Assembly: GCF_000300515.1 (NCBI RefSeq)
Contig: NZ_AMSI01000018.1
Location: 1 to 64,000 of the forward strand
Length of the DNA: 64,000 nt
Direction of reading: 5' to 3'
DNA from: Nitratireductor indicus C115
Lineage (GTDB): Bacteria > Pseudomonadota > Alphaproteobacteria > Rhizobiales > Rhizobiaceae
A model generated the notes under the pieces. It ran no database searches. It saw nothing but the letters and a program-made list of their open reading frames with translations, and was not told the origin of the DNA. Numbering within the stretch: the first letter of the stretch is position 1; each line of letters begins with the position of its first letter. This document shows positions 1 through 64,000 of the stretch, piece after piece. The translations under genes were made by a program, and so were the position numbers.

Positions 1-250
1 TCAATTTTGCATGCCGGTTCACACGTCGGGGACGATTAAGAGAACCGGAAAAAGCCGTTTGGCAACAGTGATTTGATCGTAGAAGGGTCGTGGCGTGACG
101 GGGCGAATGAAAGACGGAGACGGCTTTGCGAAGCGACCGAGAAAAATGGCGCCAGCGGCGAATCGCGATAGCCTCGCGCTTCGGATCGGTCGCACCGCCG
201 AACTTGAAGTATCACACTAAAGATGACATATAGGGGAGCGGAGCCGGCTC

Positions 251-637
251 GTGAGGATTTACAGAAATGCTTGGTTTGGGCGTTTCGCGCGCAAGGAACG
301 GATTGCCGACGCCGCCCTGCTCGATGCGGTGCGCCGCGCCGAGCGCGGGCAGATCGATGCCGATCTCGGCGGCGGCGTCATCAAGCAGCGCGTCGCGCGA
401 GCGGGCCAGGGACGATCTGGCGGCTACCGCACGATCGTCCTCTACCGGCGCGGTCAACGGTCGTTCTTCGTCTTCGGCTTCGCGAAGAGCGGCCGCGACA
501 ATATCGCGGATGACGAGGAGGAGCAGTTCAGGCGTATGGCGGGGCATGTCCTCGCCCTGTCGGACGCGCATCTGGCGGCTTTGGTCGAGGCAGGACAGTT
601 CGTGGAGATAGAAGGCTATGACGACGAAGAAATATAG
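251..637 (+). CDS. RelE/HigB-type toxin of a type II toxin-antitoxin pair
   Basis: A 128-residue basic protein. The N-terminal ~75 residues (KQRVARAGQGRSGGYRTIV, then FFVFGFAKSGRDNI) match the RelE-like family (Gp49/PF06296 type), whose members are ribosome-dependent mRNA interferases. The C-terminal ~50 residues are acidic and alpha-helical, a common extension in this subgroup. Its 3' end overlaps the downstream helix-turn-helix gene by about 20 bp, and toxin-before-antitoxin order is typical of HigBA-like pairs. Family assignment is by motif; activity is inferred. It lies beside a conjugative-element relic, where such modules commonly stabilise mobile DNA. Confidence 0.75.
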   Translation: MRIYRNAWFGRFARKERIADAALLDAVRRAERGQIDADLGGGVIKQRVARAGQGRSGGYRTIVLYRRGQRSFFVFGFAKSGRDNIADDEEEQFRRMAGHVLALSDAHLAALVEAGQFVEIEGYDDEEI

Positions 638-938
638 GAGCGAGGCGTTCGCGGCGATCCACGAGACGATGGAGGCGCTGCACGAGGTTGGCGCGGTCGA
701 CAAGCAAACCATGCGCGAGTTCGACGAGGCGTGCCTGACGCCGGTGCGTCCGCTGCAACCTATCGAGATTCGCGCCATCCGCAAGCGCGAGCACCTGTCG
801 CAGCCGGTGTTCGCCCGCTACCTCAATGTGAGCAAGAACCTCGTCTCGGATTGGGAGCGCGGGGTCAAGAAGCCGAGCGGCGCCGCGCTGCGGCTGCTGA
901 CGGTCGTGCAGGAAAAGGGCCTCCAGGCCATCGCGTGA
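618..938 (+). CDS. Xre-family antitoxin / HTH regulator
   Basis: A 106-residue protein. Residues ~50-95 form an Xre/Cro helix-turn-helix (IRAIRKREHLSQPVFARYL, then NVSKNLVSDWERGVKKPSG), and the N-terminal half is helical and probably binds the toxin. It overlaps the RelE-like gene by ~20 bp, so the two are translationally coupled. In the family the antitoxin neutralises the toxin by direct binding and represses its own promoter, which here should lie upstream of 251. No operator palindrome was evident there. Confidence 0.75.
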   Translation: MTTKKYRSEAFAAIHETMEALHEVGAVDKQTMREFDEACLTPVRPLQPIEIRAIRKREHLSQPVFARYLNVSKNLVSDWERGVKKPSGAALRLLTVVQEKGLQAIA

Positions 939-960
939 CGCACGAACCCTCCAGCGATCC

Positions 961-1401
961 CTATGCGTCCCCGGCCGGTTGTGTCGGCTCACTGCTTTCC
1001 GCCTCGACGTCGTCGGGGATTTCCTTGAGGAAGCTCTCGCCGGCCTGCACGCGACGGGCGAGCGTGTCGATGAAGCCTTCGTAGCGTTCGCGGCCCTTGG
1101 CCTGGGCGCTTGCATGTGCCTCGGGATCGAGCCAAGGCGTGATCGCGAGCCAGAAGCGGACATAGAGCGCGAGGGTCTCGGCAGTCACGCCGACATTGCG
1201 CTCGAGCCGCAGGAGCTGGCGCGACATGCGGTCAAGGCGGCGTGTAAAGGCAGCCTCGCGCTGGTCGGCGCCATCGGGCGACAGGAAGGAGGCGACCGCC
1301 GCCTCGACGATCGAGGAGCGCGAGACACGCTTGCGAACGGCGAGATCGTCGATCTGCCTGAGCATGGCCGGCGGAAAATATACGTTCATCCTGCTGCGCA
1401 T
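961..1401 (-). CDS. CopG/ribbon-helix-helix regulator of conjugative element
   Basis: A 146-residue protein. The first ~45 residues (MNVYFPPAMLRQIDDLA, then VSRSSIVEAAVASFL) fit a ribbon-helix-helix DNA-binding domain, followed by a helical region and an acidic tail. The start at 1401 has an AGGAAGG ribosome-binding site five bases upstream; an internal Met five codons in is the alternative. It lies 10 bp behind traG on the same strand. In Tn4371-family elements a copG gene sits between traG and trbB; here the trb genes do not follow, and a toxin-antitoxin pair occupies the space instead. Confidence 0.8.
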   Translation of the reverse strand: MRSRMNVYFPPAMLRQIDDLAVRKRVSRSSIVEAAVASFLSPDGADQREAAFTRRLDRMSRQLLRLERNVGVTAETLALYVRFWLAITPWLDPEAHASAQAKGRERYEGFIDTLARRVQAGESFLKEIPDDVEAESSEPTQPAGDA

Positions 1402-1411
1402 CGTAGCCTTC

Positions 1412-3406
1412 CTACAAGTCCATGCTGTCGTTCGGGTTCATCGAGACCTGCCGCGCGACGCCGCGCATCTGGCGGCGCAGCGCCTGGTTCTGGGCCTGCC
1501 GCAGCCGCTCCTCGGCATTGTCCTCTACGATCGTGAACTCGCGCTCGGGCTTGCGATCGTCGGTGTCGTGGACGATCTCGACATGCTGCGGCAACTCGGG
1601 CTCGCGGCGCAGGCCGGCATTGGCGCGGTCCTGTTCGTTCTTCTCGACCTCGGCCAGGAGCGTGGCGTCGGGCTGCTGCGGCTTCAGCGCCGACCAGCCA
1701 TCGGCATTGGAGACAAGCTGCTCGGTCGTGGGGTCTGGCGGGGGGAGCACGCGTTCGGCAAATCGGGCGTCCGCATAATACCGGGCCTTCTTCGCGCGGA
1801 TCGGCGGCGAGCCTGCGACCATCACGATCTCGTCGTCGGGCGGAAGCTGCATGATCTCGCCGGGGGTGAGGAGTTGGCGAGCGGTCTCCGAGCGCGACAC
1901 CATCAGATGCCCGAGCCAGGGCGCGAGCCGATGACCGGCATAGTTCTGCATGGCCTTCAGCTCGGTCGCGGTGCCGAGCGCATCGGACACGCGCTTGGCC
2001 GTGCGCTCGTCGTTCGTGGCGAAGCTGACCCTGACGTGGCAGTTGTCGAGGATCGAATTGTTGTCGCCATACGCCTTGGTGATCTGGTTGAGGCTCTGGG
2101 CGATCAAGAACGATTTGATGCCGTAGCCCGCCATGAAGGCGAGCGCGCTCTCGAAGAAATCCAACCTCCCCAAAGCCGGGAACTCGTCGAGCATCATGAG
2201 CACGCGATGGCGCCGGTCCTTCGCGTTCAGCTCCTCGGTGAGCCTGCGCCCGATTTGGTTGAGCACCAGCCTGATGAGCGGCTTGGTCCGCGAGATGTCG
2301 GAAGGCGGCACGACGAGGTAGAGGCTGGCGGGTTTCTCGCCGGAGATGAAATCCGCGATGCGCCAGTCGCAGCGGCGCGTGACATGCGCGACGACGGGAT
2401 CGCGATAGAGGCCGAGGAAGCTCATGGCGGTGGAGAGCACGCCCGACCGCTCGTTGTCGGATTTGTTGAGCAGCTCGCGCGCGGCGGAAGCGACGACGGG
2501 ATGCGGACCCTTCTCGCCCAGATGCGTCGTGGTCATCATCGCCTTCAGCGTCGTCTCGACCGGGCGGCGCGGATCGGAGAGGAAACCGGCAACGCCGGCG
2601 AGGGTCTTGTCCGGTTCCGCGTAGAGGACGTGCAGGATCGCGCCGACCAGAAGCGAGTGCGAGGTCTTCTCCCAGTGGTTGCGCTTTTCGAGCGAGCCTT
2701 CGGGATCGACCAGGACGTCGGCGACGTTCTGCACATCGCGCACCTCCCACTCGCCTTTCCTCACTTCGAGCAGCGGATTGTAGGCGGCCGAGTTCGCATT
2801 GGTCGGATCGAACAGCAGCGCCCGCCCATATTGTGCCCGGAAGCCTGCGGTCAGCTGCCAGTTCTCGCCCTTGATGTCGTGGATGATGGCAGAGCTAGGC
2901 CAGGTGAGCAGCGAGGGCACGACGAGGCCGACGCCCTTCCCAGATCGCGTGGGCGCGAAGCACAGAACATGCTCCGGGCCATCGTGCCGAAGATAGTCGC
3001 GGTCGAGCTTTCCGAGCACCACGCCATCCGGGCCGAGCAGCCCCGCCGCTTCGATCTCCTTGCGCTCGGCCCACCGCGCCGAGCCGTAGGTGTCGAGATC
3101 GTTCGCCTCGCGGGCACGCATCACCGACATGGTGATGGCGACGGCGATCGACAGGATACCGCCTGAGGCCGCGATGATGCCGCCCTCCCAGAAGATCCGG
3201 GGCGCGTATGCCTCGAACGAGAACCACCACCAGAACAGCGACGGCGGCAGATAGACCGGCCAGCCAGCCAGCTCGAACCAAGGGAGCCCGAGCTGGGGCT
3301 GGAAGCCGAGCCGCCACGCCACCCATTGCGTGCCGCCCCATACGGATGTCAGCACGATCACGAAGACGATGGTGATCTGGCCCCAGAGGATCTTCGTTTG
3401 CGTCAT
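1412..3406 (-). CDS. traG: Conjugal transfer coupling protein TraG (VirD4-like)
   Basis: A 664-residue type IV coupling protein ATPase, which in an intact element links relaxosome DNA to the mating channel. Two membrane segments are visible (~9-30 and ~72-96). Walker A is at 151-158 (APTRSGKG) and Walker B at ~402-409 (VLMMLDEF, followed by PALGRLD), with the TraG/VirD4 QSLNQI motif further on. It looks full length and intact. The gene order relaxase end, traG, copG matches the Tn4371-like ICE backbone, but the relaxase is only a fragment and no trb genes follow, so it probably has no transfer partner locally. Confidence 0.93.
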   Translation of the reverse strand: MTQTKILWGQITIVFVIVLTSVWGGTQWVAWRLGFQPQLGLPWFELAGWPVYLPPSLFWWWFSFEAYAPRIFWEGGIIAASGGILSIAVAITMSVMRAREANDLDTYGSARWAERKEIEAAGLLGPDGVVLGKLDRDYLRHDGPEHVLCFAPTRSGKGVGLVVPSLLTWPSSAIIHDIKGENWQLTAGFRAQYGRALLFDPTNANSAAYNPLLEVRKGEWEVRDVQNVADVLVDPEGSLEKRNHWEKTSHSLLVGAILHVLYAEPDKTLAGVAGFLSDPRRPVETTLKAMMTTTHLGEKGPHPVVASAARELLNKSDNERSGVLSTAMSFLGLYRDPVVAHVTRRCDWRIADFISGEKPASLYLVVPPSDISRTKPLIRLVLNQIGRRLTEELNAKDRRHRVLMMLDEFPALGRLDFFESALAFMAGYGIKSFLIAQSLNQITKAYGDNNSILDNCHVRVSFATNDERTAKRVSDALGTATELKAMQNYAGHRLAPWLGHLMVSRSETARQLLTPGEIMQLPPDDEIVMVAGSPPIRAKKARYYADARFAERVLPPPDPTTEQLVSNADGWSALKPQQPDATLLAEVEKNEQDRANAGLRREPELPQHVEIVHDTDDRKPEREFTIVEDNAEERLRQAQNQALRRQMRGVARQVSMNPNDSMDL

Positions 3407-3422
3407 GGCGAGGTTCCTTTCG

Positions 3423-3719
3423 TCAGATGCCGAGGTCGCGCTTGCGCCCGAGGCTCCAGTCGATACCGCCGCCAGCCCTCGCGACGCCGGAGATGTGCTG
3501 GCCGAGCTTTCTCTCGATCTCGCGCGACCAGGGGACGAGCTGGAAGCCGAGGCCCCCGTCGGGAGTGAGGCCCTCGATCATGGCGAAGCGGCCCGACGAG
3601 AGCGTGAGCTGGCGGCGATAGACGCCGGCGACATGCTCACCGGCCTGGGCGGGAGAGTGCGGCAGGCCGGTCTCGGAGGCGAGCTGTTCGCCTAGAGTAG
3701 ACATAGTTCTCATCATCAC
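3423..3719 (-). pseudogene. C-terminal remnant of DUF3363 relaxase (RlxS-like)
   Basis: A reading frame of 98 residues. From about residue 9 (LASETGLPHSPAQAGEHVAG through to QLVPWSREIERKLG, then GGGIDWSLGRKRDLG) it resembles the extreme C-terminus of the DUF3363 relaxases of Tn4371-type ICEs, which are normally several hundred residues long. The N-terminal relaxase domain with its catalytic Tyr and metal-binding His residues is absent upstream. The homology ends close to 3700, which marks a deletion or recombination junction. It is 16 bp upstream of traG, the normal position of the gene. I regard it as a truncated relic; translation of a short peptide is possible but unlikely to be functional. 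Confidence 0.7.
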
Positions 3720-4043
3720 CTGCCACGGCGCGCCAAATACCGCCGATTACCCTCCACAATACGCTCCAGCCGCCGAAACTACGCCTGTAAAAGGGAAGAG
3801 AGGATAGCCTGTATATCGGAATGCGTAGAAAAGGCGGCGTTTGGCGGTAAAAAAGTTCGAATCGCTTACCGTCGATTAGTCGCCTTGATCCTTCGCAGTA
3901 GCCACTTGTGCGGCTGTGAATGGCAGCTGTGCCCCTGATGTCAGCGACCTAACGAAATTCAATAGGGGAGCGCTAAAGCGCGCATTGATAGCCTGGACTC
4001 GGTCGGGATCTTACCGAGTTTGGGAACATGCACATCGACAGCA
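3720..4043. other. Gene-free junction with imperfect inverted repeat
   Basis: About 320 bp between the relaxase remnant and the transglutaminase gene without a convincing gene. It contains CGCCAAATACCGCC at 3731-3744 and its near reverse complement GGCGGCGTTTGGCG at 3833-3846 (12 of 14 positions). This lies directly beside the point where relaxase homology stops, so it may mark a recombination or element end. Otherwise I see nothing. Confidence 0.4.
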
Positions 4044-4856
4044 TCAGCTTGTTCCTGCGATCTCGTAGGTCCATACCCTAAACCCCTTCAGGACGTGTGG
4101 TCCGAAGGAATTGACGAGCGGTATGTCGGCTGCGTCGCGGCCGCGCGCCACCACGATTCTGCCGATCCGAGGGACGTTGTTGCGCGGATCGAAGGTGTGC
4201 CATTCGCCATCGAGGAACACTTCCATCCAGGCGCTGAAATCCATGGGATCGACAACCGGCACACCAATGTCGCCGAGATGGCCGTTGACATAGCGAGCGG
4301 GGATGTTGAGGCATCGGCAGAACGTGACCGCAAGATGCGCGAAATCGCGACAAACGCCAACGCGCTCATGGAACGCCTCGAACGCCGTCCGCGTAGATCG
4401 AGCCTGCATGTAGTCGAAGCGGATGTGGTTGTGGACGAAATCGCAGATCGCCTGCACCCGGCTCCAACCGGGCGGCATCTTGCCGAACAGGTCCCAAGCG
4501 GTCTGGCTGAGACGGTCGGTTTCGCAGTAGCGGCTGCCCATGAGGTAGACGAGGCAATCGTCCGGCAAGTCCGGCACCGGCAGTTCCCGGGCACCCGGCA
4601 CAATCCCGTCCGGCCTGCCGTCGTCCTCGATCGTGGCATCACCCCACATGGTCAGGTCGCCCGCAGGCGCGACCAGCCGCCGGCATTTGTTGCCGAAGAG
4701 ATCGCGGTAGGTCGATACGTGCACATCGGGTGTGGTGAACGTCGTCTCCGGCACCCGTATGTCAGCCGCGCGATCCTCGTGCACCGACAGCAGACACACC
4801 AGGGCTGTCGGCTGCTGGCAGGTCAGTGTGATCTCATACCCGTAGCGGATCAGCAT
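4044..4856 (-). CDS. Transglutaminase-like cysteine protease family protein
   Basis: A 270-residue protein. The N-terminal ~95 residues resemble the beta-rich N-terminal domain found with bacterial transglutaminase-like proteins; the transglutaminase core follows, with the nucleophile Cys169 in GVCRDFAH and Asp223 in TFDPRNN. The usual catalytic His before AW.E is Ser208 here (DFSAWMEV); from memory this subgroup often has Ser there, so its chemistry may differ from classical transglutaminases. No signal peptide is evident, suggesting a cytoplasmic location. It is the last gene of a tight minus-strand operon, 12 bp behind the DUF1488 gene. The substrate is unknown. Confidence 0.8.
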   Translation of the reverse strand: MLIRYGYEITLTCQQPTALVCLLSVHEDRAADIRVPETTFTTPDVHVSTYRDLFGNKCRRLVAPAGDLTMWGDATIEDDGRPDGIVPGARELPVPDLPDDCLVYLMGSRYCETDRLSQTAWDLFGKMPPGWSRVQAICDFVHNHIRFDYMQARSTRTAFEAFHERVGVCRDFAHLAVTFCRCLNIPARYVNGHLGDIGVPVVDPMDFSAWMEVFLDGEWHTFDPRNNVPRIGRIVVARGRDAADIPLVNSFGPHVLKGFRVWTYEIAGTS

Positions 4857-4868
4857 TGAGTGGTGTCT

Positions 4869-5144
4869 TTACCGGAAATCGGCAGCGGTCAGCGTATAGG
4901 AGGTTTGGCGACGATGCGAGTAGGCCTCGCGGGCGACATCGTGGATCGAACTGCGCGTCGCATCGAAGGTCGAGAGATACATCTCTTCCGACACCTCAGT
5001 GCTGCGCAATTCAGCAGGGGACCTGGCGAGCGCTTCCACTTCGACAAAGAACGGCACTTCGAACATGCCGTCGTGCCCGATAAAGCGAATGGCGTTGCGC
5101 ACTTCGTCGAAGCTGCGGCTGGGGTTCAGGAATTCAAGGGTCAT
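4869..5144 (-). CDS. DUF1488 family protein
   Basis: A 91-residue protein whose beginning (MTLEFLNPSRSFDEVRNAIR) and the later segment FIGHDGMFEVPFFVEVEAL are characteristic of DUF1488, a small soluble alpha/beta family of unknown function in rhizobia and relatives. The end (SYTLTAADF) also fits. Its start codon overlaps the stop of the preceding gene by 4 bp (ATGA type), implying translational coupling in the 6444-to-4044 operon. Function is unknown. Confidence 0.75.
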   Translation of the reverse strand: MTLEFLNPSRSFDEVRNAIRFIGHDGMFEVPFFVEVEALARSPAELRSTEVSEEMYLSTFDATRSSIHDVAREAYSHRRQTSYTLTAADFR

Positions 5145-5470
5145 CGTTGATCTGCCCTTGCCGTTTGCAGCAGCAGTGGTACACGCATAAACCCGTTCAT
5201 GTGCTCCTTGCGTCGCACATCATTCCGACGATTGAGGGAAAGCATCCCGTCGGTTGCGGCCGAGTGGCTAAGGCCGATCATCTCCTGCCCTTCGCGGCTG
5301 GCTGGAACGCCGGTGAAGACATGATAGATGGTCCAGGACCGGTCGGCTTCGATCCGGCGGCCATATTGTTCGTCGCCTGGTGCGCGGGCGGATGCACCGC
5401 CTTCATTGTCCCAGACGCTGATCGCGCGGTCGTGCCGCTCCCGTTCGATTTCATCTATGTATCGGGTCAT
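5141..5470 (-). CDS. Conserved small protein of unknown function
   Basis: A 109-residue hydrophilic protein (MTRYIDEIERERHDRAISVW...) rich in Arg, Asp and Glu, with no membrane segment or recognisable motif. The start is supported by an AGAAAGG element upstream and by 4-bp overlaps at both ends: its start overlaps the stop of the 83-residue gene and its stop overlaps the start of the DUF1488 gene. I do not recognise a family; the coupling suggests a shared complex or process with its neighbours. Confidence 0.6.
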   Translation of the reverse strand: MTRYIDEIERERHDRAISVWDNEGGASARAPGDEQYGRRIEADRSWTIYHVFTGVPASREGQEMIGLSHSAATDGMLSLNRRNDVRRKEHMNGFMRVPLLLQTARADQR

Positions 5471-5718
5471 GATCGTGGCCTTTCTCTAGTGGTCACGTCG
5501 GCATCAATGATGCCGGAAAACAGCGCGTTACCGAATAAGTCGGTGATCGCGATGGCGTCGGGTCGTTGAGGCATGTCGAGCGTCTGTGAAAGCAGGTGCG
5601 CAATCTCAATGGCGTTAGCGAGATCGACGGCTTCCACCGCCTCTCGGCCCACGACGGCATGGGCGTCATCTGTCTCCCGCGTGCGGTAAAACTCGATGAC
5701 AACTTTCATGGCGCCCAT
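5467..5718 (-). CDS. Small protein of unknown function
   Basis: An 83-residue predicted soluble alpha/beta protein (MKVVIEFYRTRETDDAHAVV...), with a possible start three codons later at 5709 that gives the more natural N-terminus. It is not recognised as a named family. It starts 27 bp after the 47-residue gene and overlaps the next gene by 4 bp. The acidic, compact composition resembles small ligand-binding or regulatory proteins, but this is not evidence of function. Confidence 0.55.
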   Translation of the reverse strand: MGAMKVVIEFYRTRETDDAHAVVGREAVEAVDLANAIEIAHLLSQTLDMPQRPDAIAITDLFGNALFSGIIDADVTTRERPRS

Positions 5719-5745
5719 TGCGCTTTCAGCCGGAGCAACACTGCC

Positions 5746-5889
5746 TCAGTGCTTACCTTTGCCTTGAGACGCGTTGGCATTTGCAGCGACCTTGATCTGG
5801 TTGCCGAAGGTGCTTTCAGGCTTTGGCGGAGCCTTCTCCTGCTTCGGCTTTCTGATCTCGCGATTGCTTCGTTTCTGGCCTTTAGCCAT
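5746..5889 (-). CDS. 47-residue Lys/Arg-rich small protein
   Basis: A short reading frame encoding 47 residues, beginning MAKGQKRSNREIRKPKQEK and ending in GKGKH, then TGA. It overlaps the preceding gene's stop by 8 bp, which supports expression. The highly basic N-terminal half followed by a flexible Pro/Ala/Asn-rich tail suggests a nucleic-acid or ribosome-associated peptide, but that is inference. I recall similar MAKGQ.RSNRE peptides in rhizobia without a function. Confidence 0.6.
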   Translation of the reverse strand: MAKGQKRSNREIRKPKQEKAPPKPESTFGNQIKVAANANASQGKGKH

Positions 5890-6184
5890 GTCCGAACGTC
5901 CTTTCGATGAGAGTTGCGCCATTACCGGATTGCGACATGTCGACCGGCTCGAGGCTGTCCTGCGTCGTCACTCGCTCATGGCGTTCGTCGTCGTTGCGGA
6001 TGCGATATTGCAGTGAATCTCCCCGTGCCGGCAGTCTGCCGGTTATGCGGTAGATATCGCCGGGCAAAGCTGGTCTCATGAAACCGCCCTTGAGCCGGAC
6101 AGCCTGTCCGATCGCGAAGAGATGAGCAGGAGCCTCGTGGCGGGCGGGACGGATCGTGCGTCGGATTGGGTTGGTCGATATCAT
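5882..6184 (-). CDS. Small basic protein of unknown function
   Basis: A 100-residue protein with a basic N-terminus (ISTNPIRRTIRPARHEAPAH) followed by a beta-rich stretch (FAIGQAVRLKGGFM, then YRITGRLPARGDSLQYRIR) resembling a small barrel of the SH3/KOW kind. That resemblance is only from hydrophobic pattern and glycines. The start codon overlaps the upstream stop as ATGA. No membrane segments or catalytic motifs. Function unknown. Confidence 0.6.
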   Translation of the reverse strand: MISTNPIRRTIRPARHEAPAHLFAIGQAVRLKGGFMRPALPGDIYRITGRLPARGDSLQYRIRNDDERHERVTTQDSLEPVDMSQSGNGATLIERTFGHG

Positions 6185-6444
6185 GATTGTTGGTGATCCT
6201 TTTCGAGAGCGGCGTCGAGATCGGCGGGATCGATCGACGCCATCTGATGTGTGTGGCCATCAATGCCGATGGCGGGCAGGTGGATGAAGGCGCCGACACG
6301 TCTCCAGGCGAGGCGGGAGGATACCTCCAGCAGTTCCTCATCCTGGTCCACGCGATATTCGCCGGCGGGCTGTGCGGCGTCGAAGCCGGGCAGCATGAAG
6401 GGTGCGGAGAACCGGACGATGGTTTGTGTGGTGCGCGTTGTCAT
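6181..6444 (-). CDS. First gene of the small-protein operon, unknown function
   Basis: An 87-residue protein (MTTRTTQTIVRFSAPFMLPG...). I chose the start at 6444 because GGAGG lies at 6453-6457, eight bases upstream; the frame stays open further upstream but has no comparable site. It contains a predicted beta-rich segment (GEYRVDQDEELLEVSSRLAW, then RRVGAFIHLPA) and ends by overlapping the next gene by 4 bp. Its promoter should lie in 6445-6868, divergent from groESL. Not a family I can name. Confidence 0.65.
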   Translation of the reverse strand: MTTRTTQTIVRFSAPFMLPGFDAAQPAGEYRVDQDEELLEVSSRLAWRRVGAFIHLPAIGIDGHTHQMASIDPADLDAALEKDHQQS

Positions 6445-6868
6445 GGTCGATACCTCCGCAGGAGCACGCAAACGCGCCTCCTGCATCATTCCCGTTCGAA
6501 CCGGAACGAATTTCCGTGCTGCCAGTACATCCGTGGTCAGCGGCGCGTTCATTCCAAGGTTCGAACAGAGCGATATGCGCGCCGGGTCGGCGCTTGATGC
6601 ATTCGCTATCGAGAATTCGGTGGTGAATGGCGGGTCTCTGACACCGCAAAAAGCCAAGTCGGCCAAATCAACGAGTTTTATATATGGGCTGTCCCTACCC
6701 GGTAAGCAAGGAGCGGGTCGATATTATTTTATCTGGAATTGAATAATGTCTCTTCCATAATAATAAATCGCATTGAAAAATCAGAAAATACGTATTGAAA
6801 ACAACAAATATCGCATCGATAGAAGCGACATAAATTTTTCCCAGTTGCGCCTTTTCAAAGAAATACAT
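6445..6868. other. AT-rich divergent intergenic region ahead of groESL
   Basis: About 420 bp between the small-protein operon and the CIRCE element. From ~6670 to 6870 it is markedly AT-rich compared with the GC-rich surroundings, as expected for a divergent promoter region and also for imported DNA. I see no credible gene; a 66-codon frame through it lacks codon bias and runs into groES in the wrong frame. Confidence 0.5.
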
Positions 6869-6895
6869 TTGGCACTCCTATCATTCGAGTGCCAA
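6869..6895 (+). promoter_or_regulatory. CIRCE operator (HrcA-binding inverted repeat)
   Basis: A perfect inverted repeat TTGGCACTC - 9 bases - GAGTGCCAA, differing from the canonical CIRCE arms (TTAGCACTC/GAGTGCTAA) at one symmetrical position per arm. It lies 56 bp upstream of the groES start. HrcA repressor binds CIRCE and releases it under heat stress, so this groESL copy is predicted to be heat-inducible. The symmetric change keeps the palindrome intact. Confidence 0.9.
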
Positions 6896-6950
6896 CGGGG
6901 TTATGTATCTGAGGGGGCCGCCCTATGCGCCGGCCTCAGAAAGAACCCAC

Positions 6951-7268
6951 ATGAAATTCCGGCCTCTCCATGACCGCGTCGTCATTCGACGTGCGGAAGG
7001 CGATCTCAAATCCAAAGGCGGGATCATCATTCCCGACACCGCGAAAGAAAAACCTCAGGAAGGCGAGGTCATCGCCGTCGGCCCAGGTTCCCGCGACGAA
7101 AGCGGCAAGCTGATCCCGCTCGACGTCAAGCCGGGCGATCTCATCCTGTTCAGCAAATGGTCCGGGACCGAGGTCAAGATCGATCACGAAGACCTTCTGA
7201 TCATGAAGGAGAGTGACATCATGGGAATCGTTGAGAAGACCGAAGCTGCGAGCAGGAAAAGTGCCTGA
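6951..7268 (+). CDS. groES: Co-chaperonin GroES
   Basis: A 105-residue protein, [14 protein letters not shown]..., with the mobile loop ([20 protein letters not shown]) and the conserved GEVIAVGPG and [18 protein letters not shown] segments. Usual GroES is ~95-104 residues; this one has a short C-terminal extension ([10 protein letters not shown]). The start at 6951 aligns with the family; a longer frame begins at 6903 but adds no conserved sequence. It caps the GroEL ring during ATP-dependent folding in the cytoplasm. It is followed 51 bp later by groEL and controlled by the CIRCE element. Confidence 0.96.
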
Positions 7269-8954
<1,686 letters not shown>

Positions 8955-9028
8955 GAGCAGTGCCTGAACCGTTCGGCCGGCACGGTCGGATGAAGCAATC
9001 CTCACCACAATCTGGAAGGAAGACCACC

Positions 9029-9421
9029 ATGGCTACGCAGAGCACAACGAACCCGTCTCTCTCCCGCCGTTGGGAGAACTACCAACCTTCAAAGACCATG
9101 CTGGTCTGGGCATGCATCGCCGCGATCATCGCAACGATCGTCGTCGGATTCGCCTGGGGCGGCTGGGTCACCGGCGGCACATCACAGAAGATGGCCGTGA
9201 CCGCTGGCGACACGGCGCGTGGCGAACTGGCGTCCGCCATATGCGTTGAACGGTTCAACGCAGCGCCGGATGCGGCCGCGAAACTTGCTGAGTTCAAGGC
9301 TATATCCGACAGCTACAAGAAACGGCAGTTCGTCGAAGCCGGTGGCTGGGCAACGATGCCGGGCCAGACGACTGCCGACCGGCTTGGAGTCCAGGGCTGT
9401 GTCACCGGACTTGGCGCATAA
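9029..9421 (+). CDS. Single-pass membrane protein of unknown function, groESL-linked
   Basis: A 130-residue protein starting MATQSTTNPSLSRRWENYQP. I placed the start at 9029 because GGAAGGA is at 9014-9020, eight bases upstream. One membrane helix at ~25-46 (MLVWACIAAIIATIVVGFAW) is followed by a ~80-residue domain containing two Cys (in ASAICVERF and VQGCVTG) that could form a disulfide if periplasmic. It begins 74 bp after groEL on the same strand, so it may share the heat-inducible transcript. I do not recognise a named family. Confidence 0.65.
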   Translation: MATQSTTNPSLSRRWENYQPSKTMLVWACIAAIIATIVVGFAWGGWVTGGTSQKMAVTAGDTARGELASAICVERFNAAPDAAAKLAEFKAISDSYKKRQFVEAGGWATMPGQTTADRLGVQGCVTGLGA

Positions 9422-9488
9422 TACCCCGCTTAAAGCGCTCAGGCAGGCGCCAGGGCGTTTCCACCCGCCCCAGGAAGGAACGTCAGCA

Positions 9489-9656
9489 ATGATTTCGTTT
9501 GTCAAGAAGACAGATATGCAGCCGATAGCCCCGCAGGTCGAAGACAATCGTTTCGAGCAGATCCGCAAGGCGGCTGCCGAACGTCACCGGAAGGCGGACA
9601 CCGACGGCACACGTCGCCGCGCCCGCCAGAAGGCCGAGGACAACCGGCTCATTTGA
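9489..9656 (+). CDS. 55-residue charged small protein
   Basis: A short frame encoding 55 residues (MISFVKKTDMQPIAPQVEDN...), mostly a single predicted amphipathic helix rich in Arg, Lys, Asp and Glu. AGGAAGGA ends about ten bases before the ATG, a strong ribosome-binding site. It is the last gene of the groESL-linked group, 67 bp after the membrane protein gene. Function unknown; composition suggests a coiled-coil or nucleic-acid contact. Confidence 0.55.
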   Translation: MISFVKKTDMQPIAPQVEDNRFEQIRKAAAERHRKADTDGTRRRARQKAEDNRLI

Positions 9657-9819
9657 GTTGTCGGAATTTTCGGGCTGAGCTCCCCAGTGGCATAACCTTC
9701 AACTTCACTCGCACAGCTCCCGATAGACAGAATACTTCCGGTGAGTTCGGCGCGGCAGAGAATCGCTCCATGCACCTTAAAGCAGGTATCCGACAGTGCC
9801 GTTCGTCATCGGAGGTGAA

Positions 9820-10255
9820 CCGATGGCCGAAGCCCCGTCAGAAGGCATCTCACCGACTCGGAAGTGGGTGGGGCAGTCGAAAGACTTGTGGAGCGCCGAC
9901 GCGCGATTGATGGGTGCACATCAGGGACGTTGGGGAAACCCGAGGTCAGCAGCCGGGAAAGCCTGCAAGGCCCGGATGCCGGAGTCCACACGGGGTAGAG
10001 TCGGCTCCTACAGCGGACAAGGGGCAGTTGGTGGAACTTGGGAACCCGCCCGCGTTGCCGTCCTTCCGGGGACGGTTGGCCGAAGCGACCGGCGAGCGCG
10101 CGAAGCGGGTGCGGAGCCTGCGTAGTGGTCCGAGGGCGGGAAAGCCGTCCACATGGCGAAGGCGGGCAAGCAGGGGATGGACGTCGATTGTCATTGGTGG
10201 AATCGGTCCGTAGTTCCGAAGAAACCGGTCCCAATTGTTCGTCGGCATGCATTAA
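9820..10255 (+). pseudogene. Candidate truncated group II intron (5' RNA and start of RT ORF)
   Basis: A GC-rich, strongly structured stretch without a convincing protein up to ~10150, with many short stems capped by GAAA/TTCC-type loops (GGGGAAACCC at ~9933, and CCGTCC/GGACGG around 10059-10076). Its style (agtccacacggggtagagtc, then gtccgagggcgggaaagccg) matches my memory of the 5' domain of proteobacterial group II introns. From 10153 a frame reads MAKAGKQGMDVDCHWWNRSV and continues VPKKPV, resembling the GMDV...VP.KP N-terminus of intron reverse transcriptases. No RT domain or domain V follows, so I regard it as a degraded fragment. Not verified by structure search. Confidence 0.45.
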
Positions 10256-10342
10256 CCCCCAGACTGCCGCCTAGCGCTGACGACCGTCTTGGAATTTCAG
10301 CGCAGCCCCATCGGAAGCAGTCTGTTTAGCAAAGTGCTGGAG

Positions 10343-10486
10343 TCATGCCGCAGGAGAGCAAGCCAACCACGCGGTCTCAGCAGCGGGTAGGTCGACAACA
10401 GGATCACCGGGATTGAGCTGACGATAGAGGACCAGAACACCGGGCAAGTCGGTGGGCGTCGCAGGACGGATTTCAGGTTTAGTCAT
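10343..10486 (-). pseudogene. GNAT acetyltransferase N-terminal fragment
   Basis: A 47-codon frame beginning MTKPEIRPATPTDLPGVLVL, then YRQLNPGDPVVDLPAAETAW, the typical start of a GNAT N-acetyltransferase (first beta strand and helix, ~150 residues when complete). It stops early; a one-base shift after AWLA gives LLRHDSS before a further stop, which looks like a frameshift in a decaying gene. The acetyl-CoA-binding motif is absent. It lies between the intron-like remnant and the Fic gene, consistent with a graveyard of inserted DNA. Confidence 0.6.
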
Positions 10487-10520
10487 GCGTCAGACCCGTT
10501 ACATGGAGGTCCGGTCAAGT

Positions 10521-11723
10521 CTACCTCTCCTGCGGCATTCCGTTCGACGAGGGAAGCGGATCGGTGCCCTCACTTAAAATTCCCAGATAGCGCCGGTAGC
10601 CGAACACACGACCTCGCTTGCGTCCGGTCACCTCTTCGACGATGCCGAGCCGCTCGAGATCGGCGAGGGCGGCGTTGACAGTCGGCATGGAGAGTCCCGT
10701 CTGCTTGACGAGTTGCCCGGCCGCAAGAAACGGATGCTGCTGAAGAAGCTCGTGGACACGCAGCGCCGATCCAGCGCGGTCGCTTTGAGCCGTGATCCGG
10801 TCGCGATCTGTCTTGAACAGGTCGACAATACGCGTTGCAGCGTCAAAGGCCTGGTTTGCGGTCTCTGCGACGCCATCGAGGAAGAACTCGAGCCAGGGTT
10901 CCCACGCGCCTCGCTCGCGCACCTCCTGCAGGAGGCGATAGTAGTCGGCCCGATGCGTCTTCAGATAGAGGCTGAGATACAGGAGTGGCCGCCGCAGCAC
11001 TCCATTGACGCACAGGTACAGCGTCACCAGCAGGCGCCCGATACGGCCATTGCCGTCGAGGAATGGGTGGATCGTCTCGAACTGCACATGGAGCAGACCA
11101 GCCTTGATGACTGCTGGCAGCCGCGATTGATCCTCGTGCATAAAGGCCTCGAAGGCGGCGAGGCAAGCGTCGAGTTCGGTCACCGGCGGCGGGACGAATA
11201 GCGCATTGCCTGGGCGGGTGCCACCGATCCAGTTCTGAGAACGCCGGAACTCGCCGGGGCTCTTCGTACCGCCGCGGCCACTCTCGAGAAGACGGGCATG
11301 CATCTCGCAGATAAGCCTAAGTGAGAGCGGCAGTTCCTTCAGCCGCTCCAGACCGTACATCATCGCGTCGACGTAGTTCGAGACTTCGCGGATATCATCG
11401 ATCGGCTGGCCGAATTGCGCTTCCGTCTCGAACCGGAGGAGGTCCGCGAGGGTCGACTGTGTGCCTTCGATCTGCGAGGAAAGCACCGCCTCCTTGCGCA
11501 CGTACATGTAGAGGAAGAGCTCCTGGCGCGGCAGGAGGGTCGTGATGCCGTCGAGGCGGCCGAGCGCCCGCTCGGCGAGGCTGAGGTGCGGCAAGAGGGA
11601 CAGGATGCCGATCGGCGGCTGCGGTGGAAGAGATGGCGGCACGAAGGCGCGGACGATCTCACACCCAACGGGCGTTTCGATGAAGCGGCCAAGGCGCGAA
11701 TCGGCATTGGGAATATCAGCCAT
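10521..11723 (-). CDS. Fic family protein (adenylyltransferase-type), class II
   Basis: A 400-residue protein. The N-terminal Fic_N region carries the inhibitory helix motif S82-SQIE86-G87 ([S/T]xxxE[G/N]), which blocks ATP until relieved. The catalytic Fic motif is intact at 219-230 (HPFLDGNGRIGR). A winged-helix domain follows at ~330-385 (AGQLVKQTGLSMPTVNAALA). Such Fic-wHTH proteins AMPylate targets and may bind their own promoter. The gene is isolated on the minus strand in the accessory region; the upstream TTAATTA repeats may be its operator. Target unknown. Confidence 0.88.
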   Translation of the reverse strand: MADIPNADSRLGRFIETPVGCEIVRAFVPPSLPPQPPIGILSLLPHLSLAERALGRLDGITTLLPRQELFLYMYVRKEAVLSSQIEGTQSTLADLLRFETEAQFGQPIDDIREVSNYVDAMMYGLERLKELPLSLRLICEMHARLLESGRGGTKSPGEFRRSQNWIGGTRPGNALFVPPPVTELDACLAAFEAFMHEDQSRLPAVIKAGLLHVQFETIHPFLDGNGRIGRLLVTLYLCVNGVLRRPLLYLSLYLKTHRADYYRLLQEVRERGAWEPWLEFFLDGVAETANQAFDAATRIVDLFKTDRDRITAQSDRAGSALRVHELLQQHPFLAAGQLVKQTGLSMPTVNAALADLERLGIVEEVTGRKRGRVFGYRRYLGILSEGTDPLPSSNGMPQER

Positions 11724-11746
11724 CCAAAGATTATGGACGGCGCGCG

Positions 11747-11777
11747 TTAATTAAGCAATCAGCTCTTGGATTAATTA
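11747..11777 (-). promoter_or_regulatory. Inverted TTAATTA repeats upstream of the Fic gene
   Basis: TTAATTAA at 11747-11754 and TTAATTA at 11771-11777 face each other with outer GCG on each side, 24-54 bp upstream of the Fic start. The arrangement suits binding of a dimeric wHTH protein, possibly the Fic protein itself. This is inference from symmetry alone. Confidence 0.35.
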
Positions 11778-12038
11778 GCGTCTGTGCTAAGGTAAGCACG
11801 CTTAAACAGCGGAGCAGTATTGATGTTAGGAGCGGTTAGGAAGGCGCACAGGATGGGGCGGAATGTGCAGCTTGCATCGCCGTCTGCCTGCTCAAAGCGG
11901 GAACCTGTAGCGCACGATTGTCTCCCCATAAGACAGCTGACCGGCCACGTCGATGCTGCGCCGCACACAAAACGAAATGGCTCCAACTGCTTCCCCCCTG
12001 CTTCCCCGCGTTCGCGGATAACGCCGGGGAAGCAGAAA
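11778..12038. other. Gene-free stretch between Fic promoter and tRNA terminator
   Basis: No convincing gene. It holds a small inverted repeat GTGCT/AGCAC near 11784-11799 and a stem of TGCTTCCCC (11999-12007) with GGGGAAGCA (12026-12034). Frames crossing the tRNA here lack codon bias. As sequence just downstream of a tRNA 3' end it is where an attachment-site remnant would be expected, but I found no duplicate of the tRNA end in the window. Confidence 0.4.
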
Positions 12039-12054
12039 ACGCCCTTGAGGGCGT
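12039..12054 (-). terminator. Terminator of tRNA-Gly transcript
   Basis: Stem ACGCCC (12039-12044) and GGGCGT (12049-12054) with a TTGA loop; read on the minus strand it is followed by TTTTC. It lies 32 bp beyond the tRNA 3' end. Confidence 0.7.
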
Positions 12055-12085
12055 CTGCTAAGTTCTTGTTTCTCTTTGATAAAAC

Positions 12086-12160
12086 TGGAGCGGGCGAAGG
12101 GATTCGAACCCTCGACCCCAACCTTGGCAAGGTTGTGCTCTACCCCTGAGCTACGCCCGC
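12086..12160 (-). tRNA. tRNA-Gly (anticodon GCC)
   Basis: A 75-nt cloverleaf with encoded CCA. The acceptor GCGGGCG pairs with CGCCCGC, with discriminator T before CCA. The D-arm is TAGCTCAGGGGTAGAGC, the anticodon arm CAACCTTGCCAAGGTTG with anticodon GCC, and the T-arm GAGGGTTCGAATCCCTT. tRNA-Gly genes are frequent integration sites for genomic islands; the accessory region lies on its 3' side. Confidence 0.97.
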
Positions 12161-12384
12161 TCACTATGTCGCTGCCGACGGCGCGCTTATAGTCTGATCT
12201 CGCTGGCAATTGCAACAGGAAAACGACAGGTCGGCGAGACCTTTTTTCAAGGTCGCTTCCGCCTGTGGGAAACCGCGCCTGCGACCTTCTCCCGAAAGCG
12301 CTCGGGAACGGCGGGCTTGCAAGTTGGGGGTGCGGTTCGTTACAGCCATTGCGACGACGAACAGTTTGCCGGAGGCCGCCCGCC

Positions 12385-12882
12385 GTGCCGAAAACGCCTG
12401 AAGAATTGCTCGACTTTCTCAAGTCGCTCGGGATCGAGACGAAGACGCGCCGTCATGCGCCGCTTTTTACCGTGGCCGATTCGCAATCCCTGAGAGGGGA
12501 GATCGCCGGCGGCCACACGAAGAACCTTTTCCTCAAGGACAAGAAGGATAATTTCTTTCTGGTCACCGTGGACGAGGATGCCACAGTCGATCTCAAGACG
12601 ATTCATCACAAGATCGGTGCGTCGGGGCGGGTTTCCTTCGGTAAGCCGGAAGCGCTGATGGAACTGCTGGGGGTCGCGCCGGGCTCGGTCACGGTGTTCG
12701 GAGCGATCAACGATGTGCAGGGGCGGGTCAAGGTGGTTCTCGATGAGAGCCTGATGGAGAACGACATCATCAACGGGCACCCGCTGACAAACGAGGCGAC
12801 GACCTCCATCGGGCGGGGAGACCTCCTGTGTTTTCTTTCCGAAACGCACCATGAGCCGCTCGTCTTGAAAGTCGCGGAGTGA
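12385..12882 (+). CDS. Prolyl-tRNA editing (YbaK/ProX-type) deacylase
   Basis: A 165-residue single-domain protein of the YbaK/ProX family, which clears mischarged Ala-tRNA(Pro) in trans. Recognisable segments are GGHTKNLFLKDKKDNFFLVT and FGAINDVQGRVKVVLDESLM. The start is a GTG at 12385 preceded by GGAGG at 12371-12375; the frame upstream lacks homology. The gene stands alone, 225 bp from the tRNA gene. Specificity for Ala versus Cys cannot be fixed by eye; the ProXp-ala type is most likely in alphaproteobacteria. Confidence 0.85.
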   Translation: MPKTPEELLDFLKSLGIETKTRRHAPLFTVADSQSLRGEIAGGHTKNLFLKDKKDNFFLVTVDEDATVDLKTIHHKIGASGRVSFGKPEALMELLGVAPGSVTVFGAINDVQGRVKVVLDESLMENDIINGHPLTNEATTSIGRGDLLCFLSETHHEPLVLKVAE

Positions 12883-12986
12883 TCGCCACATTGGTGGCGA
12901 AATATGCAAAACTCGGGTCTCTTAAAAAACCAGGCCCCTGGGTATGAGACAAGCCGGCGCGGCAGCCGGGCAAGGAAGGGACGATA

Positions 12987-14012
12987 ATGGCCAGCAACGA
13001 CAACCCGTATGACAAGTCCGGCGGCTACGATATGGGTGGGGCGCAATACACCACCAATGTCGGTTTCAGCGGGGGGCAGGACGCCGCGCCGAAACCTGCC
13101 GGCGGCTTCACCCTGTCGGATGCGCCGGAGCCTGCTGCGGGCGAACTCATCAAGGACACCACGACGGCCGGTTTTGCAGCCGACGTGATCGAAGAGTCGC
13201 GGCGCCAGCCGGTGCTCGTCGATTTCTGGGCGCCGTGGTGCGGCCCATGCCGCCAGCTCGGCCCGATCATCGAGAAGGTGGTGCGTGAGGCGCGCGGCAA
13301 GGTAAAGCTCGTCAAGATGAACATCGATGAGCACCCGGCCGTGGCCGGCCAGCTTGGCGTGCAGTCCATTCCGGCGGTTTTCGCCTTCAAGGACGGTCGC
13401 CCGGTCGATGGCTTCATGGGGGCTCTTCCCGAGAGTCAGGTGAAGGCGTTCATCGACAAGCTGGGTGCCGGTTCGGCGCAAGGAACCGAGATCGAGGATG
13501 CGCTTGCCGCCGCTGCGGAGGCTCTTGAAGCCGGCGACCAGCAAATGGCCGCGCAGATTTATTCAGCGGTGCTCCAGCGCGAACCGGAAAATGTCGATGC
13601 GCTCGCAGGGCTTGCGGGGCTCCTTTATGAAGCGGGCCAGGAAGAAGAGGCGAGCGAGCTTCTTTCACAGGTCCCTGCGGATAAGGCCAATGCGGCGCCG
13701 GTGGCAGCGCTGAAGGCCAAGATGGCGCTTGCCGAGCAGGTTGCAGGGTTGGGCGATGCGGCCGCATTCGAGGCCCGTCTTGCCGCAGATCCGGCCGACC
13801 ATCAGGCGCGGTTCGATCTTGCGCTTCTGCAGAATGCGAAGGGCGACCGGGCGGGTGCTGCGGAGAACCTGCTTGCCATCGTGCGGGCAGACCGCGACTG
13901 GCAGGAGGATGGCGCCCGTGGCCAGCTGATCAAGTTTTTCGAGGCCTGGGGGCCGACGGATCCGGCAACTCTGTCGGCGCGCCGGAAACTCTCTTCCCTC
14001 CTGTTCTCGTAA
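12987..14012 (+). CDS. CnoX/YbbN-like thioredoxin-TPR co-chaperone
   Basis: A 341-residue protein. A ~45-residue flexible N-terminus leads into a thioredoxin domain (~60-165) with redox motif W84-CGPC88 and the cis-Pro region QSIPAVFAF, then TPR-like repeats (~170-340; LAAAAEALEAGDQQMAAQIY, LAGLAGLLYEAGQEEEASEL). This matches YbbN/CnoX, a chaperedoxin that holds clients and hands them to GroEL or DnaK. Unlike E. coli CnoX (SXXC-type), both active cysteines are kept, so oxidoreductase activity is plausible. The start is preceded by GGAAGGGA. Confidence 0.88.
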   Translation: MASNDNPYDKSGGYDMGGAQYTTNVGFSGGQDAAPKPAGGFTLSDAPEPAAGELIKDTTTAGFAADVIEESRRQPVLVDFWAPWCGPCRQLGPIIEKVVREARGKVKLVKMNIDEHPAVAGQLGVQSIPAVFAFKDGRPVDGFMGALPESQVKAFIDKLGAGSAQGTEIEDALAAAAEALEAGDQQMAAQIYSAVLQREPENVDALAGLAGLLYEAGQEEEASELLSQVPADKANAAPVAALKAKMALAEQVAGLGDAAAFEARLAADPADHQARFDLALLQNAKGDRAGAAENLLAIVRADRDWQEDGARGQLIKFFEAWGPTDPATLSARRKLSSLLFS

Positions 14013-14078
14013 AGCCGCGGCTTATTTGCCTATCGGCAAATACGCTCCAGATAAGGGAGTAGAAACGGGAGACGTCGA

Positions 14079-14753
14079 GTGAAGGCAGGCAATCATTCCT
14101 ATCGCCGGGCGACCGACATTGACACTGTCATTCCCGTGTTTCCGCTTTCGGCGGCGTTGTTGTTGCCGGGCGGGCATCTTCCGCTCAACGTCTTCGAGCC
14201 GCGCTATCTGGCGATGACCGACCGCGCGCTGGCTGGCTCTCGCCTGATCGGCATGATCCAGCCGCGCCTCGATGGAGCAATCCGCGCCGATGGCGAGCCG
14301 GAGCTCTGTCAGGTGGGGTGTGTCGGCAGGCTCTCTTCCGTATCGGAAACAGGCGATGGGCGTTATCTCGTCACCTTGAACGGCATATGCCGTTTCCGGG
14401 TGATCGAGGAAATCGCCGTGAAAACGCCCTTCCGCCAATGCCGGATCGTTCCCTTCGAGAGCGACCTGCACGAGAATGAAGACGATGAAGAGGCGATCGA
14501 CCGGGGCGCTCTCTTACGGGCGTTCCGTGCCTATCTCGACGCCAACAATCTCGAAGCCGATTGGGACAGCGTGAACCAGGCCGAGAATGCGAGTCTCGTC
14601 AATGCGCTCTCCATGATGGTGCCTTACGGTGCGGCGGAAAAGCAGGCTCTTCTGGAAGCCCCTGACCTGAAAACGCGCGCGGATACGCTGATCGCCATCA
14701 CCGAAATCGTTTTGGCGCAGGGGCGCCACGGTTCCGGTCGCCAGTTGCAGTGA
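14079..14753 (+). CDS. Lon substrate-binding (LonN) domain protein
   Basis: A 224-residue protein made only of the Lon N-terminal domain (PVFPLSAALLLPGGHLPLNV, then FEPRYLAM), with no ATPase or protease domain. Family members are widespread and probably act as adaptors or unfolded-protein binders. The start is GTG at 14079 with GGGAG at 14067-14071. It sits between the CnoX-like gene and the Trm112-like gene on the same strand, the usual order in rhizobia, so a protein quality-control link is plausible. Confidence 0.88.
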   Translation: MKAGNHSYRRATDIDTVIPVFPLSAALLLPGGHLPLNVFEPRYLAMTDRALAGSRLIGMIQPRLDGAIRADGEPELCQVGCVGRLSSVSETGDGRYLVTLNGICRFRVIEEIAVKTPFRQCRIVPFESDLHENEDDEEAIDRGALLRAFRAYLDANNLEADWDSVNQAENASLVNALSMMVPYGAAEKQALLEAPDLKTRADTLIAITEIVLAQGRHGSGRQLQ

Positions 14754-14777
14754 ACCGGCATCGAGGCGGAGCAAGCC

Positions 14778-14987
14778 ATGACGCAGACACTTGAAAACCC
14801 GATCGATCCCAAATTGCTCGAACTTCTCGTGTGTCCGCTTACCAAGGGGCCGCTGGTCTGGGATGGGGGAACGGGTGAGCTTCTTTCGAAAAGCGCAAAG
14901 CTTGCCTATCCGGTGCGCGACGGCATTCCCATTCTCCTTCCCTCCGAAGCGCGCTCTCTCGATCCCGAGCGCGCTTCACGGGGCTGA
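14778..14987 (+). CDS. Trm112/UPF0434 family protein
   Basis: A 69-residue protein with [15 protein letters not shown] and [18 protein letters not shown], the hallmarks of the Trm112-like UPF0434 (YcaR) family. Only one Cys is kept in the N-terminal CP motif, so it is not a full zinc ribbon. Eukaryotic Trm112 activates methyltransferases; the bacterial role is not settled. It lies 24 bp behind the LonN-domain gene. Confidence 0.88.
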
Positions 14988-15033
14988 AGGCCGGTGCTCT
15001 TGCAGTCAGAGCTGTATATCTGACAGCAGCGCT

Positions 15034-15957
15034 CTATTCGCGAAAGCTCTCCTTGGGACCTGCCGCACGGCGTGATCCGCGCAGGCTCGGCAGAGCAAGC
15101 ATGATCAGCACGAACAGGCCGGTCGCCAGTTTCAGGTCGGGTGGGGGCATGCCTGCAGCAAGACATAGCGAAACCAGCTGATAGTAGACAATGGCGCCGA
15201 CGAAGGGCGCCAGAAGCTGGCGCCATACCTTTTCCTTGCCGACGATCGCTTCGCCGATCATCAGGGCCGCAAGGCCGTTGATAAGGATGCCAAGGCCCAT
15301 ATTCACGTCGGCGAAACCCTGCGATTGCACCATTAGCGCGCCGCTCAGCGCTGAAAAGGCACCGGCAAGGCCTATGCCGCCGATAGTGGCCGCCCAGACA
15401 TTGATGCCTTGCGCTTCGGCCATCACCGGATTGGAGCCGACGGCGCGCACGGCGGTGCCCTTCTCCGTCTTGAAGAAGAAGTTGAGGAGGGCGAAAACGA
15501 CAAGGGTCAGGAAGCCGGCTGCCACGATCTTGGCCACTGGAAAGCCAGGCTGTGCGAAAGGCACCCAGTCGAAGACCGTGGTGGATCCGAAGACCGACAG
15601 GTTGGAGCGGCCCATGATGCGCAGGTTGATGCTGTAGAGCATCGTCATGACAAGGATGCCGGCAAGCAGCGTGTGGATGCGGAACCGCAAGTGAATGAAG
15701 GCCGTGGAGCATCCGGCGACGAAGCCCGTGGCAAGCGCAAGCGCTATTGCAATGAGCGGCGAGAACCCGGCGGCCATGGCGACGCCGCACACGCAACCGC
15801 CGAGCGGAAAAGCGCCCTCGCTGGTCAGGTCGGGAAAGCTCAGCATGCGAAACGGGATCATGATGCCCGCCACCACGAAGCCGAGGATGAGGCTCTGGGC
15901 AAGCGTGACGGGAATGAGCGAGAGGAAGCTCGACAGGGTCGTTTGAATGAAATCCAT
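15034..15957 (-). CDS. ABC transporter permease, TrpXYZ-type
   Basis: A 307-residue polytopic membrane protein with about eight to nine hydrophobic segments and a BPD_transp_2-type core (GSNPVMAEAQGINV, ALSGALMVQSQGFADVNMG). It is the permease partner of the ATPase and binding protein immediately upstream on the same strand (3 bp gap). Such three-gene sets are annotated as putative tryptophan/tyrosine importers on the basis of the binding-protein family, so the substrate is a guess. Confidence 0.87.
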   Translation of the reverse strand: MDFIQTTLSSFLSLIPVTLAQSLILGFVVAGIMIPFRMLSFPDLTSEGAFPLGGCVCGVAMAAGFSPLIAIALALATGFVAGCSTAFIHLRFRIHTLLAGILVMTMLYSINLRIMGRSNLSVFGSTTVFDWVPFAQPGFPVAKIVAAGFLTLVVFALLNFFFKTEKGTAVRAVGSNPVMAEAQGINVWAATIGGIGLAGAFSALSGALMVQSQGFADVNMGLGILINGLAALMIGEAIVGKEKVWRQLLAPFVGAIVYYQLVSLCLAAGMPPPDLKLATGLFVLIMLALPSLRGSRRAAGPKESFRE

Positions 15958-15960
15958 GGG

Positions 15961-16740
15961 TCAGCTCGCCAGCATCATGCGATCGGTCTTGGTGGAGAAA
16001 TGACCGATCAGATCGGGCACCGTCACGCGGCTCTTCTCCTCTCCGCCGATTTCAAGGCGGACCTGGCCGGCATCGAGCATCACGACGCGGTTTCCGTAGT
16101 CGACGGCATGCTGCATGTTGTGGGTTACCATGAGGGTGGTGAGCTTCAGCGCATCGACCGCACGCACGGTGGCGTTCATGACGATCTCGGCGGTGCGTGG
16201 ATCGAGTGCGGCGGTGTGCTCGTCAAGCAGGAGAAGATCGGGCGAGCCTCCGACCGCCATAACCAGCGACAGCGATTGCCGCTGGCCGCCGGAAAGAAGA
16301 TCGACGCGGGTGTTGAGGCGGTCTTCGAGGCCGAGGCCGAGCATGGCGAGCCGTTCGCGGTAATCGGAGAGGCGCCTTGCATTGAGGCCAGGCCGCAGTG
16401 TGTGCGGCTTACCGCGCAGTTCTGCCAGAAGCATGTTTTCGGCGACAGTCATGCTCGATGCGGTTCCGAGCATGGGGTCCTGGAAGACGCGGGCGATGTG
16501 GACGGCGCGCTTGTGGACGGGCTTTTCGGTGATGTCGTCACCATTGATGACGATGTTGCCCGAATCAAGTTTCAGCGCACCCGAGATGGCGTTGAGCATG
16601 CTGCTCTTGCCGGCTCCGTTGGAACCGATGACGACAGCGAAATCGCCATTCCCAAGCTTGAGATTCAGCCCGTTCAGGGCGATTTTCTCGTCCGGCTGGC
16701 CTTTGTAGAAAATCTTGCGCGCCGCGCGGATTTCCAGCAC
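15961..16740 (-). CDS. ABC transporter ATP-binding protein, TrpXYZ-type
   Basis: An ABC ATPase of 259 residues with the start I prefer. Walker A is GSNGAGKSS, the signature LSGGQRQSLSL, Walker B LLLLDEH followed by TAALDPRTAE, and the switch His is in VTHNM. I chose GTG at 16740 because cctccc at 16746-16751 is an ideal ribosome-binding site on the minus strand; an in-frame ATG at 16794 has none. It energises the adjacent permease. Confidence 0.9.
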   Translation of the reverse strand: MLEIRAARKIFYKGQPDEKIALNGLNLKLGNGDFAVVIGSNGAGKSSMLNAISGALKLDSGNIVINGDDITEKPVHKRAVHIARVFQDPMLGTASSMTVAENMLLAELRGKPHTLRPGLNARRLSDYRERLAMLGLGLEDRLNTRVDLLSGGQRQSLSLVMAVGGSPDLLLLDEHTAALDPRTAEIVMNATVRAVDALKLTTLMVTHNMQHAVDYGNRVVMLDAGQVRLEIGGEEKSRVTVPDLIGHFSTKTDRMMLAS

Positions 16741-16888
16741 CGGCACCTCCCTGTCATTGTTTCTTGCGAGCGGCTTGCGAGGGGCCGCATGCAATCAGAA
16801 AAACACGAAGGGCCGGCTCTTGAAAGCCCGGCCCGAGTTCAAGTGAAAGCGGATGCTTTTTAAGCCCCGCTTTCGTGTGCGGCTTCGC

Positions 16889-17875
16889 CTATTCGGCAAT
16901 ACAGCCGCAATCGGCGAATTCATCCGGAATGGTGAGGCCGAATTCCGCCATCACCTTGCGGGAGATGCGCGGGGCGTGGTCCTCATAGGCCGGATTGACC
17001 GGTGCGATGGTCTTCGGATCGGCACCCTTGAGAATGTCGACGGCGATCTTGCCGGCATTCATGCCGACCTGATGGAAGTTCACCGCAAGGCTTGCCGGCA
17101 CGATGCCGTCATTGACCGCGCTCTCATCGGAATTGATGATCGGAATGCCTGCCTGGCGCGCTGCTGCGGCCACGGCCGCGATGGCCGGCTGAAGCAGGTT
17201 GGAGGAGGGCGTGTAGATCACGTCGGCCTTGCCGGCCAGCGATGCAATGCGCTGCTGGATGTCGTTGACATTGTCCACGCCGACCTCGACCACCTCGAAG
17301 CCCGCGTTGGTAGCCACTTCCTTGACCTTTTCGAGCAGGGCCACGTCGTTTGCCTCGCCGGGATTGTAAGGCTGGCCGAAACGCTTCGCGCCGGGGACGA
17401 GTTTCTTGGCAAACTCCATCACGGCGGCGATGTCCTGAAGATCGGTGGCCCCCGTCATGCCCTCGTCGCCAGCCTCCATGGAGGGGACGAGCTTGGCCGC
17501 TACGGGGTCCGTGACTGCGGAAAACACGATCGGAATGCCGGATCCGGCGAGCGCTTTCTTGGCGATCTGGGAAACCGGCGTCGTGACCGTGAAGAGCAGC
17601 GCGGGCTTTTCAGCCTGCAGCTTGGCGATCATCTGCGGGACGAGCGAGGCGTCGAAATTCGTGTGGCTCTCGGAATAGACGACGTCCTTGCCCTCCTCGT
17701 AGCCATTGCCGGTCAGCGCCTGCTTGAAGCCCTCAATCGCTGCATTGAGCTGCGGATGCTCGCCGAAATTGGCTATGCCGATGCGGATCGGGTCCGCGTT
17801 GGCCGCGCCCAGGCTGAAGAAAAGGGCGCCGGCAGCGGCAAGGCCGCGAAGCCATAATGCGGATTTGCGGGTCAT
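16889..17875 (-). CDS. ABC transporter substrate-binding protein (TrpX-like, PF04392 type)
   Basis: A 328-residue periplasmic protein with a signal peptide (~1-27, ending in AANA before DPIRIGIANFGEHP). The fold is a two-lobed periplasmic binding protein of the ABC_sub_bind family (GIPIVFSAVTDPVAAKLVPS; DVIYTPSSNLLQPAI; GIPIINSDESAVNDGIV). It is the first gene of a three-gene importer operon reading leftward. Its promoter region faces a GntR-family gene and carries repeated TATATATAAT elements, so GntR control is likely. The ligand is unknown; aromatic amino acids are the usual guess. Confidence 0.88.
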   Translation of the reverse strand: MTRKSALWLRGLAAAGALFFSLGAANADPIRIGIANFGEHPQLNAAIEGFKQALTGNGYEEGKDVVYSESHTNFDASLVPQMIAKLQAEKPALLFTVTTPVSQIAKKALAGSGIPIVFSAVTDPVAAKLVPSMEAGDEGMTGATDLQDIAAVMEFAKKLVPGAKRFGQPYNPGEANDVALLEKVKEVATNAGFEVVEVGVDNVNDIQQRIASLAGKADVIYTPSSNLLQPAIAAVAAAARQAGIPIINSDESAVNDGIVPASLAVNFHQVGMNAGKIAVDILKGADPKTIAPVNPAYEDHAPRISRKVMAEFGLTIPDEFADCGCIAE

Positions 17876-18066
17876 GTCTTCTCTCCCGTTTATGCGCAGA
17901 CGAAAACGGGCCGCAGGCCCGGTGGCCTTGCCCGTTTCGTCCAGAATGATCGAAGAAGGCGGGGCTTGCCCATTCCTCCGCCGGATAGATGCCGCGCGCC
18001 GCCCTGGCGCTCGCCTCCCACCCTTAGCGAAGGCATCATATCGCGAGCACAGAGGCTGTCAAATGC

Positions 18067-18106
18067 TATATATAATTGTTGTGATCGGATCAGATTATAT
18101 ATAATC
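18067..18106. promoter_or_regulatory. Repeated TATATATAAT operator-like sites between importer and gntR
   Basis: TATATATAAT occurs at 18067-18076 and 18096-18105, 29 bp apart (nearly three helical turns). The second lies in the perfect 14-bp palindrome GATTATATATAATC (18093-18106). They lie between the divergent importer operon and the gntR gene. FadR-type GntR proteins bind palindromes, so these are candidate operators. Confidence 0.5.
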
Positions 18107-18126
18107 ATGTCGGCAAAGGGAGTTTC

Positions 18127-18873
18127 TTGCAGATCGGTATGAGTGACAGACGCCAACCTCAAACCAAGATGGAAGCCGCTTATCGCGCATTGCGGCGGGA
18201 TATTCTTGCTGCCCGGCTTCTGCCCGGCGCGCCGTTGCGGATTGCTGCGCTTTGCGAGGAATACGATCTTGGCTGGACCCCGTTGCGCGAGGCGCTTTCG
18301 CGCCTTGAAGCGGAGCGGCTGGTCACGGCGGTCAGCAATCGCGGATTCGCTGTTGCGCCCGTTTCACCCCGGGAGCTGGCCGATCTTTCCAAGGCGCGCA
18401 TCCCCGTCGAGGCTGCCTTGCTGGAGGAATCCATCCGGCATGGAGGCAGCGACTGGGAAGCGGGTGTGGTGACCGCGCACTACCGTTTGTCGCGTTGCAG
18501 CGTGCCGACGGCGGAGCTTTCGGAAACCGCGTTGAACGATTGGGTTGAAAAGCATCAGGCTTTTCATGAAGCGCTTCTGGCTGCGGCGGACGCTGCCTGG
18601 CTCAAGCATTTTTACGGCCAGATATGGGGACAACTCAGCCGTCACCATATCTTCCTGACCGTCAGGCCAACGCTGAAGGCCATTGCAGCTGACGGAAAGG
18701 GGCAGGCGGCGGCTGTCGCGGCCTTGCAGGACGCCATGGCGCTTGACCAGCACACACGCCTGATGGAGCTTTCGCTCGACCGGAATGTGAAGGGAGCGGT
18801 TGCTCTGATGAAGCAGCATGTGACCGCGGCAGCAGATGCATTTGCCTTTGCAGATGAGGAAAAAGAGGCGTGA
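18127..18873 (+). CDS. GntR-family transcriptional regulator (FCD type)
   Basis: A 248-residue regulator. The N-terminal winged helix spans ~15-80 (MEAAYRALRRDILAARLLPG, then LREALSRLEAERLVTAVSNR) and is followed by an all-helical FCD ligand-binding domain with His residues suited to metal binding (KHQAFHEALL; SRHHIFL). The start is TTG at 18127 with GGGAG four bases upstream, or ATG at 18139 with no good site. It is divergent from the TrpXYZ-type importer and overlaps the next gene by 4 bp, so it may regulate both. The effector is unknown. Confidence 0.87.
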   Translation: MQIGMSDRRQPQTKMEAAYRALRRDILAARLLPGAPLRIAALCEEYDLGWTPLREALSRLEAERLVTAVSNRGFAVAPVSPRELADLSKARIPVEAALLEESIRHGGSDWEAGVVTAHYRLSRCSVPTAELSETALNDWVEKHQAFHEALLAAADAAWLKHFYGQIWGQLSRHHIFLTVRPTLKAIAADGKGQAAAVAALQDAMALDQHTRLMELSLDRNVKGAVALMKQHVTAAADAFAFADEEKEA

Positions 18874-20303
18874 GCGACCGGCGCGATGCAACCTCTTTGT
18901 TCGCGAGTTTGTTCGTCGGCATCTTTTTCTCTCTGATGTGGTGTAGCCGGGCCTTCGCCCATGCTTCGGATCGCGGGCATGTTCTGCTTCTGCCCACGCA
19001 TTACTATCTCTTCGGCGGTATGCTTGCCGTGGCATTGAGCTTTCTGGTCCTGGTCTTTCTGCCTCCAGAAGGGCTCTTGCGGCTTTCTTCTCAGCGATTG
19101 CCAATCGCTCGGATTCGCTTCGACGGGCGCGGGTTTGTCAGTTGTCTTTCCGCGCTCTTTCTGGCCGGGCTCATCTACACAGGCTTTGCAGGCAGCCGCG
19201 ATCCGTTGTCCAATCCGCTGCCCCTGACCGTGTGGACGCTGCTCTGGGTCGGCTTGACCCTGTTTCAGGGTTTGGCGGGCAACATCTGGGCATGGCTCAA
19301 TCCCTGGTACGGACCGTGGCGGTTGATATTGCGCCTCGGCGTGCCGTCGCGAGGTTTTCTGCGCCTGCCGCGCGCCATCGGCATGATACCGGCGGTGCTC
19401 CTGCTTTTCGCATTCGCCTGGTTCGAACTCATCTATCCCGCGCCGGACGATCCGGCGCGACTGGCCATAGCGGTCCTCACCTACTGGGTCTTTAGCATGC
19501 TCGGGGCGGTCATTTTCGGCTATCATGGCTGGTCGCGGCGGGTGGAGTTTCTCACGATCTTCTTCACGATGATTTCACGGCTCTCTCTCTTTTCGCTACG
19601 GCGGGAGACAGGGAGAAGCAGGGTTCTTTTCGTTGGCGTTCCCGGACACAAGTTGCGCGACACTGCCGCGCTGCCGCTTTCGGGCATACTGTTTCTCCTG
19701 CTGGCTTTGAGCTCGGTTTCGTTCGACGGCTTCATGCGCACGTTTCTGTGGCTCGGGGCGATCGGCGTGAACCCGCTGGAATTTCCTGGCCGCTCGGCAG
19801 TGGTGCTGCCCAACACGATCGGGCTTCTTTCGATGTTCGCTGCCCTGTGCACGGCATTCCTGCTTGCCGTGCGGGCCGGCAATGCGCTCGCGGGAGGCGA
19901 GCCGCCCCGGCGCGCGGCGGGTCATCTGGTGTGGTCGATCATTCCCATCGCGCTCGCCTATCATTTCTCGCATTATCTCGTGGCTTTCGCCATCAACAGC
20001 CAATATGCGCTTTCTGCCCTCTCTGATCCGCTCATGCAGGGATGGGATCTGTTCGGCACGGCAGACATGTATGTTCAGGCCGGTGTTGCGCTTGGTGCGG
20101 AATCCGCCTGGAAAATCTGGAACGCGCAGGCGTTCGCCATCATCGGCGGCCATGTATTTGCAATCATTGTCGCGCATATGATCGCGCACAGGCTTTATGG
20201 GGGGCGCAAACGCGCCGGACTCAGCCAGATACCCCTTGCCGTGCTGATGGTTCTCTACACCGTTTTTGGCTTGTGGCTCCTTTCCGCTCCGACGGGCGGA
20301 TAG
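18870..20303 (+). CDS. Polytopic membrane protein of unknown function
   Basis: A 477-residue protein with about eleven to twelve hydrophobic segments. It has a possible signal or first helix at 8-30 (ending FAHASDRGH) and conserved-looking aromatic motifs in loops (LPTHYYLFGG; NIWAWLNPWYGPWRLI; HFSHYLVAFAINSQYALSAL; GGHVFAIIVAHMIAH). Several His and Trp residues near membrane boundaries could bind metal or haem. I weakly recall similar proteins labelled fenitrothion hydrolase, which may be a transferred name. GTG start overlaps the gntR stop by 4 bp, implying a common transcript. Confidence 0.6.
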   Translation: MSDRRDATSLFASLFVGIFFSLMWCSRAFAHASDRGHVLLLPTHYYLFGGMLAVALSFLVLVFLPPEGLLRLSSQRLPIARIRFDGRGFVSCLSALFLAGLIYTGFAGSRDPLSNPLPLTVWTLLWVGLTLFQGLAGNIWAWLNPWYGPWRLILRLGVPSRGFLRLPRAIGMIPAVLLLFAFAWFELIYPAPDDPARLAIAVLTYWVFSMLGAVIFGYHGWSRRVEFLTIFFTMISRLSLFSLRRETGRSRVLFVGVPGHKLRDTAALPLSGILFLLLALSSVSFDGFMRTFLWLGAIGVNPLEFPGRSAVVLPNTIGLLSMFAALCTAFLLAVRAGNALAGGEPPRRAAGHLVWSIIPIALAYHFSHYLVAFAINSQYALSALSDPLMQGWDLFGTADMYVQAGVALGAESAWKIWNAQAFAIIGGHVFAIIVAHMIAHRLYGGRKRAGLSQIPLAVLMVLYTVFGLWLLSAPTGG

Positions 20304-20346
20304 GACAGATTGAGCTTTCGGGACGTGAAACCCGCAATTGTCGGGG

Positions 20347-20374
20347 CAATATGCCTGATTTCGGGCATATCAGG
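20347..20374. terminator. Overlapping hairpins after the membrane-protein gene
   Basis: CCTGAT (20354-20359) can pair with ATCAGG (20369-20374), and the overlapping ATATGCC/GGGCATAT gives an alternative stem. A T-rich but interrupted stretch follows. A weak terminator or mutually exclusive hairpins; position about 45 bp after the 18870 gene supports termination. Confidence 0.35.
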
Positions 20375-20474
20375 TAACTCGTTGTTTCTTCGTCATTTTA
20401 TCCATTTTGCGCGATTTCGTTCAGGGTGAAAGTGTTCTAAAAAGACGGGGATTGTTCCGTTGCGGCAGTTTCTG

Positions 20475-20518
20475 TTGTCAACGGATTGGATTGGTGATTT
20501 AGTTTGTACACAAGTGAT
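20475..20518 (+). promoter_or_regulatory. Candidate promoter with MarR-like operator ahead of the LIV-type importer
   Basis: TTGTCA (20475-20480), 17-bp spacer, TTTAGT (20498-20503) form a sigma-70-like promoter. A 20-bp motif TTAGTTTGTACACAAGTGAT at 20499-20518 overlaps the -10 box. It shares 13 of 20 positions with the motif at 26159-26178, placed at the same offset from the -10 of the molybdenum hydroxylase operon, and both continue TTT. This suggests control by the MarR protein at 32886. Confidence 0.5.
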
Positions 20519-20589
20519 TTTTCCGGTGTCTGGAACTGCTTCCGTCATCGAGAACGCTCGGTCAAACATCACAAGAATGGGGAACTGGC

Positions 20590-21894
20590 ATGAGTGAAGA
20601 TCGCATCCTGAAGTTAGACCGCCGCAACGGCCTGAGCCGTCGCACCACGCTGAAAGGGCTCGGCGCCGCCGCCGGTCTCATCGCCGCGCCGGGCTTCGTG
20701 CGCTATGGCCAGGCGCAGTCTTCCGCGCCGATCAAGATCGGCTTTCAATGCCATCGCACGGGCATAGGCGCCGCCTATGGCCGCTGGTATGAAAGGGTGA
20801 CGGCGGCTGCTGCCAAGCGCATCAACGATGCCGGCGGCATCAATGGCCGTCCGCTGGAAATCGTCATCGAGGATGACGGCACCGACCCCAAGCGCGGGGC
20901 AGAGGTGGTGGAGAAATTCGCCAACCAGCACAAGGTGGACCTCGTATATGGCACGCTGTTTTCGCATGTGGTTGTCGGTTCCGCCCCGGCGGCTGGCGAG
21001 CTCAAGATTCCCTATTATGTCGTTAGCGAGGGCTACCACGTCGCTTCCGGCAAGTTGAACCGCTACTGCGTGCAGCCCGGCATCACCGACGTGAAGGCGC
21101 AGGTCCGTTCCGTCGCCCCCTGGATCGCCGGCAATCTCGGCAAGAAGGTCACGCTGGTCTATCCCGACTATGCCTTCGGCCACGATCACCGCGATTTCTT
21201 CGAGCCGGCAATCAAGGCGCAGGGCGGCGAGGTCGTCGCCAAGGTTCCGATCCCGCCGACGGAAACCTCCTTCACCCGCTACTTCCCGCAGATACCCTCC
21301 GACACGGATGTGATCTACCACGTGATGGTGGGACCGGCGGTTCTGACCTTCGTCAAGGAGCTGGGTGAATTCTTTGGCTCGGGCGGTCCGCAGCTGTTCG
21401 GTTTCATCGATTCGCTCGAGGCGGTGGACATCAAGAGCCCGGGGCTGGAATTTCTCGAAGGCAGCCATTTCTGGGAGGGCATGCCACGCTACGCACAGCC
21501 CGATCAGCCCGATTATGTCACCGCCTACCGCGAAGCGGTGGGGATCGACGAAAACGGGGCGAGCACCGGCGATGCCAAGGATATCTCCACGGCGGCCCAT
21601 ATGTTCGGGTGCTGGGAAACTCTGAACATCATCAAGGCTTCGATGGAAGCCTGTGGTTACAGGGGACCGGAGGACCGCGCTGCCATGATCGAGGCGACCG
21701 AGGCCATGACCGAAATGGAAGCCGGGCCCGATCATCCGCAGGGCAAGAAGCTTTTCAACGGAAAGACCCATCAGGTTTTCGGCGAGCAGAGCATCAGCCA
21801 GGTCTCTGACGGCAAGCTGAAGGTCGTGCACCGCACTTCCATCGAGGATGGAAGCTACGAGCCGGAAGCCGACTACACGACGATGTCGTTCTGA
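20590..21894 (+). CDS. LIV-type ABC transporter substrate-binding protein, Tat-exported
   Basis: A 434-residue periplasmic binding protein of the branched-chain amino acid/urea receptor family. The N-terminus has a twin-arginine signal (SRRTTLKGLGAAAGLIAAPG), so it is probably folded before export. The mature part shows PIKIGFQCHRTGIGAAYGRW, AAKRINDAGGINGRPLEIVI and LVYPDYAFGHDHRDFF. It heads a five-gene importer operon. LIV-family receptors bind many carboxylates and aromatic acids besides amino acids; the neighbouring catabolic genes make an N-heterocyclic carboxylate a candidate ligand. Confidence 0.88.
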   Translation: MSEDRILKLDRRNGLSRRTTLKGLGAAAGLIAAPGFVRYGQAQSSAPIKIGFQCHRTGIGAAYGRWYERVTAAAAKRINDAGGINGRPLEIVIEDDGTDPKRGAEVVEKFANQHKVDLVYGTLFSHVVVGSAPAAGELKIPYYVVSEGYHVASGKLNRYCVQPGITDVKAQVRSVAPWIAGNLGKKVTLVYPDYAFGHDHRDFFEPAIKAQGGEVVAKVPIPPTETSFTRYFPQIPSDTDVIYHVMVGPAVLTFVKELGEFFGSGGPQLFGFIDSLEAVDIKSPGLEFLEGSHFWEGMPRYAQPDQPDYVTAYREAVGIDENGASTGDAKDISTAAHMFGCWETLNIIKASMEACGYRGPEDRAAMIEATEAMTEMEAGPDHPQGKKLFNGKTHQVFGEQSISQVSDGKLKVVHRTSIEDGSYEPEADYTTMSF

Positions 21895-21937
21895 GGCCGG
21901 TGAGTTCGGGTATTGCCGTGCGTGCCGCCATTCTCGC

Positions 21938-22043
21938 CCTTCGACAAGCTCAGGATGAGGATGGCGGCATGGCGACGCCTTGGCTGTTTCGGTCTCCGGT
22001 TGCCAATGCAAACCCTCACGGTGAGCTTGTCGAACCACGAGGG
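21938..22043. repeat. Dispersed palindromic intergenic repeat, copy 1
   Basis: The arms TTCGACAAGCTCA (21940-21952) and TGAGCTTGTCGAA (22022-22034) are perfect inverted copies enclosing ~70 bp; the ends read CCTTCGAC... and ...ACGAGGG. The same TGAGCTTGTCGAA recurs at 33514-33526 in a similar arrangement. It resembles REP/RIME-like elements of rhizobia. It sits between the binding-protein and permease genes of the importer, where a hairpin could reduce downstream expression or protect the upstream mRNA. Confidence 0.75.
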
Positions 22044-22120
22044 TGGAAGCTGGCGTGGCAATCCTCGAAACTGCATTTCCACCCAGGTCACCAAGTCCCC
22101 TCATGAAAGTGCGCTTCTGA

Positions 22121-23002
22121 ATGGCCTTTGGACCCTATTTCCTGCTTGCTTCGCTTGAAGGTCTGGTAACGGCGGCAGTTCTGTCTCTTATGGCGCTGGG
22201 ATTATCTCTGGTCTTCGGCGTGATGCGGGTGGTGAACGTCGCCCATGGCGAATTCTATATGCTCGGCGCGGTCGTCGCCTGGTGGGTGGCGTCGCTGCTC
22301 GGGGGTCATCCAGCCATCGGTTTCCTGCTGGCGCTGGTCATCAGCCCGCTGGTGGTGGCTGCGATTGCATTCGTGGCCGAAAGACTGGTACTCAGCCGCC
22401 TTCACTACGAGCCGGAAGCCACAATCGTTGCCACGATCGGCCTGCTCTACATCATCCAGCAACTGGCGCTGACCTTCTACGGTCCAGAAGCCCGCCCGGT
22501 GCAGGCGCCGTTCAATTATCGCATCAGCCTGCCCTGGTTCGGCTATTCTGCCTACAAGCTTTCCGTCATAGGCTTCTCGGTGCTCATGATGCTTGCCACC
22601 TGGCTGCTTCTGACGCGTACCAAAATCGGCCTCATCATGCGCGCCACCCAGTTCGACCGGGAAACCGCACAGGCCTTCGGCATACCGGTCGGGCGCGTCT
22701 ATGCCGGGGTCTTCGCCCTGGGCGCTGCACTGGCGGCGGTTGCTGCTGTGCTGATCGTGCCGATCCAGCAGGCGCATTATCTGATGGGGCTCGATCCGCT
22801 TCTCCTGTCCTTCATCGTGGTCATCATCGGCGGGCTCGGCAGTCTGCGGGGCACGGTGGTGGCGGCGGTTCTGATCGGCCTGTCCGACGGGATCATCTCC
22901 ATGTTCTTTTCGCCGACGCTCGCCAAGATGCTGGCGACGCTGCTGGTCGCGCTGGTTCTCGTGTTCCGGCCGCAGGGCCTGTTCGGGACGGCGGCGCGAT
23001 GA
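22121..23002 (+). CDS. LIV-type ABC transporter permease (LivH-like)
   Basis: A 293-residue inner-membrane permease with eight or so hydrophobic segments and the LivH signatures LSLVFGVMRVVNVAHGEFYM, GLIMRATQFDRETAQAFGIP and VVIIGGLGSLRGTVVAAVLIG. It follows the binding-protein gene after 226 bp containing a palindromic repeat and overlaps or abuts livM. With LivM it forms the translocation pore. Confidence 0.92.
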   Translation: MAFGPYFLLASLEGLVTAAVLSLMALGLSLVFGVMRVVNVAHGEFYMLGAVVAWWVASLLGGHPAIGFLLALVISPLVVAAIAFVAERLVLSRLHYEPEATIVATIGLLYIIQQLALTFYGPEARPVQAPFNYRISLPWFGYSAYKLSVIGFSVLMMLATWLLLTRTKIGLIMRATQFDRETAQAFGIPVGRVYAGVFALGAALAAVAAVLIVPIQQAHYLMGLDPLLLSFIVVIIGGLGSLRGTVVAAVLIGLSDGIISMFFSPTLAKMLATLLVALVLVFRPQGLFGTAAR

Positions 23003-23037
23003 GGCGGGGCGGGGAGGCGTGGCAGGAGCGGATCGGC

Positions 23038-24012
23038 ATGAAAATCCAGACGAACCTTGCGCCTTCCGCAAAGAGCCTCGCGCTGCATGCCGGCGTGGTG
23101 CTCCTGCTTCTGGCGCTCAATTTTCTGCTGCCGGAATATCACCGCGGCATCTTCGCGCGCGTTCTGGTGCTGAGCGTGTTTGCGATGGGCTATAATCTGG
23201 CCTTCGGTTATACGGGGCTTCTCAGCCTCGGCCACGCCATGTTCTTTGCCGCCGGCCTCTATGGGGCCGGACTTCCCATCTATCATCTGGGCTGGAATGT
23301 CTGGCCGGCCTTCGGGGCAGGGATACTCGCCGGTGGCGCTCTTGCGCTCGTGGTGGGGTTCCTGGCGCTGAGGACGACGGGCGTCGCCTTCATGATCGTG
23401 ACACTGATGTTCGCGCAGGTCTTCTACCTGACGACGCTCTATTTCACGACCTATACGCGGGGCGAGGAAGGGCTGGTTCTGCCGCAGGCCGTGCGGCGTC
23501 TTTCCCTGCCCGACGGCCCGCTCGATCTCAGCGACCCGTCGACGCGCTATCTCGTGGCGCTCTCGCTCTTCACCGTGGTTCTTGCGGCGATCCTCTTCCT
23601 CGTGCGCGCGCCCTATGGGCGTTCGCTCGTCGCGATCCGCGAGAACGAGGAGCGCATGCGGATGCTTGGATATGACGTCTTTGCCAACAAGCTGGCGGCC
23701 GTGGTCCTCTCCGGAACCTTCTGCGCTGCGGCCGGGGCGGCCTATGGCGTTCTTTTCGGTTATGTCGGTTCGGGCTTTGCCTCGATCCAGTATTCCATCC
23801 TGCCGCTGTTGTGGGTGCTTGTCGGCGGCGCGGCAACGACGCTCGGGCCGCTGATCGGCACGCTCTTCATGTTCTATGTCATCGATACCGCCTCCAGCTA
23901 TACCACCGCGCATCTTCTGGTGGTCGGGCTCGTTCTCATCGGGGTCATTCTTTTTTTCCCGAAAGGCATTGCGGGGACGGTGCGCGAAAGGTGGTTGCGA
24001 TGGCTTCCCTGA
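23038..24012 (+). CDS. LIV-type ABC transporter permease (LivM-like)
   Basis: A 324-residue permease with the LivM core: GYNLAFGYTGLLSLGHAMFF, YGRSLVAIRENEERMRMLGY and VGSGFASIQYSILPLLWVLV. I prefer ATG 23038, with AGGAG nine bases upstream; an ATG at 22999 overlapping the livH stop would add 13 residues. The end overlaps the ATPase gene by 13 bp. It pairs with the LivH-like permease. Confidence 0.92.
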   Translation: MKIQTNLAPSAKSLALHAGVVLLLLALNFLLPEYHRGIFARVLVLSVFAMGYNLAFGYTGLLSLGHAMFFAAGLYGAGLPIYHLGWNVWPAFGAGILAGGALALVVGFLALRTTGVAFMIVTLMFAQVFYLTTLYFTTYTRGEEGLVLPQAVRRLSLPDGPLDLSDPSTRYLVALSLFTVVLAAILFLVRAPYGRSLVAIRENEERMRMLGYDVFANKLAAVVLSGTFCAAAGAAYGVLFGYVGSGFASIQYSILPLLWVLVGGAATTLGPLIGTLFMFYVIDTASSYTTAHLLVVGLVLIGVILFFPKGIAGTVRERWLRWLP

Positions 24013-24740
24013 CCCCGCTTCTCATCACGCGCGATCTGTGCCGCTCCTTCGGCGGCCTGCGCGCCGTGGACCAGGTGGACTTCTCGCTGCCGGAGGGGGA
24101 AACCCATGCAATCATCGGCCCGAACGGTGCGGGCAAGACTACCTTTGTCAGCTTGATCTGCGGGCGGGTTGCGCCTACCTCAGGCAGCGTGGTCTTCGAT
24201 GGAACGGACATTTCCCGCATGCCGGCCCACAAGCGTGTGCGCGCGGGTATTGCCTATACGTTCCAGATCACCAGCGTGTTCGCCAATCTCTCCGCCTTCG
24301 ACAATGTGGCGCTGGCGGTGCAGCGCCGGCTGATCGACGATCACGAGCGCGGGCTCACGTCCCGGGCGCTGGTGGAGCACGGCATGGATGCGCTCCACAA
24401 GGTCGGGCTTGCGGCCCTTGCAGACAAGGTGGCGGGCAATCTCTCCTACGGACATCAGCGATTATTGGAGGTGGCCATGGGGCTTGCGCTCAAGCCTCGC
24501 CTGCTGATCCTGGATGAGCCCACACAGGGGCTTTCCGACAGCGAGATCGAGAATTTCATTTCTCTCGTACGCCAGATTGGCGAAGAAGCGACGGTGCTTC
24601 TGATCGAGCATAATATGGATGTGGTCATGGCGCTGGCGCAACGCATCACGGTCATGGAACAGGGGCGAGTGCTGGCGCAAGGCGGCCCGGCCGAAATCCG
24701 CGCCAATCCGGCCGTCCAGCAAGCCTATCTCGGAGGGTGA
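24000..24740 (+). CDS. LIV-type ABC transporter ATPase (LivG-like)
   Basis: A 246-residue ABC ATPase: Walker A GPNGAGKTT, a LivG-type Q-loop with FQITSVF, signature LSYGHQRLLEVAM (Tyr and His in place of the classical GGQ), Walker B LLILDEP, switch His in LIEHNMDVV. The variant signature is common in LivG-like subunits of urea and aromatic importers. It overlaps the permease gene upstream and is one base from livF downstream, so the operon is tightly coupled. Confidence 0.92.
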   Translation: MASLTPLLITRDLCRSFGGLRAVDQVDFSLPEGETHAIIGPNGAGKTTFVSLICGRVAPTSGSVVFDGTDISRMPAHKRVRAGIAYTFQITSVFANLSAFDNVALAVQRRLIDDHERGLTSRALVEHGMDALHKVGLAALADKVAGNLSYGHQRLLEVAMGLALKPRLLILDEPTQGLSDSEIENFISLVRQIGEEATVLLIEHNMDVVMALAQRITVMEQGRVLAQGGPAEIRANPAVQQAYLGG

Positions 24741-24741
24741 G

Positions 24742-25449
24742 ATGACGGCGGCGCTCAGAGTGGAAGGTGTCGACAGCCATTACGGCCATGTCCAGGTGCT
24801 GCGCTCCTTCGAGCTGGAGTTGCGGCGCGGCGAAGTGCTGTGCCTGCTTGGCCGCAATGGAGCCGGCAAGACCACCGCGCTGAAGACCATCATGGGCCTG
24901 GTGCCGGCAACGGCGGGACGCATTCTGCTTGGCGATATCGAGCTTTCCGGCCTCGCGCCGCATGAGGTGCCCCGCGCCGGTGTGGCCTATGTCCCGCAGG
25001 GGCGGCGGTTGTTTGCGGAAATGACGGTTGGCGAGAACATCGAGATTGGCCTGATGACGCGAGGAAAGGGCCGGGCGACGCGGGAAAGCGTGCTCGATCT
25101 CTTCCCCGTTCTGCGTGAGCGGTTGACCCAACGCTCGGGCACGCTTTCGGGCGGTGAGCAGCAGATGCTCGCCATGGCGCGCGCGCTTTGTCTCGAGCCA
25201 CAGGTGCTTTTGCTGGATGAGCCCACCGAGGGGCTGATGCCCTCCATGATCGCACGCATCCGCGAAACCGTCGCGGGGCTGCGGGAACGCGGCGTTTCCA
25301 CTATTCTGGTGGAGCAGCGGGTGGATGCGGTTCTGCCCGTTGCGGACCGGGTGGCGTTTATCGAGAACGGGCGCAATCGTGAGACCGTGGCAGTCGAGCA
25401 ACTGCGCGCGGACCCGCAGATGGTGCATCGCTATGTGGGGGTTGGGTAG
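24742..25449 (+). CDS. LIV-type ABC transporter ATPase (LivF-like)
   Basis: A 235-residue ABC ATPase: Walker A GRNGAGKTT, VAYVPQGRRLFAEMTVGENI typical of LivF, signature LSGGEQQMLAMARAL, Walker B VLLLDEPTEGL, switch position VEQRVDAV (Gln-Arg instead of His after E, common in LivF). It completes the five-gene importer. The start at 24742 has GGAGGGTGAG immediately upstream. Confidence 0.93.
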   Translation: MTAALRVEGVDSHYGHVQVLRSFELELRRGEVLCLLGRNGAGKTTALKTIMGLVPATAGRILLGDIELSGLAPHEVPRAGVAYVPQGRRLFAEMTVGENIEIGLMTRGKGRATRESVLDLFPVLRERLTQRSGTLSGGEQQMLAMARALCLEPQVLLLDEPTEGLMPSMIARIRETVAGLRERGVSTILVEQRVDAVLPVADRVAFIENGRNRETVAVEQLRADPQMVHRYVGVG

Positions 25450-25482
25450 GTACAGGGTGGCCTGTGCTGCGGTGGAGCGGCG

Positions 25483-26082
25483 TTATGACAGCGTCACTCC
25501 GGCCTCCTTCATCTTCGCCGTCATTGTGGCCAGGGAACCGCCAAGGTCTATGGCGCGGCACCCTTCAAGGATGACTGTCGCGTCGAACCCCTGGCGGCGG
25601 GCATCGAGTGCCGAATAGGCAACGCAGAAATCCGTCGCAAGGCCGGCCAGCGTCACTCTCGAAATGCCCCGTTCCCGAAGGTAGCCGGAAAGCCCCGTCG
25701 GCGTTTCGTGGTCGTTCTCGAAAAAGGCCGAATAGCTGTCGATCGCCTTGCGAAACCCCTTGCGGATGATCATCTCGGCGCTCGTCCATTCGAGCTCCGG
25801 GTGGAATGCCGCTCCGGCTGTGCCCTGTACGCAATGGTCCGGCCAGAGCGTCTGTGTTCCGTAAGCCATCTCAACCGTTTCGAAAGGCGCTTTTCCCGGG
25901 TGCGAGGAGGCGAAGCTCGAATGGCCGGCGGGGTGCCAGTCCTGCGTCAGCACCACATGCTCGAAGCGACCGATGAGCGCGTTGATGACCGGCACCACCT
26001 GATCGCCGCCGGCGACCGCCAGCGCGCCGTCGGGGCAGAAATCGTTCTGCACGTCGATGACGATCAGGGCTTCATTTGCCAT
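25483..26082 (-). CDS. pncA: Nicotinamidase/pyrazinamidase PncA
   Basis: A 199-residue isochorismatase-fold amidase converting nicotinamide to nicotinate and ammonia. The catalytic triad is visible: Asp10 (VIDVQNDF), Lys108 (IIRKGF), Cys153 (LATDFCVAYSALDA). Metal ligands include Asp48 and His50 (TQDWHPAGHSSF). The start at 26082 aligns with the family; the frame upstream is not conserved. It lies head to head with the molybdenum hydroxylase operon across 165 bp. PncA normally serves NAD salvage, but here it could feed nicotinate into the adjacent catabolic genes. Confidence 0.92.
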   Translation of the reverse strand: MANEALIVIDVQNDFCPDGALAVAGGDQVVPVINALIGRFEHVVLTQDWHPAGHSSFASSHPGKAPFETVEMAYGTQTLWPDHCVQGTAGAAFHPELEWTSAEMIIRKGFRKAIDSYSAFFENDHETPTGLSGYLRERGISRVTLAGLATDFCVAYSALDARRQGFDATVILEGCRAIDLGGSLATMTAKMKEAGVTLS

Positions 26083-26135
26083 TGCGCTCTTCTCCTTCTC
26101 GCGAGTTTCGGCGAAGGTGGACCGAATGTTCCCCT

Positions 26136-26178
26136 TTGACAAGCGGCGGGAGGAGCGTATCATTTGTATGCGAATGAT
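26136..26178 (+). promoter_or_regulatory. Promoter and MarR-like operator of the molybdenum hydroxylase operon
   Basis: TTGACA (26136-26141), a 16-bp spacer and TATCAT (26158-26163) form a good sigma-70 promoter for the rightward operon. The near-palindrome ATCATTTG-TATG-CGAATGAT (26159-26178) overlaps the -10 and fits a MarR dimer site. A related motif sits at the same offset in the importer promoter (20499-20518). The MarR gene is the last in this operon, so autoregulation is expected. Confidence 0.6.
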
Positions 26179-26246
26179 TTTGCGCGCCGACAAAAACACA
26201 AGAAGGGCGCGGGGAACGACATCGTTTTCAGGCAGGCAGGTGCAGT

Positions 26247-27101
26247 ATGGACTATGCCAGACCGACCACGCTGGAGGAGGCGTTGGAGCTTATGCGCTCC
26301 CGGCCCTGGACCGTTCTTGCGGGCGGGACCGATTTCTATCCGGCCCTTGGCGGCGGACCCGTCAAGGCCGATGTACTCGACATAAACAGTCTCCGCGAAC
26401 TCAAGGGCTTTTCCCGCTCCGACAGCCATATCGTAATCGGTGCGCGCATGAGCTGGAGCGAGCTTCTCGAAGCACCTCTGCCACCAGTCTTCGACATGCT
26501 GAAACAGGCGGCGCGGGACGTGGGCTCCGTCCAGATTCAGAATGTGGGCACGGTGGCGGGAAATCTCTGTAATGCATCGCCCGCCGCCGATGGCGTTCCG
26601 CCGCTGCTGGCGCTCGATGCGGAGGTCACTCTCACCAGTCATGCGGGAAAGCGCCATGTGCCGCTTTCGCGCTTCATCCTGGGCAACCGCAAGACAATGC
26701 GGGAAGCCGATGAGCTGGTGACGGCGATCCGCGTTCCCATGGCGGCATGCGAGGGCAGGTCGGGTTTCGTCAAGCTGGGCGCACGCCGTTATCTGGTGAT
26801 CTCCATCGCCATGGCCGCCGCGCGGCTTGTGCTCGACAGTGGCCGGGTTCGAGGGGTGGCAATTGCGGTCGGATCCTGCTCTGCGGTGGCACGACGGCTT
26901 GCGGGGCTGGAGGCCGTGCTTGCCGGAGCGTCGCCCGATGCCGTGCCGGCGCTGGTGGCGGCCTACGGTTTTCCCGAGCTTGCTCCCATCGATGACGTGC
27001 GCGGTACGGCCAGCTACAGGCGCGAGGCTGCGCGGGAGATCGTCGCAAGGGCGCTCGCGCAGGCTGCGGGCGAAGTGCTGGGCGGAGGGATTGCCGCATG
27101 A
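26247..27101 (+). CDS. Molybdenum hydroxylase FAD subunit (xanthine dehydrogenase family, medium)
   Basis: A 284-residue flavoprotein of the CO dehydrogenase/xanthine dehydrogenase medium-subunit family. The FAD-binding motifs are VLAGGTDFYPAL (~30) and VGTVAGNLCNASPAADGVPP (~105); the CO_deh_flav_C domain follows. It passes electrons from the iron-sulfur clusters of its partner to an acceptor. It overlaps the downstream fused large subunit by 4 bp. It is the first gene behind the promoter at 26136, so it opens the six-gene operon. Confidence 0.92.
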   Translation: MDYARPTTLEEALELMRSRPWTVLAGGTDFYPALGGGPVKADVLDINSLRELKGFSRSDSHIVIGARMSWSELLEAPLPPVFDMLKQAARDVGSVQIQNVGTVAGNLCNASPAADGVPPLLALDAEVTLTSHAGKRHVPLSRFILGNRKTMREADELVTAIRVPMAACEGRSGFVKLGARRYLVISIAMAAARLVLDSGRVRGVAIAVGSCSAVARRLAGLEAVLAGASPDAVPALVAAYGFPELAPIDDVRGTASYRREAAREIVARALAQAAGEVLGGGIAA

Positions 27102-29836
27102 AGCTTTCGCTTTCCTTCGCCGTCAATGGCGCGCTGGTCGAGGCCGAGGTCTCGCCCCTGCAGCGATTATCCTCCGTGTTGCGTGACGAACTGGGACTGA
27201 CCGGCACGAAAGTGGGGTGCGATGCCGGCGATTGCGGTGCCTGTTCGGTTGTGGTCGATGGCAAGGTCGTATGCGCTTGTCTGGTGCCGGCGGCAAACCT
27301 TGAGGGTGCACAGGTGCGCACGGTGGAAGGGCTGTCCAATGGCGCGTTATCGGCTTTGCAGGAATCCTTCCTGCGCCATGGGGCTGCGCAATGCGGCATC
27401 TGCACACCGGGGATACTCGTGAGCGCGGCAGCACTTCTGGAACAGAATGCTTCACCCACCGAAGACGAGGTGAAAGACGCGTTGGGCGGTGTGCTTTGCC
27501 GCTGCACGGGCTATCGGAAAATCATCGATGCGGTGATGGATGCCAACCGTCGGGCGGGCGTCGAGCCGGGGCTGGTGAAGAGGGGAGAGGCAGTCGGGGC
27601 CTCACCCATCCGTCTCGATGGCGCACGAAAGGTGACGGGCGCGGAAGTTTTCGGGGCCGATGAGCGCCCGGCCGACGCCTTGTCCGTCGCCGTGGTGCGC
27701 TCGCCGCACTGGCATGCGGAATTCGAGATCGGCGACGTGGATGCATTTGTCGCTGCTCATCCGGGGGTGGTTGCGGTTTTTACCGCGGCAGATATCCCCG
27801 GCGAGAACCGTTTCGGTGTCATTCCCCCCTTTGCCGATCAGCCGGCGCTCGCGGAAGGGCGGGCGCGGTTTCGCGGTGAGGCGGTGGCGCTGATTGCAGG
27901 CGAGCGGGCAGCGATAGACCTGCTGGACCTTGGCGATTTTCCGGTTTCCTGGCATCCGCTCCCTCATGCCTTGTCACCGTCGGAGGCGAAACGGGAAGAC
28001 TTCGCGCCATTGCATGAGGGGCGGGCGGGCAATCTGCTTACCAAGGGGTTCGTTGAATGCGGCGACCCGGAAGCGGCGTTGGCCGCATCGCATGTCACGG
28101 CAAGCGCTTCAATCGAAACCTCCTATGTGGAACATGCCTATATCGAACCGGAAGCGGGCTACGCGGTGATGGAGGGCGATACGCTCGTCATTAAGGCGTG
28201 CACGCAGGCACCCTATATGGACCGGGATGATACGGCGCGCATTCTTGGCCTGCCGCCGGAAAAGGTGCGGATTGTTCCGCTCGCCACCGGCGGCGGGTTC
28301 GGCTCCAAGCTTGATATTTCACTGCAGCCCCTCGTCGGGCTGGTGGCCATGCGCACCGGCAGACCGGCCGCGCTGGTCTATTCGCGTGGCGATTCCATGC
28401 GCTCCACCACGAAACGGCATCCGGCTTCGATGCGCGCCACCATCGGGGCTGACGAGAACGGGCATATCACCGGTATGGTGTTCGAGGGCGATTTCAACAC
28501 GGGCGCCTATGCGAGCTGGGGGCCGACGGTCGCCAACCGTGTGCCGGTCCATGCCTCCGGTCCTTATCGTACGCCGCATTATCGGGCCGAGGGGCGAGCC
28601 ATCCATACGAACGGGCCGATTTCCGGCGCGTTTCGCGGTTTCGGCGTTCCGCAAGCGACCATCATGCAGGAAACGCTCTATGATCGGCTCGCCGAAAAAC
28701 TCGGGCGCGACCGGCTGCAATTGCGGATCGACAACGCCTATGTGGACGGCGACCGCACGACTTGTGGGCAGCGTCTTGCGGGTGTGGGCATAAAGCAGTG
28801 CCTGGAAGCCTTGCAGCCGGGGTGGGAGCGCGCGCTGCTGGAAGCGCAGGCGGCAAATGCGGCGGGCGGCAAGATCCGGCGCGGTGTGGGTGTCGCCTCC
28901 TGCTGGTATGGCTGCGGCAACACGGCGCTGCCCAATCCATCGACGATCCGCGTGGGGATTTCGCCAGCCGGCCGCGTGGTGCTGCATCAGGGCGCGGTCG
29001 ATATCGGGCAAGGTTCGAACACCGTGGTGACACAGATTTGTGCCGATGCGCTCGGCCTACCGCTTTCCGCCTTTGAGCTCTTATGTGGCGATACATCGAT
29101 CACGCCGGATGCGGGCAAGACCTCCGCCTCGCGGCAGACCTTCATTTCGGGCAAGGCCGCGCAAAAGGCGGGGCAGGCCCTGCGGGAGAAGATCCTGCGC
29201 TTTGCAAATGTTTCCGAGGCCGCCGAGATCGGGCTGGAAGACGGGTTCCTCACGGTGCGCGAGGGTGAGGCCCTGCGGCGTATCGCGCTCAACGACATGA
29301 AGCCGGATGCGCTGGGCTATGTTTTTTCGGCGCAAGAGACCTACGATCCGCCGACGACCGCGCTCGATGAAAAAGGGCAGGGTGTACCCTATGCGGTCTA
29401 TGGATATGGAGCACAGCTCGTGGAACTCGAAGTCGACATAACGCTCGGCACGGTCAAGCTCCTGCGCATCGTGGCGGCCCACGATATAGGCCGGGCGATC
29501 AATCCCTTGCTGGTCGAAGGCCAGATCGAGGGCGGTATCGCGCAGGGCATTGGGCTTGCGCTGATGGAGGAATATGTGCCCGGGCGCACGGAAAACCTGC
29601 ACGATTATCTGATCCCGACCATCGGCGACGTGCCACCCATCGAAACCATTCTGGTGGAAGTGCCCGATCCCGAAGGGCCATTCGGGGCCAAGGGGCTTGG
29701 CGAGCATGTTCTCATTCCCACCGCACCGGCGATCCTCAATGCGATCCGTCATGCGACGGGGATCGCAATCGGCAAGGTGCCGGCGACGCCGAGCCGTGTT
29801 CTTGCGGCGATCCGTGAGCGGGAGGGTGAGGCATGA
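27098..29836 (+). CDS. Molybdenum hydroxylase, fused 2Fe-2S and Moco-binding subunit
   Basis: A 912-residue xanthine-dehydrogenase-family protein with small and large subunits fused. Residues 1-150 bind two [2Fe-2S] clusters (Cys41, 46, 49, 61 and Cys99, 102, 134, 136). From ~165 the molybdopterin domains follow, with GGGFGSK, AFRGFGVPQ and the C-terminal GAKGLGE in which Glu869 is the expected catalytic base. Such enzymes hydroxylate heteroaromatic rings using water. It overlaps its neighbours by 4 bp on both sides. The adjacent 6-hydroxynicotinate-reductase-like gene and pncA point to nicotinate or a relative as substrate; purines cannot be excluded. Confidence 0.9.
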   Translation: MKLSLSFAVNGALVEAEVSPLQRLSSVLRDELGLTGTKVGCDAGDCGACSVVVDGKVVCACLVPAANLEGAQVRTVEGLSNGALSALQESFLRHGAAQCGICTPGILVSAAALLEQNASPTEDEVKDALGGVLCRCTGYRKIIDAVMDANRRAGVEPGLVKRGEAVGASPIRLDGARKVTGAEVFGADERPADALSVAVVRSPHWHAEFEIGDVDAFVAAHPGVVAVFTAADIPGENRFGVIPPFADQPALAEGRARFRGEAVALIAGERAAIDLLDLGDFPVSWHPLPHALSPSEAKREDFAPLHEGRAGNLLTKGFVECGDPEAALAASHVTASASIETSYVEHAYIEPEAGYAVMEGDTLVIKACTQAPYMDRDDTARILGLPPEKVRIVPLATGGGFGSKLDISLQPLVGLVAMRTGRPAALVYSRGDSMRSTTKRHPASMRATIGADENGHITGMVFEGDFNTGAYASWGPTVANRVPVHASGPYRTPHYRAEGRAIHTNGPISGAFRGFGVPQATIMQETLYDRLAEKLGRDRLQLRIDNAYVDGDRTTCGQRLAGVGIKQCLEALQPGWERALLEAQAANAAGGKIRRGVGVASCWYGCGNTALPNPSTIRVGISPAGRVVLHQGAVDIGQGSNTVVTQICADALGLPLSAFELLCGDTSITPDAGKTSASRQTFISGKAAQKAGQALREKILRFANVSEAAEIGLEDGFLTVREGEALRRIALNDMKPDALGYVFSAQETYDPPTTALDEKGQGVPYAVYGYGAQLVELEVDITLGTVKLLRIVAAHDIGRAINPLLVEGQIEGGIAQGIGLALMEEYVPGRTENLHDYLIPTIGDVPPIETILVEVPDPEGPFGAKGLGEHVLIPTAPAILNAIRHATGIAIGKVPATPSRVLAAIREREGEA

Positions 29837-31362
29837 ACGAGCTTACCGAACGCTTTGAAGCCTCCCCGCCAGAAAAGCAGGCTGCGGGAGAAAAGCTGCG
29901 CTGCGATGCCTGTCCCGTGATGTGCTACATCGCGGAAGGGCGAACCGGCGCCTGCGACCGCTATGGCAATTTCGGAGGCCGGATCACGCGCTGCGATCCC
30001 GTCATGGTGCTCGAACATGCGGCAGAAGAAGGGGCCGCGCTGGTGCCGCTCGACAGCGGCGAGCCCTGGAACGGTGAGCTCGTCAACACAAAGCGGCGCT
30101 TCGTGAGCGCCATCGGCGCCGGCACCACCTATCCCGATTATAAGCCGGCCCCTTTCATCGTCTCGCAGGAGGTGGAGGGCGTCGATCTCGTTACCGTCGT
30201 CACCGAGGGGATTTTCTCCTATTGCGGCGTCAAGGTGAAGATCGACACGGACCGTTTCCTCGGTCCCGAAACCGCCACGGTGCGGGTGGCGGGAGAAGCG
30301 GTGGGCCATGTGACCACGGCAGAATATGGCAGCCAGATGCTGTCTTTGGGCGGGGTGCACCACCTCACCGGCGGTTCGAAGGCCGAGGGTCGTGTCACCT
30401 GTCAGGCGCTGATGGACCTTTGCAACAAGAAGGCCGTGGAGCTTTCCATCGATGGTGGAGCCACGGTGATCGTTCAGGCGGGGCAGCCGCCGGTCATCGA
30501 TGGCAAGCGCGAGGAGCGTATGCGGGTCGGTTGCGGCTCGGCAGCCATCGGCATGTTCGCAACCCAGTGGAAGGGGCTGGTGGACGAGGTGGTGGTCGTG
30601 GACGATCATATCACCGGCGTAGTGTCCGAGCATCAGGCGGGCAAGGTGATCGGCTGGGAAGACACCGGCATCAGGATCGTCGGGCGGCGTTCGACGCCCG
30701 GACGCTATTTCAAGGTTTCGGAGCCCGGCCTCGGCTGGGGTGGCACGACCATTGAGGATCCGCTCCAAATCCTCGGCGCGTTCAATGAGAAAAAAGGCGC
30801 GCGTCCGGGGCTTTCACTGCTGATGGTCTCGACCACGGGTGAACAGTTTGCCTATTACGAGCTTGATGAGGCGCTGAAGCCGGTCAAGAAACCTTTTCCC
30901 GAGCGCTTACGGAAGTCGGTGGAGTTGATCGAGGAAAATTGCGAACCGGCGCTTTGCACCGTCCTGTTCATGGGCGGAGCCGGGGGATCGCTGCGCGCCG
31001 GCGTGACGGAAAATCCGGTCAACCTGACCCGCTCCGTACAGGGCCTCAAGACCTATGTCACCTGCGGCGGCGCGCCGGTCTATGTGTGGCCGGGCGGCGG
31101 TATCACGATCATGGTCGATGTTTCGCGCACGCCCGACAATGCTTTCGGATACGTGCCCACGCCGGCCCTGGTGGCGCCCATCGAATTCACGCTTCGACGC
31201 GACGATTATATTCGCCTTGGCGGTTATGCGGATGAAATCCGCAGCATTGACGATGTGCTCGAAAAGGGCGGGGAATATTTCAATGCACGAGAGAGCAGGC
31301 AGGCGCAGGACGACAATCCATGGCCGCCGCGCCAGCAATTGCGCCGTGAGCCGCCGCGATGA
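29833..31362 (+). CDS. 6-hydroxynicotinate reductase-like iron-sulfur flavoprotein
   Basis: A 509-residue protein resembling the 6-hydroxynicotinate reductase (Hnr) of Eubacterium barkeri, which reduces the ring to 1,4,5,6-tetrahydro-6-oxonicotinate. The N-terminus has a ferredoxin-like Cys set (C24-xx-C27-xxx-C31, C41, C54: CDACPVMCYIAEGRTGACDR). The centre is Gly-rich (SLGGVHHLTGGSKAEGR; MRVGCGSAAIGMFA). The E. barkeri enzyme carries Fe-S clusters and a covalently bound flavin. I see no ApbE target motif DxxS/TGAS/T. It overlaps the hydroxylase and UPF0280 genes by 4 bp each. Family recognised from memory; the exact substrate is inferred. Confidence 0.72.
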   Translation: MNELTERFEASPPEKQAAGEKLRCDACPVMCYIAEGRTGACDRYGNFGGRITRCDPVMVLEHAAEEGAALVPLDSGEPWNGELVNTKRRFVSAIGAGTTYPDYKPAPFIVSQEVEGVDLVTVVTEGIFSYCGVKVKIDTDRFLGPETATVRVAGEAVGHVTTAEYGSQMLSLGGVHHLTGGSKAEGRVTCQALMDLCNKKAVELSIDGGATVIVQAGQPPVIDGKREERMRVGCGSAAIGMFATQWKGLVDEVVVVDDHITGVVSEHQAGKVIGWEDTGIRIVGRRSTPGRYFKVSEPGLGWGGTTIEDPLQILGAFNEKKGARPGLSLLMVSTTGEQFAYYELDEALKPVKKPFPERLRKSVELIEENCEPALCTVLFMGGAGGSLRAGVTENPVNLTRSVQGLKTYVTCGGAPVYVWPGGGITIMVDVSRTPDNAFGYVPTPALVAPIEFTLRRDDYIRLGGYADEIRSIDDVLEKGGEYFNARESRQAQDDNPWPPRQQLRREPPR

Positions 31363-32312
31363 ATGGCCCTGTCGCAAGATGGCTCCCCGATGGGCGGCGG
31401 TTGCATCTCAATCACGGGCCCATAGACCTGATCGTTGAGGCGTTCGGGGATGACGGAGAGCGCCGTCTGGCCTATCGGCAGGCGGCAGGGCGTTTCCAAA
31501 CCGTGCTCGGTGAGCTGGTGGCGGAGCTGCCCGCGCTCAGGCGTCCGGTGGGGCAGGAGAGACAGGTCTTTGCGAGTGGCACTGCTCGGCGGATGGAGAG
31601 GGCGGTATGCCCGCATTTTCCCGCTTTCGTAACGCCCATGGCGGCGGTGGCCGGCAGCGTGGCGGATGAGGTTCTGGCCGCGATGGTCGAGGGGCGCGAT
31701 CTGCAGCGCGCTTATGTGAACAATGGCGGCGATATCGCGTTTCACCTTGCGCCTGGCGCGCGGATGGCGGCGGCGATCGCTGGAACCGGGCAGGAGCTTT
31801 CGGATCGGATCGAGATCGCCTCTGAGCATCCCGTGCGCGGGCTTGCCACCAGTGGCTGGCGCGGGCGCAGCCACTCGCTGGGCATTGCCGATGCGGTGAC
31901 CGTGCTTGCCAGGAATGCGGCGATGGCCGATGCGGCCGCCACGCTGATTGCCAACGCGGTCGATCTGCCGGGGCATCCTGCAATCGTGCGGGAACCTGCA
32001 AACAGCATCGATCCAGACAGCGATCTGGGCGCGCGCATGGTGACGCAGGGCGTTGGAGCACTCACGACGCAGGAAATCGACGAGGCGCTTGCAAGCGGCC
32101 TTGCTGTCGCGGAAGACATGCGCTCGCGCGGGCTGATAACGGCAGCAGCCCTGTTCCTGTGCGGCGCTCATCGTTTGTACGAGGCGTTCCCGGGGCAATT
32201 GCTATGCGCGCCGCGGCGCGAAAGGGATTGCGATCAAGGGGCAAACACCGCCATAACGGAACGGCTGGGATCACGAGCCGGGTCCAGCGAAAGGAATCGA
32301 GAGCATGCCTGA
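31359..32312 (+). CDS. UPF0280 (ApbE-superfamily) protein
   Basis: A 317-residue protein of UPF0280/COG2122, related in fold to ApbE flavin transferases. Recognisable parts are ARWLPDGRRLHLNHGPIDLI, AAVAGSVADEVLAAM, AYVNNGGDIAFHLAPGA and LATSGWRGRSHSLGIADAVT, corresponding to the ApbE-type GGD and TSG motifs. No signal peptide, so it is cytoplasmic, unlike exported ApbE. The 4-bp overlap with the reductase gene suggests it matures that enzyme, for example by attaching its covalent flavin. This role is a hypothesis; the family has no established activity that I know of. Confidence 0.85.
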   Translation: MNGPVARWLPDGRRLHLNHGPIDLIVEAFGDDGERRLAYRQAAGRFQTVLGELVAELPALRRPVGQERQVFASGTARRMERAVCPHFPAFVTPMAAVAGSVADEVLAAMVEGRDLQRAYVNNGGDIAFHLAPGARMAAAIAGTGQELSDRIEIASEHPVRGLATSGWRGRSHSLGIADAVTVLARNAAMADAAATLIANAVDLPGHPAIVREPANSIDPDSDLGARMVTQGVGALTTQEIDEALASGLAVAEDMRSRGLITAAALFLCGAHRLYEAFPGQLLCAPRRERDCDQGANTAITERLGSRAGSSERNREHA

Positions 32313-32889
32313 ATTCACCGTGCGCAAGATCGCGCTTCTGACCGAGGAGATCTTTCACGAGGGCGGGCCTCGTCCAGCCGTGCCGCGCCGGCGTGCAGCG
32401 GTAATGGCACTGGTCAAAAATCCCTTTGCCGGGCGCTACGTTGAAGAGCTTGAGGACGCGATGGGAGATCTGAAGCCGCTCGGCCTTGAGATGACCGACA
32501 GGCTCGTCGCTGCGTTCGAAGGTGGTGCTTCCGTTATCGACGGTTTCGGCAAAGGCGCTATCGTCGGCACGGCTGGTGAACTGGAACATGGCGCGCTGTG
32601 GCATGTGCCCGGCGGCTATGCCATGCGCGAGCGCCTCGGCGATTCAAAGGCCATTGTTCCTTCAGCCAAGAAAGTCGGGGCGTTCGGTTCGCGCATCGAT
32701 ATCCCGCTCGGGCACATCAATGCAGCCTATGTGCGCAGCCATTTCGACGCCATGGAGGTGGGGCTTTCGGACGGGCCGCGGCCCGACGAGATTCTGTTCG
32801 TGCTCGCCATGACGGCCGGCCCGCGCGTCCATGCCCGCATGGGCGGCTTGAGGGCAGAGGACGTCAAGGGCGAGGATGGCCTCAGATGA
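32305..32889 (+). CDS. Amino acid synthesis family (DUF1185/PF06684) protein
   Basis: A 194-residue protein of the AA_synth (DUF1185) family: VRKIALLTEEIFHEGGPRPA, VMALVKNPFAGRY, GKGAIVGTAGELEHGALWHV, VPSAKKVGAFGSRIDIPLGH. Solved structures of this family show a variant of the Bacillus chorismate mutase (AroH) fold, and the function is unproven. It overlaps UPF0280 upstream by 8 bp and the MarR gene by 4 bp. In this context a step on a ring-derived intermediate, such as lactam opening, is possible but speculative. Confidence 0.82.
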   Translation: MPEFTVRKIALLTEEIFHEGGPRPAVPRRRAAVMALVKNPFAGRYVEELEDAMGDLKPLGLEMTDRLVAAFEGGASVIDGFGKGAIVGTAGELEHGALWHVPGGYAMRERLGDSKAIVPSAKKVGAFGSRIDIPLGHINAAYVRSHFDAMEVGLSDGPRPDEILFVLAMTAGPRVHARMGGLRAEDVKGEDGLR

Positions 32890-33350
32890 CGAGGGCCGAC
32901 GAAACGTCGAAGGCGCTGCCGGGAGGGCCTTCGACCGATGCCTATGAACTGGATGAGCAGGTAGGCTTCATCCTGCGCAAGGCAAATCAGCGACATCTGG
33001 CGATTTTCGCGGCCCGGATCGGCGATCTGACACCGCCGCAATTCGCGGCACTCGCCAAACTTTATTCAGTCGGCGCGACCTCGCAGAATCAGCTTGGACA
33101 GCTCGTCGCCATGGATGCGGCGACCATCAAGGGGGTGATCGACCGGCTTAAGGCGCGCGGGCTCGTTACGCTGGAGCCGCATGAGAGCGACCGGCGCAGG
33201 CTGATGGTGAGCCTGAGTCCCGAGGGACAGGAAACCGTGGAGGCGCTTTTGCCCGAGGCCCTCGAGGTGACCGAGGAAACGCTGGCGCCGCTGACACCGC
33301 GCGAAACCGCAACCTTCCTTCGGCTTCTGACCAAGCTTGCCGAAGGATAA
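32886..33350 (+). CDS. MarR-family transcriptional regulator
   Basis: A 154-residue winged-helix regulator: LGQLVAMDAATIKGVIDRLK is the recognition region and LVTLEPHESDRRRLMVSLSP the wing. MarR proteins act as dimers that release DNA on binding aromatic ligands. It is the last gene of the operon, overlapping the DUF1185 gene by 4 bp (ATGA). The near-palindromes over the -10 boxes at 26159-26178 and 20499-20518 are its likely targets, linking importer and enzymes. Confidence 0.9.
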   Translation: MTRADETSKALPGGPSTDAYELDEQVGFILRKANQRHLAIFAARIGDLTPPQFAALAKLYSVGATSQNQLGQLVAMDAATIKGVIDRLKARGLVTLEPHESDRRRLMVSLSPEGQETVEALLPEALEVTEETLAPLTPRETATFLRLLTKLAEG

Positions 33351-33415
33351 GATGGTTCGTCCGATACCGAGGGGCGCGACACAAAGGCTTACATGCCGTT
33401 GCATCGGCCCTGTGC

Positions 33416-33530
33416 GTGGTTCGACACGCTCACCATGAGGGACGCTGAGATCGGCAGGATGACTTCTTCGGGGACGCTGCAGAAAGATTTTGCACCATCC
33501 CTCTTCCTCAAGGTGAGCTTGTCGAACCAC
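33416..33530. repeat. Dispersed palindromic intergenic repeat, copy 2
   Basis: The outer arms GTGGTTCGAC (33416-33425) and GTCGAACCAC (33521-33530) are perfectly inverted. The inner arms TTCGACACGCTCA (33420-33432) and TGAGCTTGTCGAA (33514-33526) pair with one mismatch. The right arm is identical to that of the copy at 22022-22034. It lies in a ~300-bp gene-free space (33351-33654) between convergent genes, where nothing else is evident. Confidence 0.75.
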
Positions 33531-33654
33531 ACAAAACGCTTCTGCCGTAAGATCAAGTAGACCGGCTTGGCGATCCCCGATGGAAAGCCCGGCTTTTGGG
33601 CCGAAGTTCGCGTCTTTTGGGGGCAGATGATTGCGCCCCACCGGCTTGCCGGTT

Positions 33655-34287
33655 TCAGGCCTGGTCGAGGTTATGCGCAGGACGCAGGAAGGTGAGTAGC
33701 GCTCCATAAGGGGCTAACATCACCAGGCCGATCAGCAGCTTCACCACGAAATCGCCGAGGGCGAGCGAAAGCCAAAGCGGCGCTTCGATGCCTGTGCCGA
33801 ACAGAGAGACCGGAAAGGCGAGTGAACCATCTTCACGGCCAAGGGCGGTGTCGAGGAAGGCGAAATGCGCCGCAAAGGCTATCGAGAAGAACAGGACTGT
33901 GTCGAGTGCGGAGCCGATCAGGGTGGAGATGAGCGGCGCGCGCCACCAGGCACTGCCGCGCAGGCGATGAAACACCGCGACATCCAAAAGCTGGGCAAAC
34001 AGGAAAGCCGAGCCGGAGGCGAGCGCAATGCGCGGGCTGGCAAGCCATATCGACAGGATCACCGCGATCACGAACCCGGCGAGCACCACATGGCGCGCCG
34101 CACGGGGACCGAAGCGGCGGTTGCAGAGGTCGTTCACCAGAAAGGCGATGGGATAGGTGAATGCGCCCCAGGTGAGAATTTCACCGAGACCGAAATGCCG
34201 GAACGGATATTGAACGAGAATGTTCGAGGCGACGACGATGATCGCCATGGCGGCCATGAAGGGCCAGATCGCAATCGTGCGGTTCAT
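33655..34287 (-). CDS. yhhQ: Queuosine precursor transporter (YhhQ/VUT family)
   Basis: A 210-residue membrane protein with about six helices and family signatures ASNILVQYPF, LTWGAFTYPIAFLVNDLCNR and SALDTVLFFSIAF. YhhQ imports queuosine precursors (preQ0/preQ1) for tRNA modification. The start ATG at 34287 is embedded in a predicted preQ1-I riboswitch pseudoknot, with AGGA of the ribosome-binding site in the P1 stem, so precursor binding should block translation. This regulatory fit strongly supports the function. rpmB lies upstream on the same strand. Confidence 0.92.
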   Translation of the reverse strand: MNRTIAIWPFMAAMAIIVVASNILVQYPFRHFGLGEILTWGAFTYPIAFLVNDLCNRRFGPRAARHVVLAGFVIAVILSIWLASPRIALASGSAFLFAQLLDVAVFHRLRGSAWWRAPLISTLIGSALDTVLFFSIAFAAHFAFLDTALGREDGSLAFPVSLFGTGIEAPLWLSLALGDFVVKLLIGLVMLAPYGALLTFLRPAHNLDQA

Positions 34288-34313
34288 TTTTTTATCCTGG
34301 GTGATGGAACCAG
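34285..34313 (-). ncRNA. preQ1-I riboswitch overlapping the yhhQ start codon
   Basis: On the minus strand, CTGG (34313-34310) pairs with CCAG (34300-34297) as P1. The loop TTCCATCAC contains CAT, which can pair with the ATG start codon (34287-34285) as P2, across an A-rich linker GATAAAAAA. GGTTC, CACCC and the A6 tract are the hallmarks of preQ1-I. The AGGA ribosome-binding site overlaps P1. Ligand binding should therefore hide both the site and the start codon. The downstream CTAA of the consensus is replaced by ATGA. Confidence 0.75.
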
Positions 34314-34315
34314 AA

Positions 34316-34333
34316 GCCCGCCAGAAGGCGGGC
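34316..34333 (-). terminator. Hairpin between rpmB and the riboswitch
   Basis: GCCCGCC/GGCGGGC with an AGAA loop; on the minus strand it is followed by TTCTGG, a poor U-tract. It separates rpmB from yhhQ and may be a weak terminator or a structural element just upstream of the aptamer. Confidence 0.5.
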
Positions 34334-34382
34334 CGGGATTTTCGACAGTCAGCTTTCTTCCGGGCGCCAATGCGCCGGAAGA

Positions 34383-34679
34383 TCAGGCAGCAGTCTGCTC
34401 GCCGAGCTTCTTTTCGATCTGCTTCTTCAGGAGACGAGCGCGCTGGGACAGCTCATTCGTCTTCGCCTTCACGAGGAAGGCATCGAGGCCACCGCGATGC
34501 TCCACCGAACGCAGGGCGTTGGCGGAAACGCGCAGGCGCACGCTCTGGCCGAGCGTCTCGGACTGCAGCGTCACGTGGCACAGGTTCGGCAGGAAGCGGC
34601 GACGCGTCTTGTTGTTCGCGTGGCTCACATTGTTGCCGGTAAGAACGGCTTTGCCGGTCAGTTCGCAAGCGCGGGACAT
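34383..34679 (-). CDS. rpmB: 50S ribosomal protein L28
   Basis: A 98-residue ribosomal protein: [33 protein letters not shown], then [20 protein letters not shown]. The length fits alphaproteobacterial L28, which is longer than the 78-residue E. coli form. The start at 34679 is fixed by the family; the longer frame upstream is not conserved. It is a large-subunit component, here divergent from the DUF3108 gene. Confidence 0.97.
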
Positions 34680-34952
34680 TTTAAAAACCTTCGTCGTCTG
34701 GGCCCGTCCATACCCCGTTGCCGCACCTCTAGCTGGCGGCGCGCGGTCATTTCTTGGCGGCCTTATGGAAAAAGTCGCCGTTCCATAGAGATATTTGGGG
34801 CGATGGTCAAGCACCCGTGGGCGATTCATGACCCACGCGAACACGCTTGTGACAGGTTTGCCGACCGTTGTCCAAAGATTTGCCGCATTGCTCATCCTAG
34901 AGAAAGGCTGGGACGCTGGCCGGGTTATCGGCCGAACAGGAGACATCGCACG

Positions 34953-35717
34953 ATGCGCCGTGCCGCATTCGTTTTCTCTCTCGGGACCCTTTTCCTTTCG
35001 CACGCCCTTCCGGCGCAGGCGGAAGAGGAAACCTATCGTCTTCGCTACGACGCCTCAATCTACGGTCTGCCGATCGGCCGGGCAGATTTCACCAGCGAGC
35101 TGAAAGAGAATCGCTTCGCGGTGAACGGGCGTTTTTCCAGCGCCGGGCTCGCACGTCTGTTCGATGCGGTGGATGGAAGCGTCAGCGCGCAGGGAAGCCT
35201 GTCGGGCGACAGGGTCTTGCCAGGGCGTTACGACCTTCAATACCAGAGCGGCAAGAAGCGCGAGAGCACGTCCATTCGATACGCCAGGGGCCGGGTGGCA
35301 GAGACCGTCATCACGCCTACGCCGAAGAAGCGCCCGAAGGACTGGATCGCGGTGAGCGACAAGGATCTTGCGGGGGCTATGGACCCGCTTTCGGCCCTGC
35401 TTTCGCCCGCTTCCAGCGCGGCGGAGGTCTGTAATCGCCGTGTCAGGGTGTTCGATGGCGAGATGCGCGCCGACATCATGTTCAGCCCCGCAAGCAGAGG
35501 CGAGCAGATCGGCAAGGATACGATCACCTGCAAGGCGCGTTTCGTGCCTGTCTCCGGGTATCGCAAGGGGCGCTCGACCATCGTTTTCCTGCGCGACAAG
35601 GCGCGGATTCTCGTTGCATTCAAACCGCTCGGCTCAAAGGGGCATCACACCCCTGTGGAAATGCGGATCGGCACAAAGGTCGGCACGGTGCATGTGAGTG
35701 GCCGACCGATGAACTGA
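34953..35717 (+). CDS. Exported DUF3108 family protein
   Basis: A 254-residue protein with a clear signal peptide (residues 1-23, ending LPAQA before [10 protein letters not shown]). The body matches DUF3108 ([65 protein letters not shown]), periplasmic beta-rich proteins of unknown role common beside rpmB in rhizobia. An AGGAG site precedes the ATG. Two Cys (160 and 193) may form a disulfide. Confidence 0.82.
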
Positions 35718-35839
35718 TCCTGCGTTGACGCGGGCAGACATCGAACGTTTCGCATCGGTGCGTCTTCGGCTATTTGTTCTTGCCGCATTCGAGCTGTGTC
35801 AGGTATTGCGCCTGAGGCCAGATGCTTCAGGAGGGACTA

Positions 35840-36730
35840 TTGGCACGCGCCACGCTGATCGGATTTTCCGCTGTCGTCATGTGGGCGCTGCTCGCGCTCT
35901 TTACCTCTGCATCGGGCAATGTGCCGCCTTTTCTCCTCTCGGCGCTTTCGTTTTCAGTCGCAACGGCAATAGGGCTTGCCATGCGTGTCGTCGCTCCGGC
36001 CAAGGAGAAGGGTACGCCGATACCTCCCGTCGTCTGGCTTGTCGGGATTGCCGGGCTCTTCGGATACCATTTCTTCTACTTCACGGCCCTGCGCAACGCT
36101 CCGGCCGTGGAGGCCAGCCTGATCGCCTATCTGTGGCCGTTGCTGATCGTGCTCGGTTCTGCGCTGATGCCGGGTGAGAGGCTTGGCTGGCATCATATCG
36201 CCGGCGCGCTTCTGGGGCTTGCCGGTACGGCTCTCATCGTGACGAAGGGTGGTGGCCTTACCTTCGACAGCCGCTACACGCTCGGATACGCCATGGCCGG
36301 TGTCTGCGCGATCTTCTGGTCGGGCTATTCGCTTTTGTCGCGCAGGTTCCAGGCGGTGCCGACAAGCACTGTGACATGGTTCTGCGCGGCAACGGCCATT
36401 CTCTCAGCACTTTGCCATCTGGCTTTGGAACAGACCGTGTGGCCGGCTACGCCGGGTGAGTGGCTTGCCGTGCTTGGGCTCGGCCTGATGCCGGTGGGGG
36501 CGGCCTTCTATGCCTGGGACTACGGCGTGAAGCGGGGCAACATCCAGGTGCTCGGCGCATCCAGTTATGCGGCACCGCTTCTTTCGACGCTGATCCTGAT
36601 CGCGGCAGGGGCGGCCGAACCCACTCTCACCGTTCTTGCCGCCTGTCTGCTCATCACTTTCGGCGCGGCGCTTGCCGCCAAGAACATGATCCTGAAACCC
36701 GGGCGCAAACGGGCCGGTGAAACGGCCTGA
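35840..36730 (+). CDS. DMT-family exporter (YddG/EamA type)
   Basis: A 10-helix drug/metabolite transporter with two EamA repeats; closest in feel to YddG-like aromatic amino acid exporters (YFTALRNAPAVEASLIAYLW; YAWDYGVKRGNIQVLGASSY). I place the start at TTG 35840 because AGGAGG lies at 35829-35834, which would be inside the gene if the ATG at 35822 were used (six residues more). The substrate is not certain. Monocistronic. Confidence 0.82.
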   Translation: MARATLIGFSAVVMWALLALFTSASGNVPPFLLSALSFSVATAIGLAMRVVAPAKEKGTPIPPVVWLVGIAGLFGYHFFYFTALRNAPAVEASLIAYLWPLLIVLGSALMPGERLGWHHIAGALLGLAGTALIVTKGGGLTFDSRYTLGYAMAGVCAIFWSGYSLLSRRFQAVPTSTVTWFCAATAILSALCHLALEQTVWPATPGEWLAVLGLGLMPVGAAFYAWDYGVKRGNIQVLGASSYAAPLLSTLILIAAGAAEPTLTVLAACLLITFGAALAAKNMILKPGRKRAGETA

Positions 36731-36754
36731 GTTCGGTCGTTTCACAGAATTTCT

Positions 36755-37522
36755 TCAGGAAATATCCTTGCGCTTGCGGATTTCGGCGAAAACCTCATCG
36801 TCGGTGGCGTTTTCCATGCCGAGATTCCGGCGTATGACCGGATCATGCCAGCGCAGAAACGGGTTTGTCGCCATTTCCAGTTCGAGCGTTGTCGGCAGGG
36901 TTGGCTTGCCATCATTGCGCAGAGCGGCGATCTTCGCGGCGCGCTCCTTGAGAGCGGAGTTGGTGGGGTCCACCGTCAGAGCAAAACGCGCGTTGGATTC
37001 GGTGTATTCATGGCCGCAATAGATGATTGTTTCGAGGGGAAGGGCAGTCAGTTTCCTTAAAGATGCGAGCATCACTGGCGGCTTGCATTCGAAAAGACGG
37101 CCGCAACCCAGTGCGAAAAGCGTATCGGCCGTGAATGCGACGCCGGCATCGGCAAAATAATAGCTCACATGCCCCGCCGTGTGGCCCGGCGTTTCGATGA
37201 CGCGGATGGCCTGATTTCCGAGTTTGAGAATGTCGCCTTCGACAACCTTGCGGTCGATGCCGGGAATGCGCTCGGCTTCCGCTGCCGGGCCGACGATGGT
37301 CAGGCCGAAGCGTTCCTTGAGCGCGAGGTTCGCTTCCACGTGATCCGGGTGATGATGGGTTGTGAGAATCATGGTGGGGCGCCAGCCGGTTCGCTCGATG
37401 GCGGCAAGGATCGGTCGTTCCTCGGGCGCGTCGATCAATGCCGTCTGGCCGCTCTCCGTATCATGGGCAAGGATGCCGAAATTGTCGCTTCGGCACATGA
37501 ATTGCTCGATTTTCAGAACCAT
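36755..37522 (-). CDS. gloB: Hydroxyacylglutathione hydrolase (glyoxalase II)
   Basis: A 255-residue metallo-beta-lactamase-fold enzyme that hydrolyses S-lactoylglutathione. The metal motif TH56-H-H58-P-D60-H61 is intact, with further ligands in TPGHTAGHVSYY, FTADTLFALGCGRLFE and YCGHEYTESNARFA, and the GloB C-terminal domain (NPFLRWHDPVIRR). The start at 37522 has GGAG six bases upstream. It is divergent from a methyltransferase gene, a common alphaproteobacterial arrangement. Confidence 0.93.
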   Translation of the reverse strand: MVLKIEQFMCRSDNFGILAHDTESGQTALIDAPEERPILAAIERTGWRPTMILTTHHHPDHVEANLALKERFGLTIVGPAAEAERIPGIDRKVVEGDILKLGNQAIRVIETPGHTAGHVSYYFADAGVAFTADTLFALGCGRLFECKPPVMLASLRKLTALPLETIIYCGHEYTESNARFALTVDPTNSALKERAAKIAALRNDGKPTLPTTLELEMATNPFLRWHDPVIRRNLGMENATDDEVFAEIRKRKDIS

Positions 37523-37748
37523 GGGGATCTCCATTTTCGCCGGGGACGATAGGGCATTTTGCGGTTTGGTGGAAACACCGAGACAGCATAAATGCAGAGA
37601 AAGGAACTCGCATTCTATCGTCGGGCGGACACACAACCGGCGCGATGCCGAAGGGGGATGTCCGGCGTTTCATGAGCCGGGCGACCGCTTGTCACGCCCC
37701 GCACGACATTTGTTGCGGCGGAGCGTGCCGACGGGTACCGTCCTTACC

Positions 37749-38519
37749 ATGATCACGGATATCGTCGCGCTCAGGGCCTTCTATTCCTCACTGATTGGAC
37801 GCCTCGCGGAGCGTTCCATCGCCATGGCGCTTTCCTCCATCTGGTCGAAGGGGAGCAGCGAGCGGCTTGTCGGGCTCGGTTACACACTGCCCTGGCTGGA
37901 CCGGTTCGGCGGAGACGCTGAGCGGTGTTTCGCCTTCATGCCTGCGGCACAGGGAGCTGTCGCCTGGCCGGTGGGCGGTGCGTGCTCCACGGCTCTGGTC
38001 TTCGAGGAAGAATTGCCATTGCCGGATTCTTCGGTGGACCGGGTGCTGATGGTGCATTCGCTTGAGCATGCGGAAAATCCCCAGCAGACGCTTCTGGAAA
38101 TCTGGCGCGTTCTGGCACCGGGCGGCCGGCTGGTGATTGCCGTGCCCAATCGCCGGGGCATGTGGGCGCGTTTCGAGCATACACCTTTTGGTACCGGGCG
38201 GCCGTTTTCGCGCGCGCAACTTGCCGAAGCGCTGCGCGAAGCGAATTTCACGGCGACGTCGTGGAGCGATGCGCTGCATTTCCCGCCCTCACAGCGCCGC
38301 GCGATATTGAAACTGCACAATCTTCTGGAACAGGCAGGGCGGCGTTTCTGGCCGATATTCGCAGGCGTTCTGGTGGTGGAAGCTGAAAAGCGTCTTTATC
38401 AGGGATTGCCGGTCGCAGCACGCGCTTCACGGCGCGTGTTCGTGCCGGTGCTCTCGCCGCAGGGCGCGACACGGCTGGGCGCTACCCGGCGTGTGGAAAA
38501 GAAAGGGCAAGGGGCATGA
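37749..38519 (+). CDS. SAM-dependent methyltransferase-like protein
   Basis: A 256-residue protein with a Methyltransf_11-type core: LPLPDSSVDRVLMVHSLEHA, then WRVLAPGGRLVIAVPNRRGM. The usual glycine-rich motif I is degenerate (AWPVGGACSTAL region), so SAM binding should be tested. It overlaps the nitronate monooxygenase-like gene by 4 bp and faces gloB, the typical context of this family in rhizobia. The substrate is unknown. Confidence 0.78.
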   Translation: MITDIVALRAFYSSLIGRLAERSIAMALSSIWSKGSSERLVGLGYTLPWLDRFGGDAERCFAFMPAAQGAVAWPVGGACSTALVFEEELPLPDSSVDRVLMVHSLEHAENPQQTLLEIWRVLAPGGRLVIAVPNRRGMWARFEHTPFGTGRPFSRAQLAEALREANFTATSWSDALHFPPSQRRAILKLHNLLEQAGRRFWPIFAGVLVVEAEKRLYQGLPVAARASRRVFVPVLSPQGATRLGATRRVEKKGQGA

Positions 38520-39583
38520 TACCGGACAATCGCATCACCGATCTCCTGGGCATGGAGCTTCCTATTCTGCTCGCTCCGATGGCGGGGGCGGCAGGTTCGG
38601 AGCTGGCGATTGCCGTGAGTTCGGCAGGCGGTCTTGGAGCCTTGCCCTGTGCCATGCTGAGCGCAGAGAAAATCCGCACGGAAATGGGGATCATCCGCCA
38701 ACGTACGGATGGCCCGGTCAATCTCAATTTCTTCTGCCATGTGCCTCCGGTGCCCGACCCTGGCAACGAGGCGGCCTGGCGTGACCGGCTTAGACCCTAT
38801 TATGCGGAGTTCGGCATCGATCCCGATACGGCACCCGCAGGAGCCGGGCGTAACCCGTTCAGCGCGGAAAGCTGCGCCATAGTCGAGGAGTTCCGGCCTG
38901 AAGTGGTGAGTTTCCATTTCGGTCTGCCTGACGAAGCGCTGATGGAACGGGTGAAGGCAACCGGTGCAAAGGTGATCGCCTCCGCCACCACCGTTGCGGA
39001 AGCACGCTTTCTGGAGGAGCGCGGTTGCGATGCGATCATTGCGCAAGGCGCGGAAGCGGGCGGGCACAGGGGTGTCTTCCTCGAAGCCGATATCGCAACG
39101 CAGCCCGGCACGCTGGCGTTGGTGCCGCAAGTGGTCGATGCCGTGTCGGTTCCGGTGATTGCGGCGGGCGGCATTGCTGATGGGCGCGGTGTCGCTGCCT
39201 GTTTCGTGCTGGGGGCGTCGGCGGTCCAGGTGGGGACGGCCTATCTTTCCTCACCGGAAGCGCTTACCTCGGAAGGGCATCGCGAGGCACTGGCCAGAGC
39301 GCGCGACGACCGAACCGTTCTGACCAATGTCTTCACGGGGAGACCGGCGCGTGGCCTGCTCAACCGTTTTGTCAGCGAAGTGGGACCGATGAGCGATGTT
39401 GCGCCGGAGTTTCCTCTTGCAACCGCCGGCGTCGGGCCATTGCGCGCGGCAGCAGAGGCTGCGGGGCTTTCCGATTTCTCGCCGCTCTGGGCAGGGCAGG
39501 CTGCCGCGCTCTCCGCGCCGATGGAAGCGGGAGAGCTGACGGTCAAGCTGATGCGCGATGCCCAACGGCTCCTGCAGAGCTAA
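38516..39583 (+). CDS. Nitronate monooxygenase-like flavoprotein
   Basis: A 355-residue FMN TIM-barrel protein of the 2-nitropropane dioxygenase/NMO family: MELPILLAPMAGAAGSELAI, DAIIAQGAEAGGHRG (with the conserved His region), VIAAGGIADGRGVAACFVLG for phosphate binding. It would oxidise nitronates to carbonyl compounds and nitrite. The ATG overlaps the preceding stop as ATGA. The physiological substrate is not known. Confidence 0.87.
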   Translation: MIPDNRITDLLGMELPILLAPMAGAAGSELAIAVSSAGGLGALPCAMLSAEKIRTEMGIIRQRTDGPVNLNFFCHVPPVPDPGNEAAWRDRLRPYYAEFGIDPDTAPAGAGRNPFSAESCAIVEEFRPEVVSFHFGLPDEALMERVKATGAKVIASATTVAEARFLEERGCDAIIAQGAEAGGHRGVFLEADIATQPGTLALVPQVVDAVSVPVIAAGGIADGRGVAACFVLGASAVQVGTAYLSSPEALTSEGHREALARARDDRTVLTNVFTGRPARGLLNRFVSEVGPMSDVAPEFPLATAGVGPLRAAAEAAGLSDFSPLWAGQAAALSAPMEAGELTVKLMRDAQRLLQS

Positions 39584-39683
39584 GTCATTTGCAGGCGGGT
39601 AGAATTTCCCGACATCCGTGTGGATGCGAAAGCGGGGTGGAGCACCCTTCATGCTTCCTGAAGGATGCCGGGCGCTCCAGGGA

Positions 39684-40607
39684 TCAGCGGCCTTCGCCGA
39701 TCATGTCCAGTTCGTAGGGCGTCGTCTGGTAGACCTGATTGATCCAGTTGCCGAAGAGCAGATGCGCATGGGAACGCCAGCGGTTGAGAGGCGGCCGCGC
39801 CGGATCGTCTTTGGGAAAATACTCATGCGGCATGTCCACGGGAACACCCGTCGAGACGTCCCGGTCGTATTCTTCCTTCAACGAGGTGGAATCATATTCA
39901 ATGTGATTGAACATGTAGAGCCGGTTGCCCACCTGCTCTGTCAGCAGACACAGGCCCACATCGTCGGATTCCATCAGCACTTCGAGACCGCTATCCGCCG
40001 GAACGTCTGCGGCGCGAACTTCAGTCCAGCGCGAGACGGGGATGGCGAAATCGTCCGAGAAGCCCGCCAGATAGGGCGAGGCCGGGTTGTTGTTGCGGTG
40101 GCGATAGACGCCGAATGCCTTTTTTTCCAGGGTGTGCTTGGGAATGCGGTGGAAATGCCAGGCGGCTGCCATCGCTCCCCAACAGATGAAGTTGGAGGAA
40201 TGGACGTTGGTGGCCGTCCAGTCGAAAATCTGCTCAAGCTCTTCCCAGTAGGTCACTTCCTCATAGGGAAGGAGCTCCACGGGAGCACCTGTAATGATGA
40301 AGCCGTCGAACTTGCGCGCCCGAACCTCTTCCCATGTCTGGTAGAAGGCGATCAGGTGTTCTTCGGAGGTGTTCTTGGGCTTGTGGTTGCCGATGCGCAC
40401 CAATGTCAGCTCGACCTGCAACGGGGTCGCGCCGAGCAGGCGGGCAAACTGCGTTTCGGTCCGGATCTTGTTCGGCATGAGGTTCAAGAGCCCGATCTGC
40501 AGCGGGCGAACATCCTGGCGCAGCGCCGTTCGTTCATCCATTACGGAAACGCCCTCGCGCACGAGCACGTCGTGGGCGGGAAGCTGATCGGGAATCTTGA
40601 TGGGCAT
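39684..40607 (-). CDS. metA: Homoserine O-acetyltransferase (MetA family)
   Basis: A 307-residue MetA-type acyltransferase of methionine synthesis. The nucleophile is Cys142 ([12 protein letters not shown]), with the catalytic His/Glu downstream (FNHIEYD). Residue 111 is Glu ([12 protein letters not shown]); in this family Glu111 marks use of acetyl-CoA and Gly111 use of succinyl-CoA, so I call it the acetyl type (MetAA). The start at 40607 follows a SAM-II riboswitch and a terminator, fixing regulation by S-adenosylmethionine. Confidence 0.93.
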
Positions 40608-40623
40608 AGCATAAGCTCCAAAC

Positions 40624-40655
40624 AAAAAGACCGGCGGCGAAATCGCGACCGGTCT
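40624..40655 (-). terminator. Rho-independent terminator in the metA leader
   Basis: On the minus strand, AGACCGG (40655-40649) pairs with CCGGTCT (40634-40628), followed by TTTTTG. It lies between the SAM-II aptamer and the metA start, only 17 bases before the ATG, so it should act as a SAM-controlled attenuator rather than ending an upstream gene. Confidence 0.8.
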
Positions 40656-40681
40656 CCGCAAACTTTTGCTTCGCTCGGTCT

Positions 40682-40732
40682 TTTAGCGAATTGTTTTACG
40701 TGGCTGCAAGCCGACCGGCCAAATCACCACGG
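40682..40732 (-). ncRNA. SAM-II riboswitch upstream of metA
   Basis: Read on the minus strand, the element begins CGTGGTGATTTGGCCG, continues GGCTTGCAGCCACG and ends CGCTAAA. CGTGG pairs with CCACG as P1, and the 3' segment forms the pseudoknot of the SAM-II (metA) motif. Spacing and invariant bases match the alphaproteobacterial consensus I remember. It lies 74 bp before the metA start with a terminator between. Confidence 0.92.
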
Positions 40733-40985
40733 ATGAGGAGGCGTTTTTAGAACGGGGTTCCCTTTGCGTCAATCGCTCCGTGGCATTCTTTGGGCTGAGA
40801 TCGTACTCATCCTGCGTGGGTGGAAGATCAAGCCAGTGCTTTGCTTTGCCGCATCTATGCGGACACCAGATGTTTCCATCTGACGGTAAAATGCTCTAAA
40901 GCAGGTGGCGGCTGACGCTTGACTTTGTTCCCCCAGCCGGATTTGGAAATCTCATTCAACGCTTTCCCCAACACAGGACCAATCG
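40733..40985. other. Divergent metA/hisC promoter region
   Basis: Apart from the structured repeat at 40846-40902, this holds the opposing promoters of the metA leader and of hisC. I see no gene. Confidence 0.5.
40846..40902. repeat. Small structured intergenic repeat, copy A
   Basis: Begins TTTGCCGCATCTATGCGGAC, contains hairpin CAGATG-TTTC-CATCTG (40867-40882), and ends GTAAAATGCTCTAAAGC. A related copy is at 60531-60585 with the hairpin CAGGTG-ATTC-CACCTG; the paired changes keep the stem. A weaker relative of the 5' part occurs at 44240-44281. Confidence 0.65.
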
Positions 40986-42086
40986 ATGAGCACGCCCGTC
41001 CGTCCCGAACCGAAGCCCGGTGTCATGGATATTGCCGCTTATGTGCCCGGCCGCGAAAGCGCGCCCGGTGTGGCAAAGGTGTGGAAACTGTCCTCCAACG
41101 AGTCTCCGCTCGGCCCTTCGCCGAAGGCTCTGGAAGCCGTTTCCAAGGCAATGGACCATCTGGCGCTCTATCCGGACGGTTCGGCGACGAAGTTGCGTGA
41201 CGCCATCGCGGAAGCCCATGGGCTGAACCCGGCAAACATCCTGTGCTCCAACGGTTCGGACGAGCTGCTTGGCCTTCTGGCGCAGACCTATCTGAAGCCT
41301 GGTGACGAGGGCATCTTCACCGAGCATGGTTTTCTCGTCTATCGCATCCAGATTCTGGCCGCCGGCGCAACGCCGGTGGTGGTGAAGGAGACGGATGAGC
41401 GCGCCGATGTGGATGCGATCCTGGCGGCTGTGACGCCGAAGACGCGGATCGTCTATCTCGCCAACCCCAACAATCCCACCGGCACCTATTTGCCGGTCGA
41501 TGAGGTGCGCCGTCTGCAAGCGGGCCTGCCCAAGAACGTGATCCTCGTTCTCGATGCTGCCTATGCGGAATATGTGCGCCGCAACGATTACGAGGCCGGT
41601 ATCGAACTGGTTTCGGCGAGTGAGAACGTGGTGATGACCCGGACTTTCTCCAAGATTCACGGGCTTGCTGCCATGCGCATCGGCTGGATCTATGCGCCGC
41701 TGCACATCATCGATGCGATCAACCGGGTGCGTGGGCCGTTCAATGTCAACGCTCTTGCCATCGAGGCGGGCGCTGCGGCCATCCGCGACAAGGCGCATGT
41801 GCAGAGCGCTGTCGATCATAACGAGAAATGGCTCTCCTGGCTCACGCACGAGCTTTCCCGGCTCGGTTTGCGGGTTACGCCGAGTGTCGGCAATTTCCTG
41901 CTGATCCATTTCCCGGACAATGGCGGCAAGTCGGCGGAAGAGGCGGATGCCTTCCTCAGCGCGCGTGGTTATGTGCTGCGGCGGGTGACGTCCTATGGTT
42001 TCCCCAATGCGCTGCGCCTGAGCGTGGGCGAGGAAGAAGCCAATCGCGGCCTGATTGCCGCTCTGACAGAGTTTCTGGAAAGTTGA
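40986..42086 (+). CDS. hisC: Histidinol-phosphate aminotransferase
   Basis: A 366-residue class II PLP aminotransferase: [35 protein letters not shown], the PLP lysine in [17 protein letters not shown]. It converts imidazole-acetol phosphate to histidinol phosphate and in this setting may also transaminate prephenate or aromatic keto acids, since it is followed three bases later by tyrC. The hisC-tyrC pairing is typical of rhizobia. Confidence 0.92.
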
Positions 42087-42089
42087 ACC

Positions 42090-43025
42090 GTGCCTGAACC
42101 GCTTTTTGAGAAAGTCGCGCTGATCGGCATCGGCCTGATCGGATCTTCCCTCGCACGCGTCGTGCGCCGGGAGAAGCTGGCGGGCGAAGTTGTTGTCTCC
42201 TCGCGCAGCGCGTCAACGCTGGAGCGGGCGCGGCAGCTCGATCTCGGCGACCGCTATTTGCTCGATGCCGCCGAGGCCGTGCGGGACGCCGATCTGGTGC
42301 TTGTTTCGGTTCCCGTGGGTGCCTCAGGCGCCGTGGCTGCGGCGATTGCTCCGTCGCTGAAGAAGGGCGCCATCGTTACCGATGTGGGTTCCACCAAAGG
42401 GTCGGTGATTGCGCAAATGCAGCCGCTTCTTCCCGAACATGTGCACTTCATTCCGGGGCATCCCATCGCGGGCACAGAGGATTCAGGCCCCGATGCCGGT
42501 TTTGCGGAACTGTTCGAAGGGCGTTGGTGCATTCTGACACCGCTTGCGAATACGGATCCCGCCGCGCTCGAAAGCCTCACCGCTTTCTGGACGCGCTGTG
42601 GGGCGATGGTCGATACGATGGATCCCGATCACCATGACAAGGTGCTCGCTATCGTTTCGCATCTGCCGCATATCATCGCCTACAATATCGTGGGTACGGC
42701 CGACGATCTGGAAACGGTAACGAAATCCGAGGTCATCAAATATTCGGCCTCGGGCTTCCGCGATTTCACGCGTCTTGCGGCCTCCGATCCGACCATGTGG
42801 CGGGATGTCTGTCTCAACAACAGCGAGGCCATTCTGGAAATGCTCGCGCGCTTCTCGGAAGATCTGGCCGCGTTGCAACGGGCGATCCGCTGGCGGGACG
42901 GTGACAAGCTGTTCGACCTTTTCACCCGCACGCGGGCGATCCGGCGGTCGATCATCGAGGCTGGGCAGGATATCGACGTTCCGGATTTCGGACGGCATGC
43001 ACGGCCGGCTTCTCCGAAGCCGTAA
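42090..43025 (+). CDS. tyrC: Prephenate/arogenate dehydrogenase
   Basis: A 311-residue NAD(P)-dependent dehydrogenase of tyrosine synthesis. The dinucleotide motif IGIGLIGSSLARVV is at the N-terminus; VTDVGSTKGSVI and FIPGHPIAGTEDSGPDAGFA carry the substrate site, and the helical C-terminal dimer domain follows. GTG start at 42090, three bases after hisC. Whether prephenate or arogenate is preferred cannot be read from the sequence. Confidence 0.92.
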   Translation: MPEPLFEKVALIGIGLIGSSLARVVRREKLAGEVVVSSRSASTLERARQLDLGDRYLLDAAEAVRDADLVLVSVPVGASGAVAAAIAPSLKKGAIVTDVGSTKGSVIAQMQPLLPEHVHFIPGHPIAGTEDSGPDAGFAELFEGRWCILTPLANTDPAALESLTAFWTRCGAMVDTMDPDHHDKVLAIVSHLPHIIAYNIVGTADDLETVTKSEVIKYSASGFRDFTRLAASDPTMWRDVCLNNSEAILEMLARFSEDLAALQRAIRWRDGDKLFDLFTRTRAIRRSIIEAGQDIDVPDFGRHARPASPKP

Positions 43026-43096
43026 CCGGTCACGTCCGTACGGTTGTTTCGCGAATCTTACCGGGACCGGGCGGCCTCGCCTGCTCCCGGTAAACA

Positions 43097-44095
43097 TTAC
43101 TGCACGGGCGGTATCCGGGCGATAGGCAGGAAGCCAATGAAGACGCGGCCCTGGCGAATGTTCACCGGCAGGGTCGGAGCCTTGCCAAGACCGGAAAGGC
43201 CCGCAATCACGCCTTCAATCTGGTCGCGCTGTTCGGGGAGGGCATCTGCGATCAGGCGTGCCACGGTTTGCGGCTCGGTCACCGTCACGCTGAGTTCGGC
43301 GTTGATCAGCCCGTCCGGATCGATCTCGACCGGCCCCTGCAGAGTGATGGATGCATTCTCATCACTGGTTTTCAGAACAAGATTTCCGACGCGCCCTGAG
43401 CGTCCGCGCAAGCTTGGATTGCGCTGCTCGATCAGTTCGACGCCATCGGTCACGGTTATGAGCATTTCGCCATCCAGCGGTGGCACTGCGGCATCGCCCG
43501 CAATCGCGGGATCAAGAGCCAGACGTTTCACGATGAGGGCGACATCCACATCGGCACCATTGCGCCGTGTGTGGGCCTGAAAAACTTCCGCGGTGGCCAC
43601 TCCGCCGTTTTCGGGTTCCTCAAGGGTCAGGACCAGTTTACGCGTCTCGCTCGACAGGCGTTGCGGCAGGTCTGTGGTTGTGAGGCGGGCGCTCATGCGC
43701 ATCTCTTCCCAATTGGCCTCAAGCGGCGGCAGGAACGGAATGGAGATGCGGGCGGGACCGTCGAGTTCGCCGACAGTTCGCAGCGGCTCATAAACCTGCG
43801 CGGCGGACCGGAAAGCGCCGGCGCTTAACGAAATGCCGTTCTCGCCATCTTCATAGAAGACGCTGCGGCAGAACAGGCCAATGCGGAATGGATATCCGCG
43901 TGCATTTGGTTCCTCGCAGCTTGCACGCCGCTGGTGCAGGTTCAGTTTGTCCATCAGGGCGACGGTGCGCGTTTCCAGAAGATTGGCGGCATAGAACCAG
44001 CCGCCGGTATAGGCGAGGATGGCAAGGACAATCAGAACGCTCAACAGGAGGAAGCGACGGCTGTAGCTGCGTTTGGCGCGTTTTCTCGATGGCAT
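43097..44095 (-). CDS. DUF2125 family protein
   Basis: A 332-residue protein with one N-terminal membrane anchor (~15-38: LLLSVLIVLAILAYTGGWFY) and a large predicted periplasmic beta-rich domain, matching DUF2125 (MDKLNLHQRRASCEEPNARG; YPFRIGLFCRSVFYED). It is widespread in Hyphomicrobiales, always near tyrC in my recollection, with no assigned function. It converges on tyrC and is divergent from the ChaC gene. Confidence 0.82.
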   Translation of the reverse strand: MPSRKRAKRSYSRRFLLLSVLIVLAILAYTGGWFYAANLLETRTVALMDKLNLHQRRASCEEPNARGYPFRIGLFCRSVFYEDGENGISLSAGAFRSAAQVYEPLRTVGELDGPARISIPFLPPLEANWEEMRMSARLTTTDLPQRLSSETRKLVLTLEEPENGGVATAEVFQAHTRRNGADVDVALIVKRLALDPAIAGDAAVPPLDGEMLITVTDGVELIEQRNPSLRGRSGRVGNLVLKTSDENASITLQGPVEIDPDGLINAELSVTVTEPQTVARLIADALPEQRDQIEGVIAGLSGLGKAPTLPVNIRQGRVFIGFLPIARIPPVQ

Positions 44096-44331
44096 CCGGT
44101 TCTCCGTTCAGGCGCGGGCGGGGCCGCGCCGTTTCATCCCCGGATTTTCGCGCGCCTTGGCCAGGCAAGGTGTTTCCTCAAGGCGGCCAAATGCGCTAAC
44201 CGGGACAGGCTTATAGGGCGTTTCCAGTTAAACGCTTCTCTGGAAAGGCTCTGTCTCTTCGTTTCTTCCCGCATTCCTGCGGCCCTGGCTCGTTCCAGCG
44301 GACCGCAGATGCCCAGATACAGGCAGGCGAT

Positions 44332-44850
44332 ATGGACGATTTTTGGGTCTTTGGCTATGGATCGCTGATGTGGCGACCCGGTTTTGCCCATGTCGAAACG
44401 CGCAAAGCGCGGTTGCATGGCTATCGTCGATCCCTGTGCGTCTACTCCCATGTTCATCGCGGTACGCCGGACCGACCGGGGCTCGTTCTCGGACTCGACC
44501 GGGGCGGTTCCTGCGTCGGTCTTGCCTTTCGCGTTCCCGGAGAGCTGGAGGGAGAGGTGGTCGCCTATCTGCGCGAGCGCGAACTGGTGACCCATGTCTA
44601 TCTCGAGCGGCAGGTGACTGTTCGGTTGGAAGCAGGTCCGGATGTGCGGGCCTTGACCTATGTGGTCGACAGGGCGCATGGGCAATATGCGGGCGGGATC
44701 GATGTCGAGCACGCGGTGCGTCAGGTCAGCGGCTCCGTCGGTCAGTCGGGCCGTAATGAGGAATATGTTCTGAACACCGTGGAACATCTCCAGGCGCTCG
44801 GTATTCGCGATCACTGGCTTGAAAGTGTCGCCCGCCGCATCAAATCCTGA
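44332..44850 (+). CDS. Gamma-glutamylcyclotransferase (ChaC family)
   Basis: A 172-residue protein beginning with the family motif WVFGYGSLMWRPGF for gamma-glutamyl binding. The middle (RRSLCVYSHVHRGTPDRPGL) and the GELEGEVVAYLRERE region, which supplies the catalytic Glu, match ChaC-type enzymes that split glutathione into 5-oxoproline and Cys-Gly. It is convergent with plsC, four bases apart. Confidence 0.87.
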   Translation: MDDFWVFGYGSLMWRPGFAHVETRKARLHGYRRSLCVYSHVHRGTPDRPGLVLGLDRGGSCVGLAFRVPGELEGEVVAYLRERELVTHVYLERQVTVRLEAGPDVRALTYVVDRAHGQYAGGIDVEHAVRQVSGSVGQSGRNEEYVLNTVEHLQALGIRDHWLESVARRIKS

Positions 44851-44854
44851 TGGA

Positions 44855-45643
44855 TCAGGCGTTCAGAACGCCCAGTTCGCGCAGTCTTTTGCGGGCGGTC
44901 TCGGGAAGGGGCGGCGGGTTCTCGGTGGTTGCGGCTTCCACAAGCATTGCATCGCAGGCGGCCTCGGTTTCACGCAGGAGCCGCTCCTGAAACACGGCGC
45001 GCGGCAGGCCAGGCTCGATGGGCGGCAGGAACTGGGCGCGAATGATGCCCGGATGACGCAGGAACTTGCGGCGGGGCCAGAAGAGGCCGGCTGCATGGGC
45101 CACCGGCACCACGGGAACCTGCAACTGGTCGTACAGCTCGACGATGCCGTATTTATAGGCGGGCTCGGCGCCCGGCGGCCGGCGGGTGCCCTCGGGATAG
45201 ATGATCAGCTGGCGATTTTCCCTCATCAGATCGCGGGCCTTGCGCACGGCCTGCTTAAGCGCCTTGGCACGGCTGCCGCGATTGATGGGGATCATGCGCA
45301 TCTTGGCCACATACCAGCCGAAGAAGGGAATCCACATGAGTTCGCGCTTGAGGATGTAAAGCGCGTCCGGAATGTGGGGGAGGAAGGCGATGGTGTCCCA
45401 GAAGGACTGATGTTTCGGCGCGATTATGCACGGCCCGTCGGGCAGGTTTTCCAGCCCGCTGATCTGGCTTTTCCCACCGGTGACAAGGCGCTGAAGCCAG
45501 AGGCTGGAGGCCGCCCAGAATTTCGGGACAAACCAGGCCTTGCGGCGTGGCAGCAAAAAAAAGATCGGCGTCCAGAAGAGCATCTGAAGGATGAGGTTCA
45601 GATAAAAGAGGACGTTGAAGATGGCGGAGCGGATGATGAGCAT
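44855..45643 (-). CDS. plsC: 1-acyl-sn-glycerol-3-phosphate acyltransferase
   Basis: A 262-residue membrane-bound acyltransferase of phospholipid synthesis with the catalytic HQSFWD (HX4D) and the glycerophosphate-binding YPEGTR motif; GSRAKALKQAV lies between. One N-terminal hydrophobic stretch (~5-30) anchors it. A one-residue spacing exists between its upstream neighbour YdcF and it (~77 bp), so co-transcription is possible. Confidence 0.92.
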   Translation of the reverse strand: MLIIRSAIFNVLFYLNLILQMLFWTPIFFLLPRRKAWFVPKFWAASSLWLQRLVTGGKSQISGLENLPDGPCIIAPKHQSFWDTIAFLPHIPDALYILKRELMWIPFFGWYVAKMRMIPINRGSRAKALKQAVRKARDLMRENRQLIIYPEGTRRPPGAEPAYKYGIVELYDQLQVPVVPVAHAAGLFWPRRKFLRHPGIIRAQFLPPIEPGLPRAVFQERLLRETEAACDAMLVEAATTENPPPLPETARKRLRELGVLNA

Positions 45644-45720
45644 GTGAGCGGCCCGTTTCAGTCAGCCGAGGCTCTTACAGCATGCTCGGGGCGAACACAA
45701 AGCGGCAGGTGCAGCCATCT

Positions 45721-46422
45721 TCATCCGCCATGGCTCGCGGCTTCGGCGGAACGGGTATTTTTGACGCGCAGGATTTCTATGGGGAGGAAGTCGCGCAGAA
45801 GAGCGCCGAGGAATTTGGTGTATTCGGTCAATAAGACGCGCAATGCATCGGGCTTTGCCAGCCAGGCGCCGTTGTCGAGCGGAGTGTTGACCACTGGATA
45901 GGGCTGGAGCCTCGCTTCAGGCAGAAGCCGTTTCATTTCCAGAAGGCTGCGCGGCATATGATAGTTGTTGGTCACGAGAATGATGCTGTCATAGGCATTT
46001 GCCTTGACCCATTTGGCGCTTTCCTCGGCATTGCCGATCGTATCGAGCGCGGCATGGTCGATATCGACACAGCAATCGAAGAGTTTTGCATCGCCGCCGG
46101 TCGCGGCGCGCAGGTCATCGGCCCTTGCAATAGGATTGACGCCGCTGATCAGCAGGCGCTTGCCTTTGCCGGCTTTGAGGAGGGCGACGGCAGCGTCGAT
46201 GCGCGATTGCCCGCCGGTCAGCACGATGATGCCGTCAGCCTGCTGCGGATTGCCGGAGGCCGCGAGATGACCCACATGGTCGGCAAAGAACCAGAAGCCC
46301 GATGCGAAGAGGACCAGTGCAATCAGGGGCACCCAGAGCGTAATGCGCAAGGCGCGAGGCAGGCGCTTGGATCCGCGCTTGTCAGCTCCCGTTTTGCGGC
46401 CATTTCGCTGTTCCTGCATCAT
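45721..46422 (-). CDS. YdcF family (DUF218) membrane protein
   Basis: A 233-residue protein with one N-terminal membrane helix (~25-52) and a DUF218 domain: ADGIIVLTGGQSRIDAAVAL, LISGVNP, AKWVKANAYDSIILVTNNYH (then MPRSLLEMKR), which are the conserved Asp/Gly/His sites of the family. E. coli YdcF and SanA relatives act in envelope processes of uncertain chemistry. It lies between ftsX and plsC on the same strand, the usual rhizobial order. Confidence 0.87.
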   Translation of the reverse strand: MMQEQRNGRKTGADKRGSKRLPRALRITLWVPLIALVLFASGFWFFADHVGHLAASGNPQQADGIIVLTGGQSRIDAAVALLKAGKGKRLLISGVNPIARADDLRAATGGDAKLFDCCVDIDHAALDTIGNAEESAKWVKANAYDSIILVTNNYHMPRSLLEMKRLLPEARLQPYPVVNTPLDNGAWLAKPDALRVLLTEYTKFLGALLRDFLPIEILRVKNTRSAEAASHGG

Positions 46423-46501
46423 GGCGGATGGTTAACCTCAAATTGAGGCATTGGATAGTCTGCAAGCTGTCTTCCTGGAGGAAAGCGTTGGTGCAGGCGG
46501 T

Positions 46502-47503
46502 CTACATGCCGTCGGGATGTGTTGTGTCGACATTCTTCAGATAGGACAGAACAGTTACATGCGAGGTGATCGCGGTCAGGGCGGCGATGAGGGCCACGAC
46601 AATCGCCACGCCCAGATAGCCGGACATCCCGATGGAAAAATTGCCGAATAAGGCCGTTGCCTGGTCGGCTTGGGGAGTGGCCATGTTGCGCGAAGACCAC
46701 CAATAGAAGGCGATGAACACGACGATGGCGCCGAAACCGCCTGCGGCGGCGCCTTTCATGCCGGCAAACAGGAAATGCCTGCGGAACTGGGATGCGATGA
46801 AGGAAGCCTCTGCGCCGACGAAGTGAAGCACCTCGATGATGTGCCCATTGCCGGCCATGGCGCCGCGTGTGGCGAATATGACGGTGAGGGCCGTGGCTGA
46901 GAGCATCAATATCAGGGCCGTCATGCCAATGGTGACGGTTGTGCGGGCCATGGCGACGAGACGGTCTACCCAGGTGCGATGGTCATCAAGGGTGGCGTTG
47001 GGGATGGCCTGTTGCAGTTCCGCCCGCATCGCGGCGAAATCCGGCCGTGCGGCTGGGTCGAGCGTGACGATGACGAGGCGCGGAACGGGCAGGGCCTCGA
47101 TATCGAGGCCGGTGCCGAGCCATGGCTCGAGCAGGCGCGCGGTGGCTGCGGCATCGACCACATTCGCGCCGGTGACACCGTTGTAGCTGATGGCAATGTC
47201 GCGCGCGGTGATCAGCGCATTCGCCATGTCGAGCTCTTCCTCGGGCTTGATCTGGATGGTGGCCTCGCGGGCGATCTGGGTCTGCCAGGTGGCAGCCGTA
47301 TCGCGCACGAGGGTCACAGCGCCAAGCGTCAGGCAGGACAGGAATGTCATAATGGCGATGACCAGCACCATGGCTCGTCCAGCGATGTTATCCGACGGAA
47401 CGATGGGCATCGGTTTCTTGGCGACCGCACCACGTATGCCCGGACCGATATGCGCGTTCAGTTTTTCGCCGAGATTTTTCAGGATTCGGCCGGGCTCAGT
47501 CAT
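46502..47503 (-). CDS. ftsX: Cell division protein FtsX
   Basis: A 333-residue permease-like protein with four membrane helices (about 40-65, 195-220, 240-270, 295-320) and an extracellular loop after the first. With FtsE it signals to peptidoglycan hydrolases at the septum. The start at 47503 overlaps the ftsE stop by 8 bp; the frame upstream is ftsE sequence out of frame. The gene order ftsE-ftsX is conserved. Confidence 0.9.
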   Translation of the reverse strand: MTEPGRILKNLGEKLNAHIGPGIRGAVAKKPMPIVPSDNIAGRAMVLVIAIMTFLSCLTLGAVTLVRDTAATWQTQIAREATIQIKPEEELDMANALITARDIAISYNGVTGANVVDAAATARLLEPWLGTGLDIEALPVPRLVIVTLDPAARPDFAAMRAELQQAIPNATLDDHRTWVDRLVAMARTTVTIGMTALILMLSATALTVIFATRGAMAGNGHIIEVLHFVGAEASFIASQFRRHFLFAGMKGAAAGGFGAIVVFIAFYWWSSRNMATPQADQATALFGNFSIGMSGYLGVAIVVALIAALTAITSHVTVLSYLKNVDTTHPDGM

Positions 47504-48155
47504 AGATTTCCAGCCTTCCACCAGAAAGAACCATGCGCCGCGCGTCGACCTGGTCCATGAGGCCGAGATCGTGGGTGGCGATGAGCACGGCTGTGCCGAG
47601 CCGGTTGAGCTCGATGAGCAACCGCAGCAAGCGGCGCGCAAGTTGCGGGTCGACATTGCCGGTGGGCTCGTCAGCAAGCAGGATGCGCGGTTGCTCTATA
47701 AGTGCGCGCGCGATGGCGGCGCGCTGTTTTTCACCGCCTGAAAGAATGGGCGGCAGGACATGCATGCGCTCGCCAAGGCCCACCCATTTCAGGAGCTCTA
47801 TGACGTCGGCGCGATAGCTTGTTTCCTCGCGTCCGCGCACCCGCAACGGCAGAGCGACGTTTTCATAGGTCGTCAGATGGTCGAGCAGGCGGAAGTCCTG
47901 GAAAACGACGCCGATGTTGCGGCGCATGAGCGGCAATTCCGAACGCGTTATCTTGGAGCGGTCCTTGCCGAAGATGGTGATGAGGCCACGGGTCGGCTTC
48001 AGCGACATGAAGAGCAGCCGCAACAGGGTGGTTTTGCCGGCGCCGGAAGGGCCACTCAGGAACTGGAAGGAACGCTCGGGCAAATGGAACGATACGTCAC
48101 GGAGTATTTCCGGACCCATTCCATAACGATGGCCGACATTTTCGAATCGAATCAC
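47496..48155 (-). CDS. ftsE: Cell division ATP-binding protein FtsE
   Basis: A 219-residue ABC ATPase: Walker A GPSGAGKTT, signature LSGGEKQRAAIARAL, Walker B ILLADEPTGNVD, switch His THDLG. MIRFENVGHRYGMGPEILRD at the N-terminus and VFQDFRLLDHLTTYENVALP identify FtsE. It is the cytoplasmic partner of FtsX. Divergent from the 48355 gene. Confidence 0.95.
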   Translation of the reverse strand: MIRFENVGHRYGMGPEILRDVSFHLPERSFQFLSGPSGAGKTTLLRLLFMSLKPTRGLITIFGKDRSKITRSELPLMRRNIGVVFQDFRLLDHLTTYENVALPLRVRGREETSYRADVIELLKWVGLGERMHVLPPILSGGEKQRAAIARALIEQPRILLADEPTGNVDPQLARRLLRLLIELNRLGTAVLIATHDLGLMDQVDARRMVLSGGRLEIYD

Positions 48156-48354
48156 GAACTGACCTGTGTTCCTTGAGTGGCTGCCCTCGAGGGGCTGCTT
48201 GGGGTGGCCGCTTTGCCTCGACGCACTCCGGCCAGACCATCAGCGCGTATGGTTAATGGCAAGTTAACTTTGGCTTTATGAGCCGGGATTGCGAAGCATT
48301 AACCATTTTCGTTTACCCCGGAAAAGCAGAAGGTGAAAGGATGCCCGCCAGCCG

Positions 48355-48969
48355 ATGCAGCAGACGGACACAACACGATTCGTCCATGGCGAGATCATGG
48401 CGCCCGGCAGCATTCGGCAGGAGCCGCATGCTGCCTCGCTTTCGTGCGACGTGATCGAAGCCGATTTCGAAACCCTTCCGGAAATCGCTGGCCGTGACAC
48501 CGAACCCTCGTTCACGGCAAAACGCGAAATGGCGGGGCTCAGCATGCTGACCTCCTCCGGCCTTTCGGCACCCCGCGAACGAAAACGGGGAGGGCCGCTT
48601 TTCTGGGCCGCGGGGCTGTTTCTCATCTTGGGGGCCTTCTGGGTCTCAGGCGGGCATAGTTTCGTTGAAGGCCGATCATTTGCGAGCGGTGTCGCGTCCA
48701 TGCGCCTTGTCGACGTGCAAAGCCGGGTCGAGCGGTATGGAGAGCGGGCACTTCTGATCGTGGACGGAGCGGCCCTCAATGACGGAGGTGCGGCAGCCGC
48801 AGTCCCCGGTCTTGCCATCGATGTGCATTCGGACGATGGATCTACGACCCGGTATTTCCTGGGGACAAACGATCTCCTTCTGGAGCCGGGAGCACGCTTT
48901 CCCTTCTCCAGCCGGCTGGTGGCGCCTAGGGAAGGCGTGAAGTCCGTTTCGGTCACCTTTCGCTCCTGA
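48355..48969 (+). CDS. Single-pass membrane protein of unknown function
   Basis: A 204-residue protein with an acidic ~75-residue cytoplasmic N-terminus, one membrane helix (~80-100: PLFWAAGLFLILGAFWVSGG) and a ~100-residue beta-rich domain likely in the periplasm. The location between ftsE and hpt is where rhizobia carry a zinc-ribbon (MJ0042-type) membrane protein; the C-terminal domain resembles that group but the zinc ribbon is absent here. Function unknown. Confidence 0.65.
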   Translation: MQQTDTTRFVHGEIMAPGSIRQEPHAASLSCDVIEADFETLPEIAGRDTEPSFTAKREMAGLSMLTSSGLSAPRERKRGGPLFWAAGLFLILGAFWVSGGHSFVEGRSFASGVASMRLVDVQSRVERYGERALLIVDGAALNDGGAAAAVPGLAIDVHSDDGSTTRYFLGTNDLLLEPGARFPFSSRLVAPREGVKSVSVTFRS

Positions 48970-49048
48970 GATCCTGTCTTCGGGCGGTTTCAGGTGGCTC
49001 TGAAATGCTGTATTTAGCGGAACAATCTTGAAAGGCAGGGGTTCGGCA

Positions 49049-49591
49049 ATGGCTGTTGTGCGCGGTAAACAAATCGAGGTTCTGTTTTCCGCGTCGACCA
49101 TAGCGCGGCGCAATCTTGAGCTGGCGAAGGAAATCGCCGCCCGGGAATACCATGACCTGCTCGTCATTTCCGTGCTCAAGGGGTCGTTCATTTTCGCTGG
49201 CGATCTGATCCGCGCGATGCATGATGTGGGCATCACGCCGGAGGTCGAGTTCATCATGATTTCCAGCTATGGCGCGGGCACCGAGAGCGGCGAAGTGAAG
49301 GTGCTGCGTGACATCGACAACGATGTCAAAGGTCGGGATATCCTGCTGATCGACGATATTCTGGAATCGGGAAAGACGCTTAAATTCACGCGTGAACTCA
49401 TGCTTTCGCGGGGCGCCAAGTCTGTTTCCATCGCGGTGCTTCTGGACAAGCGCTCACGACGCCAGACGGAAGTTGAGGCTGATTTCGTCGGCTTCGAATG
49501 CCCGGACTATTTTGTCGTCGGCTATGGCATGGATGTCGCCCACGCATTTCGCGAATTGCCGTTCGTCGGCGTGGTGAAGGGTGAAGCCTGA
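49049..49591 (+). CDS. hpt: Hypoxanthine phosphoribosyltransferase
   Basis: A 180-residue PRTase of purine salvage. The PRPP motif is ILLIDDILESGKTL, with VLKGSFIFAGDL as the PPi loop and DFVGFECPDYFVVGYGMD for the base site. The ATG at 49049 matches the family start; a TTG at 49028 would add seven residues. It converts hypoxanthine or guanine with PRPP to IMP or GMP. Confidence 0.93.
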   Translation: MAVVRGKQIEVLFSASTIARRNLELAKEIAAREYHDLLVISVLKGSFIFAGDLIRAMHDVGITPEVEFIMISSYGAGTESGEVKVLRDIDNDVKGRDILLIDDILESGKTLKFTRELMLSRGAKSVSIAVLLDKRSRRQTEVEADFVGFECPDYFVVGYGMDVAHAFRELPFVGVVKGEA

Positions 49592-49662
49592 AATTTAAGG
49601 CCGGAACCCGGATTCGGCTCGCGCGTTTACCGAAGCGTAATCGGATCCGGCGAAAACAGGTC

Positions 49663-50034
49663 ATGGCTAAGCTTCTTATCGTTGAAGACGACGATTCCGT
49701 CAGAACTTTCACCGCCCGCGCCCTGGCGTCGGATGGGCACACCGTGGAAACGGCCGGAGACGGGCTCGAAGGCCTGGAGAAGATAAACGCCGTTGCCGGC
49801 GCTTACGATCTGGTCCTTTCCGATATCCGGATGCCGGCCATGGATGGCATAGAGATGGCCCGGGCGGCGGCAACCAGTTTTCCGAACCTCAGGCTGCTCC
49901 TCATGACAGGGTTTGCCGACCAGCGTGAGCGGGCCGCAGAACTTGAGGGCACGGTGTCGGGTGTCGTGAACAAGCCCTTCACGCTCAGCGAATTGCGCCA
50001 GCGGGTTGGCCAGGCGCTGGCCGTCGCGGCCTGA
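49663..50034 (+). CDS. cpdR: CpdR-type single-domain response regulator
   Basis: A 123-residue receiver domain with no output domain: LLIVEDDDSVRTFTARALAS, phosphoacceptor Asp in VLSDIRMPAMDGIEMA, then LMTGFADQRERAAELEG and the conserved Lys in VNKPFTLSEL. The sequence closely resembles rhizobial CpdR, which when unphosphorylated helps ClpXP degrade cell-cycle proteins and is controlled by CckA-ChpT. Convergent with the TIGR02302 gene. Confidence 0.85.
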   Translation: MAKLLIVEDDDSVRTFTARALASDGHTVETAGDGLEGLEKINAVAGAYDLVLSDIRMPAMDGIEMARAAATSFPNLRLLLMTGFADQRERAAELEGTVSGVVNKPFTLSELRQRVGQALAVAA

Positions 50035-50079
50035 GGGGGGGCTTGAGCGTCAAAATCGCTCGGCCGCCATTCGCACCGA

Positions 50080-52656
50080 TCACTCTATATCGAGCAGCCG
50101 CTCCAGATATTGCTTCTCAAGGTCGGGGCTTAGCGCATCCCCCAGCCGCTTGCGGATCGCTTCCAATATACGGCGCGCGCGCTGGGTGTCGATCTCGTCA
50201 GGTACATTGACGGAATCGCCGAAATCAGGACCTGTGGTCGCCTGCGGCCGGCCCAGCGGGTCGCGGCCATTATTGCCCTGGCGGTTGCCTTCCTGGCCTT
50301 CGCCTTCGCCGCCCTGCATGGCCTGCTGCATCTGGTTCATCATATCCTGAGCGCCGCGGCGGAGTGCTTCAAGCGCGCGGCCCTGTTCGCCGACAGCCTG
50401 CTCACCTTCGCCCTTGCCGAGAGAACCTTCGGCTTCTCCCATCGCTTCGCCGGCTTCGCCGAAACCCTCGCCCGGCTTGATGCCCATACCCTCCAGTCCA
50501 CGCATCAGGCTCTCAAGGTCACCGCGCAGCGTGCCCTGACCCTGTTGCAGGCCACGCATCGCCTCAGCGAATTCTTCGGGCGTCATGCCTTGGTTTCGGC
50601 CCTGGCCCTGGCCTTGTTGCGGGTTGTTGCCGGGCTGGCCCTGACCTTCCTGACCCTGATTGCCGTTCTGCCCGCGCTGGTCGCGCTGCATCTGGTCCAT
50701 GCGGAAGGTCTCGTTCATGAGTTCCTGCTGGCGGCGCAGAAGGTTTCCGAGTTCGTCCATCTGACGGCGCATTTCCGATTGCTGCTGTCCGCCACGCTGG
50801 CCGTTCTGGGAGCGCCCGGCCTGCAGATTGTTCATCATGTTCTCAAGCTGCGACAGCAGGTCTCGCGCCTGATCCCTCGCTCCGGAACGGGCCAGATTCT
50901 CGATCTGGTCCATCATCCGCTCAAGATCGTTCTGGCTCAGCATCTGGCCGTTCTGCTTCATCTGTTCAGCAAGATTGGGATTTTGCTGCGCCCGCTCGGC
51001 GAACTCGCGCAGGAAGTCACGCATCGCGTCGCGCAATTCGTCCATGAGGCGGGCGATTTCCTCATCGCTCGCCCCGTCCTCCAGCGCTTTCTTGAGCGCC
51101 TCCTGCGCCTGACGCAGACGCTTTTCGGCCGCCGTGAGATCGCCGTCCTCGATGACAAGGGCAATCTCCCACAGATAGTCGACCACACCGCGCAGGGCAT
51201 CATCGCTCTCGGCTATGGAAAGCCGGCTGCGGGCCGTGGAAAGGCCGAGGAAGTGGGAGAGGTTCTGCAGGGTTTCCTCGGGCCAGATCATCATCGCTTC
51301 CAGTAACGCCATAACGCGGGGCTTCTGGTTGGCGTCCATGGCCAGCATCCGCCGCTGCTCGACCAGCGCCTTGGCAAGCGGATTGGTGAAGGTCCGTTGC
51401 GGCATGGTGAGGGTCTTCGTCTCGCTGAAGCCTTCCTGATCCGCATCGTCCAGAGCTTTGAGTGTGAGTTCCACCCGGCTTCCCGCCCAGGGATGCTCCG
51501 ACAGATCGCGGGAGGTCTTTGCGGCGATGGTCTTGCCGTCGCGCCTCGGCAGGGCAAGGGGCAGGTCGGGCGCGGGATAAAGAGGGCGTGCGCCGGGCGT
51601 TTCCTCTTCCGGCTCGAACAGTGCCTCCGCATGGGCGGGGCCGTAATCGTCCTCGATCTCGTAGGCAAGTTCCAGCGCACCATTGACGGCCCGCTTGGGG
51701 TCGCCCGAGAAGCGGATCTGCGGGGGCGTGTCACGGGTAACGCTGAAGAGCCATTCCTGAAGCTCGCTGTCGCCCCGCTTCAGAACGATTCGTGTGTCGT
51801 GATCGAGCAGGCTGGAAAAGCGCCGCGACGCGGTTTGTGCGGAGGCGGCTTCGGCCTGTGAAGCGGCTTCCGGCTCGATCTGGGCTTCCTTGCCGTCGCT
51901 TTCGAGCAGGGACAGGGTTTCGGTTCCTGAACCGCCACTGATGCGCAGGGCCAGAATACTGCCTTGCGGCACAGTGAACGTGCTGGTCGCACGATTGGCG
52001 TCGGCGGTCAGGTAGATGGGAGCCTTGCGGGTATAAGTCGGCGGGGTGACCCAGGCGTCGATGCGCGGCGGAACGACCTCGGCGCCGCCATGGGCGCGGA
52101 AGGCGTCGCCAAGCGAACCGCCGAGCGGCCCCGTCGAGAAAGCGGCGGCGGTGACGAGAAGAAGCGCCGCCATCGCGCGAATGCCCCATGGGTCGCGCTC
52201 GGGAACACGGGTTGAGGGCATGTCGCCATGCAGACGGCCGAGTTTTTCGGCCATGCGCTTCTGGTGCTCCCGCCACAGGGCGGCGGCGAAGCCGTCGGTG
52301 TCTCCGGCAAGCGTGTCGGACTGGGCCGCGATGGGCTCATGCTCAAGCTGGTTTGCTTGCTCGATGCGGCGGTCGATCTCGGCGTGGGCAGGCAGGCGGA
52401 AGCCGCGCAGCGGCCAGAGGGAAGCGAGGCCGGCAAGTGTCAGAACGGCCAGGACACCGATGCGAAGAACATCCGGCATGAGCCGAAACAGGCCGAACCA
52501 CGAAAGGGACAGAAAGAGGCTGACGAGAACGAGCAGAGGCAGAACCAGCGGCCAGAGCCGCTCGATGAGCATGGCACACCGAACGGCAAGCCGTGTGCGC
52601 CCAAGGCGGGCGAAGTTGCTGCCGGAGGGTGTCTGCCTTTCAGGGGTCTCGGCCAT
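50080..52656 (-). CDS. TIGR02302/DUF4175 family membrane protein
   Basis: An 858-residue protein. Two membrane helices near the N-terminus (~30-75) and one at ~145-165 are followed by a periplasmic beta-rich part (WVTPPTYTRKAPIYL is its hallmark), a helical region, and a Gln/Gly/Met-rich low-complexity C-terminus (~580-800). It matches TIGR02302, a large alphaproteobacterial family of unknown function always near lysA. Start at 52656 is the Met conserved in the family; an upstream Met at 52686 is possible. Confidence 0.85.
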   Translation of the reverse strand: MAETPERQTPSGSNFARLGRTRLAVRCAMLIERLWPLVLPLLVLVSLFLSLSWFGLFRLMPDVLRIGVLAVLTLAGLASLWPLRGFRLPAHAEIDRRIEQANQLEHEPIAAQSDTLAGDTDGFAAALWREHQKRMAEKLGRLHGDMPSTRVPERDPWGIRAMAALLLVTAAAFSTGPLGGSLGDAFRAHGGAEVVPPRIDAWVTPPTYTRKAPIYLTADANRATSTFTVPQGSILALRISGGSGTETLSLLESDGKEAQIEPEAASQAEAASAQTASRRFSSLLDHDTRIVLKRGDSELQEWLFSVTRDTPPQIRFSGDPKRAVNGALELAYEIEDDYGPAHAEALFEPEEETPGARPLYPAPDLPLALPRRDGKTIAAKTSRDLSEHPWAGSRVELTLKALDDADQEGFSETKTLTMPQRTFTNPLAKALVEQRRMLAMDANQKPRVMALLEAMMIWPEETLQNLSHFLGLSTARSRLSIAESDDALRGVVDYLWEIALVIEDGDLTAAEKRLRQAQEALKKALEDGASDEEIARLMDELRDAMRDFLREFAERAQQNPNLAEQMKQNGQMLSQNDLERMMDQIENLARSGARDQARDLLSQLENMMNNLQAGRSQNGQRGGQQQSEMRRQMDELGNLLRRQQELMNETFRMDQMQRDQRGQNGNQGQEGQGQPGNNPQQGQGQGRNQGMTPEEFAEAMRGLQQGQGTLRGDLESLMRGLEGMGIKPGEGFGEAGEAMGEAEGSLGKGEGEQAVGEQGRALEALRRGAQDMMNQMQQAMQGGEGEGQEGNRQGNNGRDPLGRPQATTGPDFGDSVNVPDEIDTQRARRILEAIRKRLGDALSPDLEKQYLERLLDIE

Positions 52657-52775
52657 CGGCACTCTCAGCACTCTGCATTGGCGCATGCGGATTCGTATGC
52701 GTCCTGCGATTCAGGATAGCAGTAATCGCGGCGAAGGCGAGGCAGCGCGCGAAATTGTGATCGCACGCCGCAGGT

Positions 52776-54047
52776 TCAATCCGCCAGCCAGTCCGGCACC
52801 GAATCGAGCGCCAGCATCTCCTCATAGGTCGGCCGGGGGCGAATCACATGGAAGCGATCGCCATTGACCAGAACCTCGGGGACGAGCGGGCGCGTGTTGT
52901 AGGTGCTTGCCTGCACGGCGCCATAGGCGCCGGCAGAACCGATGGCGATCAGATCGCCGGCCTTCAGGTCCGGCAATTCGCGGTCGAGCGCCAGATAGTC
53001 GCCGGTCTCGCAGACCGGGCCGACCACATCGGCCTTGAAGCGCGGTGCGCCTGCCTCGGCCTGGCGAACGGGGCGGATGGAATGGAAGGCTTCGTAGAGG
53101 GTGGGGCGAATGAGGTCGTTCATTGCGGCATCCACGATGACGAAGTTCTTCGCATCACCGTCCTTTCGGAAGATGACTTCCGAAACGAGAATGCCGGCAT
53201 TGGCGGCGATGAGGCGGCCAGGCTCCAACATCACCTTGAGGCCGAGACGCGAAACATGCTTGCGCACCACCTCCGCATAGGCGGCGGGCAGGGGCGGCTG
53301 GTCGCCATCCTCGGCATAGGGAACGCCAAGGCCGCCACCCAAATCCACATGCTCGATCGCGTGACCGTCGGCGCGCAGCGTCTCCGTGAGCTCGGTCAGG
53401 AGAGCAAATGCGGCGTCGAACGGCTTCAGATCGGTGATCTGGCTGCCGATATGCATGTCGATGCCGGTTACCTTGAGACCCGGAAGCTCGGCGGCACGGG
53501 CGTAGGCCGCGCGTGCGTCCTGCCAGCCGATGCCGAACTTGTTCTCGGCCTTGCCGGTGGAAATCTTCTTGTGCGTCTGCGCGTCCACATCGGGATTGAT
53601 GCGCAGCGATACGTTTGCCGTCTTGCCGAGCGCAGTTGCGCGGGCGGACAAAAGCTCAAGTTCAGGCTTCGATTCCACGTTGAAGCAGAGAATGCCGGCC
53701 TGAAGAGCAAAGTCCATTTCGCGTGCGGTCTTGCCGACGCCTGAAAACAAAACCTTGTCCGCCGGCACGCCAGCGGCGAGCGCCCGGCGCAGCTCGCCTT
53801 CCGAGACGACGTCCATGCCGGCGCCCAGCCTGGCCAGCGTCTTCAGAACGGCCTGGTTGGAGTTGGCCTTCATGGCATAGCAGACCAGCGCATCCAGCCC
53901 GTCGAAGGCTTCCGAGAACACGCGATAATGCCGTGTCAGCGTGGCGGTTGAATAGCAATAGAACGGCGTTTCGACGGCCTGCGCTATGACAGGCACCGGA
54001 ACGTCCTCGGCGTGGAGCACGCCGTCGCGATATTCAAAATGGTTCAC
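52776..54047 (-). CDS. lysA: Diaminopimelate decarboxylase
   Basis: A 423-residue PLP enzyme making lysine from meso-diaminopimelate. PLP Lys60 lies in CYAMKANSN, with HIGSQITDLKPF, LGGGLGVPY and VGPVCETGDYLA as substrate and PLP sites. I place the start at GTG 54047, which aligns with the MNHFEYR start of relatives; an ATG at 54092 has a better ribosome-binding site and would add 15 residues. It follows the LptM-like lipoprotein gene, as in other rhizobia. Confidence 0.93.
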   Translation of the reverse strand: MNHFEYRDGVLHAEDVPVPVIAQAVETPFYCYSTATLTRHYRVFSEAFDGLDALVCYAMKANSNQAVLKTLARLGAGMDVVSEGELRRALAAGVPADKVLFSGVGKTAREMDFALQAGILCFNVESKPELELLSARATALGKTANVSLRINPDVDAQTHKKISTGKAENKFGIGWQDARAAYARAAELPGLKVTGIDMHIGSQITDLKPFDAAFALLTELTETLRADGHAIEHVDLGGGLGVPYAEDGDQPPLPAAYAEVVRKHVSRLGLKVMLEPGRLIAANAGILVSEVIFRKDGDAKNFVIVDAAMNDLIRPTLYEAFHSIRPVRQAEAGAPRFKADVVGPVCETGDYLALDRELPDLKAGDLIAIGSAGAYGAVQASTYNTRPLVPEVLVNGDRFHVIRPRPTYEEMLALDSVPDWLAD

Positions 54048-54113
54048 CGGACGTGACTTTCGCTCAGCTTGGTGGCGAGATGGAGCCGACATGCGGCTCC
54101 TGCAACATGGGAA

Positions 54114-54326
54114 TTAAAGGAGCCCGTCGAGGATGAAGGGCCGATCCTCGACCGGTTTCTGCGGCTCCGGGGGAACCGGTTGGTCGTTCTTGCGTGCTTC
54201 CTTGCGTGCGTCGATGGCCGCCTCATAAGGCGAATCAAGCGGGGCCTTGCGCCCACAGGCTGCAAGGCCGAGCGCCAGCCCGAGGGCCAGGAGGGTGATC
54301 GTTCTGCGGGCGGTCATCGACTGCAT
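54114..54326 (-). CDS. lptM: LptM-like small lipoprotein
   Basis: A 70-residue lipoprotein with signal and lipobox LALGLAAC24, then GRKAPLDSPYEA. LptM (YifL) proteins assist oxidative maturation of the LPS translocon LptD, and this Cys-Gly-x-Lys-x-Pro-Leu start is the family hallmark. The position between argH and lysA is the conserved one. The start may be Met4 (54314). Confidence 0.85.
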   Translation of the reverse strand: MQSMTARRTITLLALGLALGLAACGRKAPLDSPYEAAIDARKEARKNDQPVPPEPQKPVEDRPFILDGLL

Positions 54327-54356
54327 TCCATTCCTCGAAATCGGTTGCGCAGGGTT

Positions 54357-55781
54357 TTAGCCTTTTTTGAAGGTTTGCGCATCCCGTTTCAGCCTTTTCC
54401 TCCAGGTGCGGATCTGGCGGCGCACTTCCGTCGGGGCGGTGCCGCCATAGGAGGTGCGGCTCTTCACGGAATTTGCAACCGAGAGGACGGAAAACACGTC
54501 CTCGGTGATGGCCGGATTAATCGCTGTCAGGTCCTCAAGAGCAAGTTTTTCGAGACCGCATTTCTTCTGCTCAGCAAGCGCGACAGCGCGTCCGGTGACG
54601 TGATGGGCCTCTCGGAAGGGGAGGCCCGCTTCGCGCACCAGCCAGTCGGCGAGGTCCGTGGCGGTGGAGAAGCCCGCGCCCGCCGCCTTCTTCATGGCCT
54701 GCGTGTTGATCTCCATGTCGCCGATCATGCCGGTCATGGCGGCGAGCATGAGGTCCAGCGTTTCGGCAGCGTCGAAGACGGCTTCCTTGTCTTCCTGCAT
54801 ATCCTTGGAATAGGCCAGCGGCAGGCCCTTCATCACAGTCAGAAGACCGATCAGGTCGCCATTGATGCGTCCTGTCTTGGCGCGGATGAGCTCGGCGGCA
54901 TCCGGGTTCTTCTTCTGCGGCATGATGGACGAGCCGGTGGAGAAGGAATCGGAAAGCCGCACGAAGCCGAATTGCGGCGTCGACCAGATCACGATCTCCT
55001 CGGCAAGCCGTGACAGGTGCGTCGCGCAGATGGCGGAGATGGACAGGAATTCCAGTGCGAAATCGCGATCCGACACGGTGTCGATGGAGTTGCGCGTCGG
55101 TTCGCGGAAACCAAGGGCGGCGCTCGTCATGTGGCGGTCGATGGGGAACCCGGTTCCCGCAAGCGCGGCGGCGCCCAGCGGGTTCTCGTTCAGCCGTTCG
55201 ATGGCGTCGCGCACGCGCGAGCGATCGCGGCCGAACATCTCCACATAGGCCATCAGGTGGTGGCCGAAGGTGACGGGCTGGGCCGACTGGAGATGCGTGA
55301 AGCCCGGCATCACACTTGCGGCATGTTCTTCCGCACGGGTCAGGAATGCCTCGATCAGGCCGCCGAGTGCTCCATCGACACGTTCCAGCTCTTCCTTCAC
55401 CCACATGCGGAAATCGACGGCCACCTGATCGTTGCGCGAGCGGGCGGTGTGCAGGCGACCGGCGGCATGCCCGATCAACTCGGCGAGCCGCGCCTCGACA
55501 TTCATGTGAATGTCTTCAAGCCGTGTAGAAAAGGTGAACTTGCCATTCTCGATCTCCGACAGGATGGTCTTCAGGCCTTCGGCGATCTTTTTTTCGTCTT
55601 CGGCCGAAATTATGCCAGTCTTGGCCAGCATGGCGGCGTGAGCGAGGCTGCCACGAATGTCCTGGGCGTAGAGCTTCTTGTCGAAGCCGATCGAAGCGTT
55701 GATTGCTTCCATCACGGCGTCGGGACCTGAGGCAAAACGTCCGCCCCACATGCGGTTGCTGGCTTGATCTTCGCTCATCAT
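54357..55781 (-). CDS. argH: Argininosuccinate lyase
   Basis: A 474-residue fumarase/aspartase-superfamily enzyme, final step of arginine synthesis. [20 protein letters not shown] opens the protein, [13 protein letters not shown] and [14 protein letters not shown] bind substrate, and the signature loop [12 protein letters not shown] contains the catalytic Ser. Full length and intact. Divergent from tlpA with 29 bp between starts. Confidence 0.96.
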
Positions 55782-55810
55782 GTTAACCGGGTGCTCGTTT
55801 GGAAAGAAGA

Positions 55811-56491
55811 ATGGCTAAAAAGAAACGCAAATTTCCGGCACTCCGTCTGATCGTCCTGGCCGTTGCCGCGGGCGCTGTCGGAGGTGCGATTGCGGTATAC
55901 GTGAAGGGCGACCCCAATGGCAACACGGCGCCTGCGCCGATTGTTGCGCAGGCTGACAATTCAGCCTGCGCCATGAAGGAGGCCGAAGCGCGCAGGATCG
56001 GAGCTGCGGCAACCGGCGAGGTGGCGGCAATGCTTGCCGCATCGCCTCCGAAATCCATGAACGCGTTGCGCTTCGACGGACCGGAAGGGCAAAAGCTCTC
56101 GATCAGCGACTTTTCGGGTAAGCTGGTGCTGTTGAACCTGTGGGCGACCTGGTGTGTTCCTTGCCGCGAGGAAATGCCGGCGCTCGATGCCTTGCAGGCC
56201 GACAAGGGGTCTGATCGCTTCGAGGTGGTGGCGGTGAATGTCGACCGTGGAGACGACGAGAAACCGAAGGCCTTTCTGCAGGAAACGAAAATCCATTCGC
56301 TCGGCTATTATCGCGATGCCTCCATGGGCGTTTTCAACGACCTGAAACGGGAGGGGCTGGCACTCGGCTTGCCGGCAACGCTGCTGATCGACAAGGATGG
56401 TTGTCTGATCGCTCATATGAACGGGCCTGCCGAATGGTCCAGCGAGGATGCCAAGCGGCTTATCGACGCCGCCTTACCCGCCGGCAGGTGA
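55811..56491 (+). CDS. tlpA: TlpA-like thiol:disulfide interchange protein
   Basis: A 226-residue protein with an N-terminal membrane anchor (~10-31) and a periplasmic thioredoxin fold with redox motif W114-CVPC118 and cis-Pro in [14 protein letters not shown] further Cys pair (C53 and C at DKDGC) is typical of TlpA. TlpA reduces copper-site proteins for cytochrome oxidase assembly. The ATG at 55811 has GGAAAGAAG before it; a TTG at 55799 is less likely. Confidence 0.9.
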
Positions 56492-56585
56492 TGGTTTGGC
56501 CGGCGTAGCACCATGGTTTTCGGTCAGGGCACTAAGCGTCCTGCCGGGTACGTAATGGGTGCCCCGTCTTCTTGTTTCTTCGCAT

Positions 56586-56611
56586 AAAAAAGGCGCCCTG
56601 AGGCGCCTTTT
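56586..56611. terminator. Bidirectional terminator between tlpA and the PTPS gene
   Basis: AGGCGCC (56591-56597), CTGA loop, GGCGCCT (56602-56608), flanked by A-rich left and TTTT right sides, serving the convergent genes on both strands. Confidence 0.88.
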
Positions 56612-56635
56612 CGATTTTCGCATAACTGCGGCCGC

Positions 56636-56992
56636 TCAGGCCGCCCGTGCGCGGCGGTAGACACAGCCCTCGGCCTGTCCTTCCGCTCCGCGTTTGACTT
56701 CCACGCGATCCAGCGTGTCGGTCTTTTCGGACAACTTGTCGAAGATCCATTTGGCGAGGTTTTCGAGCGAGGGCACGGAAAGCCCTTCGATCTCGTTGAG
56801 ATATTTATGGTCGAGGGTCTTGTGGATACCTTCGATCTGCTTTTCTACTTCATAGAGATTCGCTGCCCAGCCAAAGACCGGATCGGGTTCGCCAACGAGG
56901 TGCACCGACACTTTGAACGAATGACCGTGTAAGCCGGAATAGGGTTCCAGTTTATGTGCGGCTTCGAACGTGAATTCCTTGTATGTTTCCAC
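56636..56992 (-). CDS. PTPS/QueD family protein lacking the usual catalytic Cys
   Basis: A 118-residue 6-pyruvoyl-tetrahydropterin synthase-fold protein. Zinc ligands are present (His in FEAAHKLEP, HGHSF) and LDHKYLNEIEG is the catalytic His/Asp region. In canonical QueD the Cys precedes LHGH (CGRLHGH); here the stretch is YSGLHGH, with Tyr in that place. It may still be annotated QueD (6-carboxytetrahydropterin synthase for queuosine), but another pterin reaction is possible. It is divergent from pruR-dcpA, a pterin-signalling operon, which raises the second option. Confidence 0.78.
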   Translation of the reverse strand: METYKEFTFEAAHKLEPYSGLHGHSFKVSVHLVGEPDPVFGWAANLYEVEKQIEGIHKTLDHKYLNEIEGLSVPSLENLAKWIFDKLSEKTDTLDRVEVKRGAEGQAEGCVYRRARAA

Positions 56993-57271
56993 TGTTCCTG
57001 CTCCCTAGAAACTCCGGTGCTGCCCTGCCCCAAAACGGTAAATCCACCTTATCCCGACGGTTTCCGCAAGGTTTGCGCCTAAAGATTTCAACGATTAGGC
57101 TGAATACGCAAGTTCATGTATACTCTTGCCGTTGGAGGTTTTGCATCGAGGTGGCAGGCTGTCAATGCGCCGGCTCAAAAAGCGATGCGGTATGCGCGTG
57201 TTAACCTGTTGTTTGGTTAGCCGGCGTTATGATGGGGCAAAATAATTTGTGCCAGTGGAGAGGCTTCAACA

Positions 57272-57802
57272 ATGCGTATAAGTAATAATAATAGGCGCCG
57301 GTTCCTTGCGGCAACGATGGTGCTTGCCACAGCCTTTTCGCTGCCGGCAGCCGCTTTTGCAGATGAACTTTCAAAGCCCGCCGGCGATGTCATCCTGACG
57401 GTGGATGGCAAGATCGGGGCTACAAATGCAGGCGATGCCGCTGATTTCGACCTGGCAATGCTTGAGGCGCTCCCAAAGGCGACGATCAAGACCACCACGC
57501 CTTGGTTCGACGGGTCGGTGGAGTTCGAGGGTGTTCTGCTGGCGGCCCTGATGGATCAGGTCAAGGCAGATGGCGGTGAACTCGTAGTCACCGCGCTCAA
57601 CGATTATCAGGCGCCGGTGCCGATCGATGATTTTGCCAAATATGGGGTGATCCTCGCCTATAAGCGCGATGGCAATTATATGCCGGTGAGCGATAAGGGG
57701 CCGCTTTTCATCATTTACCCGTACGATTCTGACCCCGAGCTCAACACGCAGAAATTCTATTCGCGCTCTGTCTGGCAGGTTCGCCGTTTCACGGTCCGCT
57801 AG
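57272..57802 (+). CDS. pruR: PruR-like periplasmic pterin-binding protein (SUOX fold)
   Basis: A 176-residue protein with a Tat-like signal (NNRRRFLAATMVLA..., cleaved near FADELSKP) and a sulfite-oxidase-type molybdopterin-binding fold (LTVDGKIGATNA; SVEFEGVLLAALMDQVKADG; YSRSVWQVRRFTV). The Cys that binds molybdenum in true oxidoreductases is not evident, so it probably binds a pterin without metal. Followed 16 bp later by a GGDEF-EAL gene, this matches Agrobacterium pruR-dcpA, where PruR with pterin controls DcpA. Confidence 0.78.
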   Translation: MRISNNNRRRFLAATMVLATAFSLPAAAFADELSKPAGDVILTVDGKIGATNAGDAADFDLAMLEALPKATIKTTTPWFDGSVEFEGVLLAALMDQVKADGGELVVTALNDYQAPVPIDDFAKYGVILAYKRDGNYMPVSDKGPLFIIYPYDSDPELNTQKFYSRSVWQVRRFTVR

Positions 57803-57818
57803 GGAAACGGGCTGACCC

Positions 57819-60239
57819 ATGGAGGAGACGGGCGCGGAAACTCCGGGGCGCAGCAGGGCCTCACGAGTGGTTCAGACGGTTCTCACCGTCAGCATCATCG
57901 TACTTGCTGTGTCCGCGCTTTACATCTCGGTGCTGGTTTTCCAGCGCCAGGAAGCGCTCAGCCAGATATTTCGCTACAACATCGCCTTCAGCGCAAGCCA
58001 GGGCATGAACGAGTTGCTGCGCTTCCGGCAGCGTGTCGCGGGCCTTCTCGTGGATCCGCCGCAGACCACCAAACAGGATGTGGAGCTGCGCTATCAGATC
58101 CTGCTCAGCCGCATGAGTCTTTTCGACAGCGGCGAGTTCAAGAACTTCGTCAATGATGTGCCCGATACACAGCAGACGGTGGCGGACATGTCGCGGGTGG
58201 TGCATGAGATATCCACCTTCATCGGCGACATAGACGAGAAGGAAAACGCGCTGCGGGCCCTGGAGCTTACAGCGCCCCTTGAGCGGCAAATGGTGTCGCT
58301 TGCCTCGCAGGCCAACGAATATGGCGCAACATTGCAGGCGCGCGACCAGAATGAACTGTTGCGGCTGCACTGGATCTTTTCGCTGCTGGCGCTCGGACTC
58401 GTCGTCAGCGGCTTCATATTCGTGGCCATGCTGCGATGGCAGCACCGGCTTCAGATCAGCGTCCAGGAGCGCCTGAGGGCGACGAACGAAGACCTTCTTC
58501 GCACCAGCGCCGAACTGATCGAGAGCGCGGAAGCGGCGCGCCTGGCAAATGAAGAACTCAGCACGCAGAACCTGCTTTTCAACACCGCGCTCAACAACAT
58601 GTCGCATGGCCTGTGCATGTTCGATGCGGAGCAGGAACTCATCGTCAGCAATCGCAAGATGGAGAGCATCTACGGGTTGAAGAGCGATCAGGTGAAGCCC
58701 GGCGTTTCCCTGTCGGGCCTCGTGGAAAGCATGGTGGAAAGCGGCGCGTGCAGGGAGGATGAGGCCCATCGCATCGCGGACCTGCAGACGAAGCTGATCA
58801 AACAAAACCGGTCCGATACGCTGATTCAGGAATTGCGCGACGGACGCACCATCCTGATCTCGCATCAGCCCATGAAGGGCGGTGGCTGGGTCGCCACCTA
58901 TGAGGACATCACCGAGCGGCATAAGGCGCAAGCCCAGGTGGCCTATATGGCGCGCCACGATACGCTCACCGACCTGCCGAACCGCCTCATGATGCGCGAG
59001 CGGCTGGAGGAAATCTTGCAGACCAGCAGCGAACGCGGGCTTGCGGCGGCGGTGATGTGCATCGACCTCGACAATTTCAAGAGCATCAACGATACGCTTG
59101 GTCATCCCATCGGCGATGCACTTTTGCGGGCGGTGGCGGGCCGCATCCGCAACACCGTGCGGGAAAGCGACTGCATCGCGCGGCTTGGCGGTGACGAGTT
59201 CGTTGTAGTGCAGGGCAATCTGGAGAAGCTGGAGCAGGCGAGCACGCTGGCCAAACGGCTCATCCTGGCTATCGACGCCCCTTATCTCATCGACGGGCAT
59301 CAGATTCTGACGAGCGCGAGCGTCGGCATCTCCACGACCATCGACAGCCGTGAAGAGGTGGACGATCTGCTGATGCAGGCGGATGTCGCCCTCTATCAGG
59401 CCAAGGCCGATGGGCGTGGCGTGTTCCGCTTCTACGAGCGAGGCATGAACAAGCGCCTGCAGCGGCGCCGCGCGCTGGAAGCCGAATTGCGGTCAGCCAA
59501 TCTCGACGAGCAGTTCCATCTTGTCTTCCAGCCCATTATCGATCTTGGCATGAACAAGGTGACGGCCTTCGAGGCCCTGCTGCGCTGGACGCATCCCACG
59601 CTCGGACCCATTCCGCCCGATGAGTTCATTTCGATTGCGGAAGACACGGGCGCCATCGTGCCACTTGGCGAATGGGTGCTGAGACAGGTCTGCCTCGAGA
59701 CGAAGCGCCTGCCTGACGACATCAGCATTGCTGCCAATCTTTCGCCGATGCAATTCAAGCGCGATGATATCGTGAGCACCGTGGCGCGGCTTCTGGAGGA
59801 GACGGAAACCGAGGCACATCGGCTCGAACTCGAAATCACCGAGACGCTGCTGCTCGAGGACAACCGCAAGCTTCATGCGGATCTGAGACGGTTGCGCAAA
59901 CTTGGGTCGCGAATCTCGCTGGACGATTTCGGCACCGGTTATTCCTCGCTGAGCTACTTGCAGAAATTCGCCTTCGACAAGGTGAAGATTGACCGGTTGT
60001 TCATTAAGGATATCACCAAGAGCGCGGATCAGGCGGCAATCGTCCAGACGATCCTCAATCTTTCCTACACTCTCGGCATGACGACCGTGGTGGAGGGAGT
60101 GGAGACCGAAGAGCAGCTGCGCATCATCCGTGCGATGGGAGGCAGCGAGGCTCAGGGCAATTTGTTCAGCAAGCCGATCCGCTCGGAAGAAATCGCGGAA
60201 TTTCTGGCCGAACACAAGCGCAAGCGCAGCGCAGCCTGA
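57819..60239 (+). CDS. dcpA: DcpA-like dual GGDEF-EAL c-di-GMP enzyme
   Basis: An 806-residue inner-membrane protein. Two membrane helices (~21-41, ~186-206) enclose a ~145-residue periplasmic sensor domain; a short coiled coil and PAS-like domain (~215-365) follow, then GGDEF (G457-G-D-E-F461 intact) and EAL (E585-A-L587, with DDFGTGYSS at 702-710 intact). It can therefore both make and break c-di-GMP. In Agrobacterium the DcpA balance is set by periplasmic PruR and a pterin, controlling attachment. Here it lies directly behind the pruR homologue. Confidence 0.82.
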   Translation: MEETGAETPGRSRASRVVQTVLTVSIIVLAVSALYISVLVFQRQEALSQIFRYNIAFSASQGMNELLRFRQRVAGLLVDPPQTTKQDVELRYQILLSRMSLFDSGEFKNFVNDVPDTQQTVADMSRVVHEISTFIGDIDEKENALRALELTAPLERQMVSLASQANEYGATLQARDQNELLRLHWIFSLLALGLVVSGFIFVAMLRWQHRLQISVQERLRATNEDLLRTSAELIESAEAARLANEELSTQNLLFNTALNNMSHGLCMFDAEQELIVSNRKMESIYGLKSDQVKPGVSLSGLVESMVESGACREDEAHRIADLQTKLIKQNRSDTLIQELRDGRTILISHQPMKGGGWVATYEDITERHKAQAQVAYMARHDTLTDLPNRLMMRERLEEILQTSSERGLAAAVMCIDLDNFKSINDTLGHPIGDALLRAVAGRIRNTVRESDCIARLGGDEFVVVQGNLEKLEQASTLAKRLILAIDAPYLIDGHQILTSASVGISTTIDSREEVDDLLMQADVALYQAKADGRGVFRFYERGMNKRLQRRRALEAELRSANLDEQFHLVFQPIIDLGMNKVTAFEALLRWTHPTLGPIPPDEFISIAEDTGAIVPLGEWVLRQVCLETKRLPDDISIAANLSPMQFKRDDIVSTVARLLEETETEAHRLELEITETLLLEDNRKLHADLRRLRKLGSRISLDDFGTGYSSLSYLQKFAFDKVKIDRLFIKDITKSADQAAIVQTILNLSYTLGMTTVVEGVETEEQLRIIRAMGGSEAQGNLFSKPIRSEEIAEFLAEHKRKRSAA

Positions 60240-60581
60240 GAAGGGCAGGCATGGAGCCCGGTGGCTCCGGTGTCAGTCCCTCAAAACAAAAAGGGCCCGT
60301 CACTCTCCATGCCAGTGACGGCCCTATCTCGTTGTTCTTCCGTATTCGCACGGATGCGGGCGTTTTCACCCATCTCGTAAAGCACGCCTCGATCTTTCAG
60401 ATTCGCTGCTTGCCCTTTAAGTTCTCGACCTTACGCATGTCTTTACCCCCGAAGCGGTTCCCGATCCCGGGAGATATGCGTTAGATCGGTTCACCGTTTC
60501 AGGGAAACCTTGAACCGTCTATCTCTTTGTTTTTCCGCATTTATGCAGACGTCAGGTGATTCCACCTGACTGCAAAATACT
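60240..60581. other. Intergenic region after dcpA with hairpins
   Basis: No gene seen. It contains the terminator at 60292-60325, a two-stem hairpin GGTTCA/TGAACC with GTTTC/GAAAC near 60488-60516, and repeat copy B at 60531-60585. Confidence 0.5.
60292..60325 (-). terminator. Terminator at the end of hbd (and dcpA)
   Basis: AGGGCCCGTCACT (60292-60304) with AGTGACGGCCCT (60314-60325), one bulge; on the minus strand followed by TTTTTGTTTTG. It ends the leftward hbd transcript and may also stop the rightward dcpA transcript. Confidence 0.75.
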
Positions 60582-60585
60582 CTAG
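60531..60585. repeat. Small structured intergenic repeat, copy B
   Basis: TTTTCCGCATTTATGCAGAC, hairpin CAGGTG-ATTC-CACCTG (60553-60568), then GCAAAATACTCTAG. About 55 bp alignable to 40846-40902 without gaps in the hairpin part; compensatory base changes preserve the stem. Confidence 0.65.
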
Positions 60586-61463
60586 CGGGTCGGAACCGGC
60601 GTTTCGCCGCGATAGTCGTAAAAGCCTCGGCCCGTCTTGCGCCCGAGCCAGCCGGCCTCGACATATTTCACGAGGAGCGGGCAGGGGCGATATTTCGAAT
60701 CCGCCAAGCCTTCGTGCAGGACCTGCATGATCGACAGACAGGTGTCGAGACCAATGAAATCGGCAAGCTGCAACGGTCCCATGGGATGGTTGGCGCCAAG
60801 CTTCATGGCAGTGTCGATGGCTTCCACCGTGCCGACACCTTCGTAAAGCGTGTAGATCGCCTCGTTGATCATCGGCAGCAGAATGCGATTGACGATGAAG
60901 GCAGGGAAGTCCTCGGCCACGGTGATCGTCTTGCCAAGCGCTTCCACGAAATGGCGAGCCATCTCGAACGTCTGGTCTTCCGTGGCGATGCCGCGAACCA
61001 ATTCGACCAGCTTCATCACCGGAACGGGGTTCATGAAATGAATGCCGATGAAGCGCTCTGCGCGATCGGTCTGTGCGGCAAGCCGCGTGATCGAGATCGA
61101 GGATGTGTTGGTGGCGAGCAGAGCCTCGGGGTTCAGGACGGGGCAGAGCTGCGAGAATATCTTGCGCTTGACGGTCTCGTCTTCGGTTGCCGCCTCGATG
61201 ACCAGGTCCATATCGGCGAGGCCTTCCATCGTGGTGGCCGGTCCGATGCGTGCAAGCGTGTCCTGGCGTTCCTTGTCTTCCAGTTTCCCGGACGAGACCT
61301 GACGGGCCAGATTGCCGGAAATTGTGGCGATGCCCCCTTCGATGCGCTCCGCCGAAAGGTCATAGAGCTTGACCTGATAGCCCGCCAGCGCCGCCACGTG
61401 AGCGATGCCGCTGCCCATCTGGCCGGCGCCGATCACGCCCACTTTTTCAATCTTGCCTGTCAT
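60582..61463 (-). CDS. hbd: 3-hydroxybutyryl-CoA dehydrogenase
   Basis: A 293-residue NAD-dependent dehydrogenase: GVIGAGQMGSGIAHVAALAG for NAD binding, LLATNTSSISITRLA, FIGIHFMNPVPVMKLVELVR with the catalytic His, and NRILLPMINEAI, then HPMGPLQLADFIGLD in the dimer domain. It interconverts acetoacetyl-CoA and 3-hydroxybutyryl-CoA. The start at 61463 aligns with the family. It lies behind etfBA, a common alphaproteobacterial order. Confidence 0.93.
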   Translation of the reverse strand: MTGKIEKVGVIGAGQMGSGIAHVAALAGYQVKLYDLSAERIEGGIATISGNLARQVSSGKLEDKERQDTLARIGPATTMEGLADMDLVIEAATEDETVKRKIFSQLCPVLNPEALLATNTSSISITRLAAQTDRAERFIGIHFMNPVPVMKLVELVRGIATEDQTFEMARHFVEALGKTITVAEDFPAFIVNRILLPMINEAIYTLYEGVGTVEAIDTAMKLGANHPMGPLQLADFIGLDTCLSIMQVLHEGLADSKYRPCPLLVKYVEAGWLGRKTGRGFYDYRGETPVPTR

Positions 61464-61628
61464 ATCGAAAACCCCGTTGGGCGCGCGGCACCCTTCGTCA
61501 AACATATTGCGGTGCAAACTATATTGGCCCCGGCGGGGTCGTCTACCCCGCGTGCGGATAATTCGGCATGAGCGATCCCGTGGCGGGGCGTTTGGAGGAG
61601 GCTAATTGTCGCTGTGTTGCTCGAACAG

Positions 61629-61659
61629 AAAAACCCCGCCTCCAGAGAGGCGGGGTTTT
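61629..61659 (-). terminator. Terminator after etfA
   Basis: AAAACCCCGCCT and AGGCGGGGTTTT form a perfect stem around CCAGAG. It lies 26 bp after the etfA stop and separates etfBA from hbd. The symmetric A/T flanks would also work on the plus strand. Confidence 0.9.
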
Positions 61660-61684
61660 CTTGCAAATCACTTTCCAAAAGAGC

Positions 61685-62614
61685 CTAAAGCGCTTTCTGG
61701 AGCTCCGGAACTGCCTCGAAGAGGTCGGCGACGAGGCCATAGTCCGCGACCTGGAAGATCGGAGCTTCCTCGTCCTTGTTGATGGCGACGATGACCTTGG
61801 AATCCTTCATGCCGGCGAGGTGCTGGATGGCGCCGGAAATGCCGCAGGCGATATAGAGCTCGGGAGCAACCACCTTGCCGGTCTGGCCGACCTGCCAGTC
61901 GTTCGGTGCATAGCCGGCATCCACCGCCGCGCGCGACGCACCGACGGCAGCGCCCAGCTTGTCGGCAAGCGGAAGGATGACTTCCTCGAACTTCTCGGCG
62001 GAGCCAAGTGCACGACCGCCCGAAACGATGACCCGGGCAGAGGTGAGCTCAGGCCGGTCGCTGGCAGCGATCTGGTTCTCGACGAAGCTCGACAGGCCGG
62101 CGTCGGCCGGAGCGGAGACGCTTTCGACAGCGGCGGAGCCACCGTCGCCTGCCGCCTGGAAGGAGGCCGTGCGCACCGTGAGAACGCGTTTGCCGTCGGT
62201 CGATTCCACCGTCTGGATGGCGTTGCCGGCATAGATCGGGCGCTTGAAGGTCTTGGCGTCGACCACTTCGATCACGTCGGAAACCTGCATCACGTCGAGC
62301 AAGGCTGCAACGCGCGGCATGACGTTCTTGCCGGTCGTGGTCGAGGCGGCGACGAAGGTGTCGTAGCCGTCGGCGAGCGAAACCACGAGGTCGGCCATCG
62401 GCTCGGCCAGCTGCTCGGCCAGCGCGTCGCTCTCGGCAAGCAGCACCTTGCGCACGCCTGAAAGCTTGGCGGCGGCGTCGGCAGCCGCCTTGGCGCCCTT
62501 GCCGGCCACCAGCACGTCGATGTCGGAACCGATCCTGGAGGCGGCCGAAAGCGCCTTGGCGGTCTGGTCGGAAAGGCTCTGGTTGTCGTGTTCGGCAATC
62601 AAAAGAATGGCCAT
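61685..62614 (-). CDS. etfA: Electron transfer flavoprotein subunit alpha
   Basis: A 309-residue subunit that binds FAD through its C-terminal domain: [80 protein letters not shown]. It passes electrons from acyl-CoA dehydrogenases to the quinone pool via ETF-QO. It follows etfB after 18 bp. Confidence 0.96.
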
Positions 62615-62632
62615 TGTCTTTTTCCCTTCCGC

Positions 62633-63382
62633 TTAGATCACGCCGGCTTCGTTCTTGAGCTTGTCGACAAGCTCTGCGACCGAACCCACCTTGATGCCCG
62701 CCTTGCGTCCGGCAGGTTCTTCCGTCTTCAGAACCTTGAGGCGCGCCTTCACCGCGACGCCATAGTCGCCGGGGGCCTTCTCATCGAGCGGCTTCTTCTT
62801 CGCCTTCATGATGTTGGGAAGGGAGGCATAGCGCGGCTCGTTCAGGCGCAGATCGGTGGTGATGATGGCAGGCAGCTTCAGGTCCACGACCTGCAGACCG
62901 CCGTCGACCTCACGGGTGACCTTGGCTTTGCCGCCATCGAGTTCGACCTTGGAGGCAAATGTTCCCTGCGACCAGCCGAGAAGGGCGGCCAGCATCTGGC
63001 CGGTCTGGTTGCTGTCGTCATCGATCGCCTGCTTGCCGAGGAGGACGATCTCGGGGCTTTCGGCCTCGACCACGCCCTTGAGAAGCTTGGCGACGTCGAG
63101 CGGCTCGACCGTTTCGTCGGTCTTGATGAGAATGGCGCGGTCGGCGCCCATGGCGAGCGCGGTGCGCAGCGTTTCCTGAGCCTTGTCCGGTCCGACGGAG
63201 ACGGCGACGATCTCTTCGACCTTGCCTGCTTCCTTCAGGCGGATCGCTTCTTCAACTGCGATCTCGCAGAACGGGTTCATCGCCATCTTGACATTGGCAA
63301 GCTCGACACCCGTGCCGTCGGCCTTGACGCGCGGCTTAACGTTGGCGTCGATGACCCGCTTAACCGGAACAAGGACCTTCAT
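62633..63382 (-). CDS. etfB: Electron transfer flavoprotein subunit beta
   Basis: A 249-residue subunit: [100 protein letters not shown]. The start at 63382 is preceded by GGAAGG nine bases upstream; a Met two codons earlier is too close to it. Partner of EtfA. Confidence 0.96.
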
Positions 63383-63577
63383 GCGCATTCACCTTCCGTA
63401 ATGGGAACTCGGTTCTGGGAGCTGCAAAACAGCCTGTACACCGGCTGGTGTGCCGAAGGCCGACATGCGTGGGCAATTCGATTTTGCTCAATACCGCCCC
63501 TCGCACGGCTCGGCTGGCCGCCGGAGTTGGCGGGACCGTAGAGAGACCTGACGTACAGGTCAATATGTCGTGAAGTC
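63383..63577. other. Upstream region of etfB / downstream of rhomboid gene
   Basis: About 195 bp without a gene. It must carry the etfBA promoter on the minus strand; I could not identify a convincing one. Confidence 0.4.
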
Positions 63578-64000
63578 CTATTGCCGTCCCCAGTGCGGGG
63601 GCTTGCCCTCCACCGGAGCCGCCATGTCGGGCTTTTCCAGCTCGACGGCGCGGGGTTTTTCGATCTGCCGGTCGAAAAGCGTTACTTCGCGGCGTTTCAG
63701 GACGAGTACGAGAACCGCGCCTGCAAGAATGCCTCCGGCGTGCGCTGCCCAGGACACCTGGTTCTCCGTGTCGATCAGGAGCATCAGGAACTGGAAGCCG
63801 ATCCACAGGGCAAGGACGATGAATGCGGGGATGCGCAGCGGAATGCGGGCGAAGGCCAGGACCCATATGCGGATACGCGGGTGCAGTATGAGGTAAGCGG
63901 CCACAATGCCGGCAATCGCACCCGATGCGCCGATCAGCGGCGCGTTGGAGTCGGGCGCGATGAAGCCGTGCATGTAGGCGCCGGCAACCGCGCATGCGAG
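63578..64000 (-). CDS. Rhomboid family intramembrane protease (partial, cut by window edge)
   Basis: The C-terminal ~140 residues of a rhomboid protease. The catalytic Ser motif PLIGASGAIAGIVAAYLILH and the catalytic His in WAAHAGGILAGAVL are both present, with membrane helices around them and a cytoplasmic tail. The N-terminal helices lie beyond position 64000. It is on the same strand upstream of etfB. Confidence 0.88.
   Translation of the reverse strand, partial: LACAVAGAYMHGFIAPDSNAPLIGASGAIAGIVAAYLILHPRIRIWVLAFARIPLRIPAFIVLALWIGFQFLMLLIDTENQVSWAAHAGGILAGAVLVLVLKRREVTLFDRQIEKPRAVELEKPDMAAPVEGKPPHWGRQ

Follow-up and report, generated by a model that had tools for sequence, protein, structure and literature searches.

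Gene Content of the Locus

The window, i.e., the whole 64,000-nucleotide stretch of Nitratireductor indicus C115 DNA that was analysed, contains a LIV-type importer, a nicotinamidase gene (pncA), and six overlapping genes (Table 1). All of these had been listed in a preliminary description of the stretch, and all were recovered, as open frames and through Pfam or NF profile matches. The importer comprises one Peripla_BP_6 protein, two BPD_transp_2 permeases, and two ABC_tran ATPases, as assigned by Pfam. For the LivM-type permease, ATG 23038 was taken as the start, with AGGAG lying upstream, and the start of pncA was placed at Met40, since the NF008623 match begins at residue 40 of a listed frame that extends to 26199. 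The operon consists of six open frames with no internal stops and with successive overlaps of 4, 4, 4, 8, and 4 bases.

Table 1. Coordinates and assignment of the importer, pncA, and operon genes in the window.
Feature	Position	Strand	Basis
Importer substrate-binding protein, LIV-type	20590..21894	+	Peripla_BP_6, 187 bits
LivH-type permease	22121..23002	+	BPD_transp_2, 136 bits
LivM-type permease	23038..24012	+	BPD_transp_2, 131.5 bits in longer frame 22282-24012
LivG-type ATPase	24000..24740 (start chosen)	+	ABC_tran and BCA_ABC_TP_C in longer frame 23811-24740
LivF-type ATPase	24742..25449 (start chosen)	+	ABC_tran in longer frame 24619-25449
pncA, nicotinamidase, divergent from operon	25483..26082	-	NF008623 equivalog, 216.9 bits (cut-off 174)
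Mo-hydroxylase FAD subunit	26247..27101	+	FAD_binding_5 and CO_deh_flav_C
Mo-hydroxylase fused [2Fe-2S] and molybdopterin subunit	27098..29836	+	Fer2, Fer2_2, MoCoBD_1, MoCoBD_2
Hnr-like Fe-S protein, 509 aa, putative 6-hydroxynicotinate reductase	29833..31362	+	Relatives, conserved cysteines
UPF0280/COG2122 protein, putative Hnr accessory factor	31359..32312	+	NF003322, 387.6 bits; co-occurrence
DUF1185/AA_synth protein, clade AAS1	32305..32889	+	PF06684, 224 bits (cut-off 27)
MarR regulator	32886..33350	+	PF01047, 42.5 bits

Hydroxylase, Reductase, and UPF0280 Protein

The best solved relative of the hydroxylase FAD subunit is 3hrd_C, the FAD subunit of nicotinate dehydrogenase (E 1.8e-25). 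The solved relatives of the Mo subunit include chains A, B, and D of 3hrd as well as aldehyde oxidoreductases; chains A and B were matched with 249 and 221 bits, the single-chain aldehyde oxidoreductases scoring higher by chain.

No Pfam family matched the 509-residue Hnr-like protein, and the mean pLDDT of its predicted structure is 54.6. Cys24, 27, 31, 41, 131, 190, 234, and 370 are invariant across 22 aligned rows. The assignment of the protein draws on its relatives: it is 71–73% identical to Bradyrhizobium-type proteins, whose relative in strain SG-6C has been reported to share 42% identity with the 6-hydroxynicotinate reductase (Hnr) of E. barkeri (PMC3511419). The label Hnr-like is this chain through the published Bradyrhizobiaceae clusters, not a direct comparison with the E. 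barkeri sequence. Hnr was found in 48 of the 199 genomes sampled in the order of the window genome, counting a match split across two contigs (G133) and a fragment (G183), and in 37 of 254 genomes of a second, class-level draw, besides the window genome itself (G000); G042 and G082, both of the order, were apparently sampled in both draws. The Hnr tree of the order covers 42 of the 48 Hnr-positive genomes (all except G065, G100, G133, G160, G183, and G184), and the class tree adds 29 of the 37 further genomes (all except G226, G239, G242, G263, G264, G301, G427, and G429).

The UPF0280 protein clearly passes the cut-off of 290 bits of the curated model NF003322 (PRK04334), which we take to represent UPF0280/COG2122 and which also matches both methanogen controls. 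The preliminary description had proposed a search for co-occurrence of this gene and of DUF1185 with the reductase. Among the 199 genomes of the order, UPF0280 is present in 46 of the 48 with Hnr and in 1 of the 151 without it, an association beyond chance, and the AA_synth family, to which DUF1185 belongs, is present in 44 of the 48 Hnr-positive genomes. In Desulfovibrio and methanogens, UPF0280/COG2122 together with DUF39 has been reported to serve homocysteine synthesis (PMC5764234, PMC12068725). DUF39 (PF01837) was matched in 3 of 14 controls and in none of the 199 sampled genomes of the order, and a role as homocysteine-synthesis protein was therefore rejected here.

A further candidate role was considered. 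E. barkeri Hnr contains a covalent flavin. For UPF0280, a role as a plain ApbE flavin transferase is unsupported by Pfam, since the ApbE match, at 9.3 bits (E 1), falls below the cut-off of 25.6. Conservation of an ADAxAT-like stretch, of the kind linked to the ApbE metal site, extends over 120 rows. The one (S)AT stretch of Hnr with a loose likeness to the ApbE target motif has Ala instead of Thr in the window copy.

Alternation of Enamidase and HyuAB

The enamidase family sampled here aligns with almost the whole of 2vun, the enamidase of E. barkeri (E 4e-109), and members of the family adjoin Hnr in many loci. In the window genome, no relative was found at E 1e-50, the only match being a generic one (E 4.7e-4). 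Hence, the absence of an enamidase noted previously for the window holds genome-wide, and for this reason the system is classed as a variant of the reductive nicotinate pathway. The genome encodes a HyuA protein on a contig other than that of the operon (G000:C8:140192-142246, minus strand), 75% identical to the Mesorhizobium-type HyuA, followed by a HyuB-cluster gene and adjoining a divergently oriented gene whose product has reductase domains that bind FAD and NAD. The Hydantoinase_A/B domains (PF01968/PF05378 and PF02538) were identified by a Pfam scan of the relatives' proteins, not of the pair of this genome. The 23 core HyuA rows, picked by score and including that of the window genome and one whose genome has no Hnr match (G185), form a single clade (100/100) separate from 15 other HyuA rows.

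Among the 48 Hnr-positive genomes of the order, 28 have only enamidase, 16 only HyuA, 1 both, and 3 neither; the corresponding numbers for the 37 Hnr-positive genomes of the class draw are 13, 23, 0, and 1. The score cut-offs for HyuA were set after the gaps had been seen (990 bits for the order, next score 888; 975 bits for the class, next score 931), and the class-level assignment is by score, not by tree. Pooled over 85 Hnr-positive alphaproteobacterial genomes, enamidase alone occurs in 41, HyuA alone in 39, both in 1 (G098), and neither in 4 (G032, G064, G159, and G422), whereas among 368 Hnr-negative genomes enamidase was found in 4 and HyuA in 3. These counts suggest two interchangeable modes of ring opening among the relatives, one by enamidase and the other by HyuAB. 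Opener type changes eight times on the best Hnr tree (71 rows), and a single clade of HyuA users is rejected on the tree of the order (p-AU 7e-34). Since well supported branches require only three of these switches and an independent-pairs sign test is unable to reach significance, Fisher values on the alternation, uncorrected for kinship, overstate it.

In 12 of 17 genomes of the order and in 15 of 23 of the class, i.e., in 27 of 40 overall, no more than 7 kb separates HyuA from Hnr, and in seven loci (L140, L141, L142, L144, L145, L146, and L149) HyuA-HyuB precede the Mo-hydroxylase and Hnr. Aminobacter niigataensis DSM 7050 (L053) likewise carries the pair next to Hnr. In the other 13 genomes, that of the window among them, HyuA is distant from Hnr, and HyuA homologues are common, with five further copies in the window genome; both observations would fit HyuAB being linked for another reason, such as hydantoin or 5-oxoproline scavenging, with an unrecognised hydrolase opening the lactam 1,4,5,6-tetrahydro-6-oxonicotinate (THON). 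This explanation is nevertheless improbable, as the HyuA group occurs in 40 of the 85 genomes with Hnr but in 3 of the 368 without it, and it hardly ever coincides with enamidase.

A more serious, though still unlikely, alternative is that clusters of the HyuAB type have another N-heterocycle as their substrate, with hydroxylases and reductases of the same families supplying another reduced lactam whose opening needs ATP. Enamidase is not known to require ATP, so the need for an ATP-dependent opener is puzzling and could mean another lactam; the difference in opener type and the ATP use hint at a more stable one. Moreover, the name nicotinate is drawn from context, and one well separated clade of the Hnr tree of the order is mostly HyuAB-type (7 of 9 rows). 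The window Hnr, however, is placed within the enamidase-dominated part of the tree, apart from this main HyuAB clade. The Mo subunit bears on both sides: it is nearest to three HyuAB-type loci (64–74% identity), yet it is closer to 12 enamidase-type loci (57–67%) than to the distant clade, represented by five HyuAB loci (53–57%). Judging from these identities, the hydroxylase does not track opener type closely. As a further point against this alternative, a nicotinamidase adjoins many HyuAB-type clusters.

The DUF1185 protein matches PF06684 and the 3byq fold, and H, R, S, D, and E residues are invariant in its alignment (27 rows). Clade AAS1 was found with both opener types, including 15 of 16 HyuAB-only genomes of the order, whereas AAS2 turned up in all 26 of the enamidase-type Hnr-positive genomes examined and in none of the 16 HyuAB-only ones; this count covers the order only, leaves out the enamidase-type G120 and G183 and the double-opener G098, and assigns G038, G133, and G184 by best match instead of tree, an extra G133 copy (L206) being off the tree. 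G064 and G159, in which no opener was found, also lack AA_synth. The preliminary description had regarded ring opening as either unexplained or performed by DUF1185. The enzyme-like invariant residues and the presence of AAS1 in nearly all HyuAB-only genomes would agree with DUF1185 opening the ring and HyuAB having some other nearby function, but this is very improbable: AA_synth is also carried by enamidase-bearing genomes, HyuA alternates with enamidase while DUF1185 as a family does not, and G004 has Hnr and HyuA without AAS1 or AAS2. Because DUF1185 is also found alongside enamidase, it is unlikely to be the sole ring-opener, and the unlinked HyuAB of the Hnr-tied clade offers a better answer.

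A Foldseek search with DUF1185 returned only DUF1185 entries below E 0.001. A possible kinship with AtzD-type cyclic amidases was also considered; the 50 matches listed contain no such entry. A third AA_synth class adjoins genes for a luciferase-like monooxygenase, a flavin reductase, an aldehyde dehydrogenase, and an alpha/beta hydrolase; a Rut-like identity for this class was rejected, as PcaD is the closer relative of the hydrolase and none of the Rut models was matched at cut-off.

Proposed Route and Comparison with Known Systems

From the observed gene content, protein families, co-occurrence, enamidase/HyuA alternation, and trees, we infer the substrate and every reaction of the following route. 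The locus probably encodes the uptake of nicotinate, its oxidation, and the reduction of its ring. PncA would deamidate nicotinamide, the Mo-hydroxylase would form 6-hydroxynicotinate, and the Hnr-like enzyme would reduce this to THON, probably with electrons delivered via a ferredoxin reductase. The unlinked HyuA-HyuB would then open the THON lactam in place of enamidase, with ATP use predicted by homology. The product would be the substituted 3-aminoacrylate 2-(aminomethylene)glutarate, and DUF1185 may deaminate it to 2-formylglutarate. UPF0280 may act as a maturation factor for Hnr.

The catabolic role for nicotinate or a related N-heterocycle that had been proposed earlier was supported in part, its account of ring opening being the exception. 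A reductive route for nicotinate, or a close analogue, is supported as the best reading of the sequences, the substrate being named from context: a nicotinamidase adjoins the operon, enamidase relatives and, in 7 of 113 related loci, a nicotinate phosphoribosyltransferase occur at Hnr loci, and the Bradyrhizobiaceae cluster has been published. With HyuAB as the opener, we consider this route reasonably probable. The deaminase role of DUF1185 and the maturation role of UPF0280 are both less sure. The E. barkeri enamidase has been reported to be bifunctional, catalysing ring opening and deamination (PMC9304392); a separate deaminase would thus be superfluous in enamidase-type genomes, although those carry DUF1185 too. 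Tentatively, a joint reading, judged unlikely as a whole, can be put forward in which ATP-dependent HyuAB displaced enamidase repeatedly in Alphaproteobacteria, forming a second, non-homologous route to reduced-nicotinate ring opening, while DUF1185 is a new type of enamine (aminoacrylate-type) deaminase and UPF0280 a dedicated Hnr maturation factor.

If true, this joint reading would provide functions for two long-uncharacterised families at once. The analysis places these conserved, uncharacterised families, UPF0280 (in bacteria of this group) and DUF1185, in a defined pathway, supplies a directly assayable ring-opening candidate for clusters without enamidase, and indicates that UPF0280 is not restricted to genomes with the DUF39 homocysteine route. 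Nicotinate breakdown is relevant to bacteria of soils and marine habitats and to what becomes of 6-chloronicotinate from imidacloprid-contaminated soil (PMC3511419). The ring-opening step is what is new here, the outline of the reductive nicotinate route having already appeared for Azorhizobium and Bradyrhizobiaceae; no report of HyuAB in nicotinate breakdown was found among the papers listed from the open-licence literature searched.

The UPF0280 protein belongs to the same family as those of Desulfovibrio and methanogens and again adjoins a redox/Fe-S enzyme system, but the partner described there is DUF39, whereas here it is Hnr (PMC5764234, PMC12068725). RutC, a 3-aminoacrylate deaminase, is a member of the Rid family (PMC8113886), to which DUF1185 showed no sequence relation; the fold comparison with RutC gave a middling Z, as did those with chorismate mutase and OmpA-like domains. 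The HyuAB pair is of the same family as the ATP-dependent caprolactamase, valerolactamase, and 5-oxoprolinase pairs, which open a cyclic amide with ATP (PMC8453981, PMC11033972), as is predicted for HyuAB; one oxoprolinase pair, OplA/OplB, uses ATP to hydrolyse delta-valerolactam, a six-membered lactam (PMC11033972). The pair of the window genome differs from these in its putative substrate, a cyclic enamide acid, and in its distinct, Hnr-tied clade.

Nicotinate clusters have been published for Azorhizobium caulinodans, Bradyrhizobium, Rhodopseudomonas, and strain SG-6C, and are described as encoding the first three steps, of which the third is apparently ring opening (PMC3511419); the window genome, by contrast, lacks enamidase. 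The E. barkeri route includes THON, the bifunctional enamidase, and 2-formylglutarate (PMC9304392). The hydroxylases differ as well, the window encoding the type with a FAD subunit and a fused Fe-S/Mo subunit, and the Bradyrhizobium loci a 1184-residue, cytochrome c-bearing type. With the nicotinate fermentation of Eubacterium barkeri, reportedly described by Alhapel in 2006, the proposed system would share a Mo nicotinate dehydrogenase, Hnr, and the THON intermediate, and it would differ in that enamidase would be replaced in the window genome.

Catabolic genes and their conserved core

Every gene that the preliminary description had assigned to the catabolic region was found where it had been placed; the six catabolic genes form an unbroken run with overlaps of 4 to 8 bases, and their families were confirmed. 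The importer consists of a binding protein, two permeases, and two ATPases, and a nicotinamidase gene is divergently oriented (Table). The window is part of one contig of a 4.99 Mb genome (73 contigs). Among the 80 loci listed, the closest named relative of Hnr, the inferred 6-hydroxynicotinate reductase, belongs to a Nitratireductor MAG (90% identity), and eight cysteines are invariant in 22 Hnr rows. A 477-aa hydrophobic protein, possibly an unrecognised uptake component, has called relatives in 18 of the 113 loci with Hnr, usually directly upstream of the same importer.

Table. Coordinates of features in the window and in a related locus
Feature	Location	Strand	Observation
Hydrophobic protein, 477 aa	window 18870-20303	+	No Pfam match
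Nicotinamidase gene	window 25483-26082		Equivalog cut-off passed
Mo enzyme of Bradyrhizobium-type clusters, 1184 aa	L123:5665-9219	-	Cytochrome c domains

Hnr is present in 48 of the 199 sampled genomes of the order. UPF0280 exceeds its cut-off in 46 of the 48 Hnr-positive versus 1 of the 151 Hnr-negative genomes, and AA_synth (the DUF1185 family) occurs in 44 of 48 versus 23 of 151. In both Hnr-positive genomes without UPF0280 (G120 and G183), Hnr lies at a contig end; G185, a fragmented assembly, carries UPF0280, AA_synth, and HyuA without Hnr. Among 14 named control genomes, none contains AA_synth and two match UPF0280, both methanogens and both below the cut-off. Of 141 loci read, 113 have a called Hnr, accompanied by AA_synth in at least 97, UPF0280 in at least 83, a fused Mo subunit in at least 81, and nicotinamidase in at least 41; these are lower bounds, as genes were called by conservation and some loci are incomplete. 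The Hnr-UPF0280-AA_synth core is also found in Bradyrhizobium-type clusters, where a different Mo enzyme lies next to it and to a 2Fe-2S subunit.

According to PMC5764234 and PMC12068725, UPF0280 of Desulfovibrio and methanogens is tied to homocysteine synthesis with DUF39. Since DUF39 is missing from all 199 sampled genomes of the order, the partner of UPF0280 here appears to be Hnr. UPF0280 might mature an Fe-S or flavin site in Hnr, a role that would fit both settings.

Two types of predicted ring-opening genes

The lack of an enamidase in the window, previously named as a weakness, extends to the whole genome, where no relative was found at E 1e-50. In many related loci, an amidohydrolase adjoins Hnr and matches the Eubacterium barkeri enamidase 2vun over nearly its full length (E 4e-109). 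Other Hnr loci have HyuA and HyuB, a hydantoinase/oxoprolinase-type pair, in its place. In seven loci, this pair precedes the genes for the Mo-hydroxylase and Hnr; it lies directly 3' of AA_synth in L050, and a few kb downstream in many Mesorhizobium-type loci, there together with a divergent gene encoding FAD- and NAD-binding reductase domains. This grouping of HyuA, HyuB, and the reductase gene recurs on another contig (C8) of the window genome, whose HyuA is not within 7 kb of Hnr; HyuA lies within this distance in 12 of 17 genomes of the order and 15 of 23 of the class. The 23 core HyuA rows form a single, fully supported clade, separate from the remaining 15 HyuA rows, which include five of the window genome's own.

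The two predicted openers alternate. In the order, the 48 Hnr-positive genomes comprise 28 with enamidase only, 16 with HyuA only, one with both, and three with neither; the 151 Hnr-negative genomes include three with enamidase and one with HyuA. In a second sample, drawn from the class (254 genomes, window genome not counted), the 37 Hnr-positive genomes comprise 13, 23, none, and one, respectively, and the 217 Hnr-negative genomes include one with enamidase and two with HyuA. Cut-offs were placed at score gaps: matches of 600 bits or more counted as enamidase, and those of 990 bits or more in the order, or 975 in the class, as HyuA. Two Hnr-negative genomes of the order (G042 and G082) seemingly belong to both draws. 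In the sole genome with both openers (G098), HyuA is beside Hnr, and the enamidase accompanies a pair of AA_synth genes on a different contig that lacks Hnr.

Two loci from one genus (L143 and L147; genomes G064 and G159) have Hnr and UPF0280 without enamidase, core HyuA, or AA_synth, and their Hnr pair forms a long branch. Two others (L163 and L164; G099 and G130) combine enamidase with a pair of AA_synth paralogues (AAS1-AAS2) in genomes with no Hnr or UPF0280 match. In L167, L168, L169, and L170, a more distant enamidase relative (about 330-360 bits) adjoins another AA_synth class without Hnr; seven genomes of the order have such a relative, and five of them show this arrangement (all but G038 and G144). 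The neighbourhood of a third AA_synth class (L177, L178, L180, and L202) includes an aldehyde dehydrogenase as well as a luciferase-like monooxygenase, with a flavin reductase match in three of these four loci and an alpha/beta hydrolase also nearby in L177.

Opener type and Hnr phylogeny

For the 42-row Hnr tree of the order, a single clade of HyuAB users was rejected (12 versus 26 rows, p-AU 7e-34); the window's Hnr family falls in an enamidase-dominated part of this tree. On a 71-row tree from a quick search, the opener label changes at least 8 times versus 22 in shuffles, and three changes are forced by well supported branches. The combined Fisher test gives 2e-18, which is not independent evidence, since the genomes are related and supported branches yield so few independent pairs (two on the order tree, three on the 71-row tree) that the sign test cannot become significant. 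The window's Mo subunit shares 57-67% identity with 12 enamidase-type loci, 53-57% with five HyuAB loci of a distant clade, and 64-74% with three nearer HyuAB loci. Together with the trees, these identities indicate that hydroxylase and reductase do not closely track opener type, which favours one substrate with two ring-openers.

Relation to the known nicotinate pathway

PMC3511419 (PLoS One) reports breakdown via 6-hydroxynicotinate from growth and resting-cell assays; the part involving THON, the proposed lactam product of Hnr, is argued there from the gene cluster and earlier work. The main idea of the preliminary description, a catabolic system for nicotinate or a related N-heterocycle, was thus already known in outline; its observation stands and its interpretation largely holds, yet the latter had been published in that form. 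What is new is that HyuAB, a ring-opener predicted from sequence, has probably taken the place of enamidase repeatedly, and that two families of unknown role, UPF0280 and AA_synth, can be assigned to the probable nicotinate pathway, with predicted roles.
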